Program-made: the position numbers and the translations under genes
NCBI GenBank assembly: GCA_964036195.1
Contig: OZ038452.1
Coordinates: 9,604,704 to 9,668,703, forward strand
Source: Sphaerolaimus hirsutus
Lineage: Eukaryota; Nematoda; Chromadorea; Monhysterida; Sphaerolaimidae
Length of the DNA: 64,000 nucleotides
Direction of reading: 5' to 3'
The notes under the pieces: model-generated
The model's input: the letters and a program-made list of their open reading frames with translations, nothing else
Database searches by the model: none
Told to the model about the DNA's origin: nothing
Shown here: one piece after another, positions 1 through 64,000 of the stretch
How the letters are laid out: every line of letters begins with the position of its first letter
Numbering within the stretch: position 1 is the first letter of the stretch

Positions 1-90
1 AAACATCAAATTATATGTGTACATTGCGTGTTCATGCACACTAGATCACACTTTTTTTGTTGTCAGAGGCTGTTGCTGTATTTGTTAAAG

Positions 91-290
91 NNNNNNNNNN
101 NNNNNNNNNNNNNNNNNNNNNNNNNNNNNNNNNNNNNNNNNNNNNNNNNNNNNNNNNNNNNNNNNNNNNNNNNNNNNNNNNNNNNNNNNNNNNNNNNNNN
201 NNNNNNNNNNNNNNNNNNNNNNNNNNNNNNNNNNNNNNNNNNNNNNNNNNNNNNNNNNNNNNNNNNNNNNNNNNNNNNNNNNNNNNNNNN
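91..290. other. Assembly gap of 200 N
   Basis: Exactly 200 undetermined bases, typical of a scaffold gap of arbitrary size. Open frames that cross it have no meaning. Confidence 0.99.
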
Positions 291-1419
291 ATAAACTGTC
301 AATTGATACGCGGTGCGTATGAAAAAGCGAAACAAAACAAAAAACACGTCCAAAAACGTTGAAATGTAAAATGCCCTGTAAAATGTGGAATGTCATGCAA
401 GTGTCAAAAGTTATGAAAATGCCCGGGAAAATGGTTAACATATTTGCAATTTTCCACAGCATTTCCATGACTTTAGACACTTTGCATAACATTTGACATT
501 TCACAGAGCATTTTACAGGTGTCTGGGACGGCCCATAGGAACTGCACATATTTATAAGTATACTCAGTGAACATGATACTCTGCCATCGTACTGATTTAT
601 GTCTCACGTTGGAAGTGTGCCAATAATCATAAAGCCTGCTATTTTTGTATAAAATATGAAAAAAATCATTGTTGTGAATAAGTTAATGTATCACGTTATA
701 ACTGAGATGAATTCTTTCAACTTTTTATAAAAATCACATGCATAGAAAAATATTTGACACGCTTCCAGCGGGAACCACGTGTGCAGGGTGTAATGTTACT
801 GGAGTATAAAAGAGATGTGATCAAAGATATTATCAAAGAAGAGTGGTTTGTAAAGTATTTACCTGTATCTTGTGAAGTTAGCACTGTATGCACTGAGTAC
901 GCTCAGTGCACTATACTCAGGCGACATTACACTGTACATTTTTCTGGAGGTAACACTCCATCATGACGTCATAACCGCAGTTGGCAGTGAACTTACGGCT
1001 CACTGAACTGGTTCAGAGTTGGGATGAAGTGGAGTGGAGTGGGGAGTCGGTTCACAAGTTTTCGGTTGGCTGTCTGCCAGCCAAAGACATAAATCATATC
1101 TATTTGTAGAGTATCACATCTGCCGAGTATAGCCACTTCCAAAACAGTCCAAATTCTTCATTTAAAACTTCAGATTCAATATTTTTACAAAAAAAATTCG
1201 AAAATTATTTGAAAAATTCAAAAAATAGCCGAAAAAATTCGAAAATTGCCAAAAAAGATTCGAAAATTCAAAAATTTGAAAATTAAATTCGAAATTCGAA
1301 AATTCATTTCAGGAAAAATTCGAAAATTCAAAAATTCATTCCGGAAAAAACACTTAAAAATTTTAATACTTTTTTTTGGAGGGTTTGCCATCGTTAACTC
1401 CGATAGAAATGGAGAGTAT
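291..1419. other. Gene-free stretch
   Basis: I see no convincing gene. Around 361-520 there are variants of a dispersed short motif (AAAATG-TCAAATGTCATGCA-like) that recurs near 9355-9415 and 15930-16140. From about 1190 to 1350 the sequence is AT-rich with repeated GAAAATTC units. Confidence 0.6.
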
Positions 1420-2640
1420 AGCGATCGGTAACCTTCCCGATTGGTAAGCTCTCGATCGGTAAGCCAAAGTATGTTGATCGGTAAGCCAAAGTATGTCGAT
1501 CGGTAAGCCAAAGTGTGTCGATGGGTAAGCCACACAAAGTCTAACAAAGTATCTCGATTGGTAACCCATGGTATATCGATTGTAAAGCCAATGTCGCGAT
1601 CGGTAAGCCGCAATACAAACATACCACACGCATACATACATACATATGGAGTAATTAGATGCGGCGGCAAGATAGTAGACTTTTCGGCGATGTGTCCACA
1701 CCCCCATCGCTGGAGTTATCTTTTGTTCCCCCATTCCAAAAAATAACAATAAGTGTTTAAAATAACAACCCGTGATATCAAAATTTCAACCCGGGTCCAA
1801 TTTCGGGTCATGTTCCAGGTCATATATTGAAAAATATCTATATTTTTTGGACCCGGAATGCGACCCGGAACATGACCCGAAATGTGACCCGGGTTGAAAC
1901 TTTGATATTCCGAGTTGTTATTTCAAACACTTATTCAGTATATAGGTGTTTGAAATAACAACCCGGGATATCAAAATTTCAACCCGGGTCCAATTTCGGG
2001 TCATGTTCCGGGTCATATATTGAAAAATATCTATATTTTTATATTTTTTGGACCCGGAATGCGACCCGGAACATGACCCGAAATGTGACACGGGTTGAAA
2101 TTTTGATATTACGAGTTGTTATTTCAAACACTTATTCAGTAAATAGGTGTTTGAAATAACAACCCGGGATATCAAAATTTCAACCCGGGTCCAATTTCGG
2201 GTCATGTTCCGGGTCATATATTGAAAAATATCTATATTTTTATATTTTTGGACCCGGAATGCGACCCGGAACATGACCCGAAATGTGACCCAGGTTGAAA
2301 ATTTGATATTCTATTATGATTTGATTATGTACACATTGGCGCCGCGTGTTTTTACTTCTTTCTTCGCAGTTTGTACATTTGATGAAAGGCGCCCAGTCAT
2401 AATTGCCTCATGTATTGTTTTTACATATTTACCTCAGTAATTATTCCATATGTATGTACGCTCGCGGCTTACCAATCGAGATAGTCGGGTTAACAATCGA
2501 TACACTGTGGCTTACCGATCGAGTCAAAAATAAAAATTGCCTGTGGCTTACCCATCGACACACTTTGGCTTACCGATCGCCATACTTTGGCTTACCGATC
2601 GAGAGCTTACCGATCGGGAAGGTTACCGATCGGGATTCCC
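1420..2640. repeat. Composite inverted-repeat element with GATCGGTAAGCC arms
   Basis: The left arm (about 1420-1620) is a short tandem array of CGATCGGTAAGCCAAAGTATGT-like units. The right arm (about 2460-2635) holds the reverse complement (GGCTTACCGATCG). Between them lie three palindromic units, listed separately. This layout fits a foldback element or a nested insertion. No transposase is visible. Confidence 0.7.
1753..2312. repeat. Three tandem palindromic units of about 190-200 bp
   Basis: Units begin near 1753, 1946 and 2147, each with GTGTTT(G/A)AAATAACAACCCG. Each unit is itself an inverted repeat: the first half carries AACCCGGGTCCAATTTCGGG and the second half its complement, closed by TTGTTATTTCAAACAC. 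Each single strand could fold into a long hairpin. The three copies are nearly identical. Confidence 0.85.
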
Positions 2641-3027
2641 TCATAGAGATGTCATACTGCTGGAACTGTGCCAAATACATAAAAAAATGGCAGCATATAC
2701 TAATAGTGTTGTTCAGCCATTCAATTGTTATCATATTTCGATCTAATGTTGAATGTTTTTCTATAATCTTAGTTTGAGAATCAATAAAAATTGATCTGAG
2801 ATCAAAGATTTTAGATGAAAACCAGAAATTGATCTTCACATTACTTTCTAAATGCTGATACCTGTCACTGTATGTGAATTTGGTGCAGAATGTTTCACGT
2901 TTTTCATTGGCACCCCAAAAAAGGAATACCCTTTAAAAAGGTGTATTGACCATCCAGTTCTTTAGATACCTACCTATATAGAAGATACTTATGTAGATGG
3001 ACTAACCGCGCAGATAGGTATTAAGAA
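2641..3027. other. Gene-free stretch
   Basis: AT-rich sequence with short ORFs only. I see nothing supportable here. Confidence 0.5.
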
Positions 3028-3232
3028 ATTTTTGGCGCTGGCGCTATTGGCGCTTGGCGCCATTATTCTCTGGCGCCATTGGCGCTTGGCGCTACAGTCC
3101 GGAAAAGCGCCATGGCGCTCTTGGCGCCTGGCGCTAAAATCGTCTGGCGCCATTGGCGCCTGGCGAGACACATGGAAAAGTGCCATGGCGCTTTTGGCGC
3201 TTGGCGCCAAAACTCTGGCGCTTTTCACATCA
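3028..3232. repeat. GGCGCC-array element, copy 1
   Basis: Dense repetition of the palindrome GGCGCC and of TTGGCGC/TGGCGCC. It ends with TTTTCACATCACTAGT. Other copies (about 9449-9658 and 10368-10562) share the CATCACTA or TAGTGATG edge, which suggests a defined mobile unit rather than a simple repeat. ORFs here are repeat translations. Confidence 0.75.
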
Positions 3233-4320
3233 CTAGTCACATGACAAACTCAAGTTTGTTGTGTGTGGAAGGAAGAATTATACACGATGTCCCAATTTGA
3301 TGTCCATACATCAAATTGAAAGCAAGGGTGTATTCCATCTGATGCTCAACAGCAAGAGCACTTTCTAAAATAATTTCACGCTTATGCTTTTTTATGCTTT
3401 CCTAGGTATTTTGAAAATACCTTACGCTTACAGTATCCATACTCTAAATTTGGAAATTATTTGCACTTAGGCCCATTTTACACTGTGATGGTTGTGTGAT
3501 GACAAAAATGCAATTTTTCAGCCATTTTTGTGAGATACATATGGAATATTTTACATATGTGAAGCCTCAATTGATATAACTTTTGATTGGAAAGAGATAT
3601 TGAACTCATTTTGGTTTTATATGAGTTCTCGTCGTCTAAAGTATATGATAGCATGTTCAAATAAAAAAATTTGCTATCAATTTGGCATTCAGAAATTGGG
3701 TCAAATCGATATGACCGCAACTGTACATCATCAAAATGACCTCAAAAATGGAATCTCCAAAGATTTTTCTCCATTTTAGAAGTTAAATGAATCAAATTGG
3801 CCGTGAACTTACGGAGTTATTGACATTCAAAGTTTGCGTGTTCAAGGCGACACCCGAAAAAATCGAAAAATGTGCCTTTTTTCAGACCCACCTTATCTCG
3901 GGTCAGGGGGGTCGTAGAAAGTCAAATTCGATTTTCAATACCGCCCCGACCTGAAACATCATTATGTTAAATTTTCGTCAAATTTCGCCAAGTGGTTGCA
4001 AGTTATAGCCATGCGAACTTTGGCGGACCCCCCCACCCTAAAATGCTACCCCGAAAATCCCCTATGACTGGAAGTCTTGTGACGCTGGTGGAAGCGTGTG
4101 AAAGCGTGCTGCTTCACACGCTCTTACCTCACTTCATGCATCATAGACCAATTTTTTGCACTTGCCAGAAAACGGGAAAATGAAAGGCCAGAAAACAGAA
4201 AACGGAAAAATGAAATTTGCATGGAAATGGAAAAAATTGCTGGAAAATGGGAAAGTTAGTTTCTATTTCTAGCAAATTTCAGCAGTTAGCTCAAATTTTG
4301 CTGGAAATGGAAAAATATAC
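3233..4320. other. Gene-free stretch
   Basis: No supportable gene. Near 4180-4320 there are degenerate GGAAAATGGAAAA-type units related to those at 4740-5030, 13265-13520 and 14440-14715. Confidence 0.5.
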
Positions 4321-4321
4321 A

Positions 4322-4740
4322 TACCGTATTACTTCGAATTACCCTCCTTGAATAAACCCCCCTCGAAATACCCCCCTATAAATTTCGCTGAGGAATTAAT
4401 AAACCCCCCTTGAAATACCCCCACCCAAGTTTTGTGTAGAGAGAATATCCACGACAAATACCGCAGTTTGTAATCTGCATGATGCAGAACGCACGTTGAA
4501 ACCAATAACTGAGTGACGTTAGGGCAGGGTTTATGCGTATATACAGTCATATACAGTCACACATGTGTCTATGTAAATGCTTGATTTTTCTATGTTTCAG
4601 TACATGGAATTTCACAAAATTTCTGGCGAAACAATAGGCCCTTCCTCGAATAAGCCCCCCTCGAATTAACCCCCCCGGATAAAAAATTTGCTGGCAAAAT
4701 GATAAACCCCCTGGGGGTATTTCGAGGTAATATGGTAATT
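4322..4740. mobile_element. MITE-like element with CCCCTCGAAATACCCCC arrays
   Basis: The left end (ACCGTATTACTTCGAATTACC) is roughly the inverse of the right end (GGTATTTCGAGGTAATATGGT). The interior next to both ends is repeated CCCCTCGAATAAACCCCCCTCGAAATA. The same family appears at 9727-10138 and 10200-10305. It is non-coding and short, so a non-autonomous DNA transposon is the best reading. Confidence 0.6.
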
Positions 4741-5035
4741 GAATACCTGCGTGTATGTTTACCAGTTTGGCTGAAACAGAAAACAGAAAGTTCAGCTGGA
4801 AAAAGGGGGATGAAGCAGAAAATGGAAAAAAGATGGGGGAAAAAACAGAAACTTGAGCCAGAAAACAGAAAAATAGTGGATCAACTGAATATTTAGCCGA
4901 AAAATGGAAAATAAGCCGGAAAAAAATCAGAAATGGAAACAGAAAAAAATTTGGCATCTGAAAAACAGAAATGGTAAAAAATTGCCTGCGGAAAGTAGAA
5001 ACGGAAAATGCAAAACAGAAAGTTGACACCCTACA
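4741..5035. repeat. GGAAAACAGAAA low-complexity array
   Basis: Degenerate purine-rich repeat (CAGAAAATGGAAAA units), a looser form of the arrays near 13.3 and 14.6 kb. Not coding. Confidence 0.7.
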
Positions 5036-5462
5036 TACTTACCCGAGCAACTTCTTCAATTGTTTTGAAGTGGTTTGTGTTGTGACTAGCATTGAAAAAA
5101 TCTCTGGGAGATTTATATTTAAAAAATCTCAGAAAATCTCAGAAAATATAAGATTTTCTGAGATTTATATTTTTTCCATGATTTTCCAGAGAGATTTAAT
5201 TATATTTTCTCCTGATTGAGAAAATCTCTCTATATTTGCCTATTTTCACCTTCAAATTCACTAGTTCATGTGCTTTTTTACAAATTTTCATCTTATTTAA
5301 ACGATATATTTGCTTATATACCCATTTTTGGCTATTTTCCCGCTATTTGTAGTTTTTCTTCCCCTTTTTCTGTTCTATGGCATGAAAGAGCCAACAAAAA
5401 AGTTATCTGAAAAACATTTTCTGTACACAAGTACTTTCAAGAAGTATACATAAAATAGAGTA

Positions 5463-5869
5463 CTGTATTTCTCCGTGTAAACCGCCCGGGCGTTATACAA
5501 AACCGAGGCACTTCTCGGTAACCTTTTTTAAAAACTTGTATAACGCCCGGGCGTTAAATCATTGCGAGGGGGCCTTATGCAAGAAAAATTTTGCTTAAAT
5601 ATTTTCATAATTTGTGTTCCCTCCCCGTGTGCACCGAATTCAATGGAAAAACGTACATTCCGCAGAATAACAATGCGTGCCGCAAGGCACAACGTTCAAA
5701 TAGTTCAAACCAAGTGGACCTTTCATTACCATTCAGCTTGATTTGTCCTGAAAATATTCCCACTTCGCTAATGTTTTTGGAACCAAGCATAGCGCCCCGG
5801 GGGCGTTATACAGCTGTATAACGCCCCGGGCGTTGTGCACGGGGGGGCGGTTTACACGGAGAAATACAG
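5463..5869. mobile_element. 407-bp MITE with 25-bp perfect TIRs and TA target duplication
   Basis: The left end CTGTATTTCTCCGTGTAAAC continues into CGCCC, and the right end is its exact reverse complement over 25 bp. Flanking TA dinucleotides at 5461-5462 and 5870-5871 fit the TA duplication of Tc1/mariner-type or similar transposases. The interior has CCGGGCGTTATAC motifs in both orientations. Non-autonomous. Confidence 0.85.
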
Positions 5870-6062
5870 TACTGGTACTTTTTCAGGGGAAATTTATATG
5901 TATTTACTTAATACTCAAGTACATGTATTTTTGAGTAAATGTAAATATGTTTTAACCCCTGAACCATACTGAACCCCTGTAGTCCCATGAAGACCCAGTG
6001 CTCAAGTACAGGGTTGTACCTAACCACTGGGTCTACATTGGCACTGGATGTTGCTATTGGTG

Positions 6063-6473
6063 TGTCGGGAAAGTTCGTTCCGTTTCAGGATCGTCTCGCA
6101 GTGGATTGTCCTGGACGATCAGTGAAGATTCAGCTGGGGTAAATAAGCTGGAATTTATTCAAGCGTAAAATTGTACCGCAAAATTGATTATGAAAAGTCG
6201 ATGTCGTGCTAATTTATCTCTCAAGAATTTTCAAAACTTGACATTTCTATCCGCCGTTTCCGGAGTTTTCGATTTTTCGATGAAATTTCAATGTAAAATT
6301 AGTTGGAAACATAAAGTTGGAGATATCTATTATCATCCAGTTTTATGTAATCAGTTTCGTGGTAAACTTTTATTTTTGAATTTACGTTGAGCTGTAATTG
6401 CAGCTTATATACACCGACTCAAACCCCACAATCCACGACGATCCAAGGGGAGGCGGACCGAACTTTCCCGACA
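6063..6473. mobile_element. 411-bp MITE with TGTCGGGAAAGTTCG termini
   Basis: The left end TGTCGGGAAAGTTCGTTCCG pairs with the right end CGGACCGAACTTTCCCGACA with one mismatch. The interior has no long ORF. Such ends fit a mariner-like non-autonomous element, but I could not identify a clear target duplication. Confidence 0.7.
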
Positions 6474-7128
6474 GCCCAGTACTTGTGCAACGGGTAAACT
6501 TATGCACTGGGTTCTAGCCGTTTTAACAACCAAAGAGTTGACAGCATGCTTTGGAAATGTTGTAACCAAATTTTGGTGAAAAAGTTATCTGATAAATTCT
6601 GTGGGGATCATCACACGTGAAAGTAATGTATTCTAATATGAGGAAAAATGTGCCTAAACCATATGTTTGTTCATTATTCAGATAGTAAATACAGGGTAGT
6701 ACAAAGTGTGCCATCAGTGGATAAATATGCTGTTATCATATGAAATTGTGAATGAAAAAGGTAAACAACGCATAGTGTGCTTACTATCTACTCTCAATGG
6801 TTCAAACATCTTGAAATATCGATGAAATCATACTTAAAGTTGAGAGATTTTATGAGATTTTTTTGAACTGCAAGAGATTTTCTCAGAGATTTAATTATAT
6901 TTTCAAAAATAACCCAAGAGATTTAATTATATTTTTTTCTTGGGAGATTTTCTGAGATAATATTTAATTATATTTTCTCAAAATCGGTCATTTTTTTCAA
7001 TGCTAGTTGTGACTCGGTAGAATGATGTCAACAAAAAGTAATTTCTGGAAGATGACCAATAGCAGAAACACGGCCATTCTTATGATAAAATGAAACAGTT
7101 TTGCACCACTGCAGCTGGTCAAACTGGG

Positions 7129-7787
7129 GCCAGTTCCGCAAGTAGACAAGTTAAGAGTTAAAAGTTAAGAGTTGAGTTAAAGGTTAAAAGTTGAGTCAAA
7201 AGTTGAGTTAAAAGTTAAGAGTTGAGTTAAAGGTTAAAAGTTGAGTCAAAAGTTGAGTTAAAAGTTAAGAGTTGAGTTAAAGGTTAAAAGTTGAGTCAAA
7301 AGTTGAGTTAAATGTTAAGAGTTGAGTTAAAGGTTAAAAGATGAGTTAAAAGTTGATTTAAAAGACAAATGGGTCATTCGTTGCAGAAGCGCGATACGCT
7401 GATCTTCAATCATATTTTGTCCCCGCACGGCCATTTCGAAACAACGTTCGGCGATTTTTTCTTTTTTTAGCGATAATTTTTCTGGATACGTTATTTTCAA
7501 ATGACGTGCATACAACATTGGCATCATGCCAGCGAACAGCCGTATCGATACCAATTTCATATTTTTATATTTTTTATATTTTTTTACCATCATTTTCCAC
7601 TTGTCTCTTAACTCTCAACTCAACTTTTAACTCTTAACTCAACTTTTAACTTTTCTCTTAAATTTTAACTTTTCTCTTAAACTTTAACTTTTCTCTTAAA
7701 CTTTAACTTTACTCTTAACTCACCATTTGTCTTTTTACTCAACTCTTAACTTTTAACTCTTAACTTGTCCACTTGCGGAACCGGCAC
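7129..7787. mobile_element. Foldback element with 50-bp TTAAGAGTTGAG repeats
   Basis: The outer ends are inverted: CCAGTTCCGCAAGTAGACAA on the left, TTGTCCACTTGCGGAACCGG on the right. The left arm contains tandem 50-bp units starting near 7165, 7215 and 7265 (TTAAGAGTTGAGTTAAAGG). The right arm holds complementary CTTAACTCTCAACTC units. The 250-bp loop has a short minus-strand ORF (7327-7593) that I do not recognise; it could be a captured gene fragment. Confidence 0.75.
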
Positions 7788-8252
7788 CTGATGTTTGGGC
7801 TGCTCGACTGCGGCAGCACCTGCCTTATGGCGGCCCACAGACGACTGCCCATCTGCACGCAGTTCTCTGCATTTATTCTCATGAAGTGCAATACACTTTG
7901 TGTCCTATCTAAAAACAATGACAATTTTGACATTTTTGGCGGTGAGCGCCTTGATTTATCAACAAAAAACAACAACAAGAAATGGTCATAGCCACCTGTG
8001 ATCGTGGTAGTTGAGCCATGACGTGTGATTTCTGGCCACATTGCCTACACCCAGGGCATTTGCATTCTTCTATGGCTAAATTAGTCAACAAATAGAATCC
8101 TGTGACAAAAAGTGTTAGAACTGTGGCCGTGAGAAGCCACAATGTTGGACTGAATTTTGACAGGAAATTGAGTGCATTACCTTTTCGTGTCCCGTTTCCT
8201 TCACACGAGAGTGACGATGCTGCACGATGGTGAAAATTGTATTTTAATTTAT
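7788..8252. other. Gene-free stretch
   Basis: Short ORFs on both strands without domain character or splice support. I see nothing further. Confidence 0.4.
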
Positions 8253-8319
8253 TGTACATGGTCGGGCTGAAAAGTCCCTGGACAGTGCTCGCCATTCGCG
8301 CTAGGGGCAGGGGTAGGAA

Positions 8320-8800
8320 AGGGGGGTTACCCCCCCCAAAAAAAAAACCCACCCAGTCATCTATCTATCCCGGAGGCAAAATTTTGGGCTACTAACCCCT
8401 AAACCCCCCCCCCCAAATCTGCCAGCTATCTATCTATCTGGAGCGATTTTTGAAAAACTATACCCCAATTTTCGCTCAAAATCGCTATTTTTATACCTTT
8501 ATAAGTATAGATTTTCACCTCCAAAATCACTGGTCGCGTCTGATCGCGTCTAACTGCCTATTTTAAGCTATTTTTAGTACTATATGTCCTTATATAACCA
8601 TTTTTCACCTACTTTTAGCGATTTTTCTCCCTTTCTTCCCTTCTATGCCTATCTATTGAACCCCCGTGAACCCCCCCCCCTCCCCCCAAACCGCCCAAAC
8701 CCCTCCCCCAACCCCCCCCAGAAAATTTTTCAGCTTTCTATTCCTCTGGAGGAGCGATTTGCTATCTATCCAACCCCACGGAGGGTCAAAATCTAGAATA
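8320..8800. repeat. C-rich low-complexity interruption
   Basis: Repeated poly-C tracts with AACCCCC and CTATCTATCT units interrupt the inverted arm described above. The apparent Pro-rich ORF (8584-8796) is a translation of these tracts. Confidence 0.6.
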
Positions 8801-9448
8801 CCCCTGGCTGGGGGTAAGCTATGGTCATAAAATTTTGACAGGTTAATGTATCAGGTGTTTTGAGTTTTCACCGAAAATTACACTCCTCCAGCTCCACCCA
8901 CTGCGGAACTGTGGGGGTTACAATTTCGGTCATTTTGTACTGATGTACACATGGTGCTCTAGCTCAATGCTGCTTTAAGTTGTGATCATGAAACTTTGGC
9001 TAGTTAAGCCACCAGTGTTGGCAATGTGCCAGCACTAACTAACATTAGCTTTGATATCAATATCAATATTGTCATTACTGTCACTACTCTCACTACCAAA
9101 TTCATCATTATGCCTCTCCTTCTCAAAATAGCCCCCCTTGGAGTCTACTCACTGCTGTTGAACACAGGTAATGTGTCCACTACACATTAGTAATGAAACG
9201 TAGGGAAATTTTATTCACATAATTCATTTACTGCACATTTCAAAACAACATTAAAATCACTGCAATACAGCATGATCTCAGATGATCACCAAAAAGACCC
9301 AACACAGTTCCTACGTTTCTTGCACATTACCCTGGTGGCAATCCCAAGCCCTGTAAAGTGTAAAGTAAAGTGTCAAATGTAAAGTCAAATGCAAAGTAAA
9401 CTGTCAATTGTCATGCAATGTACACTAGCCAAAGTTTCATAATCACAA

Positions 9449-9658
9449 CTAGTGATGGAATGGCGCCATGGCGCTGGCGCCCTTTAATTGCGCCAAAGGG
9501 CGCCAGCGCCATAGCGCCATTGGCGCTTGGCGCCCTTTTCTCTGGCGCCATTATTTTGAATGGCGCCATGGCGCCCTTGGCGCTTGGCGCCATTTTCGCT
9601 GGCGCCAATTTGGCGCCCGGCGCCATTGTTTTGGATGGCGCCAGAAATGGCGCCAAAG
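9449..9658. repeat. GGCGCC-array element, copy 2
   Basis: Same architecture as the 3.0-kb copy: GGCGCCATGGCGCC and TTGGCGC repeats starting right after ACTAGTGATGGA. ORFs on both strands are translations of the repeat. Confidence 0.75.
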
Positions 9659-9726
9659 TTCTGCGAATAAATGTGATCAAATAGTGCATTTTTGACATTT
9701 CAACGTAGATCGTTACAAAAAGCAGG

Positions 9727-10138
9727 TATTTCCTCGAAATACCCCGCTCGAATTAACCCCCCCCTCGAAATACGCCCATCTGGAATAAGGTATGTATATC
9801 ATGTATGTACACAATGTATTAATGAATGTATTAATCGATGCCAATATGCATCACAGCCACACTATTTAAGACTAGTTTGTGTAGCCATCGATACACATTG
9901 ATAAATACATCTAAATATATCCTGTTTTGTCAGTTTTATCACCAGTTTTGGGTATGTAAAAGCCCATCTTTATGTATGTATCCATCTTTATCCATATGTA
10001 TCTTTACCACGATCTGTCTCGAAAATTTCTGGGGAAATAATTGAACCACCCCTCGAATAAACCCCCCTCGAATTGTGACATAACTTTACACTCTGAAATA
10101 TAAACCCCCTATGGGTATTTCGAGGAAATACGGTATAG
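9727..10138. mobile_element. CCCCTCGAA MITE-like element, second copy
   Basis: ATTTCCTCGAAATACCCCG at the left and GGTATTTCGAGGAAATACGGT at the right are inverted ends, as in the 4.3-kb copy. A related fragment (about 10200-10305) follows. No coding capacity. Confidence 0.6.
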
Positions 10139-10367
10139 CTGAAATGTAAATTGGCAGCCATTAAAACATCATGTTCATCGCAAACATGATGTACCTTATT
10201 ACAGATGGGGGTATCTAGTGGGGGTTATTTCTTCCCCAGCTGGCTCAGACCTGGGGGTATTTAGAAGGGTGGTTAATTCAAGGGGTATTTTGAGGAAATA
10301 CGGCAACAAATTGCTCTTCTAAAAAAGCTTCTGTTATGATATACATGCTAAAATAGTGACTTCTATC

Positions 10368-10562
10368 AATGGCGCCATTTTGGCGCCCGGCGCTATTTTT
10401 CCTGGCGCCCTCTGGCGCCCGGCGCCATTATTTCAGATGGCGGCGTGGCGCCATTGGCGCTTGGCGCCATTTTCTCTGGCGCCCTTTGGCGCCCGGCGCC
10501 ATTATTTTGAATGGCGCCATGGCGCCATTGGCGCCTGGCGCCATTTTTTCTGGCGCTTTTCC
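10368..10562. repeat. GGCGCC-array element, copy 3
   Basis: Third full copy, ending CTGGCGCTTTTCCATCACTA, matching the edge of copy 1. A short fragment also occurs near 12700-12725 (GCGCCATGGCGCCGGCGCC). Confidence 0.75.
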
Positions 10563-10796
10563 ATCACTAATCACAACATAAAGCTGCATTGAGCTACAGC
10601 ATCATGTGTACATCAGTACAAATTGACCGAAATTGTAACCCGCACAGTTCCGCAGTGGGTGGACCTAGAGGGGTGAAATTTTGGGTGAAAACTCTAAACA
10701 CCTGATATCTTAACCTGTCAAAATTTTATAACCATAGCTTACTCCTAGCGTGAATCGCTAGCACTGTCCAGGGACTTTTCAGCCCGACCATGTACA

Positions 10797-12695
10797 TCTC
10801 ATCAGACTTGTAAAGTGCCTATCATAACCTATGTAACATCTCATCAGGCTTTGAAATGCCATCTAACAAATGTTAGATCATACTTATTATTCATAATTAT
10901 CGGAATCAGAATTTAAGATAGCTGAAATGTTTAAACTTATACCTATTTTCAAGAGCTACTTCTCCGATCGATCATTTCAAGCGTGAAATTGAGAAAACTG
11001 ACCAAATTCAATGCTTGCCGCATTTGTGATTGAAATGCCTGTTCGATTTACAAGTCCCCGATTTGTGATTAGGGTTCCTAGGAGACAGTCTACTGTGCCA
11101 TTCTGTTGAATTGAGAATTAATGATGTGAGGAAAAACTGTTATTCTCCACATAAAAATAACCTAGGGAAATAACTCACAAGCAGAAAATTGGTGGCGGTT
11201 TCTGTGTCCATAAGCTCTTCATGAAAAACACTTTCTATGTTAACACCTTTCATTAACTTCTGAAAGAGCCTCAGCACATACACGTTCAAGCCAGGAATCT
11301 CACATTTACCGATATTGGCAGAACCATATTTCAAGCCACATTCATACACATAGGGTGGGTTAGGCCATAGCAGAAATCTGATTGTTCTGTTTGTTTTTGA
11401 ATCTTCCATTTGGGGACTTCCGTTCCAAAAGTTCACAAGCGACAAATCCAGAAAAATCGAGTTAAGCGTGGATTTGACCTCCACGTATAGTTTTTCACAT
11501 TTTAGAAAAGAAATCAGCATTATAGTCCATTTCGTTCCTGAGATACAGTGGTACCGATTTTCAGAAAAATCACAATTTTCATATCGAAAGTTCACATATC
11601 CATCTCAAATCCCCTATGAAAAACAGAAGTTTCACGTCGAAAGTTCACATATCCATCCCAGACCACAGGAGTTTCATTTCATAAGTTCACAAGTCCAAAA
11701 AATAGTTGAATTTCCAAAAGTTCACGCGTGCTCCGGGTCGCCCGCGAAGAACCGGCTGGAATTCCCATACAAAATAAAGTTTCATTTCCAAAAGTTCATA
11801 CGTGAATTTCCAAAAATATTTTGCTCTATAAATCGAGTACGGGTATAAATATAGATCTGAAAATTTAGGTTTGGGTAATTTTTGAAAAGGGCTTTTCAGT
11901 GGTCTAATTGGTTTTGCCCTGCGATGCACCGTTAGGAAGTTATTCACATTTCAAGTTCAAATTTTCAAATTTACTCCTTATTTTGGGTGGTTTACAAAAT
12001 ATGACATAACTCCCAAAAAATTTGCCAGCCGACAACATTTAGAGACACAAAAATTGTAGACAAATGTCCGGGATATCTGAAAAGTTCAGGGCAAGCTTTG
12101 TCGCCCAAACATGGCGCTGCCGGGCCAGCGCCAAACTTTAAAATGCGATTTTGAAAAATCGAAAAATCTGGATATGTGAACTTTTAGAATGAAAGTCCCC
12201 ATTTCTGAGAATCAAAATTTCACCGATAAAATGCATCAAAGTTGAAGTTAAAGGTAACTTTTTTCACATAACCAGCGTTGGTTATTTGTAAATTTCTTTT
12301 AACATAATTTTTTAGTAAAATTGTAAAAATCGTATTTTTATTTTCATTTTATTCATGTTTCGTTTTATTTTATTCTTCAATTTTCGATTTTTTTTTATTT
12401 TTCTGAGATTTTTCCAACCCTACACCACTATTTTGAAAAGTCTATTTAATGTAAGTTAACGGAAATCGAAAAGTAAATTAAAATAGGGAATGACTGACAG
12501 TGCACACACGAACTTGTTCCTGTAATCTCACCCACATAGAAGCACCAATGCAAACAGTAGTTTGACATATGACAATCCAACATATGTCATTTGAGTATAT
12601 TCAAATATATGCCATCTTGTCGTATTGTATTTTGTTTCTGTATTCTGACCGTACTGCATGCTCTGCACCCCTCAATTGTACCTACAGTGTGACAG
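10797..12695. other. Gene-free stretch with AAGTTCACA motifs
   Basis: Between 11400 and 12200 the phrase AAAAGTTCACA or GAAAGTTCACATATCC recurs many times, so this is probably an old degenerate repeat. A 151-codon minus ORF (11140-11595) has no recognisable features and overlaps the repeats. I would not annotate it as a gene. Confidence 0.5.
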
Positions 12696-12794
12696 AATCG
12701 CGCCATGGCGCCGGCGCCATTTGTAAGCGCCACATCATGACGCCAAAAACTGTAAATGGATATAAATATATGATACATAAATACATATCGCAAA

Positions 12795-12955
12795 TCCTCG
12801 ATTAAGTCCCCCTTGAATAACTCCCCCTTGAATAGCCCCCCTTGGATAATTCCCCCTTGAATAACTCCCCCTTTCCTCCGAAAAAATAACTCCCGCGCTT
12901 GAATAACTCCCCCAGTTAATACCCCCAGTGGAATACCCAGTTGAATATTCAGCTT
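12795..12955. repeat. CCCCCTTGAATAA array
   Basis: Tandem CTCCCCCTTGAATAA units, a diverged relative of the CCCCTCGAATAA arrays. Non-coding. Confidence 0.65.
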
Positions 12956-13264
12956 TCTACAACTAGCGCAGCGGGAGTTAAGGCATAAAAAATAAAAATA
13001 ATATATATAAAAGGAATTAAAAATAGGGTGCCGGGTCTGTCCGGAAAGGTGTTTAGATTTTCGGCAGGTTAGTGGCAGGAGGCTACCTGTCATAGATTTT
13101 GAGGAGATTGCGTCACTTTTTGACCCAAATCAAACCATCTGTATCCAAATTATGCGCGGCACTATTGAAATTAACCGTTTCTAGTTGACAGCATCGTAAT
13201 AAATAAATCGCGTTTCCCAATAAATTTATGTGTCAAGGGTTGTGTCAAGGATTGCGTCAAGGAT

Positions 13265-13520
13265 AGGGTGTCAAAAAAAATTTTTTACAGAAAACGGAAA
13301 ACGGAAAGGTAAAAAATTTTCACTTTATGGAAAACGGAAAACGGAAAGGTAAAAAAAAATTTCTGCCGGAATACGGAATACGGAAAGGTAAAAAAAATTC
13401 ACTAAGTGGAAAACAGAAAACGGAAAGGTAAAAAAAAATTTATCAGCCGGAAAACAGAAAAATGAAATGCCGGAAAACGGAAAACGGAAAGTAAACTTTT
13501 CACGGAAACAGAAAAAATAA
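13265..13520. repeat. GGAAAACGGAAAACGGAAAGGTAAAAA array
   Basis: About six degenerate tandem units of GGAAAACGGAAAGGTAAAAA. The same unit is repeated at 14440-14715 beside the hypothetical gene. Confidence 0.8.
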
Positions 13521-13911
13521 ACTGAAATTAGCACAGAAACGGACAAATTTGCATGCAGGTTTGCCTGTTTGGCTTTGATTGTGGTAGCTGTACATTCTGC
13601 AACTATGGATCATGCCAGTAACTTCACTTGTAGTTCAAGCTTAACTGAACCAACAAAAAATCATCAAAAGGTAGCAAAAATACACTACAACAACAATAAA
13701 GTTGGAGTAGATGTGGGTTGACACGGGGGCCCACAACCCCAAGACACAGTTGGGAGAGCAAGTTTATTGCACAGTGCTGAACTGAACATGCATCACAAAA
13801 GGTCACAGGTGGTGTGCACTTGAAACATAACAAGTGTGGGTTTGGTAATAACCCCATCCACACTACTACTCAACTCCTTGGGGGGTAACCGGATTATATG
13901 ACCTTGGATAA

Positions 13912-15854
13912 TCATAAAAAGGTAAGAGATACAACAGAGTTTACAAGTTTCATGTATCTGAAGTTACAAAAACTAATTGAACAATGTTTGCATGGGAAAA
14001 CAGAAAAGCTTATACACAAAAGAGTTTCCTCAATCAAATGAACAAATTTCACATCTTGCATTGACAGTAGGTCTTTTATCCAACATCCATTGACTTGGAC
14101 TTCTGCTGCACTTTCCTTGATGTGTTGCATGAGGGCTTGACCATTCGGCAACATTTGCAGAATCAGCAGTCTTCCCAAATCGATAGGCGGGTGGTTGTAA
14201 TATGATGTCGCAGGTTGAGAAATCAGCCAAATCAGTTTGTGTGGTGATGTTGCGCAGACTGGCCAGGTAGTTGGGATTTTCAAGCAGAATTGAGCAAACA
14301 TCTTGACTCCGAGTTTTGTGAGCATGTCTCTCTCTTCACGTCTTCGTGAGCACGCCTGATACAGATTTGGATACAGATAAAAATTATGAATGACACAAGA
14401 ACCTGGTAGAAAAAACACCATAGTGGAAAAAGATAAATACAGATTGGAAAAAGAATGGAAAAATGCCAGAAAACTGAAAATCGAGCCAGAGAATAGAAAA
14501 ATGGCCTGGAAAAATGGAAACAGAAAGGTAAAAATTTTTCAGCCGGAAAACAGAAAAATGGGCTGGAAAAACGGGATGGAAAGGTAAAAATTTTTCAGCT
14601 GCCGGAAAACAGAAAGGTAAAAAATTTTCAGCTGCCAGAAAACGGAAAACGGAAAGGTAAAAAAATTTCAGCTGCCGGAAAATGGAAAACGGAAAGGTAA
14701 AAAATTTTCCTGCATTTTACAAACATGTCAAGACATATATTTTTCTGAAGGGAACACTCTAGACTATGTGATATGCATTTTGCTGAAGGAAACACTCAAG
14801 AAAATATAAAAAACACACTGTGATTCGCGCACCTTTTCTTGATTTCTTTGTTCGATCAATGCATCAACGTTTTCGTATGTGATGCGCTCTGCGGGAAGTG
14901 TGAAGTTTGGTAGGGGGCTTTCAGACCCCCCAGCCGTTCTACAAGAATCATCACCGTTTGCTGTAGCACCCTCTGTAGCCACAGTTGTGGTGCCATCACC
15001 TAATGAACCATCTACAGCCGATGTAGATGATTGCCCAGCATCTGTAGATGTGAACTCATCCAATGTGAAATCACACATAGCGGGCGCGAACTCCGTAACC
15101 AACGCAGCCCACTTGGCAGAAATTGCATTTGCCTTTTCCATTTCAGGATCTGTACCCAGTGGACACAGCATTTCACTGAAAATTTTTATTTACATTTAAT
15201 TTCAATATAATCCATAATTACACTTTTTTTCGAGTAAATGTATATACTTTTTCAATTTATACCAACCTAAGTGATGGCATCGTTATCGGTGAGTGTACCC
15301 GCTTTCTACTGTGGTTTTCTCCACGGGTAGTCGCATCTGCCAAAGCGCGCTCAGCTCTTGCACAAGTAGCCCAAGCCTCTGTCACTATACTTTCATCACT
15401 TTCCTTTTCCCCCTCAACCACAACCGCCGACACTGGCACGTCTCTCACATAAGGCATTGGTGGAGAGGCCACAGAATATCTGAATAAGTGTGAGTATGTG
15501 TGAATATACACCAATTGATGTGATGAGCAGTGATCCCAATTCACAAAGTTCTATGCTCACTGACCGTAGCTAAAAAGTACACAAAATTGTCAAATTTTCA
15601 ATCATACTCACACAACAGATATTGGCGAATGTGTCCCACCATCTGGGTGAACTGTACTAGTGCTGGAAACCTGAACGGTTGGAGAGCTGGGGACATACTG
15701 AGGGCTTGGTGCCTCGGAACCAGCGTAGAAAAACGTTTCTTGCAAAGACCCCCGTGAAAGGGGTGAAGATGGAATGTACTGGGGGCTCTTTGCACGTGAT
15801 CTGGGATCACCATTTGCCAATTGTGGATCCCGCGGTGCACTTGTGCTGACTTCT
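13912..15854 (-). CDS. Hypothetical multi-exon protein, 5' end not found
   Basis: Four exons read leftward with consistent phases: 15854-15612, 15479-15267, 15175-14833 and 14355-13912. Introns begin GT and end AG (for example GTGAGT after 15612 and GTTGGT after 15267). The predicted product is about 413 residues. The first part is Ser/Pro-rich with two SPQY(I/V)PSSP repeats, the middle is Glu/Ala-rich, the third exon is Thr/Ser/Gly-rich, and the last is more hydrophobic with several Cys. I do not recognise a family. No initiator was found, so at least one upstream exon is missing. A GGAAAACGG array lies inside the last intron. A host gene or a gene of an integrated element are both possible. 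Confidence 0.55.
14440..14715. repeat. GGAAAACGGAAAGGTAAAAA array within an intron
   Basis: Seven or so units, many followed by TTTCAGCTGCC. It lies between the last two exons of the minus-strand gene. Confidence 0.8.
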
Positions 15855-15929
15855 CTGAGTATTTTTCGACACTACGTAATATGCATTGGAAAATGATGAT
15901 AGCTTTTCTCAAGTAAAATACCCTATAAA

Positions 15930-16145
15930 ATGTCAAATGTCATGCAGATGTAAAATACCCTCATGTATTGGTTAAGACATGAAAAAATCCCTGTAAAATG
16001 TCATGCAAAGGGTCATCTAAAACGCCCTTACACAATATCCATGTAAACACCCTCTAAAATGTCAAATGTCATGCAATGTAATAACTCAGCAGACTCTAAT
16101 ATAAAATGCCATCGAAAATGGCAAATGTGTCACATAAAATGTGTC
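15930..16145. repeat. Short AAAATGTCAAATGTCATGCA repeats
   Basis: At least four copies of CCTGTAAAATGTCAAATGTCATGCA-like units. Similar units occur near 361-520 and 9355-9415. Confidence 0.6.
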
Positions 16146-17409
16146 AAACCAACTCAGAATTTATTTCACCATAAACTCTGCATTTCTTGGCCGTTTTTTC
16201 GCTTTCACTATCCATCTTTGTTTGCCTAGATTTCTCAACAATTTTGTCTTTGAACTGATAGAAGGATATTTTACCATTCACAAAATCATTGAAGTAATCA
16301 ATATCAGTGTTAGCCATTTTTATACCAAAACTGTTTAGTTAATTAGCTTGAAAGTTATCTGAAAAGTTACAACAAAATTTACAGTAAAGTTATTAAATAT
16401 CTATATATTTACTTAGGAATCTCAATAAATCTGGCTTTATCACAGATAAAATATTTACAACAGACAAAATTGTTGCGGAAAGCCAAGTCATGGAAAACCA
16501 TGCGCACAAATATGTTGTAAAGGTGAAGTCCCAACCTGGAAAGCCAAAGCCAAGTCATGGAAAACCATGCACACGCACAAACATGTTGTAAAGGTGAAGC
16601 CAGCCCCAACCCACCGTAAAGCATTCCATGATTCACTTCCATAACTGGGTCACATAGGGAGAACTGCCACATTTTTTCCATGCTTTGCTGGATGATGAAA
16701 ATTAGATGTTTTATGTCTCACGACTTGCTACATTTTTAACATTGTTTAATGCATGATGCAAATTGAAGGTTTTAGGCTGGAATTCAAGCATTCCACCCAC
16801 ATCCCACCCACACATATAGATAAGATCAAAATGTAAAATATTTGGGTCACAAACAGGGGCCTGCCACATTTTTACATACCTAAATGTTTGATGCACATGG
16901 AATGCTATACATATAAGCTACCTGCCACATTTCTTCCATTGTACAGGGGTTGATAAAATGCTTGATGTTGTAATGGGGGTGTTGGGATGGAATTCAAGGA
17001 ATCCCCAATAAAATGCTATTCATAAATGGCACCCTGATAAGATCAAAATGGGAGCGCAATTATCTGTTACAACGCCACCGGTATCATAAAACAGCCTGAA
17101 ATTTCAATTCACTTCAAAAATTTCCAAAATTTCCACCCGGAAATCAAAAAATGTCAAAACACATTTTTATTCTTTTGCAAATAGCAATTTCGGTGTATAG
17201 CATGAAACAGTAAGTTTCCTTTCACATGCATTCATGCAAATGTAAAATTCATAAACAATTTTAGACCAAATGACAAGTCTGGAGCACATGATAAACGCTT
17301 TGAAAATTTGAGCAACTATTTTACAGAATTAAATGCAGGTATTTTTCAAAAATTCTGTATGCATGTAATCAAGTTTTTGAATAACCCCCGCCCCACCCAT
17401 AACTAACAG
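16146..17409. other. Gene-free stretch with a local duplication
   Basis: Near 16480-16605 a unit of about 70 bp (GCCAAGTCATGGAAAACCATG, then ATGTTGTAAAGGTGAAG) is duplicated in tandem. I see no supportable gene, though it may contain the missing 5' exons of the gene that follows. Confidence 0.5.
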
Positions 17410-18794
17410 AAATATTAGAAAATATCGACAATCAACAAGAAGACGACCCCAATGTCCCATCAACATCCAATACCATAAGAACTGAGAGAAATAATCAAAA
17501 TGGTGGAAATATGACACAAATAACGCAGGCCCCTAATGTACAAAATAATCAGGTAAATGACATCATAATAAATATTTTTCATACCAAAAAAATGTTAAGA
17601 ATTTTTCAGAGACCCCCAAATCACCATCAAAATGTACACGGTATACACACCGTAGTCGTCGATCAAAACCCTCAGGTAATGTAATGTAAAAATAGAAAAT
17701 AATTGAATAACATTTTCACCACCTATACAGGTACATAGGCAACAAATGCAAATACCTCAAACACTTCCAAATGACCAAATGTTGCCTCAATATGAATTGT
17801 TTCCAGTGTGTAGTAGAATGTCTTCTACAAATAGAGCACTGCAATCAGTAGCTCAGCAAGTTGCCGCTCAACCACCCCAACCACAAGTGGTACAAGAACA
17901 ACAACATCAAAAGCAACAACATCAACAACAGTCAGGTTTTCCGTATATCCCATTCCCTCTGTTTTTATCCATATATCGTTTTTACATAGGAGGTTAAACC
18001 CAAATGCGGCACCATTTCAATATAATGGCATTCAACAAGTGCAGCTGCAAATGACATCAAATATACCCCAACAACAACAACCACAACAACAACCACAACA
18101 ACAACAACAACAACAACAACAAGTTGTGGTAAATGAAAACCCCCCGCAAAACCCCCCTCAAAACACCCCTACCAGAAGGATCAATTGTTTCCAAACAATC
18201 TATCGAATGCTAACCCCAGTCATTAATGTAATTAATGGAAATGTCAATGCAGATGCTCATCCTTATTTTAGGGATATGGATATCAGGCAAATGAACACGT
18301 TTAATCAATTCAGGTAAATTGTCCGAGATTGAAAAAAAATCAATTTCAAAATTTTTTGTTTTCACAGGACACTGGGTCAATTGGTGAGATCAGGGGCGCT
18401 TGAAAGATTTACATCTTGGACACCTCAGATAGCCAATTATCTTATCTTAGACGACGCAGCACTTTTGACTGTTTTTATGACATTTGCAAATACTATTGCA
18501 TCATTTCTGTCTATGGTTTGTGTAGGTAAAATGCTGGCTATTAATGGAAGCATACAATCAAATCTGAATGCTAATTTTATATATGATGCATTAAATACCT
18601 TTAATTTGAGTAAAAGTTTAAGACAATTGATTCATGCAAATATATGGTCCATGGAAGGAGCGGCTGTTGCATTTGTGAGAGCGATTAATGATATGTTCAT
18701 ATTTCATAATTCACCAATCTTACACTTCCCTTACACTTGTAATACATTGTGGCTAATTTCACCAGAACCGGAATTGCATCGTATGGAGTTATGA
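17410..18794 (+). CDS. Gln-rich hypothetical protein, multi-exon, 5' partial
   Basis: Exons: 17410-17552, 17610-17675, 17731-17935, 17990-18313 and 18368-18794. Introns are 52-57 bp with GT/AG ends (CAG|GTAAAT, CAG|GTAATG, CAG|GTAAAT). The N-terminal part is Asn/Gln-rich. A long poly-Gln tract encoded by CAA repeats sits in exon 4. The last exon encodes a compact, non-repetitive region of about 140 residues, with hydrophobic helices near residues 20-45 of that exon. I recognise no family. The junction 17935/17990 is off by one base in phase, so an indel in the repeat or an unseen splice choice is likely. A polyadenylation signal follows at 18928. It could be a host regulatory protein or part of a larger viral-like locus. 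Confidence 0.6.
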
Positions 18795-18927
18795 GGTTAA
18801 CTACCATAACATATACCGCCATGTTTGACACATCCAGTGGGGTTTTTTTTATTGTTACACTTTGTGGCTATATGGATTAATTACTATATGAGCCGAGCTA
18901 GGATGATGTGAGCAACAATGATGATTA

Positions 18928-18933
18928 AATAAA
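18928..18933 (+). terminator. AATAAA polyadenylation signal
   Basis: AATAAA lies 134 bp after the stop codon of the Gln-rich gene, a plausible 3' end signal. Confidence 0.5.
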
Positions 18934-20004
18934 CCTGTGTCAATTCTTGTTCAATGTGTCAATAAATTCACTCATAAATATTATTCAATCCAAAAAATCA
19001 ACTTAACGCTAAATACAGTGAGAACGCATCGACTTGAAGCAAAATAATTAGTACCATTGAAAAAAACATGTAAAAATACCCCCACCCTCCAAATTTTGTG
19101 TCGATAGATAGCTTTTTACCCGAGTTTTTGCAATTTTTCTATTTCCCTAACTTATTTATCCTATTTTTATTTAATCAAAGTGTTTTGACGTTTTTGTCGC
19201 TTAAAATACATTTTTCTGTAATCGCGCAAAAGTAACGAGATACTTATGTTCTCTGTAACGAGAACGAGCTAGGTAGAGTAAATGAAAGCTAAATGGAAAA
19301 CCTGATTGTCAAGCCCTTTTTTTCGCATTGGAACCAGTTCATTTTCGCGTAGGCGCCATTCAAAAAAACAAAGGCCATCCTGTTAAAGCTTATCGCTTTT
19401 GTTTTTGCTTAAGCGTTTTTGGCGGACTTGCGTTTTTTTTAAGAAAAAGAAAAATGTGATTTCTGATGAGTTTTTCATCCTCTATCCTATATAGGTATTT
19501 TTCAATTTTTATTGCCCCCAAATAAGTACCCATTATTTATTTAATTTCGTTTCTTCATAAACCCCCCCAAATATTACAGCCGCGATCCGACTGCTTAGCC
19601 TAGAACCCCCCCGAAAATCCAAAATTATCTAAAATTTCATGGTCAAATTCAATTGGCACCTGGAACCTATTCTACTATTCGAAAGCCCACAAAAAAGGAA
19701 AGAGCCCCGGTAAAATTGGCTGGCTAAAGTAGGTTTGAGAGGGTGGTTTTTTTTGGCGTTTTTTTGGCTCATTTTTCAAGCCCTGCATAGTGTCGGGAAT
19801 CGTTTTACCCGACTCGTTTTTTGGGCGAGAGCACACCCGTTTTTACACGTTCACTCAAAAAGTGAACATCCAAAAAATATCGACGTACGTCGAGCCTGCA
19901 ATTAAGCAGGGCTTTTGAAATTTACACTTGCTAAAAAAGCAGAGTGTCCCAAAAATGTGGTATAGCGTATGCTACACTAAACGAGAGCAGAGCTCTCGTT
20001 AAAA
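18934..20004. other. Gene-free stretch
   Basis: AT-rich, no convincing ORF. CCCGACTCG motifs of the foldback family begin near 19795 (GTCGGGAATCGTTTTACCCG). Confidence 0.5.
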
Positions 20005-20405
20005 AATCGAGTCGGGTAGAAACTTACCCAACGCGACCCGACGGCGGGTGAATAGCTACCCAACGCGGGTAGACATCCGTATTAGCAAAAAAAAACGCAA
20101 TTTGCCAATAAAATATCGAAAACTTTTTATTCAATGTCTACCCACGCTGGGTAGCTATTCACCCGCTGTGGGAATGCGTCGGGCAAAGTTTTACCCGACT
20201 CGATTTTCGGGCAAAGTTTCTGCACACTTTTCATTTCCACCCACTTGCTTATTGAGCGACAATAGAATCTGCGGCTTCTTGTCATCGCTCACGCTTCAAA
20301 ATTTGTGCGTGAAAGGTGTGCAGAGAGTTTGCCCAAAAATCGAGTCGGGTAAAACGTCGCCCGACACGGCCCCACGGCGGGTAAATAGCTACACAACGCG
20401 GGTTG
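20005..20405. repeat. GTCGGGTAAAACG foldback repeats, nested pair
   Basis: GAGTCGGGTAGAAACTTACCC through GGCGGGTGAATAGCTACCC (about 20008-20075) is inverted at 20134-20215. That right arm is in turn inverted again at about 20302-20400 (ATCGAGTCGGGTAAAACG, then CGGCGGGTAAATAGCTAC). The left edge of the tandem duplication falls inside it. Confidence 0.8.
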
Positions 20406-20452
20406 AATAAAAAGTGGGGACATTTACTGGAATTGAATCTTGCCATTAAGGA

Positions 20453-21656
20453 ATGGCTGTCCCCCGCGCTGCTTTTATTTACTTGGTGGTCGTTGCCACC
20501 ATGCTGGTGGCCGGCGCGTTGGCCCGCACGCCGTGCAACAGGGTGCTTTGCCACTGCCGCGGCACGTCGGCAACCTGCATTGTCAAGGCAAATTTTGATG
20601 AATCCCAGTGAGAAAAATTTAATTTTCTACGAAATATCACTATTTTTTGTCTGCAAACAAATTGCAATGCAGGTATGGCAAAGACATCAACATCAGGTCG
20701 CTCGTGATACACGCCCCCTACAACTCGCTCTGCGTGGAACTCAAAACGAAATTTCCATACGTGGGGGCTGATTATCACTGCATTGTGGGGGTCTGTTTGA
20801 TAAAATTTTTCATCTGCGCATGTTGGTGACAGCAAATATTTGTGCTTGAATTCAGAGCGCCAACTCCAAGACGGACGTTCCGGCGACTTTCACCGCAGCC
20901 ACCGACATGCGCAAATACACTGCCGCGGTGGAAAAAGCCACTCAAGCGGTTTGTAATTTTTAATTTTTTTGTGAAAATAGTAAAGATTTGTCATTGGGGT
21001 TTGCGCACCTCTAACACTTTTTCAAAAATTTTGGCACTGGTTTACATCAAAGCATTTAGATGAGTGGCGCAAACTTTTCCAGCTGAAACACGCAAACTCC
21101 AATGACAAATCTTTTCAAAGTAAATAAAAAAATTATGAGCAAAATTCATCATGTGCAGCCTCCCGCGTTGAGTGGTAAGTTGACCAGCTTTTACCCCTCT
21201 ACTGACATCACAACCCCAACCGCAACTACTAATGCCATGTCAGTAACTGACACTACCAGTACTGAGTTGACAACAACAACAACACTGATCAACGATCCTA
21301 AACGGATGGTACAGTACAAATCACCTGAGGGCGGTCTAAAGTGGTGCATTGTCCGCTCTCTGACTTGCGAATGCAACGCATGCGCTAAAAACTGCCCATG
21401 CCCCACCCCCGAACCTTGTCCCACCTCTGAACCGTGCCGCAGTTGCAGTCCGAGTATTATTTGGGTTTGTTTTAGATTAACACAAATCAAATACGTAAAA
21501 AATTGAAATTCATCTATTTTTTAGATTTCTCCGTCACCACCCAACGGCACTTCTCCGGCCACCCCCGGCACTTTACCAACTTCCAGTACTGCCACTTCAA
21601 CCACCCCCACCCCTCACCCCACTTCTGACGAATTTACCTCCAGCACCCCCCTCTGA
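20453..21656 (+). CDS. Secreted Thr/Ser-rich, Cys-rich protein (copy 1)
   Basis: Five exons in perfect phase: 20453-20607, 20673-20760, 20856-20948, 21159-21464 and 21525-21656, giving 257 residues. The start ATG is followed by a typical signal peptide: about 25 residues with a Leu/Val/Ala core ending at ALA. A Cys cluster (CNRVLCHC) comes next, then a Thr/Ser/Pro-rich mucin-like region, a second Cys cluster (CECNACAKNCPCP) and another Thr/Ser/Pro-rich tail. It is probably secreted or a surface glycoprotein; no family is recognised. The frame ends just after a run of six C. A one-base change there would open it into the next exon set, so this may be the N-terminal part of a longer membrane protein. 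Confidence 0.65.
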
Positions 21657-22866
21657 AAACTGACAAAATTTACAAGGTTGCACACATTCTTTTGGACAAC
21701 AAAGAATACTTTGAGGGGCTTTGTCATCACTTTGCACCAAATTTGTACGTACCCACAAAAGTGTGAGTTGATTCAGTGTTGCATTTTTTTTCTGACAATG
21801 AATAACACATTAAGTTATTTGGTGTTATAGCTCTGGACCCCCCGTGACGCCATCAGCGGTGATGGAACTAAATACTAATGCTATTTCATCAACCACTACA
21901 GCTGTGCCGACCAGTGCACTTAACACACCCACTGATTCTCTTCACGTTGCATCAGTGGTAAACAGAAAAAGTGCAAAAAACGTTCTGGAAAGTGTTGGCG
22001 CTCTACCTACAGTGGGTGCTGGTGATGGTGGTGATGTGTTCTGGATGAGACGGTGTTGAGACAGGTACACCAACTAGTAGAAATAGAAAATAGAATAGTA
22101 TTTTAATTTTCAGCTCACTAATGACTAGGGTTGGTTAAAAAATCAATTTTTTAAAACCCCCTGATTAAAACTAATTTTAAAATTCCTACTAATTTCAATT
22201 TTTTGAAAACCTTTTTAAATAGCCAAATTTGAAAAAAATCAAATTTTCCTATCTTTGTCTCTTTACCTAAATTTGATAGAATTCATTTGCCCAAAATCGG
22301 AGTTTTTAAGCACTTAATTGCTTAAAAATTCTGAATATTTTAAAAAATGTAATGTAATGAGAAAATCCCAACCCTAGTCACTACCCTTACATCATCAATC
22401 AAATCTTCTATATCCACGCAGCTACTGGCCATTGAGGAGCTTCTGCAGCAGATCAGCATCAAGCTCGATCTGATCCTTTCCATTGTCATGGTCCTGCAAA
22501 GCTACCTAAGTGACTGGGCCTATAAAACTGCTGATGCCGGCTTCCAAGCCGGCTCCAATCTATCGGCTGTTGGCTTTGTCATTTTGGTCAGGGCAGTGGC
22601 TCTGGTGAGTTCAAAACTGAACCCACATCACACCCACAACTGTTTCAATGAAACCTCTGCTACACATTTTCAGCGCGCCAAGGGCCGGGCGGGCTGCTGC
22701 GGCTGCGGCGCGCGCACCCCCCACCAGTCTCAACCCGCAGCTGACACCCCAGCCGAGACCCCAGCGCAGATTCAGATCCCCTTGGTGCAGAGGCAGACCC
22801 CCCCCGGTGCGCCCCGCCCTGCCCGTGCGCGGGCCAGTTATCGAGGCGCGCGATGCGGGCACCCAT
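21657..22866 (+). CDS. Downstream exons: Thr-rich segment, hydrophobic segment and Cys/Arg tail (copy 1)
   Basis: Coding-like blocks follow the previous gene. One block at about 21662-21762 (KIYKVAHILLDN...) has a GTGAGT donor. The next, at about 21832-22073, starts after an AG acceptor and is Thr/Ser-rich. An exon at about 22423-22601 holds a heptad-like LLAIEELLQQ stretch and two hydrophobic segments, and is followed by GTGAGT. The last exon, about 22675-22866, is Arg/Ala/Pro-rich with CCGCG. The overall layout resembles the membrane end of a surface protein with a short cytoplasmic tail. Joining needs one-base offsets near 21650 and 22037, so I cannot tell one broken gene from several genes. 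Confidence 0.45.
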
Positions 22867-22904
22867 GAAATGATCACGTTCGCCAACCCCCCACCCGGTC
22901 GGCT

Positions 22905-23265
22905 ATTTTCACAAGCGACCGCTTTATTGAGTGGATCAGTGACAAGGAAAACTGACTGTGTTTTGTCAGTCGATATGAACATATCTACCAGAGTCGGGTT
23001 GCTATTCACCCGCCATGTGATTGCGTTGGGCAACATTTTACCCGACTGACAATAAAAATGTGGCTTTTTTTGTCAATGCGGTGTGAAAATTATCCAGCGA
23101 GACTTTGCCCGAAAATCGAGTCGGGTAAAATGTCGCCTGACGCAATCACACACCGGGTGAATAGCAACCCGACTCTGGTAGATACGTTCATATCGACTGA
23201 CAAAACACAATCAGTTTTCCTTGTCACTGATCCACTGAATAAAGCGGCCGCTTGTGAAAATAGCA
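22905..23265. repeat. Foldback repeat with 150-bp arms (copy 1)
   Basis: CTATTTTCACAAGCGACCGC, the GTGACAAGGAAAACTGACTG block and CGGGTTGCTATTCACCCG form the left arm. The right arm (about 23100-23265) is its inverse with a few mismatches. The inner part carries the GTCGGGTAAAATG family core. The same repeat is at 29076-29436. Confidence 0.85.
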
Positions 23266-24199
23266 CAAGGCACCACTCAAGGCGCAAACGTCACGCAAGG
23301 TGCAGGCGCCACGCAAGGCGCCATGGCGCCCTCCAATTTGCAATCGGAGCTGAGCAAATTGCGCCAGTGTGTTGCGTCTTTGAAGAAGGAGCACAATAAC
23401 ATCACCTGTGCCGTAGTTGACATGCAGGGTTGGTTCAATTTGAACCAAAAATTTCCATTAATTTCAAATAATATACCTATATCTTTGAAAAAAAACCCTT
23501 GAATAAAACCCTTTACACATTTTCATCGAATATAATAGTAAAAAATGTACTATGAAAAAATTAATGGGTCTTGATCGATCGAGGAATTACGCAAACTACT
23601 CGACATTGGCTCTATGGCCAGCGTTGTGCCAGGGGGTAGCGGCACCCGCATTGGTAGCCGCACGGCTAGTCGCATGGCCAACCTCTCCAATGAGCAGGTG
23701 ACATTCCCAAACCCTGTAAAGTTTCAGAGTTTCAAGTAAATTTGCCCATAAAATCGACGAGTCGGGTAAAACGTGGCCCGACACATTCCCACGGCGGGTG
23801 AATAGCTAGTAGACATTAATTTTTTGAAAACTTGTGTGTTTTGTCATCCGATATGGATGTCTACTAGCTATTCACCCGCCGTGGGAATGCGTCGGGCCAC
23901 GTTTTACCCGACTCGTCGATTTTCTGGGCAAATTTACTTGAAACTCTGAAACTTTACAGGGTTTGGGACTGCCCCAGATCGAACCCGCAGCCATCTGCAG
24001 CAATCAGTCGGGCTATGGTAGCGGCGGCGGTGGGCACAACACCATCCACAGGTCGTTTTCCGGCGCCGGTGCTAGCAGTATGAGCCGCACCGCACACGTG
24101 GCTGGCGCCGGGCAGCGCCCCTCCGCCGGCAGGGGGGTCAGGCCCCACTATAATCAAAGCAGCACGGACCCGCTGGGAGAGTTTGTGTCAGGTTTGTAA
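23254..24199 (+). CDS. Coiled-coil / Gly-Ser-rich protein exons (copy 1)
   Basis: Three coding-like blocks. The first, 23254-23427, starts MKIAQGTTQG and contains a heptad-like LQSELSKLRQCVASLKKEH and an N-glycosylation-type NIT. The second is about 23582-23698 (ELRKLLDIGS..., Ser/Arg-rich, followed by GTGACA). The third, about 23963-24199, is Gly/Ser/Arg-rich and ends at TAA. A perfect foldback element fills the last intron. The N-terminal ATQGA-type Ala/Gly/Thr repeats overlap the end of another foldback. Function unknown; the first junction has no clean GT/AG in phase, so the model is tentative. Confidence 0.4.
23727..23960. mobile_element. Long perfect hairpin inside an intron (copy 1)
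   Basis: The left arm begins AAACCCTGTAAAGTTTCAGA and includes CGACGAGTCGGGTAAAACG and GGCGGGTGAATAGCTAG. The right arm is its almost exact reverse complement, ending CTTTACAGGGTTT. Arms are about 100 bp. It occupies nearly the whole intron between two coding blocks. Confidence 0.9.
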
Positions 24200-24605
24200 G
24201 GACGCGTGCAAATGTGCTCTAAAAATTAACATTCAACAAACACCCATCCTATCATAGCAGTTGGTCTGTAGTCAGGTGGGCGGGCGGGCGGGCGGTGAGC
24301 CGCGGGCAGCAGGCAGCGGGCAGCGGGCGACGGGCAGGTGCAGTTTTTTGGTTGGCGCGTTGTGAGGTTTTTTTTGAGCCCGTGGGGCGTTTGTTTGCTA
24401 GCGCCGCTGGCGCCTTCTGGTCGTTTTCTTTTTGTGCCCACGTGGCGTGGTTTTGCATGCGCTACTAGCACGCGCGTTGTAGTTTTTGTGCGGCCTGTGT
24501 GGCCTAGTTTAGCAGTTTGTGTGCCCCCCCACCCCCCGCGTTTCTTGTTTTTGTTATTTCTTGTTTTTGTTGAGTGCATGCAAAATGCAAGTGCATGCAA
24601 AATGC
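24200..24605. other. G-rich, gene-free stretch (copy 1)
   Basis: Repeated GGGCGGGC and GGGCAGCAGGCAGCGGGCA units, then T/G-rich sequence. ORFs here are on opposite strands of skewed sequence and lack support. Confidence 0.5.
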
Positions 24606-24905
24606 GAGTGCATGCGCTCATTATCAGTTTTGACATGCGGGGGGGTATCCAGTGACATTGCCTGAAAATCGAGTCTGGTAAAACGTTACCCAACGCGACC
24701 CGGTAGCGCGAATAGCCACCCATAACACACAAGTTTTCAGCAAACATATCAAAATCGATTCATCTGCTTTTGACATTTATCAGCATTGGGTGGCTATTTG
24801 CGAGCTACCGGGTCGCGTCGGGCAACGTTTTACCCGACTCGATTTTTGGGCAATGTCACTGGATCCCCCCCGCATGTCAAAACTGATAATGAGCGCATGC
24901 ACTCG
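24606..24905. repeat. Foldback repeat with GCATGCGCTCATTATCAG edges (copy 1)
   Basis: GCATGCGCTCATTATCAGTT at the left is inverted at AACTGATAATGAGCGCATGC on the right. The interior carries the GTCTGGTAAAACGTTACCC family core. It is a fourth member of the foldback family. Confidence 0.85.
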
Positions 24906-26095
24906 CATTTTGCAGTTTGGTGCGTACATACTCGCGTGCACCTTTTCTAGCCAGCCTTGTGCTATTTTTGAAATCTGAGCAACCAACCAGTTTACTAGAG
25001 GAGTAAGTGAAAAAAATCACACCACAAGTCTGGCACCTATTTCAAATGTACCATATCACTGCGTGGTGGTGTATTTTCCACGATTGATTCAAATTAGAAG
25101 CCATCACATCGCAGCCATCAGATTTTTTGCATATTTTTACTGTAGTATACTCGGCGGACATCACACTTGCATGGAAAACTACCATACCCCATCTGAATAC
25201 TGAACCAAAAATTATACATCATGCTTTTAAAATGGAATATCTACTAAAAAATTCATTAAATTATGGTAGGATTCTGCACATACTTTGCAGTCAGCCGAGT
25301 ATTTTTCACTTATCACCTTGGCATTTATCATATCACATATGCATTTTATATTCATTTCGAGTGCATTATCTCATTCCGAGTGCATTATCTAGTGTTTTTT
25401 TTTGCTTGTTTTAGTGATCATCTGTTTGCATCATGGTGTATTGTGAAGGGAAGAGTTTAATTGTTCACTGCTGCGCACATCCAAGCATTTCTCAATACAC
25501 CCTCGTGCTGTTATGTTGTGAGTTTGAGATTCGTTGTTGTTAGTTTGAGATCCGATTATTGTTTGAGTTTATTCAGTCACCCCGCCAGCCCAGTGTCATA
25601 TATGAAATGATTATGATTATACCCTGCTGTGGAGAAAGGGTATCAACGCGCAGCAAATTGTTTACGTGACAGAAAAGGAAAGGTGTAGGTAGGAACGCGA
25701 CCAGAAAACATCACATATGCGTTGATATCCTGGATGGTGAATGTATGGTTTAAAAAACACAAAAATCATCCAAAAATCACAAAATTCAAAACCAGTAGGT
25801 GATTGTAGGCGGGTGTGAATTAAAGTTGGCGAGCACGGCAATCAAAACCAGTTGGTGATTGTAGGCAAGTGTGAATTAAAGTTGGGAGCACGGCAATCAC
25901 TCAACAAATTTGGTCTTATTTACTTGCAATCACCAGCTGTCCATCACTGCTGTTGCCACTGTCATTGGTTGTAGGCGCGGCGACGCTCACACGCCTCACT
26001 GAGTGGGAATCTTTGGTGAGGAAAAAGGACTATTTTTACTGTCAGCACCCTCGCGGCTGCTGACAGTAAAAATATATATAGTAAAAAATAGGTTT
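24906..26095. other. Gene-free part of the duplicated segment (copy 1)
   Basis: AT-rich with small direct repeats, such as GTAGGTGATTGTAGGCGGGTGTGAATTAAAG near 25795 and again near 25850, and TAGGTTTTTAGGTAAAAAAA repeats at 26085-26150. No supportable gene. Confidence 0.5.
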
Positions 26096-26362
26096 TTAGG
26101 TAAAAAAATAGGTTTTTAGGTAAAAAAATAGGTTTTTAGGTAAAAAAAAATAAGTTTTGGCGCCAAGGTCTTTTTTTACATTTTTTACCTTTTTTACCTT
26201 TTTTACAAAAAAAAACAAAGAAAAATTACAAGCTCTATGCCAGAGGCAATCTCCATCGCAGGCTATTGCCTCTTTATCTTCCTGGTCTTTGGGACGACAG
26301 TGCATTAAGCGTCTGTCATATAATGGGTGGCATGCATACCCCACCAATTGCCAAGCCTTAAC
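26096..26362 (-). pseudogene. Truncated 3' end of the minus-strand Cys-containing gene
   Basis: This is identical to the 3' end of the gene that is complete at 32267-33680. Its 5' part is cut off by the duplication junction at 26362, where the frame runs into foldback sequence. It shows which side of the duplication is derived. Confidence 0.8.
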
Positions 26363-26622
26363 ACCCGACTCGATTTTCGGGTAAAGTCTTTGCACACTTT
26401 TCACGCCTTCCTACTTGCTTATTGAGCGACAATAGAATCTGCGGCTTCTTGTCATCGCTCACGCTTCAAAATTTGTGCGTGAAAGGTGTGCAGAGAGTTT
26501 GCCCAAAAATCGAGTCGGGTAAAACGTCGCCCGACACGGCCCCACGGCGGGTAAATAGCTACACAACGCGGGTTGAATAAAAAGTGGGGACATTTACTGG
26601 AATTGAATCTTGCCATTAAGGA

Positions 26623-27827
26623 ATGGCTGTCCCCCGCGCTGCTTTTATTTACTTGGTGGTCGTTGCCACCATGCTGGTGGCCGGCGCATTGGCCCGCACG
26701 CCGTGCAACAGGGTGCTTTGCCACTGCCGCGGCACGTCGGCAACCTGCATTGTCAAGGCAAATTTTGATGAATCCCCAGTGAGAAAAATTTAATTTTCTA
26801 CGAAATATCACTATTTTTTGTCTGCAAACAAATTGCAATGCAGGTATGGCAAAGACATCAACATCAGGTCGCTCGTGATACACGCCCCCTACAACTCGCT
26901 CTGCGTGGAACTCAAAACGAAATTTCCATACGTGGGGGCTGATTATCACTGCATTGTGGGGGTCTGTTTGATAAAATTTTTCATCTGCGCATGTTGGTGA
27001 CAGCAAATATTTGTGCTTGAATTCAGAGCGCCAACTCCAAGACGGACGTTCCGGCGACTTTCACCGCAGCCACCGACATGCGCAAATACACTGCCGCGGT
27101 GGAAAAAGCCACTCAAGCGGTTTGTAATTTTTAATTTTTTTGTGAAAATAGAAAAGATTTGTCATTGGGGTTTGCGCACCTCTAACACTTTTTCAAAAAT
27201 TTTGGCACTGGTTTACATCAAAGCATTTAGATGAGTGGCACAAACTTTTCCAGCTGAAACACGCAAACTCCAATGACAAATCTTTTCAAAGTAAATAAAA
27301 AAATTATGAGCAAAATTCATCATGTGCAGCCTCCCGCGTTGAGTGGTAAGTTGACCAGCTTTTACCCCTCTACTGACATCACAACCCCAACCGCAACTAC
27401 TAATGCCATGTCAGTAACTGACACTACCAGTACTGAGTTGACAACAACAACAACACTGATCAACGATCCTAAACGGATGGTACAGTACAAATCACCTGAG
27501 GGCGGTCTAAAGTGGTGCATTGTCCGCTCTCTGACTTGCGAATGCAACGCATGCGCTAAAAACTGCCCATGCCCCACCCCCGAACCTTGTCCCACCTCTG
27601 AACCGTGCCGCAGTTGCAGTCCGAGTATTATTTGGGTTTGTTTTAGATTAACACAAATCAAATACGTAAAAAATTGAAATTCATCTATTTTTTAGATTTC
27701 TCCGTCACCACCCAACGGCACTTCTCCGGCCACCCCCGGCACTTTACCAACTTCCAGTACTGCCACTTCAACCACCCCCACCCCTCACCCCACTTCTGAC
27801 GAATTTACCTCCAGCACCCCCCTCTGA
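26623..27827 (+). pseudogene. Secreted Thr/Ser-rich protein, copy 2, one-base frameshift
   Basis: Same exons as copy 1 shifted by 6170-6171. One extra C at the end of exon 1 (CCCC instead of CCC near 26776) puts exon 2 out of phase. Either this copy is broken, copy 1 carries the error, or a homopolymer was miscounted in assembly. Confidence 0.55.
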
Positions 27828-29037
27828 AAACTGACAAAATTTACAAGGTTGCACACATTCTTTTGGACAACAAAGAATACTTTGAGGGGCTTTGTCATCA
27901 CTTTGCACCAAATTTGTACGTACCCACAAAAGTGTGAGTTGATTCAGTGTTGCATTTTTTTTCTGACAATGAATAACACATTAAGTTATTTGGTGTTATA
28001 GCTCTGGACCCCCCGTGACGCCATCAGCGGTGATGGAACTAAATACTAATGCTATTTCATCAACCACTACAGCTGTGCCGACCAGTGCACTTAACACACC
28101 CACTGATTCTCTTCACGTTGCATCAGTGGTAAACAGAAAAAGTGCAAAAAACGTTCTGGAAAGTGTTGGCGCTCTACCTACAGTGGGTGCTGGTGATGGT
28201 GGTGATGTGTTCTGGATGAGACGGTGTTGAGACAGGTACACCAACTAGTAGAAATAGAAAATAGAATAGTATTTTAATTTTCAGCTCACTAATGACTAGG
28301 GTTGGTTAAAAAATCAATTTTTTAAAACCCCCTGATTAAAACTAATTTTAAAATTCCTACTAATTTCAATTTTTTGAAAACCTTTTTAAATAGCCAAATT
28401 TGAAAAAAATCAAATTTTCCTATCTTTGTCTCTTTACCTAAATTTGATAGAATTCATTTGCCCAAAATCGGAGTTTTTAAGCACTTAATTGCTTAAAAAT
28501 TCTGAATATTTTAAAAAATGTAATGTAATGAGAAAATCCCAACCCTAGTCACTACCCTTACATCATCAATCAAATCTTCTATATCCACGCAGCTACTGGC
28601 CATTGAGGAGCTTCTGCAGCAGATCAGCATCAAGCTCGATCTGATCCTTTCCATTGTCATGGTCCTGCAAAGCTACCTAAGTGACTGGGCCTATAAAACT
28701 GCTGATGCCGGCTTCCAAGCCGGCTCCAATCTATCGGCTGTTGGCTTTGTCATTTTGGTCAGGGCAGTGGCTCTGGTGAGTTCAAAACTGAACCCACATC
28801 ACACCCACAACTGTTTCAATGAAACCTCTGCTACACATTTTCAGCGCGCCAAGGGCCGGGCGGGCTGCTGCGGCTGCGGCGCGCGCACCCCCCACCAGTC
28901 TCAACCCGCAGCTGACACCCCAGCCGAGACCCCAGCGCAGATTCAGATCCCCTTGGTGCAGAGGCAGACCCCCCCCGGTGCGCCCCGCCCTGCCCGTGCG
29001 CGGGCCAGTTATCGAGGCGCGCGATGCGGGCACCCAT
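27828..29037 (+). CDS. Downstream membrane-protein-like exons (copy 2)
   Basis: Identical by eye to 21657-22866, including the hydrophobic exon (about 28594-28772) and the Arg/Cys-rich last exon (about 28846-29037). The same uncertainty about joining applies. Confidence 0.45.
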
Positions 29038-29424
29038 GAAATGATCACGTTCGCCAACCCCCCACCCGGTCGGCTATTTTCACAAGCGACCGCTTTATTG
29101 AGTGGATCAGTGACAAGGAAAACTGACTGTGTTTTGTCAGTCGATATGAACATATCTACCAGAGTCGGGTTGCTATTCACCCGCCATGTGATTGCGTTGG
29201 GCAACATTTTACCCGACTGACAATAAAAATGTGGCTTTTTTTGTCAATGCGGTGTGAAAATTATCCAGCGAGACTTTGCCCGAAAATCGAGTCGGGTAAA
29301 ATGTCGCCTGACGCAATCACACACCGGGTGAATAGCAACCCGACTCTGGTAGATACGTTCATATCGACTGACAAAACACAATCAGTTTTCCTTGTCACTG
29401 ATCCACTGAATAAAGCGGCCGCTT

Positions 29425-30370
29425 GTGAAAATAGCACAAGGCACCACTCAAGGCGCAAACGTCACGCAAGGTGCAGGCGCCACGCAAGGCGCCATGGCGC
29501 CCTCCAATTTGCAATCGGAGCTGAGCAAATTGCGCCAGTGTGTTGCGTCTTTGAAGAAGGAGCACAATAACATCACCTGTGCCGTAGTTGACATGCAGGG
29601 TTGGTTCAATTTGAACCAAAAATTTCCATTAATTTCAAATAATATACCTATATCTTTGAAAAAAAACCCTTGAATAAAACCCTTTACACATTTTCATCGA
29701 ATATAATAGTAAAAAATGTACTATGAAAAAATTAATGGGTCTTGATCGATCGAGGAATTACGCAAACTACTCGACATTGGCTCTATGGCCAGCGTTGTGC
29801 CAGGGGGTAGCGGCACCCGCATTGGTAGCCGCACGGCTAGTCGCATGGCCAACCTCTCCAATGAGCAGGTGACATTCCCAAACCCTGTAAAGTTTCAGAG
29901 TTTCAAGTAAATTTGCCCATAAAATCGACGAGTCGGGTAAAACGTGGCCCGACACATTCCCACGGCGGGTGAATAGCTAGTAGACATTAATTTTTTGAAA
30001 ACTTGTGTGTTTTGTCATCCGATATGGATGTCTACTAGCTATTCACCCGCCGTGGGAATGCGTCGGGCCACGTTTTACCCGACTCGTCGATTTTCTGGGC
30101 AAATTTACTTGAAACTCTGAAACTTTACAGGGTTTGGGACTGCCCCAGATCGAACCCGCAGCCATCTGCAGCAATCAGTCGGGCTATGGTAGCGGCGGCG
30201 GTGGGCACAACACCATCCACAGGTCGTTTTCCGGCGCCGGTGCTAGCAGTATGAGCCGCACCGCACACGTGGCTGGCGCCGGGCAGCGCCCCTCCGCCGG
30301 CAGGGGGGTCAGGCCCCACTATAATCAAAGCAGCACGGACCCGCTGGGAGAGTTTGTGTCAGGTTTGTAA
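29425..30370 (+). CDS. Coiled-coil / Gly-Ser-rich exons (copy 2)
   Basis: Identical by eye to 23254-24199, with the same hairpin-filled intron at about 29898-30131. Confidence 0.4.
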
Positions 30371-32266
30371 GGACGCGTGCAAATGTGCTCTAAAAATTAA
30401 CATTCAACAAACACCCATCCTATCATAGCAGTTGGTCTGTAGTCAGGTGGGCGGGCGGGCGGGCGGTGAGCCGCGGGCAGCAGGCAGCGGGCAGCGGGCG
30501 ACGGGCAGGTGCAGTTTTTTGGTTGGCGCGTTGTGAGGTTTTTTTTGAGCCCGTGGGGCGTTTGTTTGCTAGCGCCGCTGGCGCCTTCTGGTCGTTTTCT
30601 TTTTGTGCCCACGTGGCGTGGTTTTGCATGCGCTACTAGCACGCGCGTTGTAGTTTTTGTGCGGCCTGTGTGGCCTAGTTTAGCAGTTTGTGTGCCCCCC
30701 CACCCCCCGCGTTTCTTGTTTTTGTTATTTCTTGTTTTTGTTGAGTGCATGCAAAATGCAAGTGCATGCAAAATGCGAGTGCATGCGCTCATTATCAGTT
30801 TTGACATGCGGGGGGGTATCCAGTGACATTGCCTGAAAATCGAGTCTGGTAAAACGTTACCCAACGCGACCCGGTAGCGCGAATAGCCACCCATAACACA
30901 CAAGTTTTCAGCAAACATATCAAAATCGATTCATCTGCTTTTGACATTTATCAGCATTGGGTGGCTATTTGCGAGCTACCGGGTCGCGTCGGGCAACGTT
31001 TTACCCGACTCGATTTTTGGGCAATGTCACTGGATCCCCCCCGCATGTCAAAACTGATAATGAGCGCATGCACTCGCATTTTGCAGTTTGGTGCGTACAT
31101 ACTCGCGTGCACCTTTTCTAGCCAGCCTTGTGCTATTTTTGAAATCTGAGCAACCAACCAGTTTACTAGAGGAGTAAGTGAAAAAAATCACACCACAAGT
31201 CTGGCACCTATTTCAAATGTACCATATCACTGCGTGGTGGTGTATTTTCCACGATTGATTCAAATTAGAAGCCATCACATCGCAGCCATCAGATTTTTTG
31301 CATATTTTTACTGTAGTATACTCGGCGGACATCACACTTGCATGGAAAACTACCATACCCCATCTGAATACTGAACCAAAAATTATACATCATGCTTTTA
31401 AAATGGAATATCTACTAAAAAATTCATTAAATTATGGTAGGATTCTGCACATACTTTGCAGTCAGCCGAGTATTTTTCACTTATCACCTTGGCATTTATC
31501 ATATCACATATGCATTTTATATTCATTTCGAGTGCATTATCTCATTCCGAGTGCATTATCTAGTGTTTTTTTTTGCTTGTTTTAGTGATCATCTGTTTGC
31601 ATCATGGTGTATTGTGAAGGGAAGAGTTTAATTGTTCACTGCTGCGCACATCCAAGCATTTCTCAATACACCCTCGTGCTGGTATGTTGTGAGTTTGAGA
31701 TTCGTTGTTGTTAGTTTGAGATCCGATTATTGTTTGAGTTTATTCAGTCACCCCGCCAGCCCAGTGTCATATATGAAATGATTATGATTATACCCTGCTG
31801 TGGAGAAAGGGTATCAACGCGCAGCAAATTGTTTACGTGACAGAAAAGGAAAGGTGTAGGTAGGAACGCGACCAGAAAACATCACATATGCGTTGATATC
31901 CTGGATGGTGAATGTATGGTTTAAAAAACACAAAAATCATCCAAAAATCACAAAATTCAAAACCAGTAGGTGATTGTAGGCGGGTGTGAATTAAAGTTGG
32001 CGAGCACGGCAATCAAAACCAGTTGGTGATTGTAGGCAAGTGTGAATTAAAGTTGGGAGCACGGCAATCACTCAACAAATTTGGTCTTATTTACTTGCAA
32101 TCACCAGCTGTCCATCACTGCTGTTGCCACTGTCATTGGTTGTAGGCGCGGCGACGCTCACACGCCTCACTGAGTGGGAATCTTTGGTGAGGAAAAAGGA
32201 CTATTTTTACTGTCAGCACCCTCGCGGCTGCTGACAGTAAAAATATATATAGTAAAAAATAGGTTT

Positions 32267-33680
32267 TTAGGTAAAAAAATAGGTTTTTAGGTAAAAAAAT
32301 AGGTTTTTAGGTAAAAAAAAATAAGTTTTGGCGCCAAGGTCTTTTTTTACATTTTTTACCTTTTTTACCTTTTTTACAAAAAAAAACAAAGAAAAATTAC
32401 AAGCTCTATGCCAGAGGCAATCTCCATCGCAGGCTATTGCCTCTTTATCTTCCTGGTCTTTGGGACGACAGTGCATTAAGCGTCTGTCATATAATGGGTG
32501 GCATGCATACCCCACCAATTGCCAAGCCTTAACCAGCGCCTTTGTGCCATCGCAGGGACCAATTTTGCCATCGCGTGGCCAGGCGTGATAAATTCCATGG
32601 GCGATATCATTTTTACCCAGAGCGGCATATTTGTCAGCAATGTAATTTCTGGCTGTTTGCAGATTAATTTCATTCTCTGGCCAAGATAAAATTATAGACT
32701 GCAGTTGTTCTGGTGAAGTAGCACCCATCATGTAGGCATTTTGGAATGGTAGCAGAGCGTACTGCAGATGAAGGAACCTTTGCGCTAGCAGAAAACCAGG
32801 GCGACCAGAATAAGGGCAGCGTTTGTGTCGCAGAGCTTGAAAACATTCAATGTGCGTTGCCATGTTCATATCCGTAAGACTTTGTAAGGTCATTTCGCGT
32901 AAATCTAGAAATTCATTAACAACGAGGTACAGAAGCTGTTTCACGCAGTCCAATTGACTGGGTGATGTGTCAGCTTGAAGATAAAAATCTTTTGGATTAC
33001 ATAGAGTAAAAATGGAACCTTTTCTGTTGAACCAGAATTTTGGGAAGGTTTCTGAAAAAATCAGGGGATCACTATTTATGGTTATTATATATATTTATGA
33101 TAATATCACCACCGGGAGCTGCAGTGGTATTAGGAATAGCATAGTTTTTATCACTAGAAATATTATTTTCACGACTGCAGCAAGGACTGTGACTACATTG
33201 ACTGAGTTCTATAATACAAGTGTGTTCAACTGCGCTTTCCTTTCCATCTCCCTCCCAGTGATATATTATCCCCCACGGCTGTAACGTGGAAGTAGACACA
33301 CTTTTGATATTTTGCAACTCATTGTTCTTGTCCCAATTGTCATCACCATTGCTACCATCAATATCCATGCTGCATTCTTGTTCCTGATCCTTGGTGGCTG
33401 CCGCGTCGGCGGTATCAATACTGACACTTTCTTTTTTTTTGAGTTTTTTTATTTTTTCCAAAAGTTTACTGATAACTGGGCCCTTGTTAAAATCTTTTGT
33501 ATTTGTTTGCTGGCGGTGGCTGTTGGAAGTTGTGGTGGGGTGGTTTGGTGATTGAGGAGTTTGCGCGGCCACCGTATTCGTCTGCTGCGGCGACTGCTGC
33601 TGCTGCTGCTGAGCTGTTTGAACCCCCTTCAATTGTCCCTGTAGTTGGTCTGTGACGAATTGCATCCACCATTTTTTCAT
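32267..33680 (-). CDS. Gln-rich / Cys-containing hypothetical protein, two exons
   Basis: Exon 33680-33110 and exon 33051-32267 are separated by a 58-bp intron (33109-33052) that starts GTGATA and ends TTTTTTCAG, and the phase is kept across it. The ATG at 33680 follows an in-frame TAA two codons upstream, so this start is firm. The product is about 451 residues: an N-terminal Trp-containing segment, a poly-Gln tract, a Lys-rich KKLKKKE stretch, an acidic Asp/Asn stretch, then a globular Cys-containing domain. The last 45 residues are encoded by GGTAAAAAA-type repeats and may not be real. Its first 194 bp overlap the upstream gene in another frame. Function unknown. Confidence 0.55.
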
Positions 33681-34125
33681 GTCTTATCCTGCACCCCCTA
33701 CACAATTTGACTTGAACCTCAATACTGTCATCTGAATACAGCTTTGAGGGTAAATATTTTGTGCGCGTCTCGCAGATTCTACACAATGCAAAACTTATGA
33801 ATTTATAAGCATACATTGAGCAGAGAGGGTAGGTCATTTTTCTTCGCTTATAGACAATCTCTCTACGTTCACGCCCATAGATTCCTCCATACCCACCTTC
33901 ATTTTGCTTTTGTTTCTCAATTAAACTCTGTCTCTCATCTGGTACATCACCACCACCGAGACCAGCACCGGGTGCCTGCTCCATTTCATGATCATCCTCC
34001 CCGCCATCATCTGGTTGTTCATCATCTGCAGCTCCTCGCTTCTGACTTAAAATATGTTCATCAATAGCTGCTCCAGCAGCTTTGTGCACCGCGGAAACCA
34101 TTTTCAATGCCGTGTAAGATGCCAT
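33487..34125 (-). CDS. Acidic protein with CX2C-X24-CX2C zinc-finger-like motif
   Basis: A 212-codon ORF starting at ATG 34125. The N-terminal 100 residues are Asp/Glu/Gly-rich after an Ala-rich start. The middle contains CRIC followed about 24 residues later by CRGC, a likely zinc-binding pair. The C-terminus is Ala/Asn/Pro-rich and ends in a basic KYKRF. It overlaps the start of the next minus-strand ORF by 194 bp in a different frame. It is transcribed divergently from the dUTPase-like gene. I do not recognise a family; a regulatory protein would fit the composition. Confidence 0.5.
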   Translation of the reverse strand: MASYTALKMVSAVHKAAGAAIDEHILSQKRGAADDEQPDDGGEDDHEMEQAPGAGLGGGDVPDERQSLIEKQKQNEGGYGGIYGRERREIVYKRRKMTYPLCSMYAYKFISFALCRICETRTKYLPSKLYSDDSIEVQVKLCRGCRIRHEKMVDAIRHRPTTGTIEGGSNSSAAAAAVAAADEYGGRANSSITKPPHHNFQQPPPANKYKRF

Positions 34126-34565
34126 AATTATTTGCTTCTGGCTGGCTGACTGGTTGGTCAGTAGTAGTAGTAGTGGAGTAGAGTACTGGTGTGGATGCTT
34201 AAAAGCATATAAAAGAAAATGGCTTTGGGAAAGGTCCTTTTATATGCTACTGCAGCGTTGTAAAGTGAATTTTGCATTACAATGCACTGTGTAATAATTT
34301 TGCTGTGTAACATTACAAAATTATGGCCCTGTGTAAAGTGAATTTTGCACTACATGCACTGTGTAACAATTTTGCTGTGTAAAAATTTTACAATGCTATG
34401 GGTGTTGTAATAATTTTTAGGTATACAAAGTCTGCATTGCTGACCTATTTACATTATGTTTGAAACATATTTAAGGGGTGGTATCTCATTCTAAAACTTT
34501 TATATGACACTTGAGTCTGCCAACCAGACAGCCAATCAAAGAACCAACCCGCAAAGTCAGCCTAC
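34126..34565. promoter_or_regulatory. Shared divergent promoter region
   Basis: The 440 bp between the minus-strand gene and the dUTPase-like gene contain TATA-like boxes in both orientations. Around 34203-34245 AGCATATAAAAG occurs on the plus strand and GCATATAAAAGG on the minus strand; near 34500 there is TTTTATATGAC. A 30-bp phrase with CACTGTGTAA and AATTTTGCTGTGTAA recurs twice (34270-34400). Confidence 0.45.
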
Positions 34566-35057
34566 ATGGATGAACAGCGTGTTAACCCAGCCATATTTTT
34601 TGGAGAAAAAGCAAAACATATCGCGTTTCAAAAGATAACACCGAATGCCTTCCCTCCAACATATCGGTATGATGATGTTGGGTTCCGCGTCTACTCTGTC
34701 TATGAAAATCACATACCACCCGGCTGGCGATGCTACGTAATGTTGGATGTGCGCTTTCGGACTCCGAATGGTGTATACTTGCGTGTGTCCAATCAACTGT
34801 GCCTGGCGTTGTTTTACGGCGTCGTCTCTATCAATGGTGAGCATCATGTACCTTGATATTTGATGTAACTCATAACCCCTTGCAACAACAGATTTGCTCG
34901 ATAGCACTGGGAATTGCGGCATTTTGTTGCTGAACCTGTCCCTGAAACCATTTTTCGTTTTCCGTGGAATGCACGTTGCGAACGTTGTGCTGGAAAGATT
35001 TATGGTTCCTGAAATGATTGAGTTGCCGCCGAATGCGCCATTGCGAAGCAGTCTCTA
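34566..35057 (+). pseudogene. dUTPase-like protein gene, 5' part, interrupted by LTR element
   Basis: Exon 1 is 34566-34836, followed by a 55-bp intron (GTGAGC...CAACAACAG) and exon 2 from 34892. The conceptual product has a dUTPase-fold signature: a Gly-Val-Val-Ser-Ile-Asn-Gly / DLLDSTGNCG turn corresponding to the family's conserved GVID...G motif, followed by GILLLNLS and FVFRGMHVANVVLERF, equivalent to the VLFN and GDRIAQLI region. The usual AGYDL and C-terminal Gly-rich motifs are not obvious, so catalysis is doubtful. Exon 2 is cut at 35057 by the retroelement and resumes at 52617 in frame. Without the insertion the protein would be about 291 residues. Confidence 0.65.
35054..35057. repeat. 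Target-site duplication TCTA (left)
   Basis: TCTA precedes the 5' LTR and is repeated at 52613-52616 right after the 3' LTR. Four bases fits Ty3-type integration. Confidence 0.9.
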
Positions 35058-36249
35058 TGTAGGTAGAAATATGGCTAACTAATCATGCGTAAAAACATAA
35101 CGACAATTTTGCGCAGACACTCCGACGACTCGAGAACGACCATGTGCGACCGAATGACGACCCGCGGTGCACAGGGAAGTCACAGTGAACGTGCGGTTCG
35201 CTGTGCACTGCAAATCCGCCAACGAAGCCGCAGCCCCAGGACGGTACGCCCGAATGGACACTGCTGCGGCCATGAATTTATTAATTAATTTCTTTTCCGT
35301 TAATTACGTAATTAATTCCCGTGTGATGATAATTTTTCATTTCATGTTTCGTTAATTAAGCTAATTAGGATACCCGCACTGTTAGTTAATTAAGTGACTA
35401 CTTCCGTTTTTCTTTTTAAATGCATTTCCCAACATGTACTTTCGAATGTTATAATTTTTAGGTTTTGTCAAGTTTACATTTTTGGTCAAAAGGGTGCAGT
35501 GTCTGGGAATGGGTTAGAAAGACTTTAATGTTTCTAGTTAAGCTAACAGGTGTTGACTCTGTTAAATGCTTAGACGCCCCGATAGATAACATTCAGAAAA
35601 TTCCCCGACCAAGTGCTTTTTACTTAGGACTAGGTAATGGGTGGAAAAGTGGCAAACGGCAATTATTGTCGGCATGCGACTGCAAGACACATGCAGAGCA
35701 CAGTTTATAGTGAAGAGCACAGTAGTGCCAATTAATTATTCCCATCACCCAGGGTGATTGGTGAACTCACAAGTGCTAGTGTTTTGTGGCGTGTGTTTAG
35801 TCCCAAAGTTCCAACCCTTACCCGGCAATGCAGTAACCTTGAACAAACCCCGCAAATGAGCGTTTCTTTCTGTGGCCTTGGTCGGGCGCGCTATAAAAAT
35901 ATTTTTCACCTAAAGGGGCGCAGGTTGATAACACGTGTCACACCACCTGCTCTAATTTGTACCGTAACCTCTGAATAGAACCCAGTTTATGACACTCACC
36001 TTTGAGATGAATTGCAGTTTAATTACGTCAGTGATAACCACAGTTACTTTACGCTTGATTTAAATTACGTTTGCAACCGTTCGTTTAATTAGTTATTTTT
36101 CCCGCATTGAATTAATTTACTTGTGCCTCGTACGCTATGTTTACGGTTTTCCAGTGATCATTGAATTTGCCTTATTAATTCGCTTATTACGGTTAATTGT
36201 TGTGTCTCTGATTTAGTATTCATTTCGCTTATGGTAGGTTTTTGGTGAT

Positions 36250-36346
36250 TATAAAACGCGCTGATTTTACATTTTTTCACCCACTAGAGGCTATACGACT
36301 CACTTGAGCTATTGTGAAATTGACTCTGACTATATCGCTAAATAAA
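36250..36346 (+). promoter_or_regulatory. LTR core promoter and polyadenylation signal
   Basis: TATAAAA at 36250-36256 is followed by AATAAA at 36341-36346. That spacing is typical of a short R region, with transcription starting near 36280. The pair recurs in the 3' LTR at 52129 and 52220. Another TATAAAAAT lies at 35890. Confidence 0.55.
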
Positions 36347-36491
36347 GTTCCCGTGAACCCAACTTGGTCCCCCTGAAGCATACTAACTGCTTGAATTTTA
36401 ATTTGGATTTTATTAATTTCGGCTTTTCATTAATTACGGCTTTTAACAATTAATCGAAGTAAACCGCCGGCAGCAGCTAAGAAAGAGATTG

Positions 36492-36497
36492 GTAAGT
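36492..36497 (+). promoter_or_regulatory. Candidate major splice donor GTAAGT in U5
   Basis: TTG|GTAAGT downstream of the polyadenylation signal is placed where retroviral leader donors lie. It could feed spliced mRNAs for the env-like region or the helicase ORF. Confidence 0.4.
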
Positions 36498-36735
36498 TGC
36501 CGTGTCCGTCCTCAGGAACTGTCAGGACCCCAAGGGGTACTGGCGCCGTTCCTGATTTGCGTGTAAACATCCCCGTACCATAAAACCAATTATTTATTTA
36601 ATTAAGCACGCAAGTGGAAGCGCAAAGGGACCGGAATTTGCAATTCTCTGCCGCGGCAAAATTCGACGAGTGGCGTATTTATGTGGTAAAAACGGAAAAT
36701 AGTAAAATAGATAAAAACGTAAAATATCTGACAAC

Positions 36736-36753
36736 TGGTAGCGTAGCGAGTGG
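36736..36753 (+). other. Candidate primer-binding site
   Basis: TGGTAGCGTAGCGAGTGG starts two bases after the 5' LTR and begins with the TGG expected opposite a tRNA CCA end. I could not assign the tRNA. Confidence 0.5.
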
Positions 36754-36761
36754 TTTCCTAA

Positions 36762-39700
36762 GCAAGCCATAAAGTTTTCTGTCTGGGGCGCCTGATCAAC
36801 GCCTCTACAAAAAACGGCTTCACGGATAACGAGTCACCCCAAAGGGAATTGAGATCGAGGGGGCCAGCAAGCTTACAAGGGGACACCATAGAACAAGTTT
36901 GGCACGCTGCGTTGGAGAAGCAGAAACAAGCACGAAGGCGCGCGCGACAACAGAAGGCTGGGCAAGAAGTGGACGCACAACTTGCTGCAGCTGAGAGTCA
37001 AGCAGGAGACAGTGAGTCGAACGATTCGGTTAACCCTGAAACAGAGGCGCCGGAAGCGCTAGAGGAGAGTGAAAGTCAACGCTGGTCTGGACAGACAGCT
37101 GAGGACACCCCGGTAATCAGGTTATCAACGGTTGAAGGTGCAGGGCCTGCGCCAGACAGTTTCAGTCAGTGGAAGACGCCAGCTGTACCGGCAGCGGCGC
37201 GGCAGCTAACGTCCAGCGCAGAAGCGGAAGAAGCGCCTGGGACAAGCAGACAAGCTGCAGGAAAGGAAGCAGGAAAGACAGGTAAGTGGTCTAAGCTTCG
37301 GAGGACACTGGGTTGGAGCGCGGGCAGCTCATCCATATCGCCTGGAGTGCGATCGGGTTCTGAAGTCGGTTCAGACAGATACGTTGGTGACAGCGAGCCT
37401 CTAGGGCAGCCGTCGATTCAACGTGATTACCCTGTGATTGCAGCTGAGCTTGGAGCTACTGCAGATCAATTTCCCGTGATTGAAAATACCGTAGCGGAAC
37501 TGTTGGAGACAGCGACGCAGAGTGGAGACACTTCCCCGGCGCTGCAGTTAAGCCCACCGAAGAGCACTTCGACGCCGAGAGACGTGTCAGGTAACAGTAG
37601 CCGAAATTTATCGAGCGACCAGTCGAGATCGCAGAGCGCAACTGCAAAGGCTAGACGCCAGTTAATTAAGACTGAAAATTCAAATAATCCCCCCGTGATA
37701 GTTATTAGCAGCCCCGCAAGCAGAATGACAAATAACGGCGCGAACCAGACGGCGGCTCCGGCGCTGGAAGACAGGTACGCAAAGGTCACTAATGCGGACT
37801 TAATTTACCAAGCTACCATAATGGATCTGGACCCGGTGCAAACAACGCCAACCTGTGCACAATGGACACCTAAAAAGGCATGTGCAGCTGCGAAGAAATG
37901 GGCAAACATGATGAGTCAGGCGAGACCGGTTGGTGCTTTCTCACAGAATGGTGGTGAACCAGGGGACTTGCGTATGGTGACACTAATTAAAATTGCTATG
38001 AATTTATGGGGAAGTGACCCAGCCGCCGAGGTACCTAGGGTGGAACATTTTTTGCAGGAATTCGAAGCGCACCACAGCGTACATAGGGACGATATAGTTG
38101 ACCTGACGACTGCGTACCAACAGCACAATCAAGCCGTACAAAATCAGAATGCGACGCTGGGAGGAAATTCACCGGCTAGTGGCCAGCAGCCAATAGTGCT
38201 GACCAATGGTCAAGCAGCGCCCTTACAGTCATCAACGGCCCCAGTGGCGCCCCCGTCGGCAGCCGGAACGAACCAGGTGAGAACTGTTACGCAGCGACGC
38301 GCTCGATCCCATTCGCCAGCATCCTCCAGGAGCTCGTCAGCTACATCTGAAGTGGCGCGGCCCACGGACCCGGGACAAAATTGGCAATTAGAGCAAAGTA
38401 ATGCGGCAGTCATCACAGCCCTAGCACAGCAATGTGGATATTTTCGCGGCAAGCCAAATGAGGGTTTCAGGGACTGGAGAAGGAGCTGGGACACGGTATG
38501 TGATGCGCTGCGCATAAAGTTACAGGAGCGGAAGCCGCTGGTGAAATTGTTTCTGAAGGGCAGTGCCAGAGCCATTTTCAACACGCGGTACAGAGAATTG
38601 CGCGACCTGAACTACAAGGACATGATGCAGGCACTGGAAAAGTTCTATGAAAATCCGAATGACAAACATCATGCACAGAGAGAGATTTTTGAGACGCGAC
38701 AGGGCGCAGATGAGTCGGTACTGGAATGGGCGGTACGTTTGGAAAAGTTGATAAAACGCGCCTATCCAGGCATGGGTCATGAAAAACGAGGTGACACATG
38801 CATGATAAAATTTCATGGAGGACTGAGAAATGAAATTCGGCGCAATGTACCTGTCACGGCGTCTATCACTTGGAAAGAGATGGTTGACAACGCACGCGCA
38901 CAAGAGAGCTTTCTGGAAGCAGAACAGAGCCAGAATAAGGGAGAAAAATCCAAACAGGATGTGGTTGCCAGCGCTACAGACAAGGTAATGGACAGGTTGA
39001 TGGCGCTAAACATGCCCGCCATGGCTGGACTGCCGTCCCAGGCCGACAAGACGTTAGAAACAATGGAACAAAAAATGACTGAGAGTGTTGCCAAATTCGA
39101 CTCTGTGCACCAAGAGATAGCGAAGAAATTAGCGCAGCTGGGCGCGTTGGAAGGTAAACTTTTGGGATTGAATAGGGACCCCCCTAAATTGCCCCCACGA
39201 AAATTTGACAAAGGATGTTGGGAATGCGGCTCTGAAGAGCATATCAGATATGAGTGCCCCAAACTAACCCCAGAACAAAGGGAACAGTATTTCAAAAGGA
39301 GCCGCGGCGGCGGAGCATCCAGAGGAAATGGACGTGGGCGCGGCGGAGGACAACGTGGTGGCTATCAGGGAAATAATCAAGCCCAAGCGATGCAGCCAGG
39401 TATGGTGCCCATGCAATACGCATATCCGCAGTGGCAACCAGCGCAGCCGATGCCTGTACAACCAGCGCAGACGGTACAGAGGGCTGGCGATATGAACATG
39501 CAACCGCAAATGATGGCTTACCAAACGCCGCCAGCTAACTGGATGGCTATGGGACCGGATGGGCGCATGCAACAATATAACATGCAACCGGTACAGGTAA
39601 GTAACCCACACGTAGAGTCGCTGAACCCCACGCGAGTGTCCAGTACGACTGGAATGACCATGCATGTGCGCGAAGATGATCGCTGCATGATGATACGTCC

Positions 39701-42700
39701 CGTTAATAAATTAATCCCTGTGATGCAAGGCCTGGAATTAGAGGATGAGGAACCTGACGAACTGGTCCCAGAGTCACCCGAAGAGCAGCAGCGCACTACT
39801 GGAATGCATGTGCTCGCGCAGGAGCGGGAATTCTGGATCAAACCATGGGCATACATGCGAACTGAAAAAGGTTACCTGTTTCGAACTACCTGGCTGGCCT
39901 TTCTACGCAGGATTGGAATGCATGATTTGAGAGAAACGGACTGTACGTTGTGGCCTAATTGCCCTGCAGACGACCACTCGGACACGCTGACTGAGGTGCC
40001 CTTGGATGTGCTCATGAACATCAGCCTGGACCCGTTTTTGTACGCCACGCCGGCCGCCCTGCCGCCACGTACTGGCTCCAGCAACCAGGTCGACAGGTAT
40101 ATGGGTTTTCTGTCTACTGAGGAAGGGGTGCGCCCCGCGCCGCGCGCATATTCAGAACCCCCCTACATGCCTCAGGTCGCACAGTCGCTGTTTTTCGTAT
40201 TGGCAGTTGGGTTAATTATAATGGGATTAGCCTTTTTGCCGGGCGCGGGCGCGACTACCATGCCCTCGTTTCCACTGCTCTGCAGCGACTTGACAGATCA
40301 CTACGATTTATACACGTACCCCCCTCTACCCAATTGCACGGCTATTGTTGACACTACGGCGTCATTAGAACGGCCACGAAAATTGACACTGACAATCTAC
40401 AAGCGAAATATGGTAGAATATCGTGCGGCAGCGCACAGGTGTGTGGCCTCTACCCGAACGGCAAAGACGTATCAGAACTTCTGGGGCGACGTCACGCTGG
40501 AAAAGTTTGATTCTAACCCCCGATCTGTGGGCGCCGCCGAGTGCGAAGGCATGATTAAATATCACAAGTGCAACAATGGGCCCATGACCCCTGTGAGTGA
40601 TTTGGACAACGCATGGGACACCCAGTACCCCACCAATGTTAGCTACTCAGGACATGGATTATACTGTTGCAAATGGGTGAGTGAAACGACGCCACACTGT
40701 GGGCTGTTTCGAGGGGAAGTACGAATGAGATATGGAGCCAACACCATGCAAAGCACGCTGGGTGAGGTTAGCAAGTGCAATTATGAAATGGGTGCATGCA
40801 CGCTAGAAGACGGCAGCCAATTAACATGGAAACCGAACCCGAAGGCGGAATGCCCTTATGAAAAATGGCGTGAAATGCATGGACGCATTAGACAGGACAT
40901 CTGGCTAGCTGATGATCATACACTATCACTGTCCTTCAGAGCACATGAAGAGGTTGAATCATGCGGCATTAAATTATGGAAATCGGACCAGGATATTGTA
41001 GTGGCGCCATTTGAGAAGGCAGTGATTCGAAGCGTCAGACAAAAACGAGCGCAAGGTCGACCCACGCTGGGAATAGTGAGCGCAGGCCAATTAGCAGCCA
41101 GCATGCAGGCGGTATACGAAACAGCAGAACAAACCATGCGCGCGCAGGCCGTAGCCACCTGCAAGAATGTGCAACACTTCCAAGAATTTGTGCGCCTGGC
41201 TATGAGCGAACACGCAACTACGACAGCCCGATGGTACATGAATGATAACGAAATAATTGCCAAACCCGCGCCGGACGGATTTCTGGTTCACAAATGTTTT
41301 GCGGTAAAAACATACGAGATCATGAAAGAGAAGAAGTCTCCAGAATGCTACGAAACAGTACCTGTGCAAGTTAGCGTACACGGGCAGAATGTGACGTTGC
41401 ACATGAATAGGTTGACAAACATTTTGCATTTTCAAGCGATCCCGGGCTCATGCACCAATGCGCACAATCGTGTGGTAATGTTAAATGGACAATGGTACAA
41501 ATATCTACCGGAAGTCGGCGGCCTGGAACATTTGCCTATGTATAACACCCACAGTTTTCCGCAGAAATGGCAGCAGGAAAAAGTCAGGGATGTGCATCAT
41601 CAGATTTTTGCCGCCACGACTATGTACAACTTGTCAGAATTATTGCCGACGACCACCCTGAATGACGTATGGCATGCATATTCAATCGTGCGGCAAATTA
41701 CGCAGGGGGCGGAGCCGAGAGTGGAATCACACATGCAAAGACATCGAACCTTGGCAAAATCGGTATTAGCGCTGGGATGGTGGGATTTTGACACCTGGCG
41801 CACCTGGCTACAAGTATGGATCTATCTGATATGTGCACTGGTCACCATGCAGTATTTACTAGCCGCGCTCATGGCTGCAGCGCCGGAAATGGCCGTGACT
41901 TTGGTGAACAGGGCAAAGGAAAAAATCAAAAGGCGACCAAAGACAGAAGAAAAGTCCAATATCATTGTCGAATTGGCTGAGGACCGCCCTAGCGAACAGG
42001 TAAAGGTAAGAATGGTAATTAACCCGTGCGTGGGAATGCCAAGTGGCATGCCCGCACTCACGGGCGCGCGTCGTTTTCCCGCTATACAATACAGTATCAA
42101 CAGAAAATGCGATCTGGAAGAAGAATCGGTGTGCATGATCACTTTCTCGACGGAAGAAAGAGACAACATCCATCAAGTAGCCAATCAACGTGAAGAGATT
42201 GTGCATGTGTACTACAGCCCATCCATTACCATAACCATTGATGGGAGAGAATATCGAAGATGTCTACTGGACACAGGCGCCATGCGTTCATTATGCAACA
42301 GAGACGTGCTGATGCGACACAAGGAAAAGGCTACTAAGCATGATGAAGTTTCACCTATTGGAGCCCTTAGGTGTGCAGCAGACTCGAAACTTTTGGTATT
42401 GGGACAAATGGAAGTACCGGTAACCATGGGAAACCACACCTTCGGGATTGTGTTTCAGGCAGTGAACGGATTAGCTGGTGAAATTCTAATTGGTGCAGAT
42501 GTCTTACGGCACATGGTAGTGGACCTACCTGCAAGGGAATTACGAATCCCTACGGCTAATGCGATCATTCCCTTTGATAACCCAGACCCGGAAGTGCAGC
42601 AGCGCAGAATTTACGCTATTGTGAATGAAAAAATAGAAATTCTGGCTAGACATGAAGCGCTAGTGACCGCAAAATTATCTGCCCCCATGGATGAAAGGTT

Positions 42701-43448
42701 ATTTACGGTCATGGGATTGGATACGGTAGGTGAACGCTGTGGCGTTATGGCTGCTTCAGCGGCCTATGAAACTAGTGCCCCTGTGTTTCAGGTGAGATGT
42801 GCAAATGTACGAAACCAGCCCGTAGTGCTACAGGTAGGACAGCGCATTGCAGTGGTCGAACCAGTGGACTGCGTGCTGAAGGTGAAACCTGGAGACCCTC
42901 CCGCTGAATGGGTGAAGCAGTGCTATGACAGAGATGTGTGTCGACAGGTTCAAGCGACTGAACCTCCCCCCAAAGTAGCCGAAGACAAATTAGGACCTCC
43001 ACTGCAAGTTGCATGTCCAGATGGACACGTGATGGAATTTACCGTGCCAGAAACATTGACGGACGAACGCAGAGAGGAACTGAAAAAGGTGATTTTGCAG
43101 TACAAAGAAGCTTTTGCCCGACACAAGTATGACATCGGCTACAGCGAATTAGTGGACTACCGGTTGCAATTGGTGGACAAAAAGCCAATTGCTTGCAGAA
43201 TGTACCGGTTGAGTCTGGATGATCAGCAATACTTAGAAAATCATTTGAGATGCCTCATCGAGCACGACATCGTGGAACCCAGTACGAGCCCGTATTGTGC
43301 CCCCACGCTGGTGGTATCCAAACCGGATGGATCAAAGCGGATGGTAATTGATTACAGACGCCTGAACGCTGTTTTGCACGCTCCCCAATTCCCATTACCC
43401 CGCTTAGATGAAACAGTCGAATCTTTATGTAGCTGCAAGTATTTTTAG
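36762..43448 (+). CDS. gag-pol: Gag / envelope-like / protease / RT (N-terminal) polyprotein
   Basis: One frame is open from 36762 to the stop at 43446-43448. No in-frame ATG occurs before 37725, so the first 320 or so codons need a non-AUG start, a spliced leader exon, or are not translated. Residues below count from 36849. About 510-665: retrotransposon Gag capsid-like domain. C790, C793, H798 and C803: CX2CX4HX4C zinc knuckle, followed by an RGG-rich stretch and a Gln/Met/Pro-rich stretch. About 1113-1677: envelope-like glycoprotein, listed separately. D1808 in LLDTGA: aspartic protease active site, with ILIGADVL as the usual later motif. From about 2055: RT start, including the SPYCAPTLVVSKPDGSKRMV region. 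The frame breaks at a T run (43442-43446), and RT continues one frame over. Confidence 0.9.
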   Translation, partial: ASHKVFCLGRLINASTKNGFTDNESPQRELRSRGPASLQGDTIEQVWHAALEKQKQARRRARQQKAGQEVDAQLAAAESQAGDSESNDSVNPETEAPEALEESESQRWSGQTAEDTPVIRLSTVEGAGPAPDSFSQWKTPAVPAAARQLTSSAEAEEAPGTSRQAAGKEAGKTGKWSKLRRTLGWSAGSSSISPGVRSGSEVGSDRYVGDSEPLGQPSIQRDYPVIAAELGATADQFPVIENTVAELLETATQSGDTSPALQLSPPKSTSTPRDVSGNSSRNLSSDQSRSQSATAKARRQLIKTENSNNPPVIVISSPASRMTNNGANQTAAPALEDRYAKVTNADLIYQATIMDLDPVQTTPTCAQWTPKKACAAAKKWANMMSQARPVGAFSQNGGEPGDLRMVTLIKIAMNLWGSDPAAEVPRVEHFLQEFEAHHSVHRDDIVDLTTAYQQHNQAVQNQNATLGGNSPASGQQPIVLTNGQAAPLQSSTAPVAPPSAAGTNQVRTVTQRRARSHSPASSRSSSATSEVARPTDPGQNWQLEQSNAAVITALAQQCGYFRGKPNEGFRDWRRSWDTVCDALRIKLQERKPLVKLFLKGSARAIFNTRYRELRDLNYKDMMQALEKFYENPNDKHHAQREIFETRQGADESVLEWAVRLEKLIKRAYPGMGHEKRGDTCMIKFHGGLRNEIRRNVPVTASITWKEMVDNARAQESFLEAEQSQNKGEKSKQDVVASATDKVMDRLMALNMPAMAGLPSQADKTLETMEQKMTESVAKFDSVHQEIAKKLAQLGALEGKLLGLNRDPPKLPPRKFDKGCWECGSEEHIRYECPKLTPEQREQYFKRSRGGGASRGNGRGRGGGQRGGYQGNNQAQAMQPGMVPMQYAYPQWQPAQPMPVQPAQTVQRAGDMNMQPQMMAYQTPPANWMAMGPDGRMQQYNMQPVQVSNPHVESLNPTRVSSTTGMTMHVREDDRCMMIRPVNKLIPVMQGLELEDEEPDELVPESPEEQQRTTGMHVLAQEREFWIKPWAYMRTEKGYLFRTTWLAFLRRIGMHDLRETDCTLWPNCPADDHSDTLTEVPLDVLMNISLDPFLYATPAALPPRTGSSNQVDRYMGFLSTEEGVRPAPRAYSEPPYMPQVAQSLFFVLAVGLIIMGLAFLPGAGATTMPSFPLLCSDLTDHYDLYTYPPLPNCTAIVDTTASLERPRKLTLTIYKRNMVEYRAAAHRCVASTRTAKTYQNFWGDVTLEKFDSNPRSVGAAECEGMIKYHKCNNGPMTPVSDLDNAWDTQYPTNVSYSGHGLYCCKWVSETTPHCGLFRGEVRMRYGANTMQSTLGEVSKCNYEMGACTLEDGSQLTWKPNPKAECPYEKWREMHGRIRQDIWLADDHTLSLSFRAHEEVESCGIKLWKSDQDIVVAPFEKAVIRSVRQKRAQGRPTLGIVSAGQLAASMQAVYETAEQTMRAQAVATCKNVQHFQEFVRLAMSEHATTTARWYMNDNEIIAKPAPDGFLVHKCFAVKTYEIMKEKKSPECYETVPVQVSVHGQNVTLHMNRLTNILHFQAIPGSCTNAHNRVVMLNGQWYKYLPEVGGLEHLPMYNTHSFPQKWQQEKVRDVHHQIFAATTMYNLSELLPTTTLNDVWHAYSIVRQITQGAEPRVESHMQRHRTLAKSVLALGWWDFDTWRTWLQVWIYLICALVTMQYLLAALMAAAPEMAVTLVNRAKEKIKRRPKTEEKSNIIVELAEDRPSEQVKVRMVINPCVGMPSGMPALTGARRFPAIQYSINRKCDLEEESVCMITFSTEERDNIHQVANQREEIVHVYYSPSITITIDGREYRRCLLDTGAMRSLCNRDVLMRHKEKATKHDEVSPIGALRCAADSKLLVLGQMEVPVTMGNHTFGIVFQAVNGLAGEILIGADVLRHMVVDLPARELRIPTANAIIPFDNPDPEVQQRRIYAIVNEKIEILARHEALVTAKLSAPMDERLFTVMGLDTVGERCGVMAASAAYETSAPVFQVRCANVRNQPVVLQVGQRIAVVEPVDCVLKVKPGDPPAEWVKQCYDRDVCRQVQATEPPPKVAEDKLGPPLQVACPDGHVMEFTVPETLTDERREELKKVILQYKEAFARHKYDIGYSELVDYRLQLVDKKPIACRMYRLSLDDQQYLENHLRCLIEHDIVEPSTSPYCAPTLVVSKPDGSKRMVIDYRRLNAVLHAPQFPLPRLDETVESLCSCKYF
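39594..39602 (+). promoter_or_regulatory. Perfect internal splice donor CAG|GTAAGT
   Basis: CAGGTAAGT lies between codons at the end of the Gag Gln-rich tail, just before the linker to the envelope-like region. It is a full match to the U1 consensus. It might truncate Gag or produce spliced messages. No experimental support. Confidence 0.35.
40185..41880 (+). other. Envelope-like glycoprotein region between Gag and protease
   Basis: In the same frame as Gag. A 22-residue hydrophobic segment (about residues 1113-1134, SLFFVLAVGLIIMG) is followed by an ectodomain of about 520 residues with 16 cysteines and at least four N-glycosylation sequons (NCT, NVS, NVT, NLS). A basic RQKR near residue 1397 could be a furin-type cleavage site. 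A second hydrophobic stretch (about 1653-1677, WIYLICALVTMQYLLAAL) precedes a basic Lys/Arg-rich tail. This is the layout of a class I or III viral fusion glycoprotein. The late ectodomain, with a Cys-Tyr...Val-Pro-Val start and a Trp-Tyr before a Pro, reminds me of glycoproteins of negative-strand-virus type, but that is only an impression. The strict membrane layout is seen; the fusion role is inferred. Confidence 0.7.
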
Positions 43449-45981
43449 CAGTGCCGACATAAACCAAGCTTTCTATAACATTGCTTTGCATCCAGATGAT
43501 CGACACATCACGTCATTCAGAAATGTTTTTGGACAATTTCAACTGAAACGTTTACCCATGGGATTAAAATGCTCACCTAGTTTAGCGCAGCGCTGTTTTG
43601 AACTAGCTATGGCCGGTTTAATACATCGAAATGTATTATTATACATCGATGATTTACTGATTTATAGTGCAACCTGGGAAACACATTTATATGACATAGG
43701 ACAGGTGTTAGAAAGACTAATTAGGAATAATTTCAAAATTAGTCCAAAAAAGTGTTTTTTCGCACGCGTCACAGCTGTACGCTTTCTAGGATTTATGATT
43801 GGCCGTGACGGCGTGTGCGTACCAGATGATAAACGGCACATAATTCAGGACTGGCCAGTACCCACTACCGTAAAAGAGGTAAAAGGATTCCTGGGAGCTA
43901 TCGGGTTTTTCAGACGCATGATTCACAGATGCGCAGAGCTAGCAGTACCCTTGTCAAATCTCACGCGTACGGGACCAAGAGAGAATTACAATAGCGACAC
44001 CCCGGTGGATTTGACATCGAAACCCAAGGCACTGGAAGCTTTCCATAAGCTCAAGGAAGCATTGTTAGGAAGCCCATGTCTGCAATTTCCCGATCCTAAA
44101 CGTATGTTTATAATTATCACGGACGCCTCTAAAATTGCTGTTGCAGGCGTGCTAGCACAACGAGCAGAGGACGAGAAAATACTACATGCATGTGCCTTTT
44201 ACAGCCGGAAGTTAGGTGCAACCCAAAGCAAATGGCCAGCGATTTCCCTGGAAGCGTGTGCAATCTACGAAAGCATACGTAACTGGCATTGTTATCTGGC
44301 GGGACGGCCCTTTGAAGTCTGGACTGACGCCAAGAGTATTTCGTGGGTAAAGAATCCTAATTTAGAGACTACCCCGCACGCCATGCTGCACAAGTTCGCT
44401 TTAGCAATTACGCCGTACCAAATCACGTTCAAGCATTTGCGGGGAAAAAGCAACGAATTAGCAGATGCATTATCCAGAAGACAAGACGCACCAGTGGTAT
44501 TCGACGAGAAAAAGGACCTGGATGAGGCCTTTGAGCAGTTCGCACAAGTTACGTGCCGTGAAACCGCTATCCCGCACGATAGGCAGGTTACGGTAGCTGC
44601 GGCAAGCAGGACAGCGTACCAGCCAATCAGCGTAAACGAGGAGGCGGAGTTACTGCGACCAATCAGCGACCGGACGCGCGGGCGAAAAGAGGCGGAGTCA
44701 CCCGGGCTGCGAGAGCGGCAGCGGAATGCGGAAGCGCCTGGAACCGGAACAATGGCTGGTGGTTCAGGAGCCGGAAATGAAGTTGTTCCGGGTTTGACGA
44801 GTGCAACTAAGCGCAGTACAATCATGGCACTACCTCCAATGACTTCGGTTGACAAATTGAAGCGACTACAAGCAGAAGAACCATACATAGCCACAACTAT
44901 AGAAGTGTGTCGCGCAGATAATTTTTACAGCGCCGCGCCGTATTTTATTGACCAATACGGTTTGCTACGTCGCCAGGCGGGAACGTCCCAAATACCAGGT
45001 ATACAATTATACGACCCCGTATGTATTCCGTCGGAATTAGTTCCATTCGTGTTAGAATTAGCTCACAATCACCCTACGGCGGGCCATTTAGGAATAATAA
45101 AAACATTTGAAAGATTACAGGAATTCGCGTGGTTTCCAGGAATGCGGCCAGAAAGTGCGCGCTGGGTTGCCACCTGCCCTTCGTGCAACGCCAAGAAAGG
45201 TCTCAGAGCGGCAATGCGAACTCAAATGGTGTGCCGCCAGGTAGCCAAAAGGCCAGGTGATGTGATAGCGGTAGACGCAATAGGACCTTTACTAACCACG
45301 AAACGCAGAAACCGACATGTGTTAGTATTTGTTGATCAGTGCACACGTTTTGGAATTGCTGTGCCCGTTCCCGACATAAAACAAGACACAGTATCATTTG
45401 CATTTCTGTTGCACATTTTGCCTATATTTAGTGTGCCGGCCATTATACTCAGTGATAACGCCCCTAGCTTTACCGAGGGCACTTTTGCCAAGCTTCTACA
45501 ATATTTGAACGCGACCCAACATACATCATTTGCGTACACCCCCAAGAGCAACGGAATGGTGGAACGTAGGAATGGTGTTCTGATGGAAATAGTATCACAC
45601 TACGTAAATCGTACCCATGACGATTGGGACATACATTTAGGCGCCGCTGTACACGCGTACAATACATCGAAACACCCTTCCTTGCAAACCACCCCCTATG
45701 CGTTGCTATTTGGCAAGCCTGCTGCGTCCATGTGGGAGCGAATGATCGAGCCTCCCCCTGACAACGAGGCATTGCCCTCATTGCCGCATAAGCGCGCTCT
45801 TATAAATGAATTAGGCGCGCGTCTGACCACAGCACGCGAAGCAGCGCATACCGCTTTAGCAAAGGCGCAGCAAAAAAGAGCAATTTTACGCCAATCGCCG
45901 TGCGCGCCGATTGAATGTGCAACGCGGGCAAGCGGTACGCGTATACACGCCGCGTATTACTCAGTTGACGGGCCCCAGTAA
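43408..45981 (+). CDS. pol: RT (C-terminal) / RNase H / integrase, frame 2
   Basis: Continues the RT in another frame after a one-base offset around 43442-43446. Residue numbers count from 43408. YIDD at 79-82 is the RT catalytic box. RNase H follows, with DASKIAVAGVLAQ, an EACAIYESIRNW segment and TDAKS as acidic positions. A linker of about 120 residues precedes an integrase zinc domain with HX...H and CPSC. The integrase catalytic triad is D623, D683 and E719, with 35 residues between the last two, the D,D35E pattern. The frame ends at 45981 because of another one-base offset near an A run (45872-45877); the integrase end lies in a third ORF. As read here, the polyprotein is broken in two places. 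Confidence 0.9.
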   Translation: MKQSNLYVAASIFSSADINQAFYNIALHPDDRHITSFRNVFGQFQLKRLPMGLKCSPSLAQRCFELAMAGLIHRNVLLYIDDLLIYSATWETHLYDIGQVLERLIRNNFKISPKKCFFARVTAVRFLGFMIGRDGVCVPDDKRHIIQDWPVPTTVKEVKGFLGAIGFFRRMIHRCAELAVPLSNLTRTGPRENYNSDTPVDLTSKPKALEAFHKLKEALLGSPCLQFPDPKRMFIIITDASKIAVAGVLAQRAEDEKILHACAFYSRKLGATQSKWPAISLEACAIYESIRNWHCYLAGRPFEVWTDAKSISWVKNPNLETTPHAMLHKFALAITPYQITFKHLRGKSNELADALSRRQDAPVVFDEKKDLDEAFEQFAQVTCRETAIPHDRQVTVAAASRTAYQPISVNEEAELLRPISDRTRGRKEAESPGLRERQRNAEAPGTGTMAGGSGAGNEVVPGLTSATKRSTIMALPPMTSVDKLKRLQAEEPYIATTIEVCRADNFYSAAPYFIDQYGLLRRQAGTSQIPGIQLYDPVCIPSELVPFVLELAHNHPTAGHLGIIKTFERLQEFAWFPGMRPESARWVATCPSCNAKKGLRAAMRTQMVCRQVAKRPGDVIAVDAIGPLLTTKRRNRHVLVFVDQCTRFGIAVPVPDIKQDTVSFAFLLHILPIFSVPAIILSDNAPSFTEGTFAKLLQYLNATQHTSFAYTPKSNGMVERRNGVLMEIVSHYVNRTHDDWDIHLGAAVHAYNTSKHPSLQTTPYALLFGKPAASMWERMIEPPPDNEALPSLPHKRALINELGARLTTAREAAHTALAKAQQKRAILRQSPCAPIECATRASGTRIHAAYYSVDGPQ

Positions 45982-46156
45982 GAAATTCGCGCCTCGCTTT
46001 ATCGGCCCGTATGAGTGCATTGATTATGCCCACCCATTAGTGACTTTATTCAACAATATTAATAAGAAAATTTATGTAGTTCATGCGGATCGTTGCAAGG
46101 CAACCAGTGAATATTTAATTCCCCCTTCTTACAGTGAATTATACGGCGACGACTAA
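45890..46156 (+). CDS. Integrase C-terminal domain, displaced frame
   Basis: Encodes the SH3-like end of integrase: a basic stretch, RGQAVRVYTP, then FIGPYECIDYAHP, the GPY-type motif common in Ty3/gypsy integrases. It ends at TAA 46154-46156. It overlaps the end of the previous ORF in another frame. Confidence 0.8.
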   Translation, partial: ANRRARRLNVQRGQAVRVYTPRITQLTGPSKKFAPRFIGPYECIDYAHPLVTLFNNINKKIYVVHADRCKATSEYLIPPSYSELYGDD

Positions 46157-46384
46157 AAAATTGATTAATTAGCTGATTAATTAGCCGTTACGATCATCGC
46201 CGTCGCGTCAAACAACACGAAACCAGGTACAACAGGTATGAAGTGTGTGTGAAAGTGTGTGTGTTTTTTTAGGAAGCTCGTGCACCCCTTTTGCCCACGG
46301 GCAACTGGACCGCACGAGTTCTTGTTACTTTCCCCGTTCATAAAACTTCGCAATTAATTATTTTATCACATTATTATAATTATA
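46157..46384 (+). promoter_or_regulatory. Leader of the helicase ORF with candidate splice acceptor
   Basis: The 228 bp contain TTAATTAGC repeats, a donor-like CAG|GTATGA near 46234, then TGTGTGTGTTTTTTTAG ending at 46272, a good pyrimidine-rich 3' splice site about 110 bp before the ATG. It fits translation of the helicase from a spliced subgenomic RNA. Confidence 0.4.
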
Positions 46385-49300
46385 ATGGCTTCGGCCTCTC
46401 GCAAACGCCCATTTGAAGGTGCAGACGCCCCGCCCATTAAATCCAAGGAGACAAATACACATGGTGCCTGCGGCGGCGGAACCATTCCCCCGCGACAACT
46501 TTACCGCGCGCAGCAGATGCAAAATGGACCGGAAATCTACCCCAGCAGAGGGAAATTCGAAGGTTGGGTAGATAGGGTGTATATTGACTCGGGCGCCGAC
46601 GGGCATGTTGAGTATCAGTGCCATGTGAGAATTTCTGAGCAGACGATGGCGATACTCAGCGAAAACGAGCAGTGGGTGAATGCGGATGAAGCTTATCCGT
46701 ATTTTTATTATTCGAATAAGCGGGCCAAGGCGGCTAGGGACAAACGGACCACCCAGCTGGTGGATTTGTGCGCGAGAATTCAGAAACAACACCCCTCGAT
46801 GTTCCTGCCCCTAGTGCGCCACGGGATGCGTTTCTCGGCGACCGCAATCGCACAAAAAATAGAAAATCCCCGGTACTGGGAGTTTACCGGTGTCGCGATA
46901 TGGGGTAATCAGACAAAGTGCCCCTTAAACGTTGCCGCCCCCGTGGTCGTGAGTACGCAGGGCACGCGGCGCGTCACTCAAGCGGCACGTACATTGACGC
47001 GCGGCGACACTTCCGGCTACCAGCCCTACACGAGCGACTGGAAAACAGCGCGGCTGCGAGCGGCCTTCACGCTGTCGAATTACAAAAATCTGGAACCGCT
47101 GGGCGCGGCGGAGCGAGGTGATGCCGGGCCGGAAAAGCTTGTCATTTTGCACAGAGAATATGTGAGTGACAGCAGAGTGGAAAATTTGAGTGCGGGACAG
47201 TTGGGGCTGGCCCACGTCGAGTATCACGACTTGAATGATCTGGACGTGTTTGGCGACGAATTCTACGGCCATGCGTACGGGCTGCAGGTCGCCACGGCCG
47301 AGGATATCAGCACATCGGGCATCCAGCCAGACACAGAGAACCGAGACAACATGGACTCGTTTCTCAGGTATAAATTGGGCATTTTAGCAGCGGCTCACTG
47401 CTATAACGAGTCATTTTTGCGATTTCGGGCGAAACGCGCAACGGATGTGTGCGCACATGTGTCCTGGGAGCACACGCCGCAGGGCACTGCATGCGATATT
47501 ATGGTGCGCCGCCCGGACCCAGAAGAGTTGCAAGCTGACACTTTCGAAGGACCAGAAGAGCAGCGCGTGCGTTTGCTGGAGCAGGTGAACACGCAGACAC
47601 AGCTGTTGAACCAGGCGACGCCCATGTCGGTGTTGAGCTTGGTGCTGGCCAGACCGGACGAAGACAAACCAGCGGCGGGCAGCCCCAATCTATCAGTTAG
47701 AATTACCAGCGTGGAATCAGGGCCAACCACTACAATGCTGCGTGCGAAGTTGGACATGGCGGCGTCGCAATCAGCACTGCCCCGAACCCTGGAGAGTGGA
47801 AGATACATGGTGCGCGGCTCGAACGACTCGCCCAATTACGACCGAACCATGCGATCACTGCAAGCCGCCCTGAACAAAGCGCCGGTCGGCTGGGTGCCAA
47901 AAGTGGTCCAGGGGTCAAAAGTACTCACCCTGGAGGCGCAAATCCAATTAGCTGTGATATTGAATTTGCGTCTGCTGGATGACGAAACTGACTGGGCGCT
48001 CATTAGCCGCGAGGCTAATGAGTTGTACGAATCATTGTTCAGAGGAAAAAACGAACAAATGATTCAGGCCAAATTAGGTGAGTTTTTGCCGCAGCAGGGG
48101 CAGGTAGAAGTTTTAGGAGCTGTGATCACAGCCGTGCGAATGCGCAAACCCCTTTTGATTATGTGTGACTCGCCTTTCGGGTCCGGGAAGACGACCACAC
48201 AAAATCAACTGGCGTATGTGTGTTCACGCGGCTATAATTATTATAACTCGAGACCCAGGGTGCGCGCGGGCTCCGACTTGCCATCGGACAAGCAGCCGAA
48301 CGCCAAATACCATTCGACGCTCATCACGTGCACGGTCAACTCGGCGGCCGACGAAGGCGCGCGCAGGGCCCTGACCAACCTGAATAAATTAGGGCAGCGG
48401 GATATTTTTGGGGCTTTAGAAGTCTTATTGCGGGAGCGCGCGAAATGGACCGCCATGGCTGATACGCCATTTTCTGAAATGCAAAAAATGGAGGGTTTTG
48501 AAGAATTTTTGAAATTAAGAGCGGCATTTCCGGTGCGCGTTTTGAGTCCCATGTGGGAAACTGACCCCACTTATAACACCACCCCCGCGACCCAATTGCC
48601 AACCCTGCACACCCTAGCACAGCGAACCGGCCACAACATCGTCCGCCTCAGCCCCGAATGGACGGCAGCGCTGGAAAAGTACGACGGCGCCAAGAAGGAC
48701 TACGAACTGGTGGACGAAATCATCAACAACTGCACGGACGACGCCGTCATACGCGCGCAGCTGACCGAACAGGTGCCCTTTCTCACCGCCGACGATGGAG
48801 ACGAGCAGCCATTCGATGACTTCGAGGCAGGCGTGGCGGGCGCCCGGGCTGGTGAGGCTAGTTTAGCTGATCAGGGATTTTGGGGTAAGGTGCTGCGTAG
48901 GGCGCTGTCTAAATATGTCAGGGCTACGGTCAGGCTGCACCGGGTGTTCTTGGAGGTGGTGCAGCCCGGTCAAATCCATGTCACTTTAGACTCCGCCCAC
49001 GACGCCCGTATAAAAAGTGTGACTGCGTGTGCGGTAATTATTGACGAAGCGTCTTTGGCGTCTGACGCTGCAGTAATTAGCGTGGCTCAGGCGGCTCAGC
49101 TCCCAGTGAACGGCATGCTACTTCTATTTGGAGACAGTAAACAATTGACGCGTATGATTCGCGTGCAAGACTGGGTGGAGCCTGTCCTGAAACCCGACCC
49201 CACCCTCATTGATAGGCTCACACAATACCAACTATGTCCCGTGGTTCACTTGGAAACAGTGTTCCGCGGGCATCGCCAGCTCATTCAGGCCAACTCTGTG

Positions 49301-50347
49301 GCGGCGTACAATGGACTGCTACGCGCCTACAACGACACTGCAGCGCACGGCGCCACCATGTTGCCCGCGCCTGGCGACTTCGAGGATGGCGTCATGCTGT
49401 CATCGACGCTGGTGCACCAGGGCTGCGAATCGAAAGAAGGCATGTCCATTATCAACAAAAAGGAGCTGCGCATCATCCTGCACCTGTACGACTACCTCGT
49501 GGCCACAGTGAAAGAAGATCCCACCCTGCCCTGGGCAGATCTTACCGATCCCGCTAGTTTGCTAATTGTCTGTTTTTATGCGGCGCAGGCGCGCGCCCTA
49601 ATCAGTCGACTAGTAGCCCATACAGAACACGACGCGGCTTACTGGGCCACCCGCGTGATCACTGCCGACAAGGCACAGGCCCGTGAAGCGGAAGTGGTCA
49701 TCGTTTCCTGCGTGCGCGGCAGCCCGCCTACCGACTCCGCCCAGCTGGATGCCGATCCCAAGAAGGCGTACGGTAGAGTTGGATTTGTAGCGGAGTTGCC
49801 CCGGGGAAACGTAGCCACCTCCCGCGCCAAATGTGTGCGCATCGTGGTGGCCAACGCCGAGACCATGTTGTGGTCAACCTTTTTCCACCGGTTTCTGACG
49901 GTCGAGCACAAAGCCGACCGGATTTACTCTTACGAGTCAGGCCAAATTTGGGGAAACGTGTTGGGATTTTGGCCTCCGGAATGGCGCCCGCGGGCCGACT
50001 TGAAAGAACTAGTCGGACCGGACAGATACCCGGCCCTCGAAGAAGAACTGCAGGCGGAATGTTTGTCTGACATTGAAACCGCCACCGCGGGCTCTGACTC
50101 CTCCGCAGACGCGCGGGAGGAGGGTGTGCCGGTGTTGGAGGAAGTGGTGCCCGTTGTCGAACCAGTTTACCAACCTAATGAAGAATATTCCCCCATTAGC
50201 AACGACATGGCGGCCATGGCATTGCAGAACGTAGCCGAGCCCCCCTCGCCGCCGCCCGAGCACCACGACGCGGTCGAGGCCATCCCACTGCCACCAGAGG
50301 AAGCTCCAGCGCAACAGGTAGAACACCACATGGAAAATGGTAATTGA
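46385..50347 (+). CDS. Superfamily 1 helicase, 1320 aa, carried by the LTR element
   Basis: An uninterrupted ORF from ATG 46385 to TGA 50347. The C-terminal half shows SF1 motifs in order. Walker A is CDSPFGSGKTT (K602). Motif II is VIIDEAS (D887, E888), with LLLFGDSKQLTR (from about 913) as motif III. ETVFRGH is near 957. ITADKAQAREAEVVIVS is near 1092. VATSRAK is near 1142, with the arginine finger of motif VI. This is the UPF1/DNA2-like or viral SF1 group, which acts on RNA or DNA 5'-3'. The spacing between motifs I and II is long (about 285 residues), implying an insertion. The first 580 residues match nothing I know. The last 120 are Glu/Pro-rich and probably disordered. The strand is the same as pol, with AT-poor codon use and no frame breaks, unlike pol. 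Role in the element is unknown: replication, RNA protection or defence evasion are all guesses. Confidence 0.88.
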   Translation: MASASRKRPFEGADAPPIKSKETNTHGACGGGTIPPRQLYRAQQMQNGPEIYPSRGKFEGWVDRVYIDSGADGHVEYQCHVRISEQTMAILSENEQWVNADEAYPYFYYSNKRAKAARDKRTTQLVDLCARIQKQHPSMFLPLVRHGMRFSATAIAQKIENPRYWEFTGVAIWGNQTKCPLNVAAPVVVSTQGTRRVTQAARTLTRGDTSGYQPYTSDWKTARLRAAFTLSNYKNLEPLGAAERGDAGPEKLVILHREYVSDSRVENLSAGQLGLAHVEYHDLNDLDVFGDEFYGHAYGLQVATAEDISTSGIQPDTENRDNMDSFLRYKLGILAAAHCYNESFLRFRAKRATDVCAHVSWEHTPQGTACDIMVRRPDPEELQADTFEGPEEQRVRLLEQVNTQTQLLNQATPMSVLSLVLARPDEDKPAAGSPNLSVRITSVESGPTTTMLRAKLDMAASQSALPRTLESGRYMVRGSNDSPNYDRTMRSLQAALNKAPVGWVPKVVQGSKVLTLEAQIQLAVILNLRLLDDETDWALISREANELYESLFRGKNEQMIQAKLGEFLPQQGQVEVLGAVITAVRMRKPLLIMCDSPFGSGKTTTQNQLAYVCSRGYNYYNSRPRVRAGSDLPSDKQPNAKYHSTLITCTVNSAADEGARRALTNLNKLGQRDIFGALEVLLRERAKWTAMADTPFSEMQKMEGFEEFLKLRAAFPVRVLSPMWETDPTYNTTPATQLPTLHTLAQRTGHNIVRLSPEWTAALEKYDGAKKDYELVDEIINNCTDDAVIRAQLTEQVPFLTADDGDEQPFDDFEAGVAGARAGEASLADQGFWGKVLRRALSKYVRATVRLHRVFLEVVQPGQIHVTLDSAHDARIKSVTACAVIIDEASLASDAAVISVAQAAQLPVNGMLLLFGDSKQLTRMIRVQDWVEPVLKPDPTLIDRLTQYQLCPVVHLETVFRGHRQLIQANSVAAYNGLLRAYNDTAAHGATMLPAPGDFEDGVMLSSTLVHQGCESKEGMSIINKKELRIILHLYDYLVATVKEDPTLPWADLTDPASLLIVCFYAAQARALISRLVAHTEHDAAYWATRVITADKAQAREAEVVIVSCVRGSPPTDSAQLDADPKKAYGRVGFVAELPRGNVATSRAKCVRIVVANAETMLWSTFFHRFLTVEHKADRIYSYESGQIWGNVLGFWPPEWRPRADLKELVGPDRYPALEEELQAECLSDIETATAGSDSSADAREEGVPVLEEVVPVVEPVYQPNEEYSPISNDMAAMALQNVAEPPSPPPEHHDAVEAIPLPPEEAPAQQVEHHMENGN

Positions 50348-50936
50348 GAAAATTGATACGAAACAACTTTTGCCTAAGTCAATTATAAAAATTTTTAAGA
50401 TGTAATAATTTATGCACAACTTTTGTCACCAGGAGAAACAGACAACTCTGTAACAAAAAATAATCAGCAAACAAAAAACATACTTGTTAATATTCCATGA
50501 AAACAATTAGAAAATCTTGTCGACGATCAATTTTCACACGCACGGACTGCGACATGTCGGTCGAGCAGGTAACTTGAATGTTGATTCCAAACTGCCCATC
50601 CAACAGTGGCACGATGCTGTGAAATAATACAGATTAGTAGTCTGATTAATTAGTTTCCAAAATCAAAAAAGAAAAAACTTTTTCTCACATCGAGCCCTGA
50701 GCGGGAACCAAAATTTCGAAGTTTCGAGCACAAAAAGCCGGCACGGCAGAAAGCTGATGCCATAATTCAAATGAAGACGAGCCATATTTGCACCCCCAGG
50801 GCATGTGACTGCCACAGCCGTCCACCGAAAAATGCAGAGAAGGCATGATTTTTGAATAATCAAAAAACGGCGCAAAACACTTTTTCTGAACATGTCGTTT
50901 TTAGCCCGGAGGTAAAAAATTAATGGCTGGTGGGAT
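50348..50936 (+). other. 3' untranslated part of the LTR element
   Basis: 589 bp without a convincing ORF. No clear polypurine tract is present immediately before the LTR. The nearest purine-rich run is GGAGGTAAAAAA at about 50909-50920, 17 bp away. Confidence 0.6.
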
Positions 50937-52612
50937 TGTAGGTAGAAATATGGCTAACTAATCATGCGTAAAAACGTAACGACAATTTTGCGCAGACACT
51001 CCGACGACTCGAGAACGACCATGTGCGACCGAATGACGACCCGCGGTGCACAGGGAAGTCACAGTGAACGTGCGGTTCGCTGTGCACTGCAAATCCGCCA
51101 ACAAAGCCGCAGCCCCAGGACGGTACGCCCGAATGGACACTGCTGCGGCCATGAATTTATTAATTAATTTCTTTTCCGTTAATTACGTAATTAATTCCCG
51201 TGTGATGATAATTTTTCATTTCATGTTTCGTTAATTAAGCTAATTAGGATACCCACACTGTTAGTTAATTAAGTGACTACTTCCGTTTTTCTTTTTAAAT
51301 GCATTTCCCAACATGTACTTTCGAATGTTATAATTTTTAGGTTTTGTCAAGTTTACATTTTTGGTCAAAAGGGTGCAGTGTCTGGGAATGGGTTAGAAAG
51401 ACTTTAATGTTTCTAGTTAAGCTAACAGGTGTTGACTCTGTTAAATGCTTAGACGCCCCGATAGATAACATTCAGAAAATTCCCCGACCAAGTGCTTTTT
51501 ACTTAGGACTAGGTAATGGGTGGAAAAGTGGCAAACGGCAATTATTGTCGGCATGCGACTGCAAGACACATGCAGAGCACAGTTTATAGTGAAGAGCACA
51601 GTAGTGCCAATTAATTATTCCCATCACCCAGGGTGATTGGTGAACTCACAAGTGCTAGTGTTTTGTGGCGTGTGTTTAGTCCCAAAGTTCCAACCCTTAC
51701 CCGGCAATGCAGTAACCTTGAACAAACCCCGCAAATGAGCGTTTCTTTCTGTGGCCTTGGTCGGGCGCGCTATAAAAATATTTTTCACCTAAAGGGGCGC
51801 AGGTTGATAACACGTGTCACACCACCTGCTCTAATTTGTACCGTAACCTCTGAATAGAACCCAGTTTATGACACTCACCTTTGAGATGAATTGCAGTTTA
51901 ATTACGTCAGTGATAACCACAGTTACTTTACGCTTGATTTAAATTACGTTTGCAACCGTTCGTTTAATTAGTTATTTTTCCCGCATTGAATTAATTTACT
52001 TGTGCCTCGTACGCTATGTTTACGGTTTTCCAGTGATCATTGAATTTGCCTTATTAATTCGCTTATTACGGTTAATTGTTGTGTCTCTGATTTAGTATTC
52101 ATTTCGCTTATGGTAGGTTTTTGGTGATTATAAAACGCGCTGATTTTACATTTTTTCACCCACTAGAGGCTATACGACTCACTTGAGCTATTGTGAAATT
52201 GACTCTGACTATATCGCTAAATAAAGTTCCCGTGAACCCAACTTGGTCCCCCTGAAGCATACTAACTGCTTGAATTTTAATTTGGATTTTATTAATTTCG
52301 GCTTTTCATTAATTACGGCTTTTAACAATTAATCGAAGTAAACCGCCGGCAGCAGCTAAGAAAGAGATTGGTAAGTTGCCGTGTCCGTCCTCAGGAACTG
52401 TCAGGACCCCAAGGGGTACTGGCGCCGTTCCTGATTTGCGTGTAAACATCCCCGTACCATAAAACCAATTATTTATTTAATTAAGCACGCAAGTGGAAGC
52501 GCAAAGGGACCGGAATTTGCAATTCTCTGCCGCGGCAAAATTCGACGAGTGGCGTATTTATGTGGTAAAAACGGAAAATAGTAAAATAGATAAAAACGTA
52601 AAATATCTGACA
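50937..52612 (+). repeat. 3' LTR (1676 bp)
   Basis: Aligns base for base with 35058-36733 at a constant offset of 15879. It is followed at once by the TCTA target duplication. Confidence 0.95.
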
Positions 52613-52616
52613 TCTA
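52613..52616. repeat. Target-site duplication TCTA (right)
   Basis: Repeats 35054-35057. Coding of the interrupted gene resumes directly after it. Confidence 0.9.
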
Positions 52617-52726
52617 TATGAATGGTGAACGGGAGTTCCATGATTTTCTCACACGCATGGATTTTGCCAGTGGCAAAAATCCCATCCCACTAGGTGAGCT
52701 TTTTGTGCACGCACGTGCGCACGTGC

Positions 52727-52771
<45 letters not shown>

Positions 52772-53134
52772 GGTGATGATCTCGACCCAGATGATTATCG
52801 CTACAGACCAGATGATGTGGAATGGGGTAGTTCGTGGTACATACCCAATTGCCCCAATTGGTTCAAGGGGGCAGATACTTTCAAAGATTGGTCGGCTTAC
52901 CAAAACTTCTGCTTACAAAAGGAGCCAATTTCAACAAGTTGCTCGATGGATCCTGATCTAAATAGGATGAAACCTCAAGCAAAAGAAAACTACTATTTAC
53001 CCTGGGATAAACCGTTTAATAAGCCGCAACCAATGGATGAAAATGAAGACTACAACAGAGGACCAGTGAGTGATAAACGTCGCTACGGTCGAGTTGGCAG
53101 CCCTGCTGTCAATGAGGAGTGGACAAATATTTGA
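52617..53134 (+). pseudogene. dUTPase-like protein gene, 3' part
   Basis: The remainder of exon 2 (52617-52693) is followed by a 79-bp intron (52694-52772) starting GTGAGC and ending CACAG, then exon 3 (52773-53134) ending in TGA. Phases match those of the 5' part, so the gene was intact before the insertion. The tail of about 145 residues is acidic and Asp/Trp/Pro-rich (DDLDPDDYRYRPDDVEW) and is not part of a normal dUTPase. AATAAA occurs at about 53236. Confidence 0.7.
52721..52770. repeat. (CA)n microsatellite forming the intron 3' end
   Basis: About 17 CA dinucleotides directly upstream of the CAG acceptor replace a normal polypyrimidine tract. Confidence 0.9.
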
Positions 53135-53774
53135 TGAGTGATTCAAAAGGGCAAAAATTTGGGGGTGATTGTGTTTATTTAAATATCACATCTTTGGCAC
53201 CTTTTGACAACATTGTAGTTGTCGTTAACTTATTGAATAAAGCAAAAAATAAAAATTTCACATCGTGTTTACAAATTAATGATATAACTTGCAACACGGC
53301 ATCCTTAGTTTTAATATGTTTACACAGACACATCAATTTGATAAAAATGAGAGCGTATAAGCCACACGTGTTGGTAGCTTTTTTTGTATTACAACATGAT
53401 TAAAAGAGAAAATGCAATCTTTGTCAAACTGCATTTTTATATCACTGATCACTCACTGAGATAAATTTCTTCGACCTAGGGAATCAAAAACAAAGACGTG
53501 GTTTCTCGATATCCTATATATGGATATGAAGTGACCCCAAGTCAAGTCAGGGTACTTTAGAAAACAGACAGCACCTCTTTCCACAAGAATGTCTTCTGTT
53601 TAGATCGCTATCACTTAAACTGATGCATCTCGTCCCATTTTTGCGCAAAGTTGCGTCGCCTTTGATTATAGCGTCGATATCTGTCACATCCATCGCCCTT
53701 CCCAATTCCAAATCGCCCTTCCCAAATCCAATTAGCTTATAATCTCTTCCTCCTTTCCACAACCATGCCACACC
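53135..53774. other. Spacer between the dUTPase-like gene and the Polinton
   Basis: AT-rich; only short ORFs. The 53547-53771 minus ORF follows the stop codon of the capsid gene and shows no family features. Confidence 0.5.
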
Positions 53775-54731
53775 TTAGTAATTGGCGTTTGACAAAATGG
53801 TTCGATCTGGATGCAAATGAAGTGACGCAATCGAAAAACGATAAACTAATATAACCAAGCCCTCAGGTGGAGTTGGTTCGTGGAAAGTAAAATCAATACC
53901 TAAGGAACCAACTGACATTAGATCAGTTTTTCCAGCATTTACTGGGCATATTACTGGATCAAAAGCTAGAGCAAAAAAATTAAACTTAAATTCATCATAT
54001 GATAGGCAATTTTTCACATTAAAATTCTTCCTTAAACATCTGTACAGTTCTGAGAAAGCCATTGGGAATCCCAATTCCGATGTGGTATCAGTGTCAGTGT
54101 CAAAATAATAAGGTACCATTGGGTGACGTGCAGCTCCGAACAGCATTGCTGCCCTTTCAATATTGTGTGGTTTGAAGGCAAATTTTGCTTTTTTTACATC
54201 TTGAGTTAGGTATCACTCTCCACTTATCATTTGAACTAAGCAAAAGTTTGGTAATTTACCAGCGTAAATAGCTTGTTGGGATGTTTGTTTCAAATTTCCT
54301 GGTACATTTACCCTAATAACGCGTGTATTGAGAAAATGTAGTTTCAGGGGTCTCTTTATCGCCGTTCTTTCCACAGCAACCGCACATTGTGAACTGGGTT
54401 GTAAATGTAAGGCGAATAATTGTATTCTCATTATTTTTATTTTGTAATCCTTTGCAATGTCTGCAACCGGTACAGAAAAGCACTCTATGCAAAATTGATC
54501 ACTGTGTCTGATCAATTCGATTGTTAATGGGTAGCCGGCCAGCCATCTAGGTTTCGTTGCAAATAGATCCAATGCTAGTCTCGAATAACTAACACATGTT
54601 TTGCTACCAGCTATCTGTAACGCCCTTTTTTTGTAGGTTTCACTATCAATGTCTTGTATGTCATTGGTATAACTTTCATTATAAAATCCAGAAATTTCTT
54701 GCTCCTTGTAAAAGTCATCCATGTTTTGTAA
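53775..54731 (-). pseudogene. Major capsid protein (double jelly-roll), middle and C-terminal part
   Basis: Two stretches in the same frame: 54725-54216 and 54212-53775, separated by an in-frame TGA (54213-54215). The content fits the Polinton major capsid family, whose members are often annotated as F54H12.2-like proteins in animal genomes: an LDLFA..PRWLAGYPLTIEL segment, then a region with LPNFCLVQM, then the FDTDTD / C-terminal strand-rich part. The 5' part lies 3.4 kb away at 58139-58630, beyond an insertion flanked by TTGTAA. The gene is therefore broken twice. Confidence 0.75.
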
Positions 54732-55127
54732 CTAGCAGGATTCTCTCCGACCTTCGGTCGGGTTTTGTGGTTCTCTACAATTAATACCATTGGAGGAAAT
54801 ATGATAGTTTAGTTAAGTTTGCCCACATGCTAGGCATGTGTTTTGAAATGCGGTATGTAATGTACCAACAATAACAAGACCAATACCAAAGATGCAATGT
54901 TTTGGAATGGATTTTTTGTAAACTTCTGTAAAATGGTTGGGCAGTGTGCATTTTGTGTGGTATAGGTTTTGTGATATGATAGTGTGGTTTTTGCAAGGTG
55001 TCAAAATTTGTTGTTATCTTAAATTTGTTACATTTGTGCTTTGCTGTTCTTTTTGTGTTTGTAAATCCTTGTGGTATAAATTGTAGAGAACCACAAAACC
55101 CAACTGAAGGTTGGAGAGAATCCTGCT
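54732..55127. repeat. 395-bp unit with 45-bp inverted ends
   Basis: GCAGGATTCTCTCCGACCTT and GGTTTTGTGGTTCTCTACAA at the left are inverted at TTGTAGAGAACCACAAAACC and GTTGGAGAGAATCCTGC on the right. It forms the left end of the insertion and may be its original mobile core. Confidence 0.8.
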
Positions 55128-55149
55128 ATAGGTACCCACTACTCAGAGG

Positions 55150-55690
55150 CTTGCCAAAACTGACACCCCAGTGGGGACCCCCCTCCAAATGGCATCACCC
55201 AGGGAACCCCCCAAAAGTGGCACCCCCTGGGAACCGCCCAAAAATGGGACCCCCTAGGGCCCCACAAATATGGCACCCCCTGAGGACCACCAAAAAATGG
55301 CACCCCTTAGGGACCCCCCAAAAATAGCACCCCCTAGGGACCCCCCAAAAATGGCACCCCCTGGGGACCCCCCAAACATGGCACCCCCTAGGAACCGCCA
55401 CAAAAATGGCACCCCCTGGGGACCCACCCAAAGTTGGCTCCCCCTGGGGACTCTTCAAAAATGGCACCCCCTGGGGACCCCCCCCCCCAAAATGGCACCC
55501 CCTATGGACCCCCCCCCCCACAAAAAAATATAGCACCCCCCTAAGGACCAACAAAAAACGGCACCACTGGGGACCACCCAAAAAATGGCATCCCATTGGG
55601 ACCCCCTTGAAATGGCACCCCCATATATGCCTCCAAAAAATGGCACCCCCTGGAGACCCCCCAAAAATGGCACCCCATGGGGACCCCCTC
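55150..55690. repeat. Tandem array of 27-bp TGGCACCCCCTGGGGACCCC units
   Basis: About 19 copies of TGGCACCCCCTGGGGACCCC followed by CCAAAAA, with small variations. The ORFs on both strands (Pro- or Gly-rich) are simple translations of the repeat. Confidence 0.9.
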
Positions 55691-57900
55691 TAAATCCTGT
55701 AAACACAGCCCCTAGTTTGGAAACTCCTGTAAACTCAGCCCCTAATTTATAAACTCCTATAAACTCAGTCCCTAATTTGGAAACTCCTGTAAACTCATTT
55801 TCAGGTTTATGGTAATGTAGTGTCAAAATAGAATGAATATTTGAAATAATCTCTAGCATCAATCCACAAATGCATCAATTCACAATCTTCAATTTTTTAG
55901 CCCCTGGGGTTAGACTTAAAGGTTATGGTTATGTAGAGTAGAAATGGAGTGCACATCTCAAATCACTGCAATAAAAACCCACAAATGCATCATTTCACAA
56001 ATTGAAAGTTTTTGGGCCCAGGGGTTCATTATCAGGGTTTTAGTAATGTGGTGTAAAAATTGAGTGTATATTTGAAATTGCTACAATCAGAAACCCACAA
56101 ACACATCATTTTATGATTTGAAATTTTTTAGCCCTGGGGGTTCATTTTCAGGGTTATGGCAATGTAGTGTCAAAATGAAGTGCATATTTCAAATCAAGGC
56201 AATCAAAAAGCCAGAAATGCATCATTTCACAATTTCTAATTTATTTTCAATTTTCAATTTAAGGCTTACAGTAATGTAGAGTTGAAATTGAGTCATTTCG
56301 AATCAGTGCAATTAGAAACCTGCAAAATGCATCATTTCACAATTTGAAATTTTTTGGTCTAGGGGTTCAATTTCAGGGTTTTAGTAATTTAGTGTCAAAA
56401 TGGAGTGCATATATGAAATTGCTACAATCAGAAACCCACAAATGCATCATTTTATGTTTGAAAGTTTTCAGCCCAGGGGGTTCATTTTCAGGGTTATGGT
56501 AATGTAGTGTCAAAATGAAATGCATATTTCAAATGAGTGCAATCAGAAACCCAAAAATGAATGATTTCACAAATTGAAAGTTTTTGGCTCCAGAGGTTCA
56601 TTTTCAGGGTTATGGTTATGTAGTTTTCAGGGTTATGTAGTGTCAAAATGGAGTGCATAGTTCAAATCAGTGTAATCAGAAACCCACATTGAATCATTTC
56701 ACAATTTCTAATTTTTGAAGCCCTGGGCATATTTGAAATCGTTACACTCAGAAACCCACAAATCCATAATTGTGATTTGATGATCATCCATGATTTGAAA
56801 GTTTTTGGCCCAGGGGGTTCATTTTTAGGGTTATGATAATGTAGTGTCAAAATGAAGTGCATATTTTAAATTAGTGCTATCAGAAACCCGAAAATGCATT
56901 ATTTCTCAAATTGAAAGTATTTGGCCCCATGGGTTCATTTTTAGGGTTATGGTAATGTAGTGTCAAAATGGAGTGCATATATCAAATCAGTGCAATCAGA
57001 AACCCAAGAATGAATGATTTCACAAATTGAAAGTTTTTGGTTCCAGAGGTTCATTTTCAGGGTTATGGTCATGTAGTTTTCAGGGTTATGTAGTGTCAAA
57101 ATGGAGTGCATTATATATCAAATCAGTGCAATTAGAAACCCACAATGCATCATTTCACAATTTGAAAGTTGGCCCCAGGGATTCAATTTCAGGGTTATGG
57201 TCATGTACTGTCAGAATGGAGTGCATATTTCAAATCATTGTAATCAGTAACCCACAAATGCATCATATCACAATTTATATTTTTTAGCCCCGGGGGCCTC
57301 ACTGAAGGATTATGGTAATGTTATTGTTAACTCCCATAAACTCAGCCACTAATTTGGCAAACACCCATCAACTCATCAGTGCAATCAGAAACCCAAGAAT
57401 GAATGATTTCACAAATTGAAAGTTTTTGGTTCCAGAGGTTCATTTTCAGGGTTATGGTTATGTAGTTTTCAGGGTTATGTAGTGTCAAAATGGAGTGCAT
57501 TATATATCAAATCAGTGCAATTAGAAACCCACAATGCATCATTTCACAATTTGAAAGTTTTGGCCCCAGGGATTCAATTTCAGGGTTATGGTAATGTACT
57601 GTCAGAATGGAGTGCATATTTCAAATCATTGTAATCAGTAACCCACAAATGCATCATATCACAATTTATATTTTTTAGCCCCGGGGGCCTCACTGAAGGA
57701 TTATGGTAATGTTATTGTTAACTCCCATAAACTCAGCCCCAAATTTGGCAAACACCCATCAACACAACTCCCATAAACTCAGCCTCTAATTTGTAAACTT
57801 GTGTCAACAGCCCCTTATTTTTAAACTTCTGTCAACTCAACCCTAATTTATAAACACCCATCAACTCAACCCTGAATTGAAAACTCAGCCCCTAAAAACT
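55691..57900. repeat. Degenerate minisatellite array (GGGTTATGGTAATGTAGTGTC)
   Basis: Repeats with the core TTCATTTTCAGGGTTATGGT, GTAGTGTCAAAATGGAGTGC, CAATCAGAAACCCACAAATG and CATCATTTCACAA, spaced about 110-130 bp or multiples. A higher-order copy of about 388 bp is nearly identical between 56988-57375 and 57376-57763. The edges contain AAACTCAGCCCCTAATTT units. Confidence 0.85.
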
Positions 57901-58138
57901 CAAGTTCACCCCCTATACATGTGCAATTGCATTCTTGGGAAGCAACTTTGCCATCTACTAACCCTGTTTGTCAAGATTGTAACGTGTTTGTAAAGGGCAT
58001 TTTGTACTAATAAATAGTGACTGCATTGTGTGCAAAAACACACACAAATCGGGCAAAAAATGAGGCTGTGATTGTGCCCCTATCTTTTGCATTAGGCATC
58101 CTTTGCACGCAGTTTTCTCAAAATTGTATAGGTTGTAA

Positions 58139-58630
58139 TAATTTATGTTTCATATTAACCATGTACGCATAGTTGTCATTGATGTCCAGTAAGAGGGCGT
58201 CTTTACTAAACAGCTTCACTGTGCGCCAGCACGTAGAGCCAAATCTGGGTATCAAAGCTACCATGTTAGAAACATTAGTTGGTGGTGTTGGTGGGTTGGT
58301 AACTGGTCCGATTTCCAATCTAGTTGCTATATCCGTTCCATCGGGTTTCACAACCTTGTATTTCATGCGGACAAAAATGTTTGATAGATCGATGTAATAT
58401 TGCGATGTGTCTATTGTCCACGTCCATGATGTATTGTAGTCAGCGTGTTGTACTGTTAAGGGTACCTCAAACAGTTGAGATTGGACAAAAGTAGTATCAA
58501 CTACGGGGGCTGTCCAATACTCCACTTCATCGGATGTTACAAACGATGAAGATGGGTTGGGTTTCTGCTTCAAGATTGTTTCGGGTTGGGCGAAGGTAGA
58601 TCCTTCTATATTTGCTGTTGATGCGGCCAT
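58139..58630 (-). pseudogene. Major capsid protein (double jelly-roll), N-terminal part
   Basis: ATG at 58630. The first 35 residues are Ser/Thr/Pro-rich. A conserved EYWTAPVVDTTFVQSQ segment follows, then DTSQYYIDLSNIFVRMKYKV, the strand-rich start typical of the Polinton capsid family, and RFGSTCWRTVKLFSKD. The frame leaves the gene at 58138, where the TTGTAA duplication starts. No other break was noticed in this part. Confidence 0.8.
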
Positions 58631-58700
58631 TTTGTACAAAATCTTTTAAATGATAAATTTTTTCATTGTCCATCATCTTATATAGGAATTTGGGTTCAAG

Positions 58701-58802
58701 TTAACGTGGAAATACAGGAATCGATACCGGAAACTTTTTTTTAGATCTCCTTTTACGACGACCTTTACCCGTTTTCCTTTTTCCTTTACCTGCCTTTTTC
58801 AT
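58701..58802 (-). CDS. 33-aa very basic protein (adenovirus mu/pX-like)
   Basis: A small ORF with ATG 58802, of which about 18 of the first 23 residues are Lys, Arg or Gly (KGKRKTGKGRRKRRSKKK), ending FPVSIPVFPR. It lies just upstream of the capsid gene on the same strand. Basic core peptides of this sort condense DNA in adeno-like viruses; here the role is inferred from composition and position. Confidence 0.5.
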   Translation of the reverse strand: MKKAGKGKRKTGKGRRKRRSKKKFPVSIPVFPR

Positions 58803-58880
58803 CCACGGTGGTAAAAACTTTTATCCACGCCTCTTCCTTCTCCGTCCTCTGCCCTTGCCAGTTGCACCTCGCCGCTTACC

Positions 58881-59156
58881 TTAACCAATCTTTTTTTTAA
58901 CATACTTTCTTCTTTTCTTCCGTTTCTCTGATGGGTCCTCTGTCGACTTTACAGCCTGCTGACTCTCGCTGGCAACTATGGGTTCAGCCAATAATCTAGT
59001 ACTAACGATACCTGGAGAACCTAATCCCACTAGACCAGTAAAATTAGCTTTATTCATTATCTGCTTTTCATAAAATGATGCATCGGGTGTCTTATATACT
59101 CCATAATTATACTTGTGAATTTTTGCGCAGTCTTTTTCGGATTCTGGGTGATCCAT
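58881..59156 (-). CDS. Small protein with a basic tail
   Basis: 91 residues from ATG 59156. The middle is hydrophobic and Gly-rich (TGLVGLGSPGIVSTRLLAEP), and the end is KRKKRRKYVKKK. A second basic stretch continues out of frame after the stop (58880-58820, RGATGKGRGRRRKRRG), so the C-terminus may be truncated. It may be a core or minor capsid component; unproven. Confidence 0.5.
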   Translation of the reverse strand: MDHPESEKDCAKIHKYNYGVYKTPDASFYEKQIMNKANFTGLVGLGSPGIVSTRLLAEPIVASESQQAVKSTEDPSEKRKKRRKYVKKKIG

Positions 59157-59265
59157 TTTATTACTGCAATATAGGGCGCTTTCTCAATGACAAAGATAAA
59201 AAAATTCTCACATCAGGTCCTAATTTCACGTAGGTACCATTCTCAAAGAAAAATGAAAATTGTAG

Positions 59266-59958
59266 TCAATAAGTGTAAACGCTGCCAAAAGGATGAAATT
59301 TTGGTGTGCTTGGGTGGTAATCTATGTCTTGAATGACCTTGGAACTATCCAAGAAAATGTTTGCTAAAGATACCTTATTGCATCCAAATAGGGTTTTTTG
59401 AAGTGCCGAAACTTCGGCTATATATACAATTTGGTTGCCGCGGAAAAAATTCCATCTCGGGTATACTAAATCACCATCATTCAGTAAATGATTGTACATT
59501 GATAACAAACATCTCAAAGGTTCCGATAGGAAAATCATGGAAACATTTGTTTTGGCCACAAAAATATCATTTTCTTTTTCTTGAAAATCTAGAATAGGTT
59601 TGGAATTTTCCGTCACCTTCGAAATGGGTGCTAATTTATCTTTTGATAATAAAATGTCTTGAGAATTTTCCACCTTAACCAACCCATATTCTTGTTCCCT
59701 CAAATTTTCAAATGGGACGTGTCGTCTTTTTCTAGTGCTGTCTACAGTTGGGGGTAAGTAGAACCTCGTGTAAGGATTTTGGTATGCTTCTAATGAGTCA
59801 AAAAGATGGTTCCAGTATGGCATATTCTTTTCCTTCAATTCGTGTAAATCATTACATGGTTTTGATTTGTTGAATGCATCTTTCAAGCAATTGATTAAAT
59901 CCTTACCACTGGGTATTTTAAGAAATTTGCGTCTGATCGTGAGGTTGGAAAAGTCCAT
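59266..59958 (-). CDS. Polinton-associated protein of unknown function, 230 aa
   Basis: ATG 59958, uninterrupted to 59266. It starts MDFSNLTIRRKFLKIPSGKD; the second half is rich in beta-prone segments. Size and location between the basic proteins and the membrane protein would suit the minor capsid (penton-like) protein, but I cannot show this from the sequence. It is one of the few intact reading frames of the element. Confidence 0.55.
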   Translation of the reverse strand: MDFSNLTIRRKFLKIPSGKDLINCLKDAFNKSKPCNDLHELKEKNMPYWNHLFDSLEAYQNPYTRFYLPPTVDSTRKRRHVPFENLREQEYGLVKVENSQDILLSKDKLAPISKVTENSKPILDFQEKENDIFVAKTNVSMIFLSEPLRCLLSMYNHLLNDGDLVYPRWNFFRGNQIVYIAEVSALQKTLFGCNKVSLANIFLDSSKVIQDIDYHPSTPKFHPFGSVYTY

Positions 59959-60203
59959 TTTTCAATAATGAAATTTATTGTTGAAATCATATACCATGTA
60001 ATATTTATCATGATTGTGTTCTAGAACATTTTCCGTTCTGTCTAAATGTGAAAATGACAGTGACGTTATTCACATTTCCCAACTTTGAGACAAATTGAAT
60101 TGTATATTACTGGGAAATTCATAAACCATATTGGATGCCATACATTCCTCATTGTTGGGTTCTAAAATTATATCAATATGGTATTCATTCGACTTTGGCT
60201 CCA

Positions 60204-60569
60204 TCACAAGCTGTAGTTTTTATGGTTCGCGAATATTAAATCATACACGTGCTCTTGAGCGGACTGTTTGTCAAAAACTCTCAAGAAAGCCCTTAATATA
60301 TCTGGTGATTTTTCGGCAATGATATTTGGTGGTAGGCGCGTTGTAATATATATCAAAATGATAATTACTGTCATTAATTGAATAAATGTCATGCCAACTT
60401 GTACAATCAGTTTTTTGTTTACATTACAGTTGACAGTTCTGTTTGGATTTGATAATAATAGTGGTTCGATATTATCTACCGTCTGATTCATCTCTGCAGT
60501 TTTGCTTCGCGTTAATGGAGGTGAAAATGATTTATTTGACATCTTGCGAGTGGTCGTTTTCCTCAACAT
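60204..60569 (-). CDS. Single-pass membrane protein
   Basis: 121 residues. An N-terminal Lys/Arg/Ser/Thr-rich stretch of about 60 residues precedes one transmembrane segment (VGMTFIQLMTVIIILIYITT, about residues 58-77), then a 40-residue tail. The start could be ATG 60569 or the internal ATG nine codons on. It overlaps the end of the integrase frame (60532-60569). Polintons often carry such membrane proteins; function unknown. Confidence 0.55.
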   Translation of the reverse strand: MLRKTTTRKMSNKSFSPPLTRSKTAEMNQTVDNIEPLLLSNPNRTVNCNVNKKLIVQVGMTFIQLMTVIIILIYITTRLPPNIIAEKSPDILRAFLRVFDKQSAQEHVYDLIFANHKNYSL

Positions 60570-61562
60570 TTACAAAGTCCTCTGCGTAATAAACTCTGGG
60601 TAAAATCTCAGATTCTGATGCGTTTTTTTCTTTTGAAATGTAGTAAGTGTAAGGCCAAAAATTGTGCTTTATTTTGGCAATGTAATATACATTTGATGAA
60701 AATTTCTGATCTGTAGACTTTGCAAATGTTTTGTGGATACGAACTCTTACAGGGTCGTTGAAAGAATATTTTTTAGCGATCCTCGCTCCAGTTTCGGTAA
60801 AAATCTCTTTTTTTAAATTTTGCGGTCATCCAAAATGTTCAACTGAATCGGTGCTTTGTTGTTTAAATACTTGCGTGGTGTCCTATTTATAGCATCTACA
60901 AATAATAACAGATAGCGATAATATCTCTTGTGTTTGGTTGTTGCATAAAACCTTGATAATTTTAAACGAATAGTTGAAATGATTTTCTCAACTGGTGAAT
61001 TCTTCTGATAACTAGCTAATGGGGTTAATGTTATCCTTTCATTTGATAAAAATTCTGTAAATTCCTTACTCAAAAATTCAGCAGCGAAATCACAAAATAC
61101 CGTTTCAACGCTTCCGCCCCTATTTTCAATTTCACGTAAAATTTCTTCAAATTTTTTGGTCACGTGAGGTGCAGCTTTTCTTTTGCATATCCGAAAATGT
61201 ATCATGTCTGAAAATGTGTCCACTGCTAATAATACCGCCGTGTTCCCATAGTTTGTTTTAGGGGGTCCAAAAAATGCCAAATCTATACTCAAACAATCGT
61301 GTTTCTTTTTGATCTTTTAGTTTGTTTAGTCAACACATGTGGTTCTTGTCTTTTTAGCCATTGTGTAACAAATTTGTACCCTTTTCATATTTGTACAAAT
61401 TTGTAACAAAGTTATACCCTTTTCATATTTGTGTGCTTCATTTTAAAGGACTTGAGCTCTAGAAAACAACCCCTGCGTGATTTTTTTTGCAGTCAACTTT
61501 CCTTTATTGTATTTTCCATACCATAGGTACTTCAATAACGCTTCTTTGCTTTTTTTATTCAT
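60532..61562 (-). pseudogene. Retroviral-type (DDE) integrase, broken
   Basis: Pieces in different frames. An N-terminal part runs 61562-61443 (MNKKSKEALLKYLWYGKYNK). A segment near 61375-61320 has a GYKFVTQWLKRQEPHVL motif typical of these integrases. The catalytic core spans 61292-60813, with D in SIDLAFF, D in VFCDFAAEF and E in NSPVEKI. A C-terminal part with a Trp-Pro-Tyr-Thr-Tyr (chromodomain-like) motif ends at 60532. At least three frame offsets or stops separate them. The AT-rich spacer at 61376-61442 also has a direct repeat of ACAAATTTGTAACAAA. Confidence 0.75.
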
Positions 61563-61569
61563 ATCGAGT

Positions 61570-62465
61570 TACCAAGTATTTTGCAACCACTGAATGTTTT
61601 GCAGTCGTGATATCTTGGAACGCTTACATTTGATTTTCCTATTTCTTTTTTTCCCCTTACCAATTAGATCCTGTAATTGTCGTCTGTGGTCAGCGCGCGT
61701 GTGTTGTCTTAGCGTTGTCATGTGACGCCAGAATTCTTCAAACCCCACCAGTTTTTCTGGATTTTTTTGTATAAATGAGGGTTCACCGAGGTATTTTTAG
61801 CACAATTGTAGCCAAATATTGAATTATATCAGAATAATTTGAAGTTTTTACTACCTTCGCATTATCAGTAATAATTTGATTATTAGTATCAACCCACACT
61901 CTATGCATATATCTTCTGTGCGTTTCCCTCATTTTAGCTGACAATATATTCAAATCTCCATCTTTTATTTGAATCTTGGGCACACCTTTCTTTACGAGTT
62001 GCGTTTAACTGACGATTCCTGGGTTGGGCGAGGTGTGGAGCTACTCTGTGTAGATGCTTTAGGGAGTTCACCCTTTTGTGGATATAGTTGAACTGGAAAA
62101 AACGTTTCCTTGGATTGCTCAGGTGTATTGAATGGTGTTTGTTTAGTTTCAGGGGGTGTATTTTCTGCTGGCGGTTCTGTGGGTGGAGTTGATTCACCCG
62201 CAAATCCGCTTTCTACGTTTGATGATAATTTGGTAGATAGTAATTTTTTTTCCTCTGTGTTTTTGACATTATTCAATATTAATGATAATTTATTTCTCGC
62301 CGCCATAAGTAAATGATATTTTTGCTCTGGTGTTATATGTTTACTGTTCAAAATGTCTTCTATGAGTTTTTGGAATTGTTCTTTTCCCGCTTGCTCATCT
62401 ACAAACTTTTTTTAATACATATTTGAAGTCCTTAACACTTATATTTGATCGGTTTTGGTTGTCCA
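61570..62465 (-). pseudogene. Conserved Polinton-associated protein, frameshifted
   Basis: ATG 62465 (MDNQNRSNISVKDFKYVLKK); the frame shifts at an A run near 62410. It continues 62409-61992 through a Lys/Gln-rich helix and a Thr/Pro/Glu-rich linker, shifts again near 61985, and carries on to 61783 with IKDGDLNILSAKMRETHRRY and NYSDIIQYL. A further in-family segment continues to about 61570 and ends in a Lys/Arg-rich tail (IGKGKKRNRKIKCKRSK). The (I)xxSNYSDII part recalls a small protein often seen beside Polinton ATPases. Function unknown. Confidence 0.5.
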
Positions 62466-62482
62466 TGTGTTCATTTCTTTAT

Positions 62483-62821
62483 TTATTTATTGAATATCTT
62501 GAAAGCTACGGATTTGATCAACATTTTGATCATTAATTTGGATGCGTGCTTTACCAATAGTTTTCTGCCACTTTTAATAGACTGACAATTTGACAATAAA
62601 TTTATTATTGGCATAAAATAATCTAGTGAACGATTCACTGAACTACCAAGTAACTTTCTTAAATCACGATTGTAACTTATATTAAAAGCAATATCCAAAA
62701 TGGATGAAATCACATGTCGATTCGCTGAGCTTAAATAGGATCGCAATTGTTTATCTGTTTGCATGGATACTGCTTTACATAGCTTTTTGACATATTTCTT
62801 GACCCTGGGGACTCCCTTCAT
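62483..62821 (-). CDS. Small conserved helical protein next to the ATPase
   Basis: 112 residues from ATG 62821, which overlaps the ATPase stop as TAATG. It is Lys-rich with a helical middle (LRSYLSSANRHVISSILDIA) and a GRKLLVKHAS segment. It resembles the short proteins regularly found in animal Polintons with a LLK..DP.LI..I.E.A.N.L core. Role not established. The reading frame is intact. Confidence 0.6.
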   Translation of the reverse strand: MKGVPRVKKYVKKLCKAVSMQTDKQLRSYLSSANRHVISSILDIAFNISYNRDLRKLLGSSVNRSLDYFMPIINLLSNCQSIKSGRKLLVKHASKLMIKMLIKSVAFKIFNK

Positions 62822-63639
62822 TATTGATGTCGCTGTTGATCAGAAACTGTCAGCAAATTGGATGTAGATTCGTTGCTATTGTTGAAATGAGATGAGAGGT
62901 TGTATAGGATTTGATCTACGTTGTTTTCATTGAATATATTAGTTCTCGCCTGAAATATGGGATTAGGAACGTGTTAAAATGATACAATCAAATAACCATA
63001 CGGTATAAGTACTGAGTCACTGTAAGCTAGTAAAAACTTGCGCTTTTGTTCACTTTGCCCAAACCAGCTTGAGGCTAATGAATTTACAACTTGTTCCGTT
63101 GGATATTTAAATAGTACCAGGTATGTGCAACATATGCGTAGAATGCGAAGAGAGCTACTATAGTACGGGTCATGCAGCTGTATGAGTATTATTAACTTTT
63201 TTGAATGACTAACTGAATTTGTGATTAGACGGCTAGTATACCAGTGCAGTATTTATAGTTGCATATCATCGTAAACGACGATTTGTGCCAAACTACTATC
63301 TTCCAATGATGACAATGCTGGTACTTTGTTACGTTCCAGTAATTCCACTTTATCTGGAAACTCTGATTGTAATTGTTGATATACTGGGTGATTGTGTTGA
63401 TTGCTACCTGAGCATATTAAAATCTTGTCTGGTTTCTGATCCAAATTTAGATTCCCTCTCAATGCATTTTGCAAAAATTTTAAAGTCCATGAACTTTTAC
63501 CACATCTACTTGGACCTATAATAAGATAAGACTGACCATAATCAGCCATTTGAACATCTTTTTCAGTGAAATATTTTTCAGTCATGATGCGGGTTTTTTC
63601 CAGAATATCCCCAGGGTACTGACCAGGCTTTATTATCAT
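62821..63639 (-). pseudogene. A32-like packaging ATPase, two in-frame stops
   Basis: ATG 63639. Walker A is LIIGPSRCGKSS (about residues 41-52), Walker B is IVVYDDMQ near residues 120-127. The frame then meets TAA at 63253-63255, yet the same frame continues with FtsK/HerA-type content (YLVLFKYPTEQVVNSL, YSDSVLIPYGYLIV) until another TAA at 62974-62976, and ends at 62821. Family length is about 220-270 residues, which agrees. The ATPase would package the genome into capsids. The lesions are substitutions or in-frame changes, not frameshifts. Confidence 0.8.
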
Positions 63640-63662
63640 GCCAATAGTGATATCTTTTTTTT

Positions 63663-64000
63663 TTATTGGAAATGGACTCTTTTCACAACATTTTCTGTGG
63701 TGATTGATAAAAGGTTTGGTGTATTTCTGAACTGAAGGTTGACCATGCTTATATAATGCAGTGAAAAAATTAAAGGTGCAAAGTAGGAAACCAGTTGTTT
63801 CTTGAGTTCATTACTTTGCAATAAATACTTATTACTATTTGTCATACGAACACCTTTGGCCCTTAGTACAGTATATGCACAATGAGGGTCTACTTTTTTC
63901 CTATATGTGAGAGAATAAAATTTATTGGCTACTCCTACAAATTCAGATATGAACTGGTCATTTGGTACGTCGCTATCTAGTCCTCCTAAAATACCCGGAT
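63663..64000 (-). CDS. Protein-primed family B DNA polymerase, C-terminal end (partial)
   Basis: Open from the window edge to TAA at 63663-63665. It has the LGGLDSDVPNDQFISEFVGV and KFYSLTY segments, followed by RAKGVRMT, which match the end of Polinton-type PolB where a Gly-rich turn and (G)xKxY precede a KG(F/V). The palm motifs lie outside the window. No break in the part seen. Confidence 0.75.
   Translation of the reverse strand, partial: PGILGGLDSDVPNDQFISEFVGVANKFYSLTYRKKVDPHCAYTVLRAKGVRMTNSNKYLLQSNELKKQLVSYFAPLIFSLHYISMVNLQFRNTPNLLSITTENVVKRVHFQ

What the first reader, a model, noticed from the sequence alone, without database searches (positions are those of the whole stretch)
46385..50347. 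An LTR retroelement that carries its own superfamily 1 helicase
A 1320-codon intact ORF with all main SF1 motifs (GSGKT, DEAS, GDSKQ, TSRAK) lies between integrase and the 3' LTR, inside a perfectly bounded element. LTR retroelements and retroviruses use host helicases; I know of no well-described Ty3-type lineage with one. It is intact while pol is broken, and its first 580 residues are unlike anything I recognise. It could be acquired from a host UPF1-like gene or an RNA virus.
Basis: partly seen in the sequence, partly recalled or inferred. Interest (0 to 1): 0.93.

Follow-up and report, generated by a model that had tools for sequence, protein, structure and literature searches.

The report
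Retrovirus-like element with own helicase
A virus-like jumping element, present in many copies in one animal genome, carries a helicase gene (a motor that unwinds RNA or DNA) that natural selection has kept intact, whereas a retrovirus such as HIV-1 has none and borrows such motors from its host.

Summary
Confirmed and strengthened. ORF 46385-50347 (1320 codons) is an SF1 helicase of the UPF1/Sen1/IGHMBP2 kind (Pfam AAA_12, E 8e-25). It lies inside a 17,555-bp LTR element (35058-52612; 1676-bp LTRs, 3 mismatches, TSD TCTA). Capped searches of the same genome give 46 places with a full-length match. In 51 of 53 pol matches the helicase follows at the fixed distance. In 19 of 20 copies read the 3' LTR follows it; the twentieth has 200 N. 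Over 21 copies pN/pS is 0.10 (core 0.07), and silent divergence is like that of the 3' UTR and LTR; among four copies including three more diverged ones it is 0.09. So the helicase is a maintained gene of the element, not a passenger. The element also has a chuvirus-like env fused in frame between gag and pol, as in planarian Burro, and a frame change inside RT found in every copy checked. "Pol broken" is thus only partly right. Eight full-text searches of open PMC papers aimed at it showed no LTR element with a helicase. Biochemical role and origin are inferred.

The parts
35054..35057 (.). target-site duplication TCTA, left copy
35058..36733 (+). 5' LTR, 1676 bp, TG...CA
   Evidence: 3 mismatches to the 3' LTR
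36491..36497 (+). splice-donor-like site GGTAAGT in the LTR, downstream of a TATA-like box at 36250
   Evidence: kept in the 3' LTR of 19 of 19 copies with a readable 3' LTR (12 by exact string, L022-L028). Function inferred; the copies are too alike for this to be strong evidence
36736..36753 (+). primer-binding-site-like stretch beginning TGG, 2 nt after the LTR
   Evidence: sequence; cognate tRNA not identified
36849..43448 (+). ORF1: gag - env - protease - start of RT, 2199 codons from a TTG (2228 stop to stop)
   Evidence: frame of 2216-2229 aa in 59 of 86 env matches of the genome, the other 27 shorter
38541..38780 (+). Gag domain (Retrotrans_gag E 1.3e-5), followed by a CCHC knuckle at about 39213-39263 (E 0.02, below cut-off)
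40188..41882 (+). envelope glycoprotein region: hydrophobic segment (ORF1 1114-1132), PF24664 Monjiviricetes_fusion match (ORF1 1298-1556), second hydrophobic segment (1660-1678)
   Evidence: piece 40680-42170: pN/pS 0.093 in 9 copies, no stops
42228..42500 (+). aspartic protease region (Asp_protease_2 E 0.069, below its cut-off; DTGA motif seen in the translation)
43446..43448 (+). stop of ORF1 inside RT; reading goes on in the +1 frame (ORF2); candidate programmed +1 frameshift site
43408..45981 (+). ORF2: rest of RT, RNase H, integrase; ends early in this copy (857 aa against 914-919 aa in the other 52 matches)
   Evidence: pN/pS 0.041 in 9 copies
46264..46272 (+). splice-acceptor-like site (T-run with AG); no ATG between it and the helicase start
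   Evidence: AG kept in 20 of 20 copies (13 by exact string; L022-L028, with one G in the T-run). Function inferred
46385..50347 (+). ORF3: superfamily 1 (UPF1-like) helicase, 1320 aa; residues 1-560 without relatives, core about 561-1190, acidic/proline-rich tail 1191-1320
49202..49858 (+). AAA_12 match, residues 940-1158 (second RecA-like domain of UPF1-type helicases)
   Evidence: E 8.1e-25
50937..52612 (+). 3' LTR
52613..52616 (.). target-site duplication TCTA, right copy

Best explanation
This is a large, enveloped-virus-like Ty3-type retroelement (Gag-Env-PR-RT fused, then RT-RH-IN after a frame change) whose third gene is a UPF1-like SF1 helicase, very probably active. Shown: the helicase travels with the element, is open in many copies, and is held by strong purifying selection together with env and pol. 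Inferred: it is made from a spliced mRNA (donor in the LTR, acceptor 112 nt before its ATG) and works on the element's own nucleic acid. The most likely task is to move 5'->3' along the long genomic RNA (about 15.9 kb) or its cDNA, to remove structure and bound proteins and to help strand displacement over the 1.7-kb LTRs during reverse transcription, a kind of job that HIV-1 gives to borrowed host helicases.
For: The four tested SF1 motifs are intact here and in 3 of 3 more diverged copies. AAA_12 8e-25, IGHMBP2 family 1.7e-13 though far below that model's cut-off, '5'-3' RNA helicase-like protein' and UPF1 chains as best PDB matches. 46 full-length places; 34 of 35 protein matches without a stop; 148 of 150 scored AAA_12 matches of the genome have the element's pattern, 99 of those 148 with a frame of at least 1300 aa and 49 shorter. 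Fixed position after pol in 51 of 53 and before the 3' LTR in 19 of 20 copies, the twentieth with 200 N. TSDs of 4 bp or more in 15 of 17 other copies with both ends read. pN/pS 0.101 over 21 copies, core 0.071; pS 0.030 beside 0.028 for the 3'UTR and 0.025 for the LTR; 0.092 among the window copy and three more diverged ones. Pol 0.041 and env 0.093 in 9 copies show that the rest of the element stayed under selection too. HIV-1 encodes no helicase and uses host ones, two of which enter particles and affect reverse transcription (PMC3484045, abstract and passages).
Against: No biochemical or expression data: activity, polarity, substrate, splicing and packaging are inferred. Motif V has Ala where UPF1 has Gly (QARE against QGRE, alignment). 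The first RecA domain is poorly matched: AAA_11 is below its cut-off. Single-sequence AlphaFold models of both halves failed (pLDDT 33.5 and 31.5). Splice-like sites are conserved only over closely related copies. A separate ORF gives no guarantee that the protein enters the particle. The pN/pS values are averages over related pairs, without a P value.
Confidence: 0.55

Rival explanations
1. The helicase counters host RNA surveillance: as a UPF1 relative it coats or clears the long genomic RNA and protects it from nonsense-mediated decay, which the ORF1 stop with nearly 9 kb of RNA behind it would invite.
For: Closest relatives include UPF1; the frame change with its ORF1 stop is in the copies examined. 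UPF1 loads on the long 3'UTR of HIV-1 RNA, and a Rous sarcoma virus element prevents Upf1-dependent degradation (PMC3484045 passages).
Against: A mere decoy would not need an intact ATPase, yet the four tested motifs are kept in 3 of 3 more diverged copies, and the core is the most constrained part among the 21 close copies (0.071); among the diverged ones core and N-terminus are equal (0.083 and 0.082). Residues 1-560 have no UPF1 zinc-domain match.
Confidence: 0.22
2. The helicase works on the unspliced RNA in export, translation or packaging, as host UPF1 is reported to do for HIV-1 RNA export.
For: The element seems to need both spliced and unspliced RNA (inferred). UPF1 promotes export of HIV-1 genomic RNA (PMC4693258, title and start of abstract in the listing).
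Against: No localisation or binding data; nothing here separates it from the main reading.
Confidence: 0.18
3. The helicase ORF is a passenger captured by the founder copy and amplified without function.
For: Capture of extra ORFs by LTR elements is known in general (PMC6431247, passages and section 7 read). 49 of 148 AAA_12-type places have frames under 1300 aa, so many copies do decay.
Against: Strong purifying selection at two depths of divergence, pN/pS 0.10 and 0.09; no stop in 34 of 35 protein matches.
Confidence: 0.03
4. A separate element or a host helicase gene happens to lie in the window's LTR element.
For: None found, except that the helicase stretch is the most G+C-rich part of the element (0.56 at 48001-50000).
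Against: Same place in 51 of 53 pol matches; 19 of 20 copies have the 3' LTR behind it; no terminal repeats of its own.
Confidence: 0.01

Closest known systems
Burro giant Ty3-type retroelements of planarians
   Same: env homologous to fusion glycoproteins of mononegaviruses, in frame between gag and pol in one huge ORF; very long; proposed to be integrated proviruses (PMC6431247, section 7 read)
   Different: Burro carries apoptosis/ubiquitin-type domains and (in Dugesia) a midasin-like AAA region; that section mentions no SF1 helicase. No MATH, BIR, BCL2 or ankyrin domain was found here at E <= 1.
UPF1 / Sen1 / IGHMBP2 (SF1B) helicases
   Same: AAA_12 domain, SF1 motifs; best PDB matches 8ftm and UPF1 chains
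   Different: 26-28% identical to the host's UPF1-like gene over about 100 residues; about 290 residues between motifs I and II; no zinc-domain match; 560 residues of unknown N-terminus; carried by a retroelement.
Retroelements with chuvirus/Jingchuvirales glycoproteins (mosquito element; Anakin)
   Same: env captured from that virus group (PMC7642597 and PMC10084718, starts of abstracts; Anakin in PMC12440569, part 1 of 5 read)
   Different: A helicase is not mentioned in what I saw. That the mosquito element and Anakin are the same is recalled, not checked.
Bdelloid rotifer LTR elements with enzymatic ORF3 (DEDDy exonuclease, GDSL esterase)
   Same: An enzyme gene as extra ORF (PMC5408684, passages)
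   Different: Different enzymes; the authors report no significant departure from neutrality in their intragenomic evolution.
RNA viruses with SF1 helicases (alphavirus-like, nidoviruses; recalled)
   Same: Large RNA genome with its own SF1 helicase
   Different: Viral_helicase1 match is below cut-off; replication by reverse transcription.

Membership tests
Ty3-type LTR retroelement (Metaviridae) | LTRs with TG...CA and a 4-6 bp TSD | tested here: met
   TSD >= 4 bp in 15 of 17 other copies with both ends read
Ty3-type LTR retroelement (Metaviridae) | Pol order PR-RT-RNase H-integrase | tested here: met
   protease match weak (E 0.069, below cut-off) but at the expected place
Ty3-type LTR retroelement (Metaviridae) | RT groups with Ty3 elements on a tree | not tested
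   Only similarity: 20 proteins at E <= 1e-3 of 7,997 candidates scored, best E 1.2e-66 at 34% identity over 41% of the query
SF1 helicase, UPF1-like (SF1B) | Walker A, DEAx, GDxxQ and arginine-finger motifs in order | tested here: met
   residues 599, 887, 916, 1145
SF1 helicase, UPF1-like (SF1B) | UPF1-like second RecA domain (AAA_12) over the curated cut-off | tested here: met
   88 bits against 27
SF1 helicase, UPF1-like (SF1B) | First RecA domain (AAA_11) over the curated cut-off | tested here: not met
   19.1 bits against 27, 21.9 with the core alone; only its C-terminal part aligns; I read this as divergence with a large insert between motifs I and II
SF1 helicase, UPF1-like (SF1B) | ATP-driven 5'->3' unwinding | not testable with these tools
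   needs protein
IGHMBP2 family (TIGR00376) | score over the curated cut-off | tested here: not met
   49.9 bits against 348.9
UPF1 proper | N-terminal Cys/His-rich zinc domain | tested here: not met
   no Pfam match in residues 1-560 at E <= 10; 7 Cys in 560 residues
Burro-like elements | env in frame between gag and pol | tested here: met
Burro-like elements | MATH/BIR/BCL2/ankyrin accessory domains | tested here: not met
   none among Pfam matches of ORF1, ORF2, ORF3 at E <= 1
Alphavirus-like viral SF1 helicase (Viral_helicase1) | match over the curated cut-off | tested here: not met
   13.7 bits against 21; 15.6 with the core alone

The most novel reading that the evidence does not exclude
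A lineage of enveloped, reverse-transcribing virus-like elements has taken up a replicative helicase of its own and uses it to copy an RNA genome of about 16 kb, well above the usual retroviral size (recalled), as large plus-strand RNA viruses do. It would be the first reverse-transcribing element known with its own helicase, and one with a programmed frameshift inside the RT domain.
Probability: 0.45. Interest if true: 0.9.

Novelty: new variant of a known kind. Interest (0 to 1): 0.82.

Why it matters
Retroviruses and LTR elements are generally regarded as lacking a helicase (stated for HIV-1 in the abstract of PMC3484045; for the rest recalled). A selected helicase in one lineage makes it testable whether helicase supply limits reverse transcription and genome length, and gives a natural counterpart of host UPF1, MOV10 and RHA effects on retroelements. 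The many near-identical intact copies suggest recent activity, so expression can be looked for directly.

Tried and rejected
AlphaFold of residues 561-1190 and 1-612 as single sequences: pLDDT 33.5 and 31.5; no fold search was made on them. Helicase in viral contigs: 6 stretches matched a pattern, none confirmed. Helicase in the protein collection: nothing at E <= 1e-3 for residues 550-1200 (7,996 candidates scored) and nothing at E <= 10 for residues 1-560 (7,990 scored); only candidates sharing most words are scored. PHROGs gave one family of unknown function at E 4.4e-5 in the core, and NCBIfam a PLuB helicase-like model at 1.2e-4. A helicase tree was not made, as no set of cellular and viral reference sequences was at hand. 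Considered and rejected: passenger, separate nested element, Helitron (no Rep or Pif1 match), recent capture of host UPF1, an intron at the RT frame change (the RT reading is continuous across it). Host: five-repeat TTAGGC stretches are abundant (11,832 + 5,332 overlapping hits, 0 for the reversed control), the nematode telomere type from recall; the canonical nematode SL1 leader has no exact match. A nematode outside the usual groups is a guess only.

Ten paper searches were made. Eight were aimed at known relatives of this element or at helicases in retroelements; two served background. I saw no LTR element with a helicase in the titles, starts of abstracts and passages shown, but only the top rows were listed (for, 20 of 781), one search used fixed phrases and had no hit, and only open PMC papers are held, so the absence is weak. 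Seen: PMC12440569 part 1 of 5; PMC6431247 passages and section 7; PMC5408684 passages; PMC3484045 passages including the abstract. All others: listing only.

Dropped or odd rows. L010 has 200 N in its stretch and gave no 3' LTR match. L016 has one stop in the helicase; it was aligned past that stop (X) and stop codons were skipped in pN/pS, but the stop column is one of the 50 'changed' codons. L021 was left out of one 8-sequence comparison because of a 6-bp insertion. L030 has one stop, skipped; L031 has small gaps at its start and was not used for pN/pS. For TSDs the script missed the right ends of L012 and L019 (a chance repeat of the LTR end word); I took their flanks. L011 and L018 gave no 5' end; L015 and L028 show no TSD. 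L017 and L023 have similar flanks although their helicases differ by 51 bases. Two of 53 pol matches have no helicase at the fixed distance among the 148 listed places. Of the 53 pol matches 2, of the 86 env matches 3, and of the 35 helicase matches 1 have a stop inside.
Full report
What is there. ORF 46385-50347 has 1320 codons. It lies between the integrase and the 3' LTR of an element spanning 35058-52612 (17,555 bp). The LTRs, 35058-36733 and 50937-52612, are 1676 bp, begin with TG, end with CA, differ at 3 places, and are flanked by the 4-bp repeat TCTA. The first repeat scan reported only a 300-bp part of the LTRs.

The other genes. ORF1 (36849-43448) holds a Gag domain (Retrotrans_gag E 1.3e-5), a weak zinc knuckle, a fusion-glycoprotein match (PF24664 Monjiviricetes_fusion, E 9.4e-7, 27.6 bits against 27; 1.3e-7 and 30.4 bits with a smaller piece), a weak aspartic protease match and the start of RT. 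Two hydrophobic segments enclose the glycoprotein match (ORF1 1114 and 1660), as expected for a signal and a membrane anchor. ORF2 (43408-45981) holds the rest of RT, RNase H and integrase. The order gag-env-PR-RT-RH-IN with env in frame is that of the planarian Burro elements, described there as the first such case (PMC6431247 section 7).

The helicase. Pfam AAA_12 E 8.1e-25 (residues 940-1158); AAA_11 (19.1 bits) and Viral_helicase1 (13.7 bits) are below their cut-offs. NCBIfam IGHMBP2 family E 1.7e-13, far below its cut-off for membership. In the PDB the best chains are '5'-3' RNA helicase-like protein' 8ftm, 8fth and 8ftk (E 6e-6 to 3e-5; recalled as fungal Sen1), then UPF1 at E 0.07-0.27; with the core alone UPF1 reaches 0.011, and NAM7 and SMUBP-2 appear at 0.06-0.2. 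Motifs: SPFGSGKTT at residue 596, IIDEASL 885, LLFGDSKQL 913, TADKAQ 1093, TSRAK 1145. Residues 1-560 match nothing significant. The C-terminal 130 residues hold 28 acidic residues and 19 prolines. The helicase stretch is the most G+C-rich of the element (0.56 at 48001-50000).

Is it part of the element? The host genome (348 Mb, 762 contigs) gave 37 scored DNA matches, each full length at 99-100% identity, and 35 scored full-length protein matches, 34 without a stop. The union is 46 places, the window copy included. These lists hold only the best candidates. A search with the AAA_12 model scored 150 places: two are pieces of host UPF1-like genes (read) and 148 have the element's pattern (profile positions 4 or 5 to 194), 99 of these with a frame of at least 1300 aa, 49 shorter. 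Of 53 matches to ORF2, 51 have a helicase at the expected distance, offset -66 to +9 bp. I read 20 other copies: the 3' LTR follows the helicase in 19 and one has 200 N; the sequences after the LTR differ, two being similar. TSDs of 4 bp or more are seen in 15 of 17 other copies whose two ends were read, 13 by script and 2 by reading; 2 more of the 19 tried gave no 5' end. So the helicase moves as part of one unit. No repeats that could mark a separate insertion lie round it.

Is it under selection? Among 21 copies (window and 20 others), 141 variable codons are silent and 50 differ in the amino acid, one of these being a stop in L016; mean pN/pS is 0.101 (residues 1-560 0.111, core 0.071, tail 0.163). 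Silent divergence (0.030) is close to that of the 3' UTR (0.028) and 3' LTR (0.025), so silent sites look neutral and amino-acid sites ten times slower. Four more diverged copies (94.6-97.7% DNA identity) were fetched; three of them with the window copy give 0.092 at pS 0.13. In the same kind of test with 9 copies, ORF2 gives 0.041 (RT part 0.008), the env piece 0.093 and the first 292 codons of ORF1 0.138. The helicase is thus constrained about like env. Copies are related by descent and pairs are not independent, so these ratios are averages, not tests with a P value.

The 'broken pol'. ORF1 stops inside RT and RT goes on in the +1 frame without a gap in the protein reading. Other copies share this: ORF2 frames of 914-919 aa in 52 of 53 matches, ORF1 frames of 2216-2229 aa in 59 of 86 env matches, the other 27 being shorter, and the junction stretch identical in 18 and with one mismatch in 2 of 20 copies. 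The tool's frame lengths read through stops inside a match, of which there are 2 in the 53 and 3 in the 86. The RT behind the junction has the lowest pN/pS of the parts tested (0.008), so it is used. I infer a programmed +1 frameshift at the ORF1 stop. The window copy alone among the 53 also ends ORF2 early (857 aa).

How it most likely works. The LTR has a TATA-like box at 36250 and a donor-like GGTAAGT at 36491; an acceptor-like T-run with AG ends at 46272, with no ATG before the helicase start. The acceptor AG is kept in 20 of 20 and the donor in 19 of 19 copies, though copies this alike prove little. So ORF3 is probably made from a spliced RNA, as env is in retroviruses (inferred). The protein probably acts on the element's RNA or cDNA. 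The four tested motifs are kept in 3 of 3 diverged copies, so catalysis seems to matter. RNA of about 15.9 kb (the LTR spacing) and 1.7-kb LTRs to be copied by strand displacement are natural tasks. Protection from decay and RNA export are the serious rivals; PMC3484045 describes host UPF1, MOV10 and RHA acting on such steps for HIV-1 (passages).

Origin. UPF1-like, but not a recent capture of the host's UPF1: 26-28% identity over about 100 residues. An RNA-virus or other viral source is not excluded. No close relative was found in the collections searched, within the limits of those searches.

Novelty. In eight full-text searches of open PMC papers aimed at it I saw no LTR retroelement or retrovirus with its own helicase; only listings and a few passages were seen. 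LTR elements with other enzymes as extra ORFs (PMC5408684, passages) and with in-frame env (PMC6431247, section 7) are known. I therefore call it a new variant of a known kind, of high interest.

Noticed in passing
window 43408-43448: Frame change inside the RT domain, shared by the copies checked, with very strong purifying selection behind it: candidate programmed +1 frameshift at a stop codon within RT, an unusual place.
   Followed up: partly
window 36849-37725: The first 292 codons of ORF1 have no in-frame ATG (the only ATGs from 36281 to 37730 are at 36681 and 37725), yet are open in 9 of 9 copies with pN/pS 0.138: non-AUG start or an unseen exon.
   Followed up: partly
window 40188-41882: Chuvirus/mononegavirus-like glycoprotein in frame between gag and protease, under purifying selection, as in planarian Burro.
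   Followed up: yes
G000 C6:7577975 and C6:7593852: Two helicase copies 15,877 bp apart on one strand, about the LTR-to-LTR spacing, as in a tandem element sharing an LTR.
   Followed up: no
window 58118-63639, minus strand: Cluster of ORFs with an integrase core (rve E 5.4e-6, below cut-off), a P-loop protein (AAA_11 E 0.003, below cut-off) and ORFs without Pfam match; may be a Polinton/Maverick-type or other DNA-virus-like remnant.
   Followed up: partly
window about 20193-30918: Tandem duplication with 6,170-bp spacing, 97-100% identical in the parts reported, including duplicated ORFs.
   Followed up: no
window 54998-55862: Short degenerate repeats giving proline/glycine-rich ORFs on both strands.
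   Followed up: no
G000 C65:86011 and C14:4125120: Two near-identical host UPF1-like gene pieces.
   Followed up: partly
genome G000: 17,164 overlapping exact hits of five TTAGGC repeats against 0 for the reversed control, but no exact SL1 leader: perhaps an early-branching nematode.
   Followed up: partly
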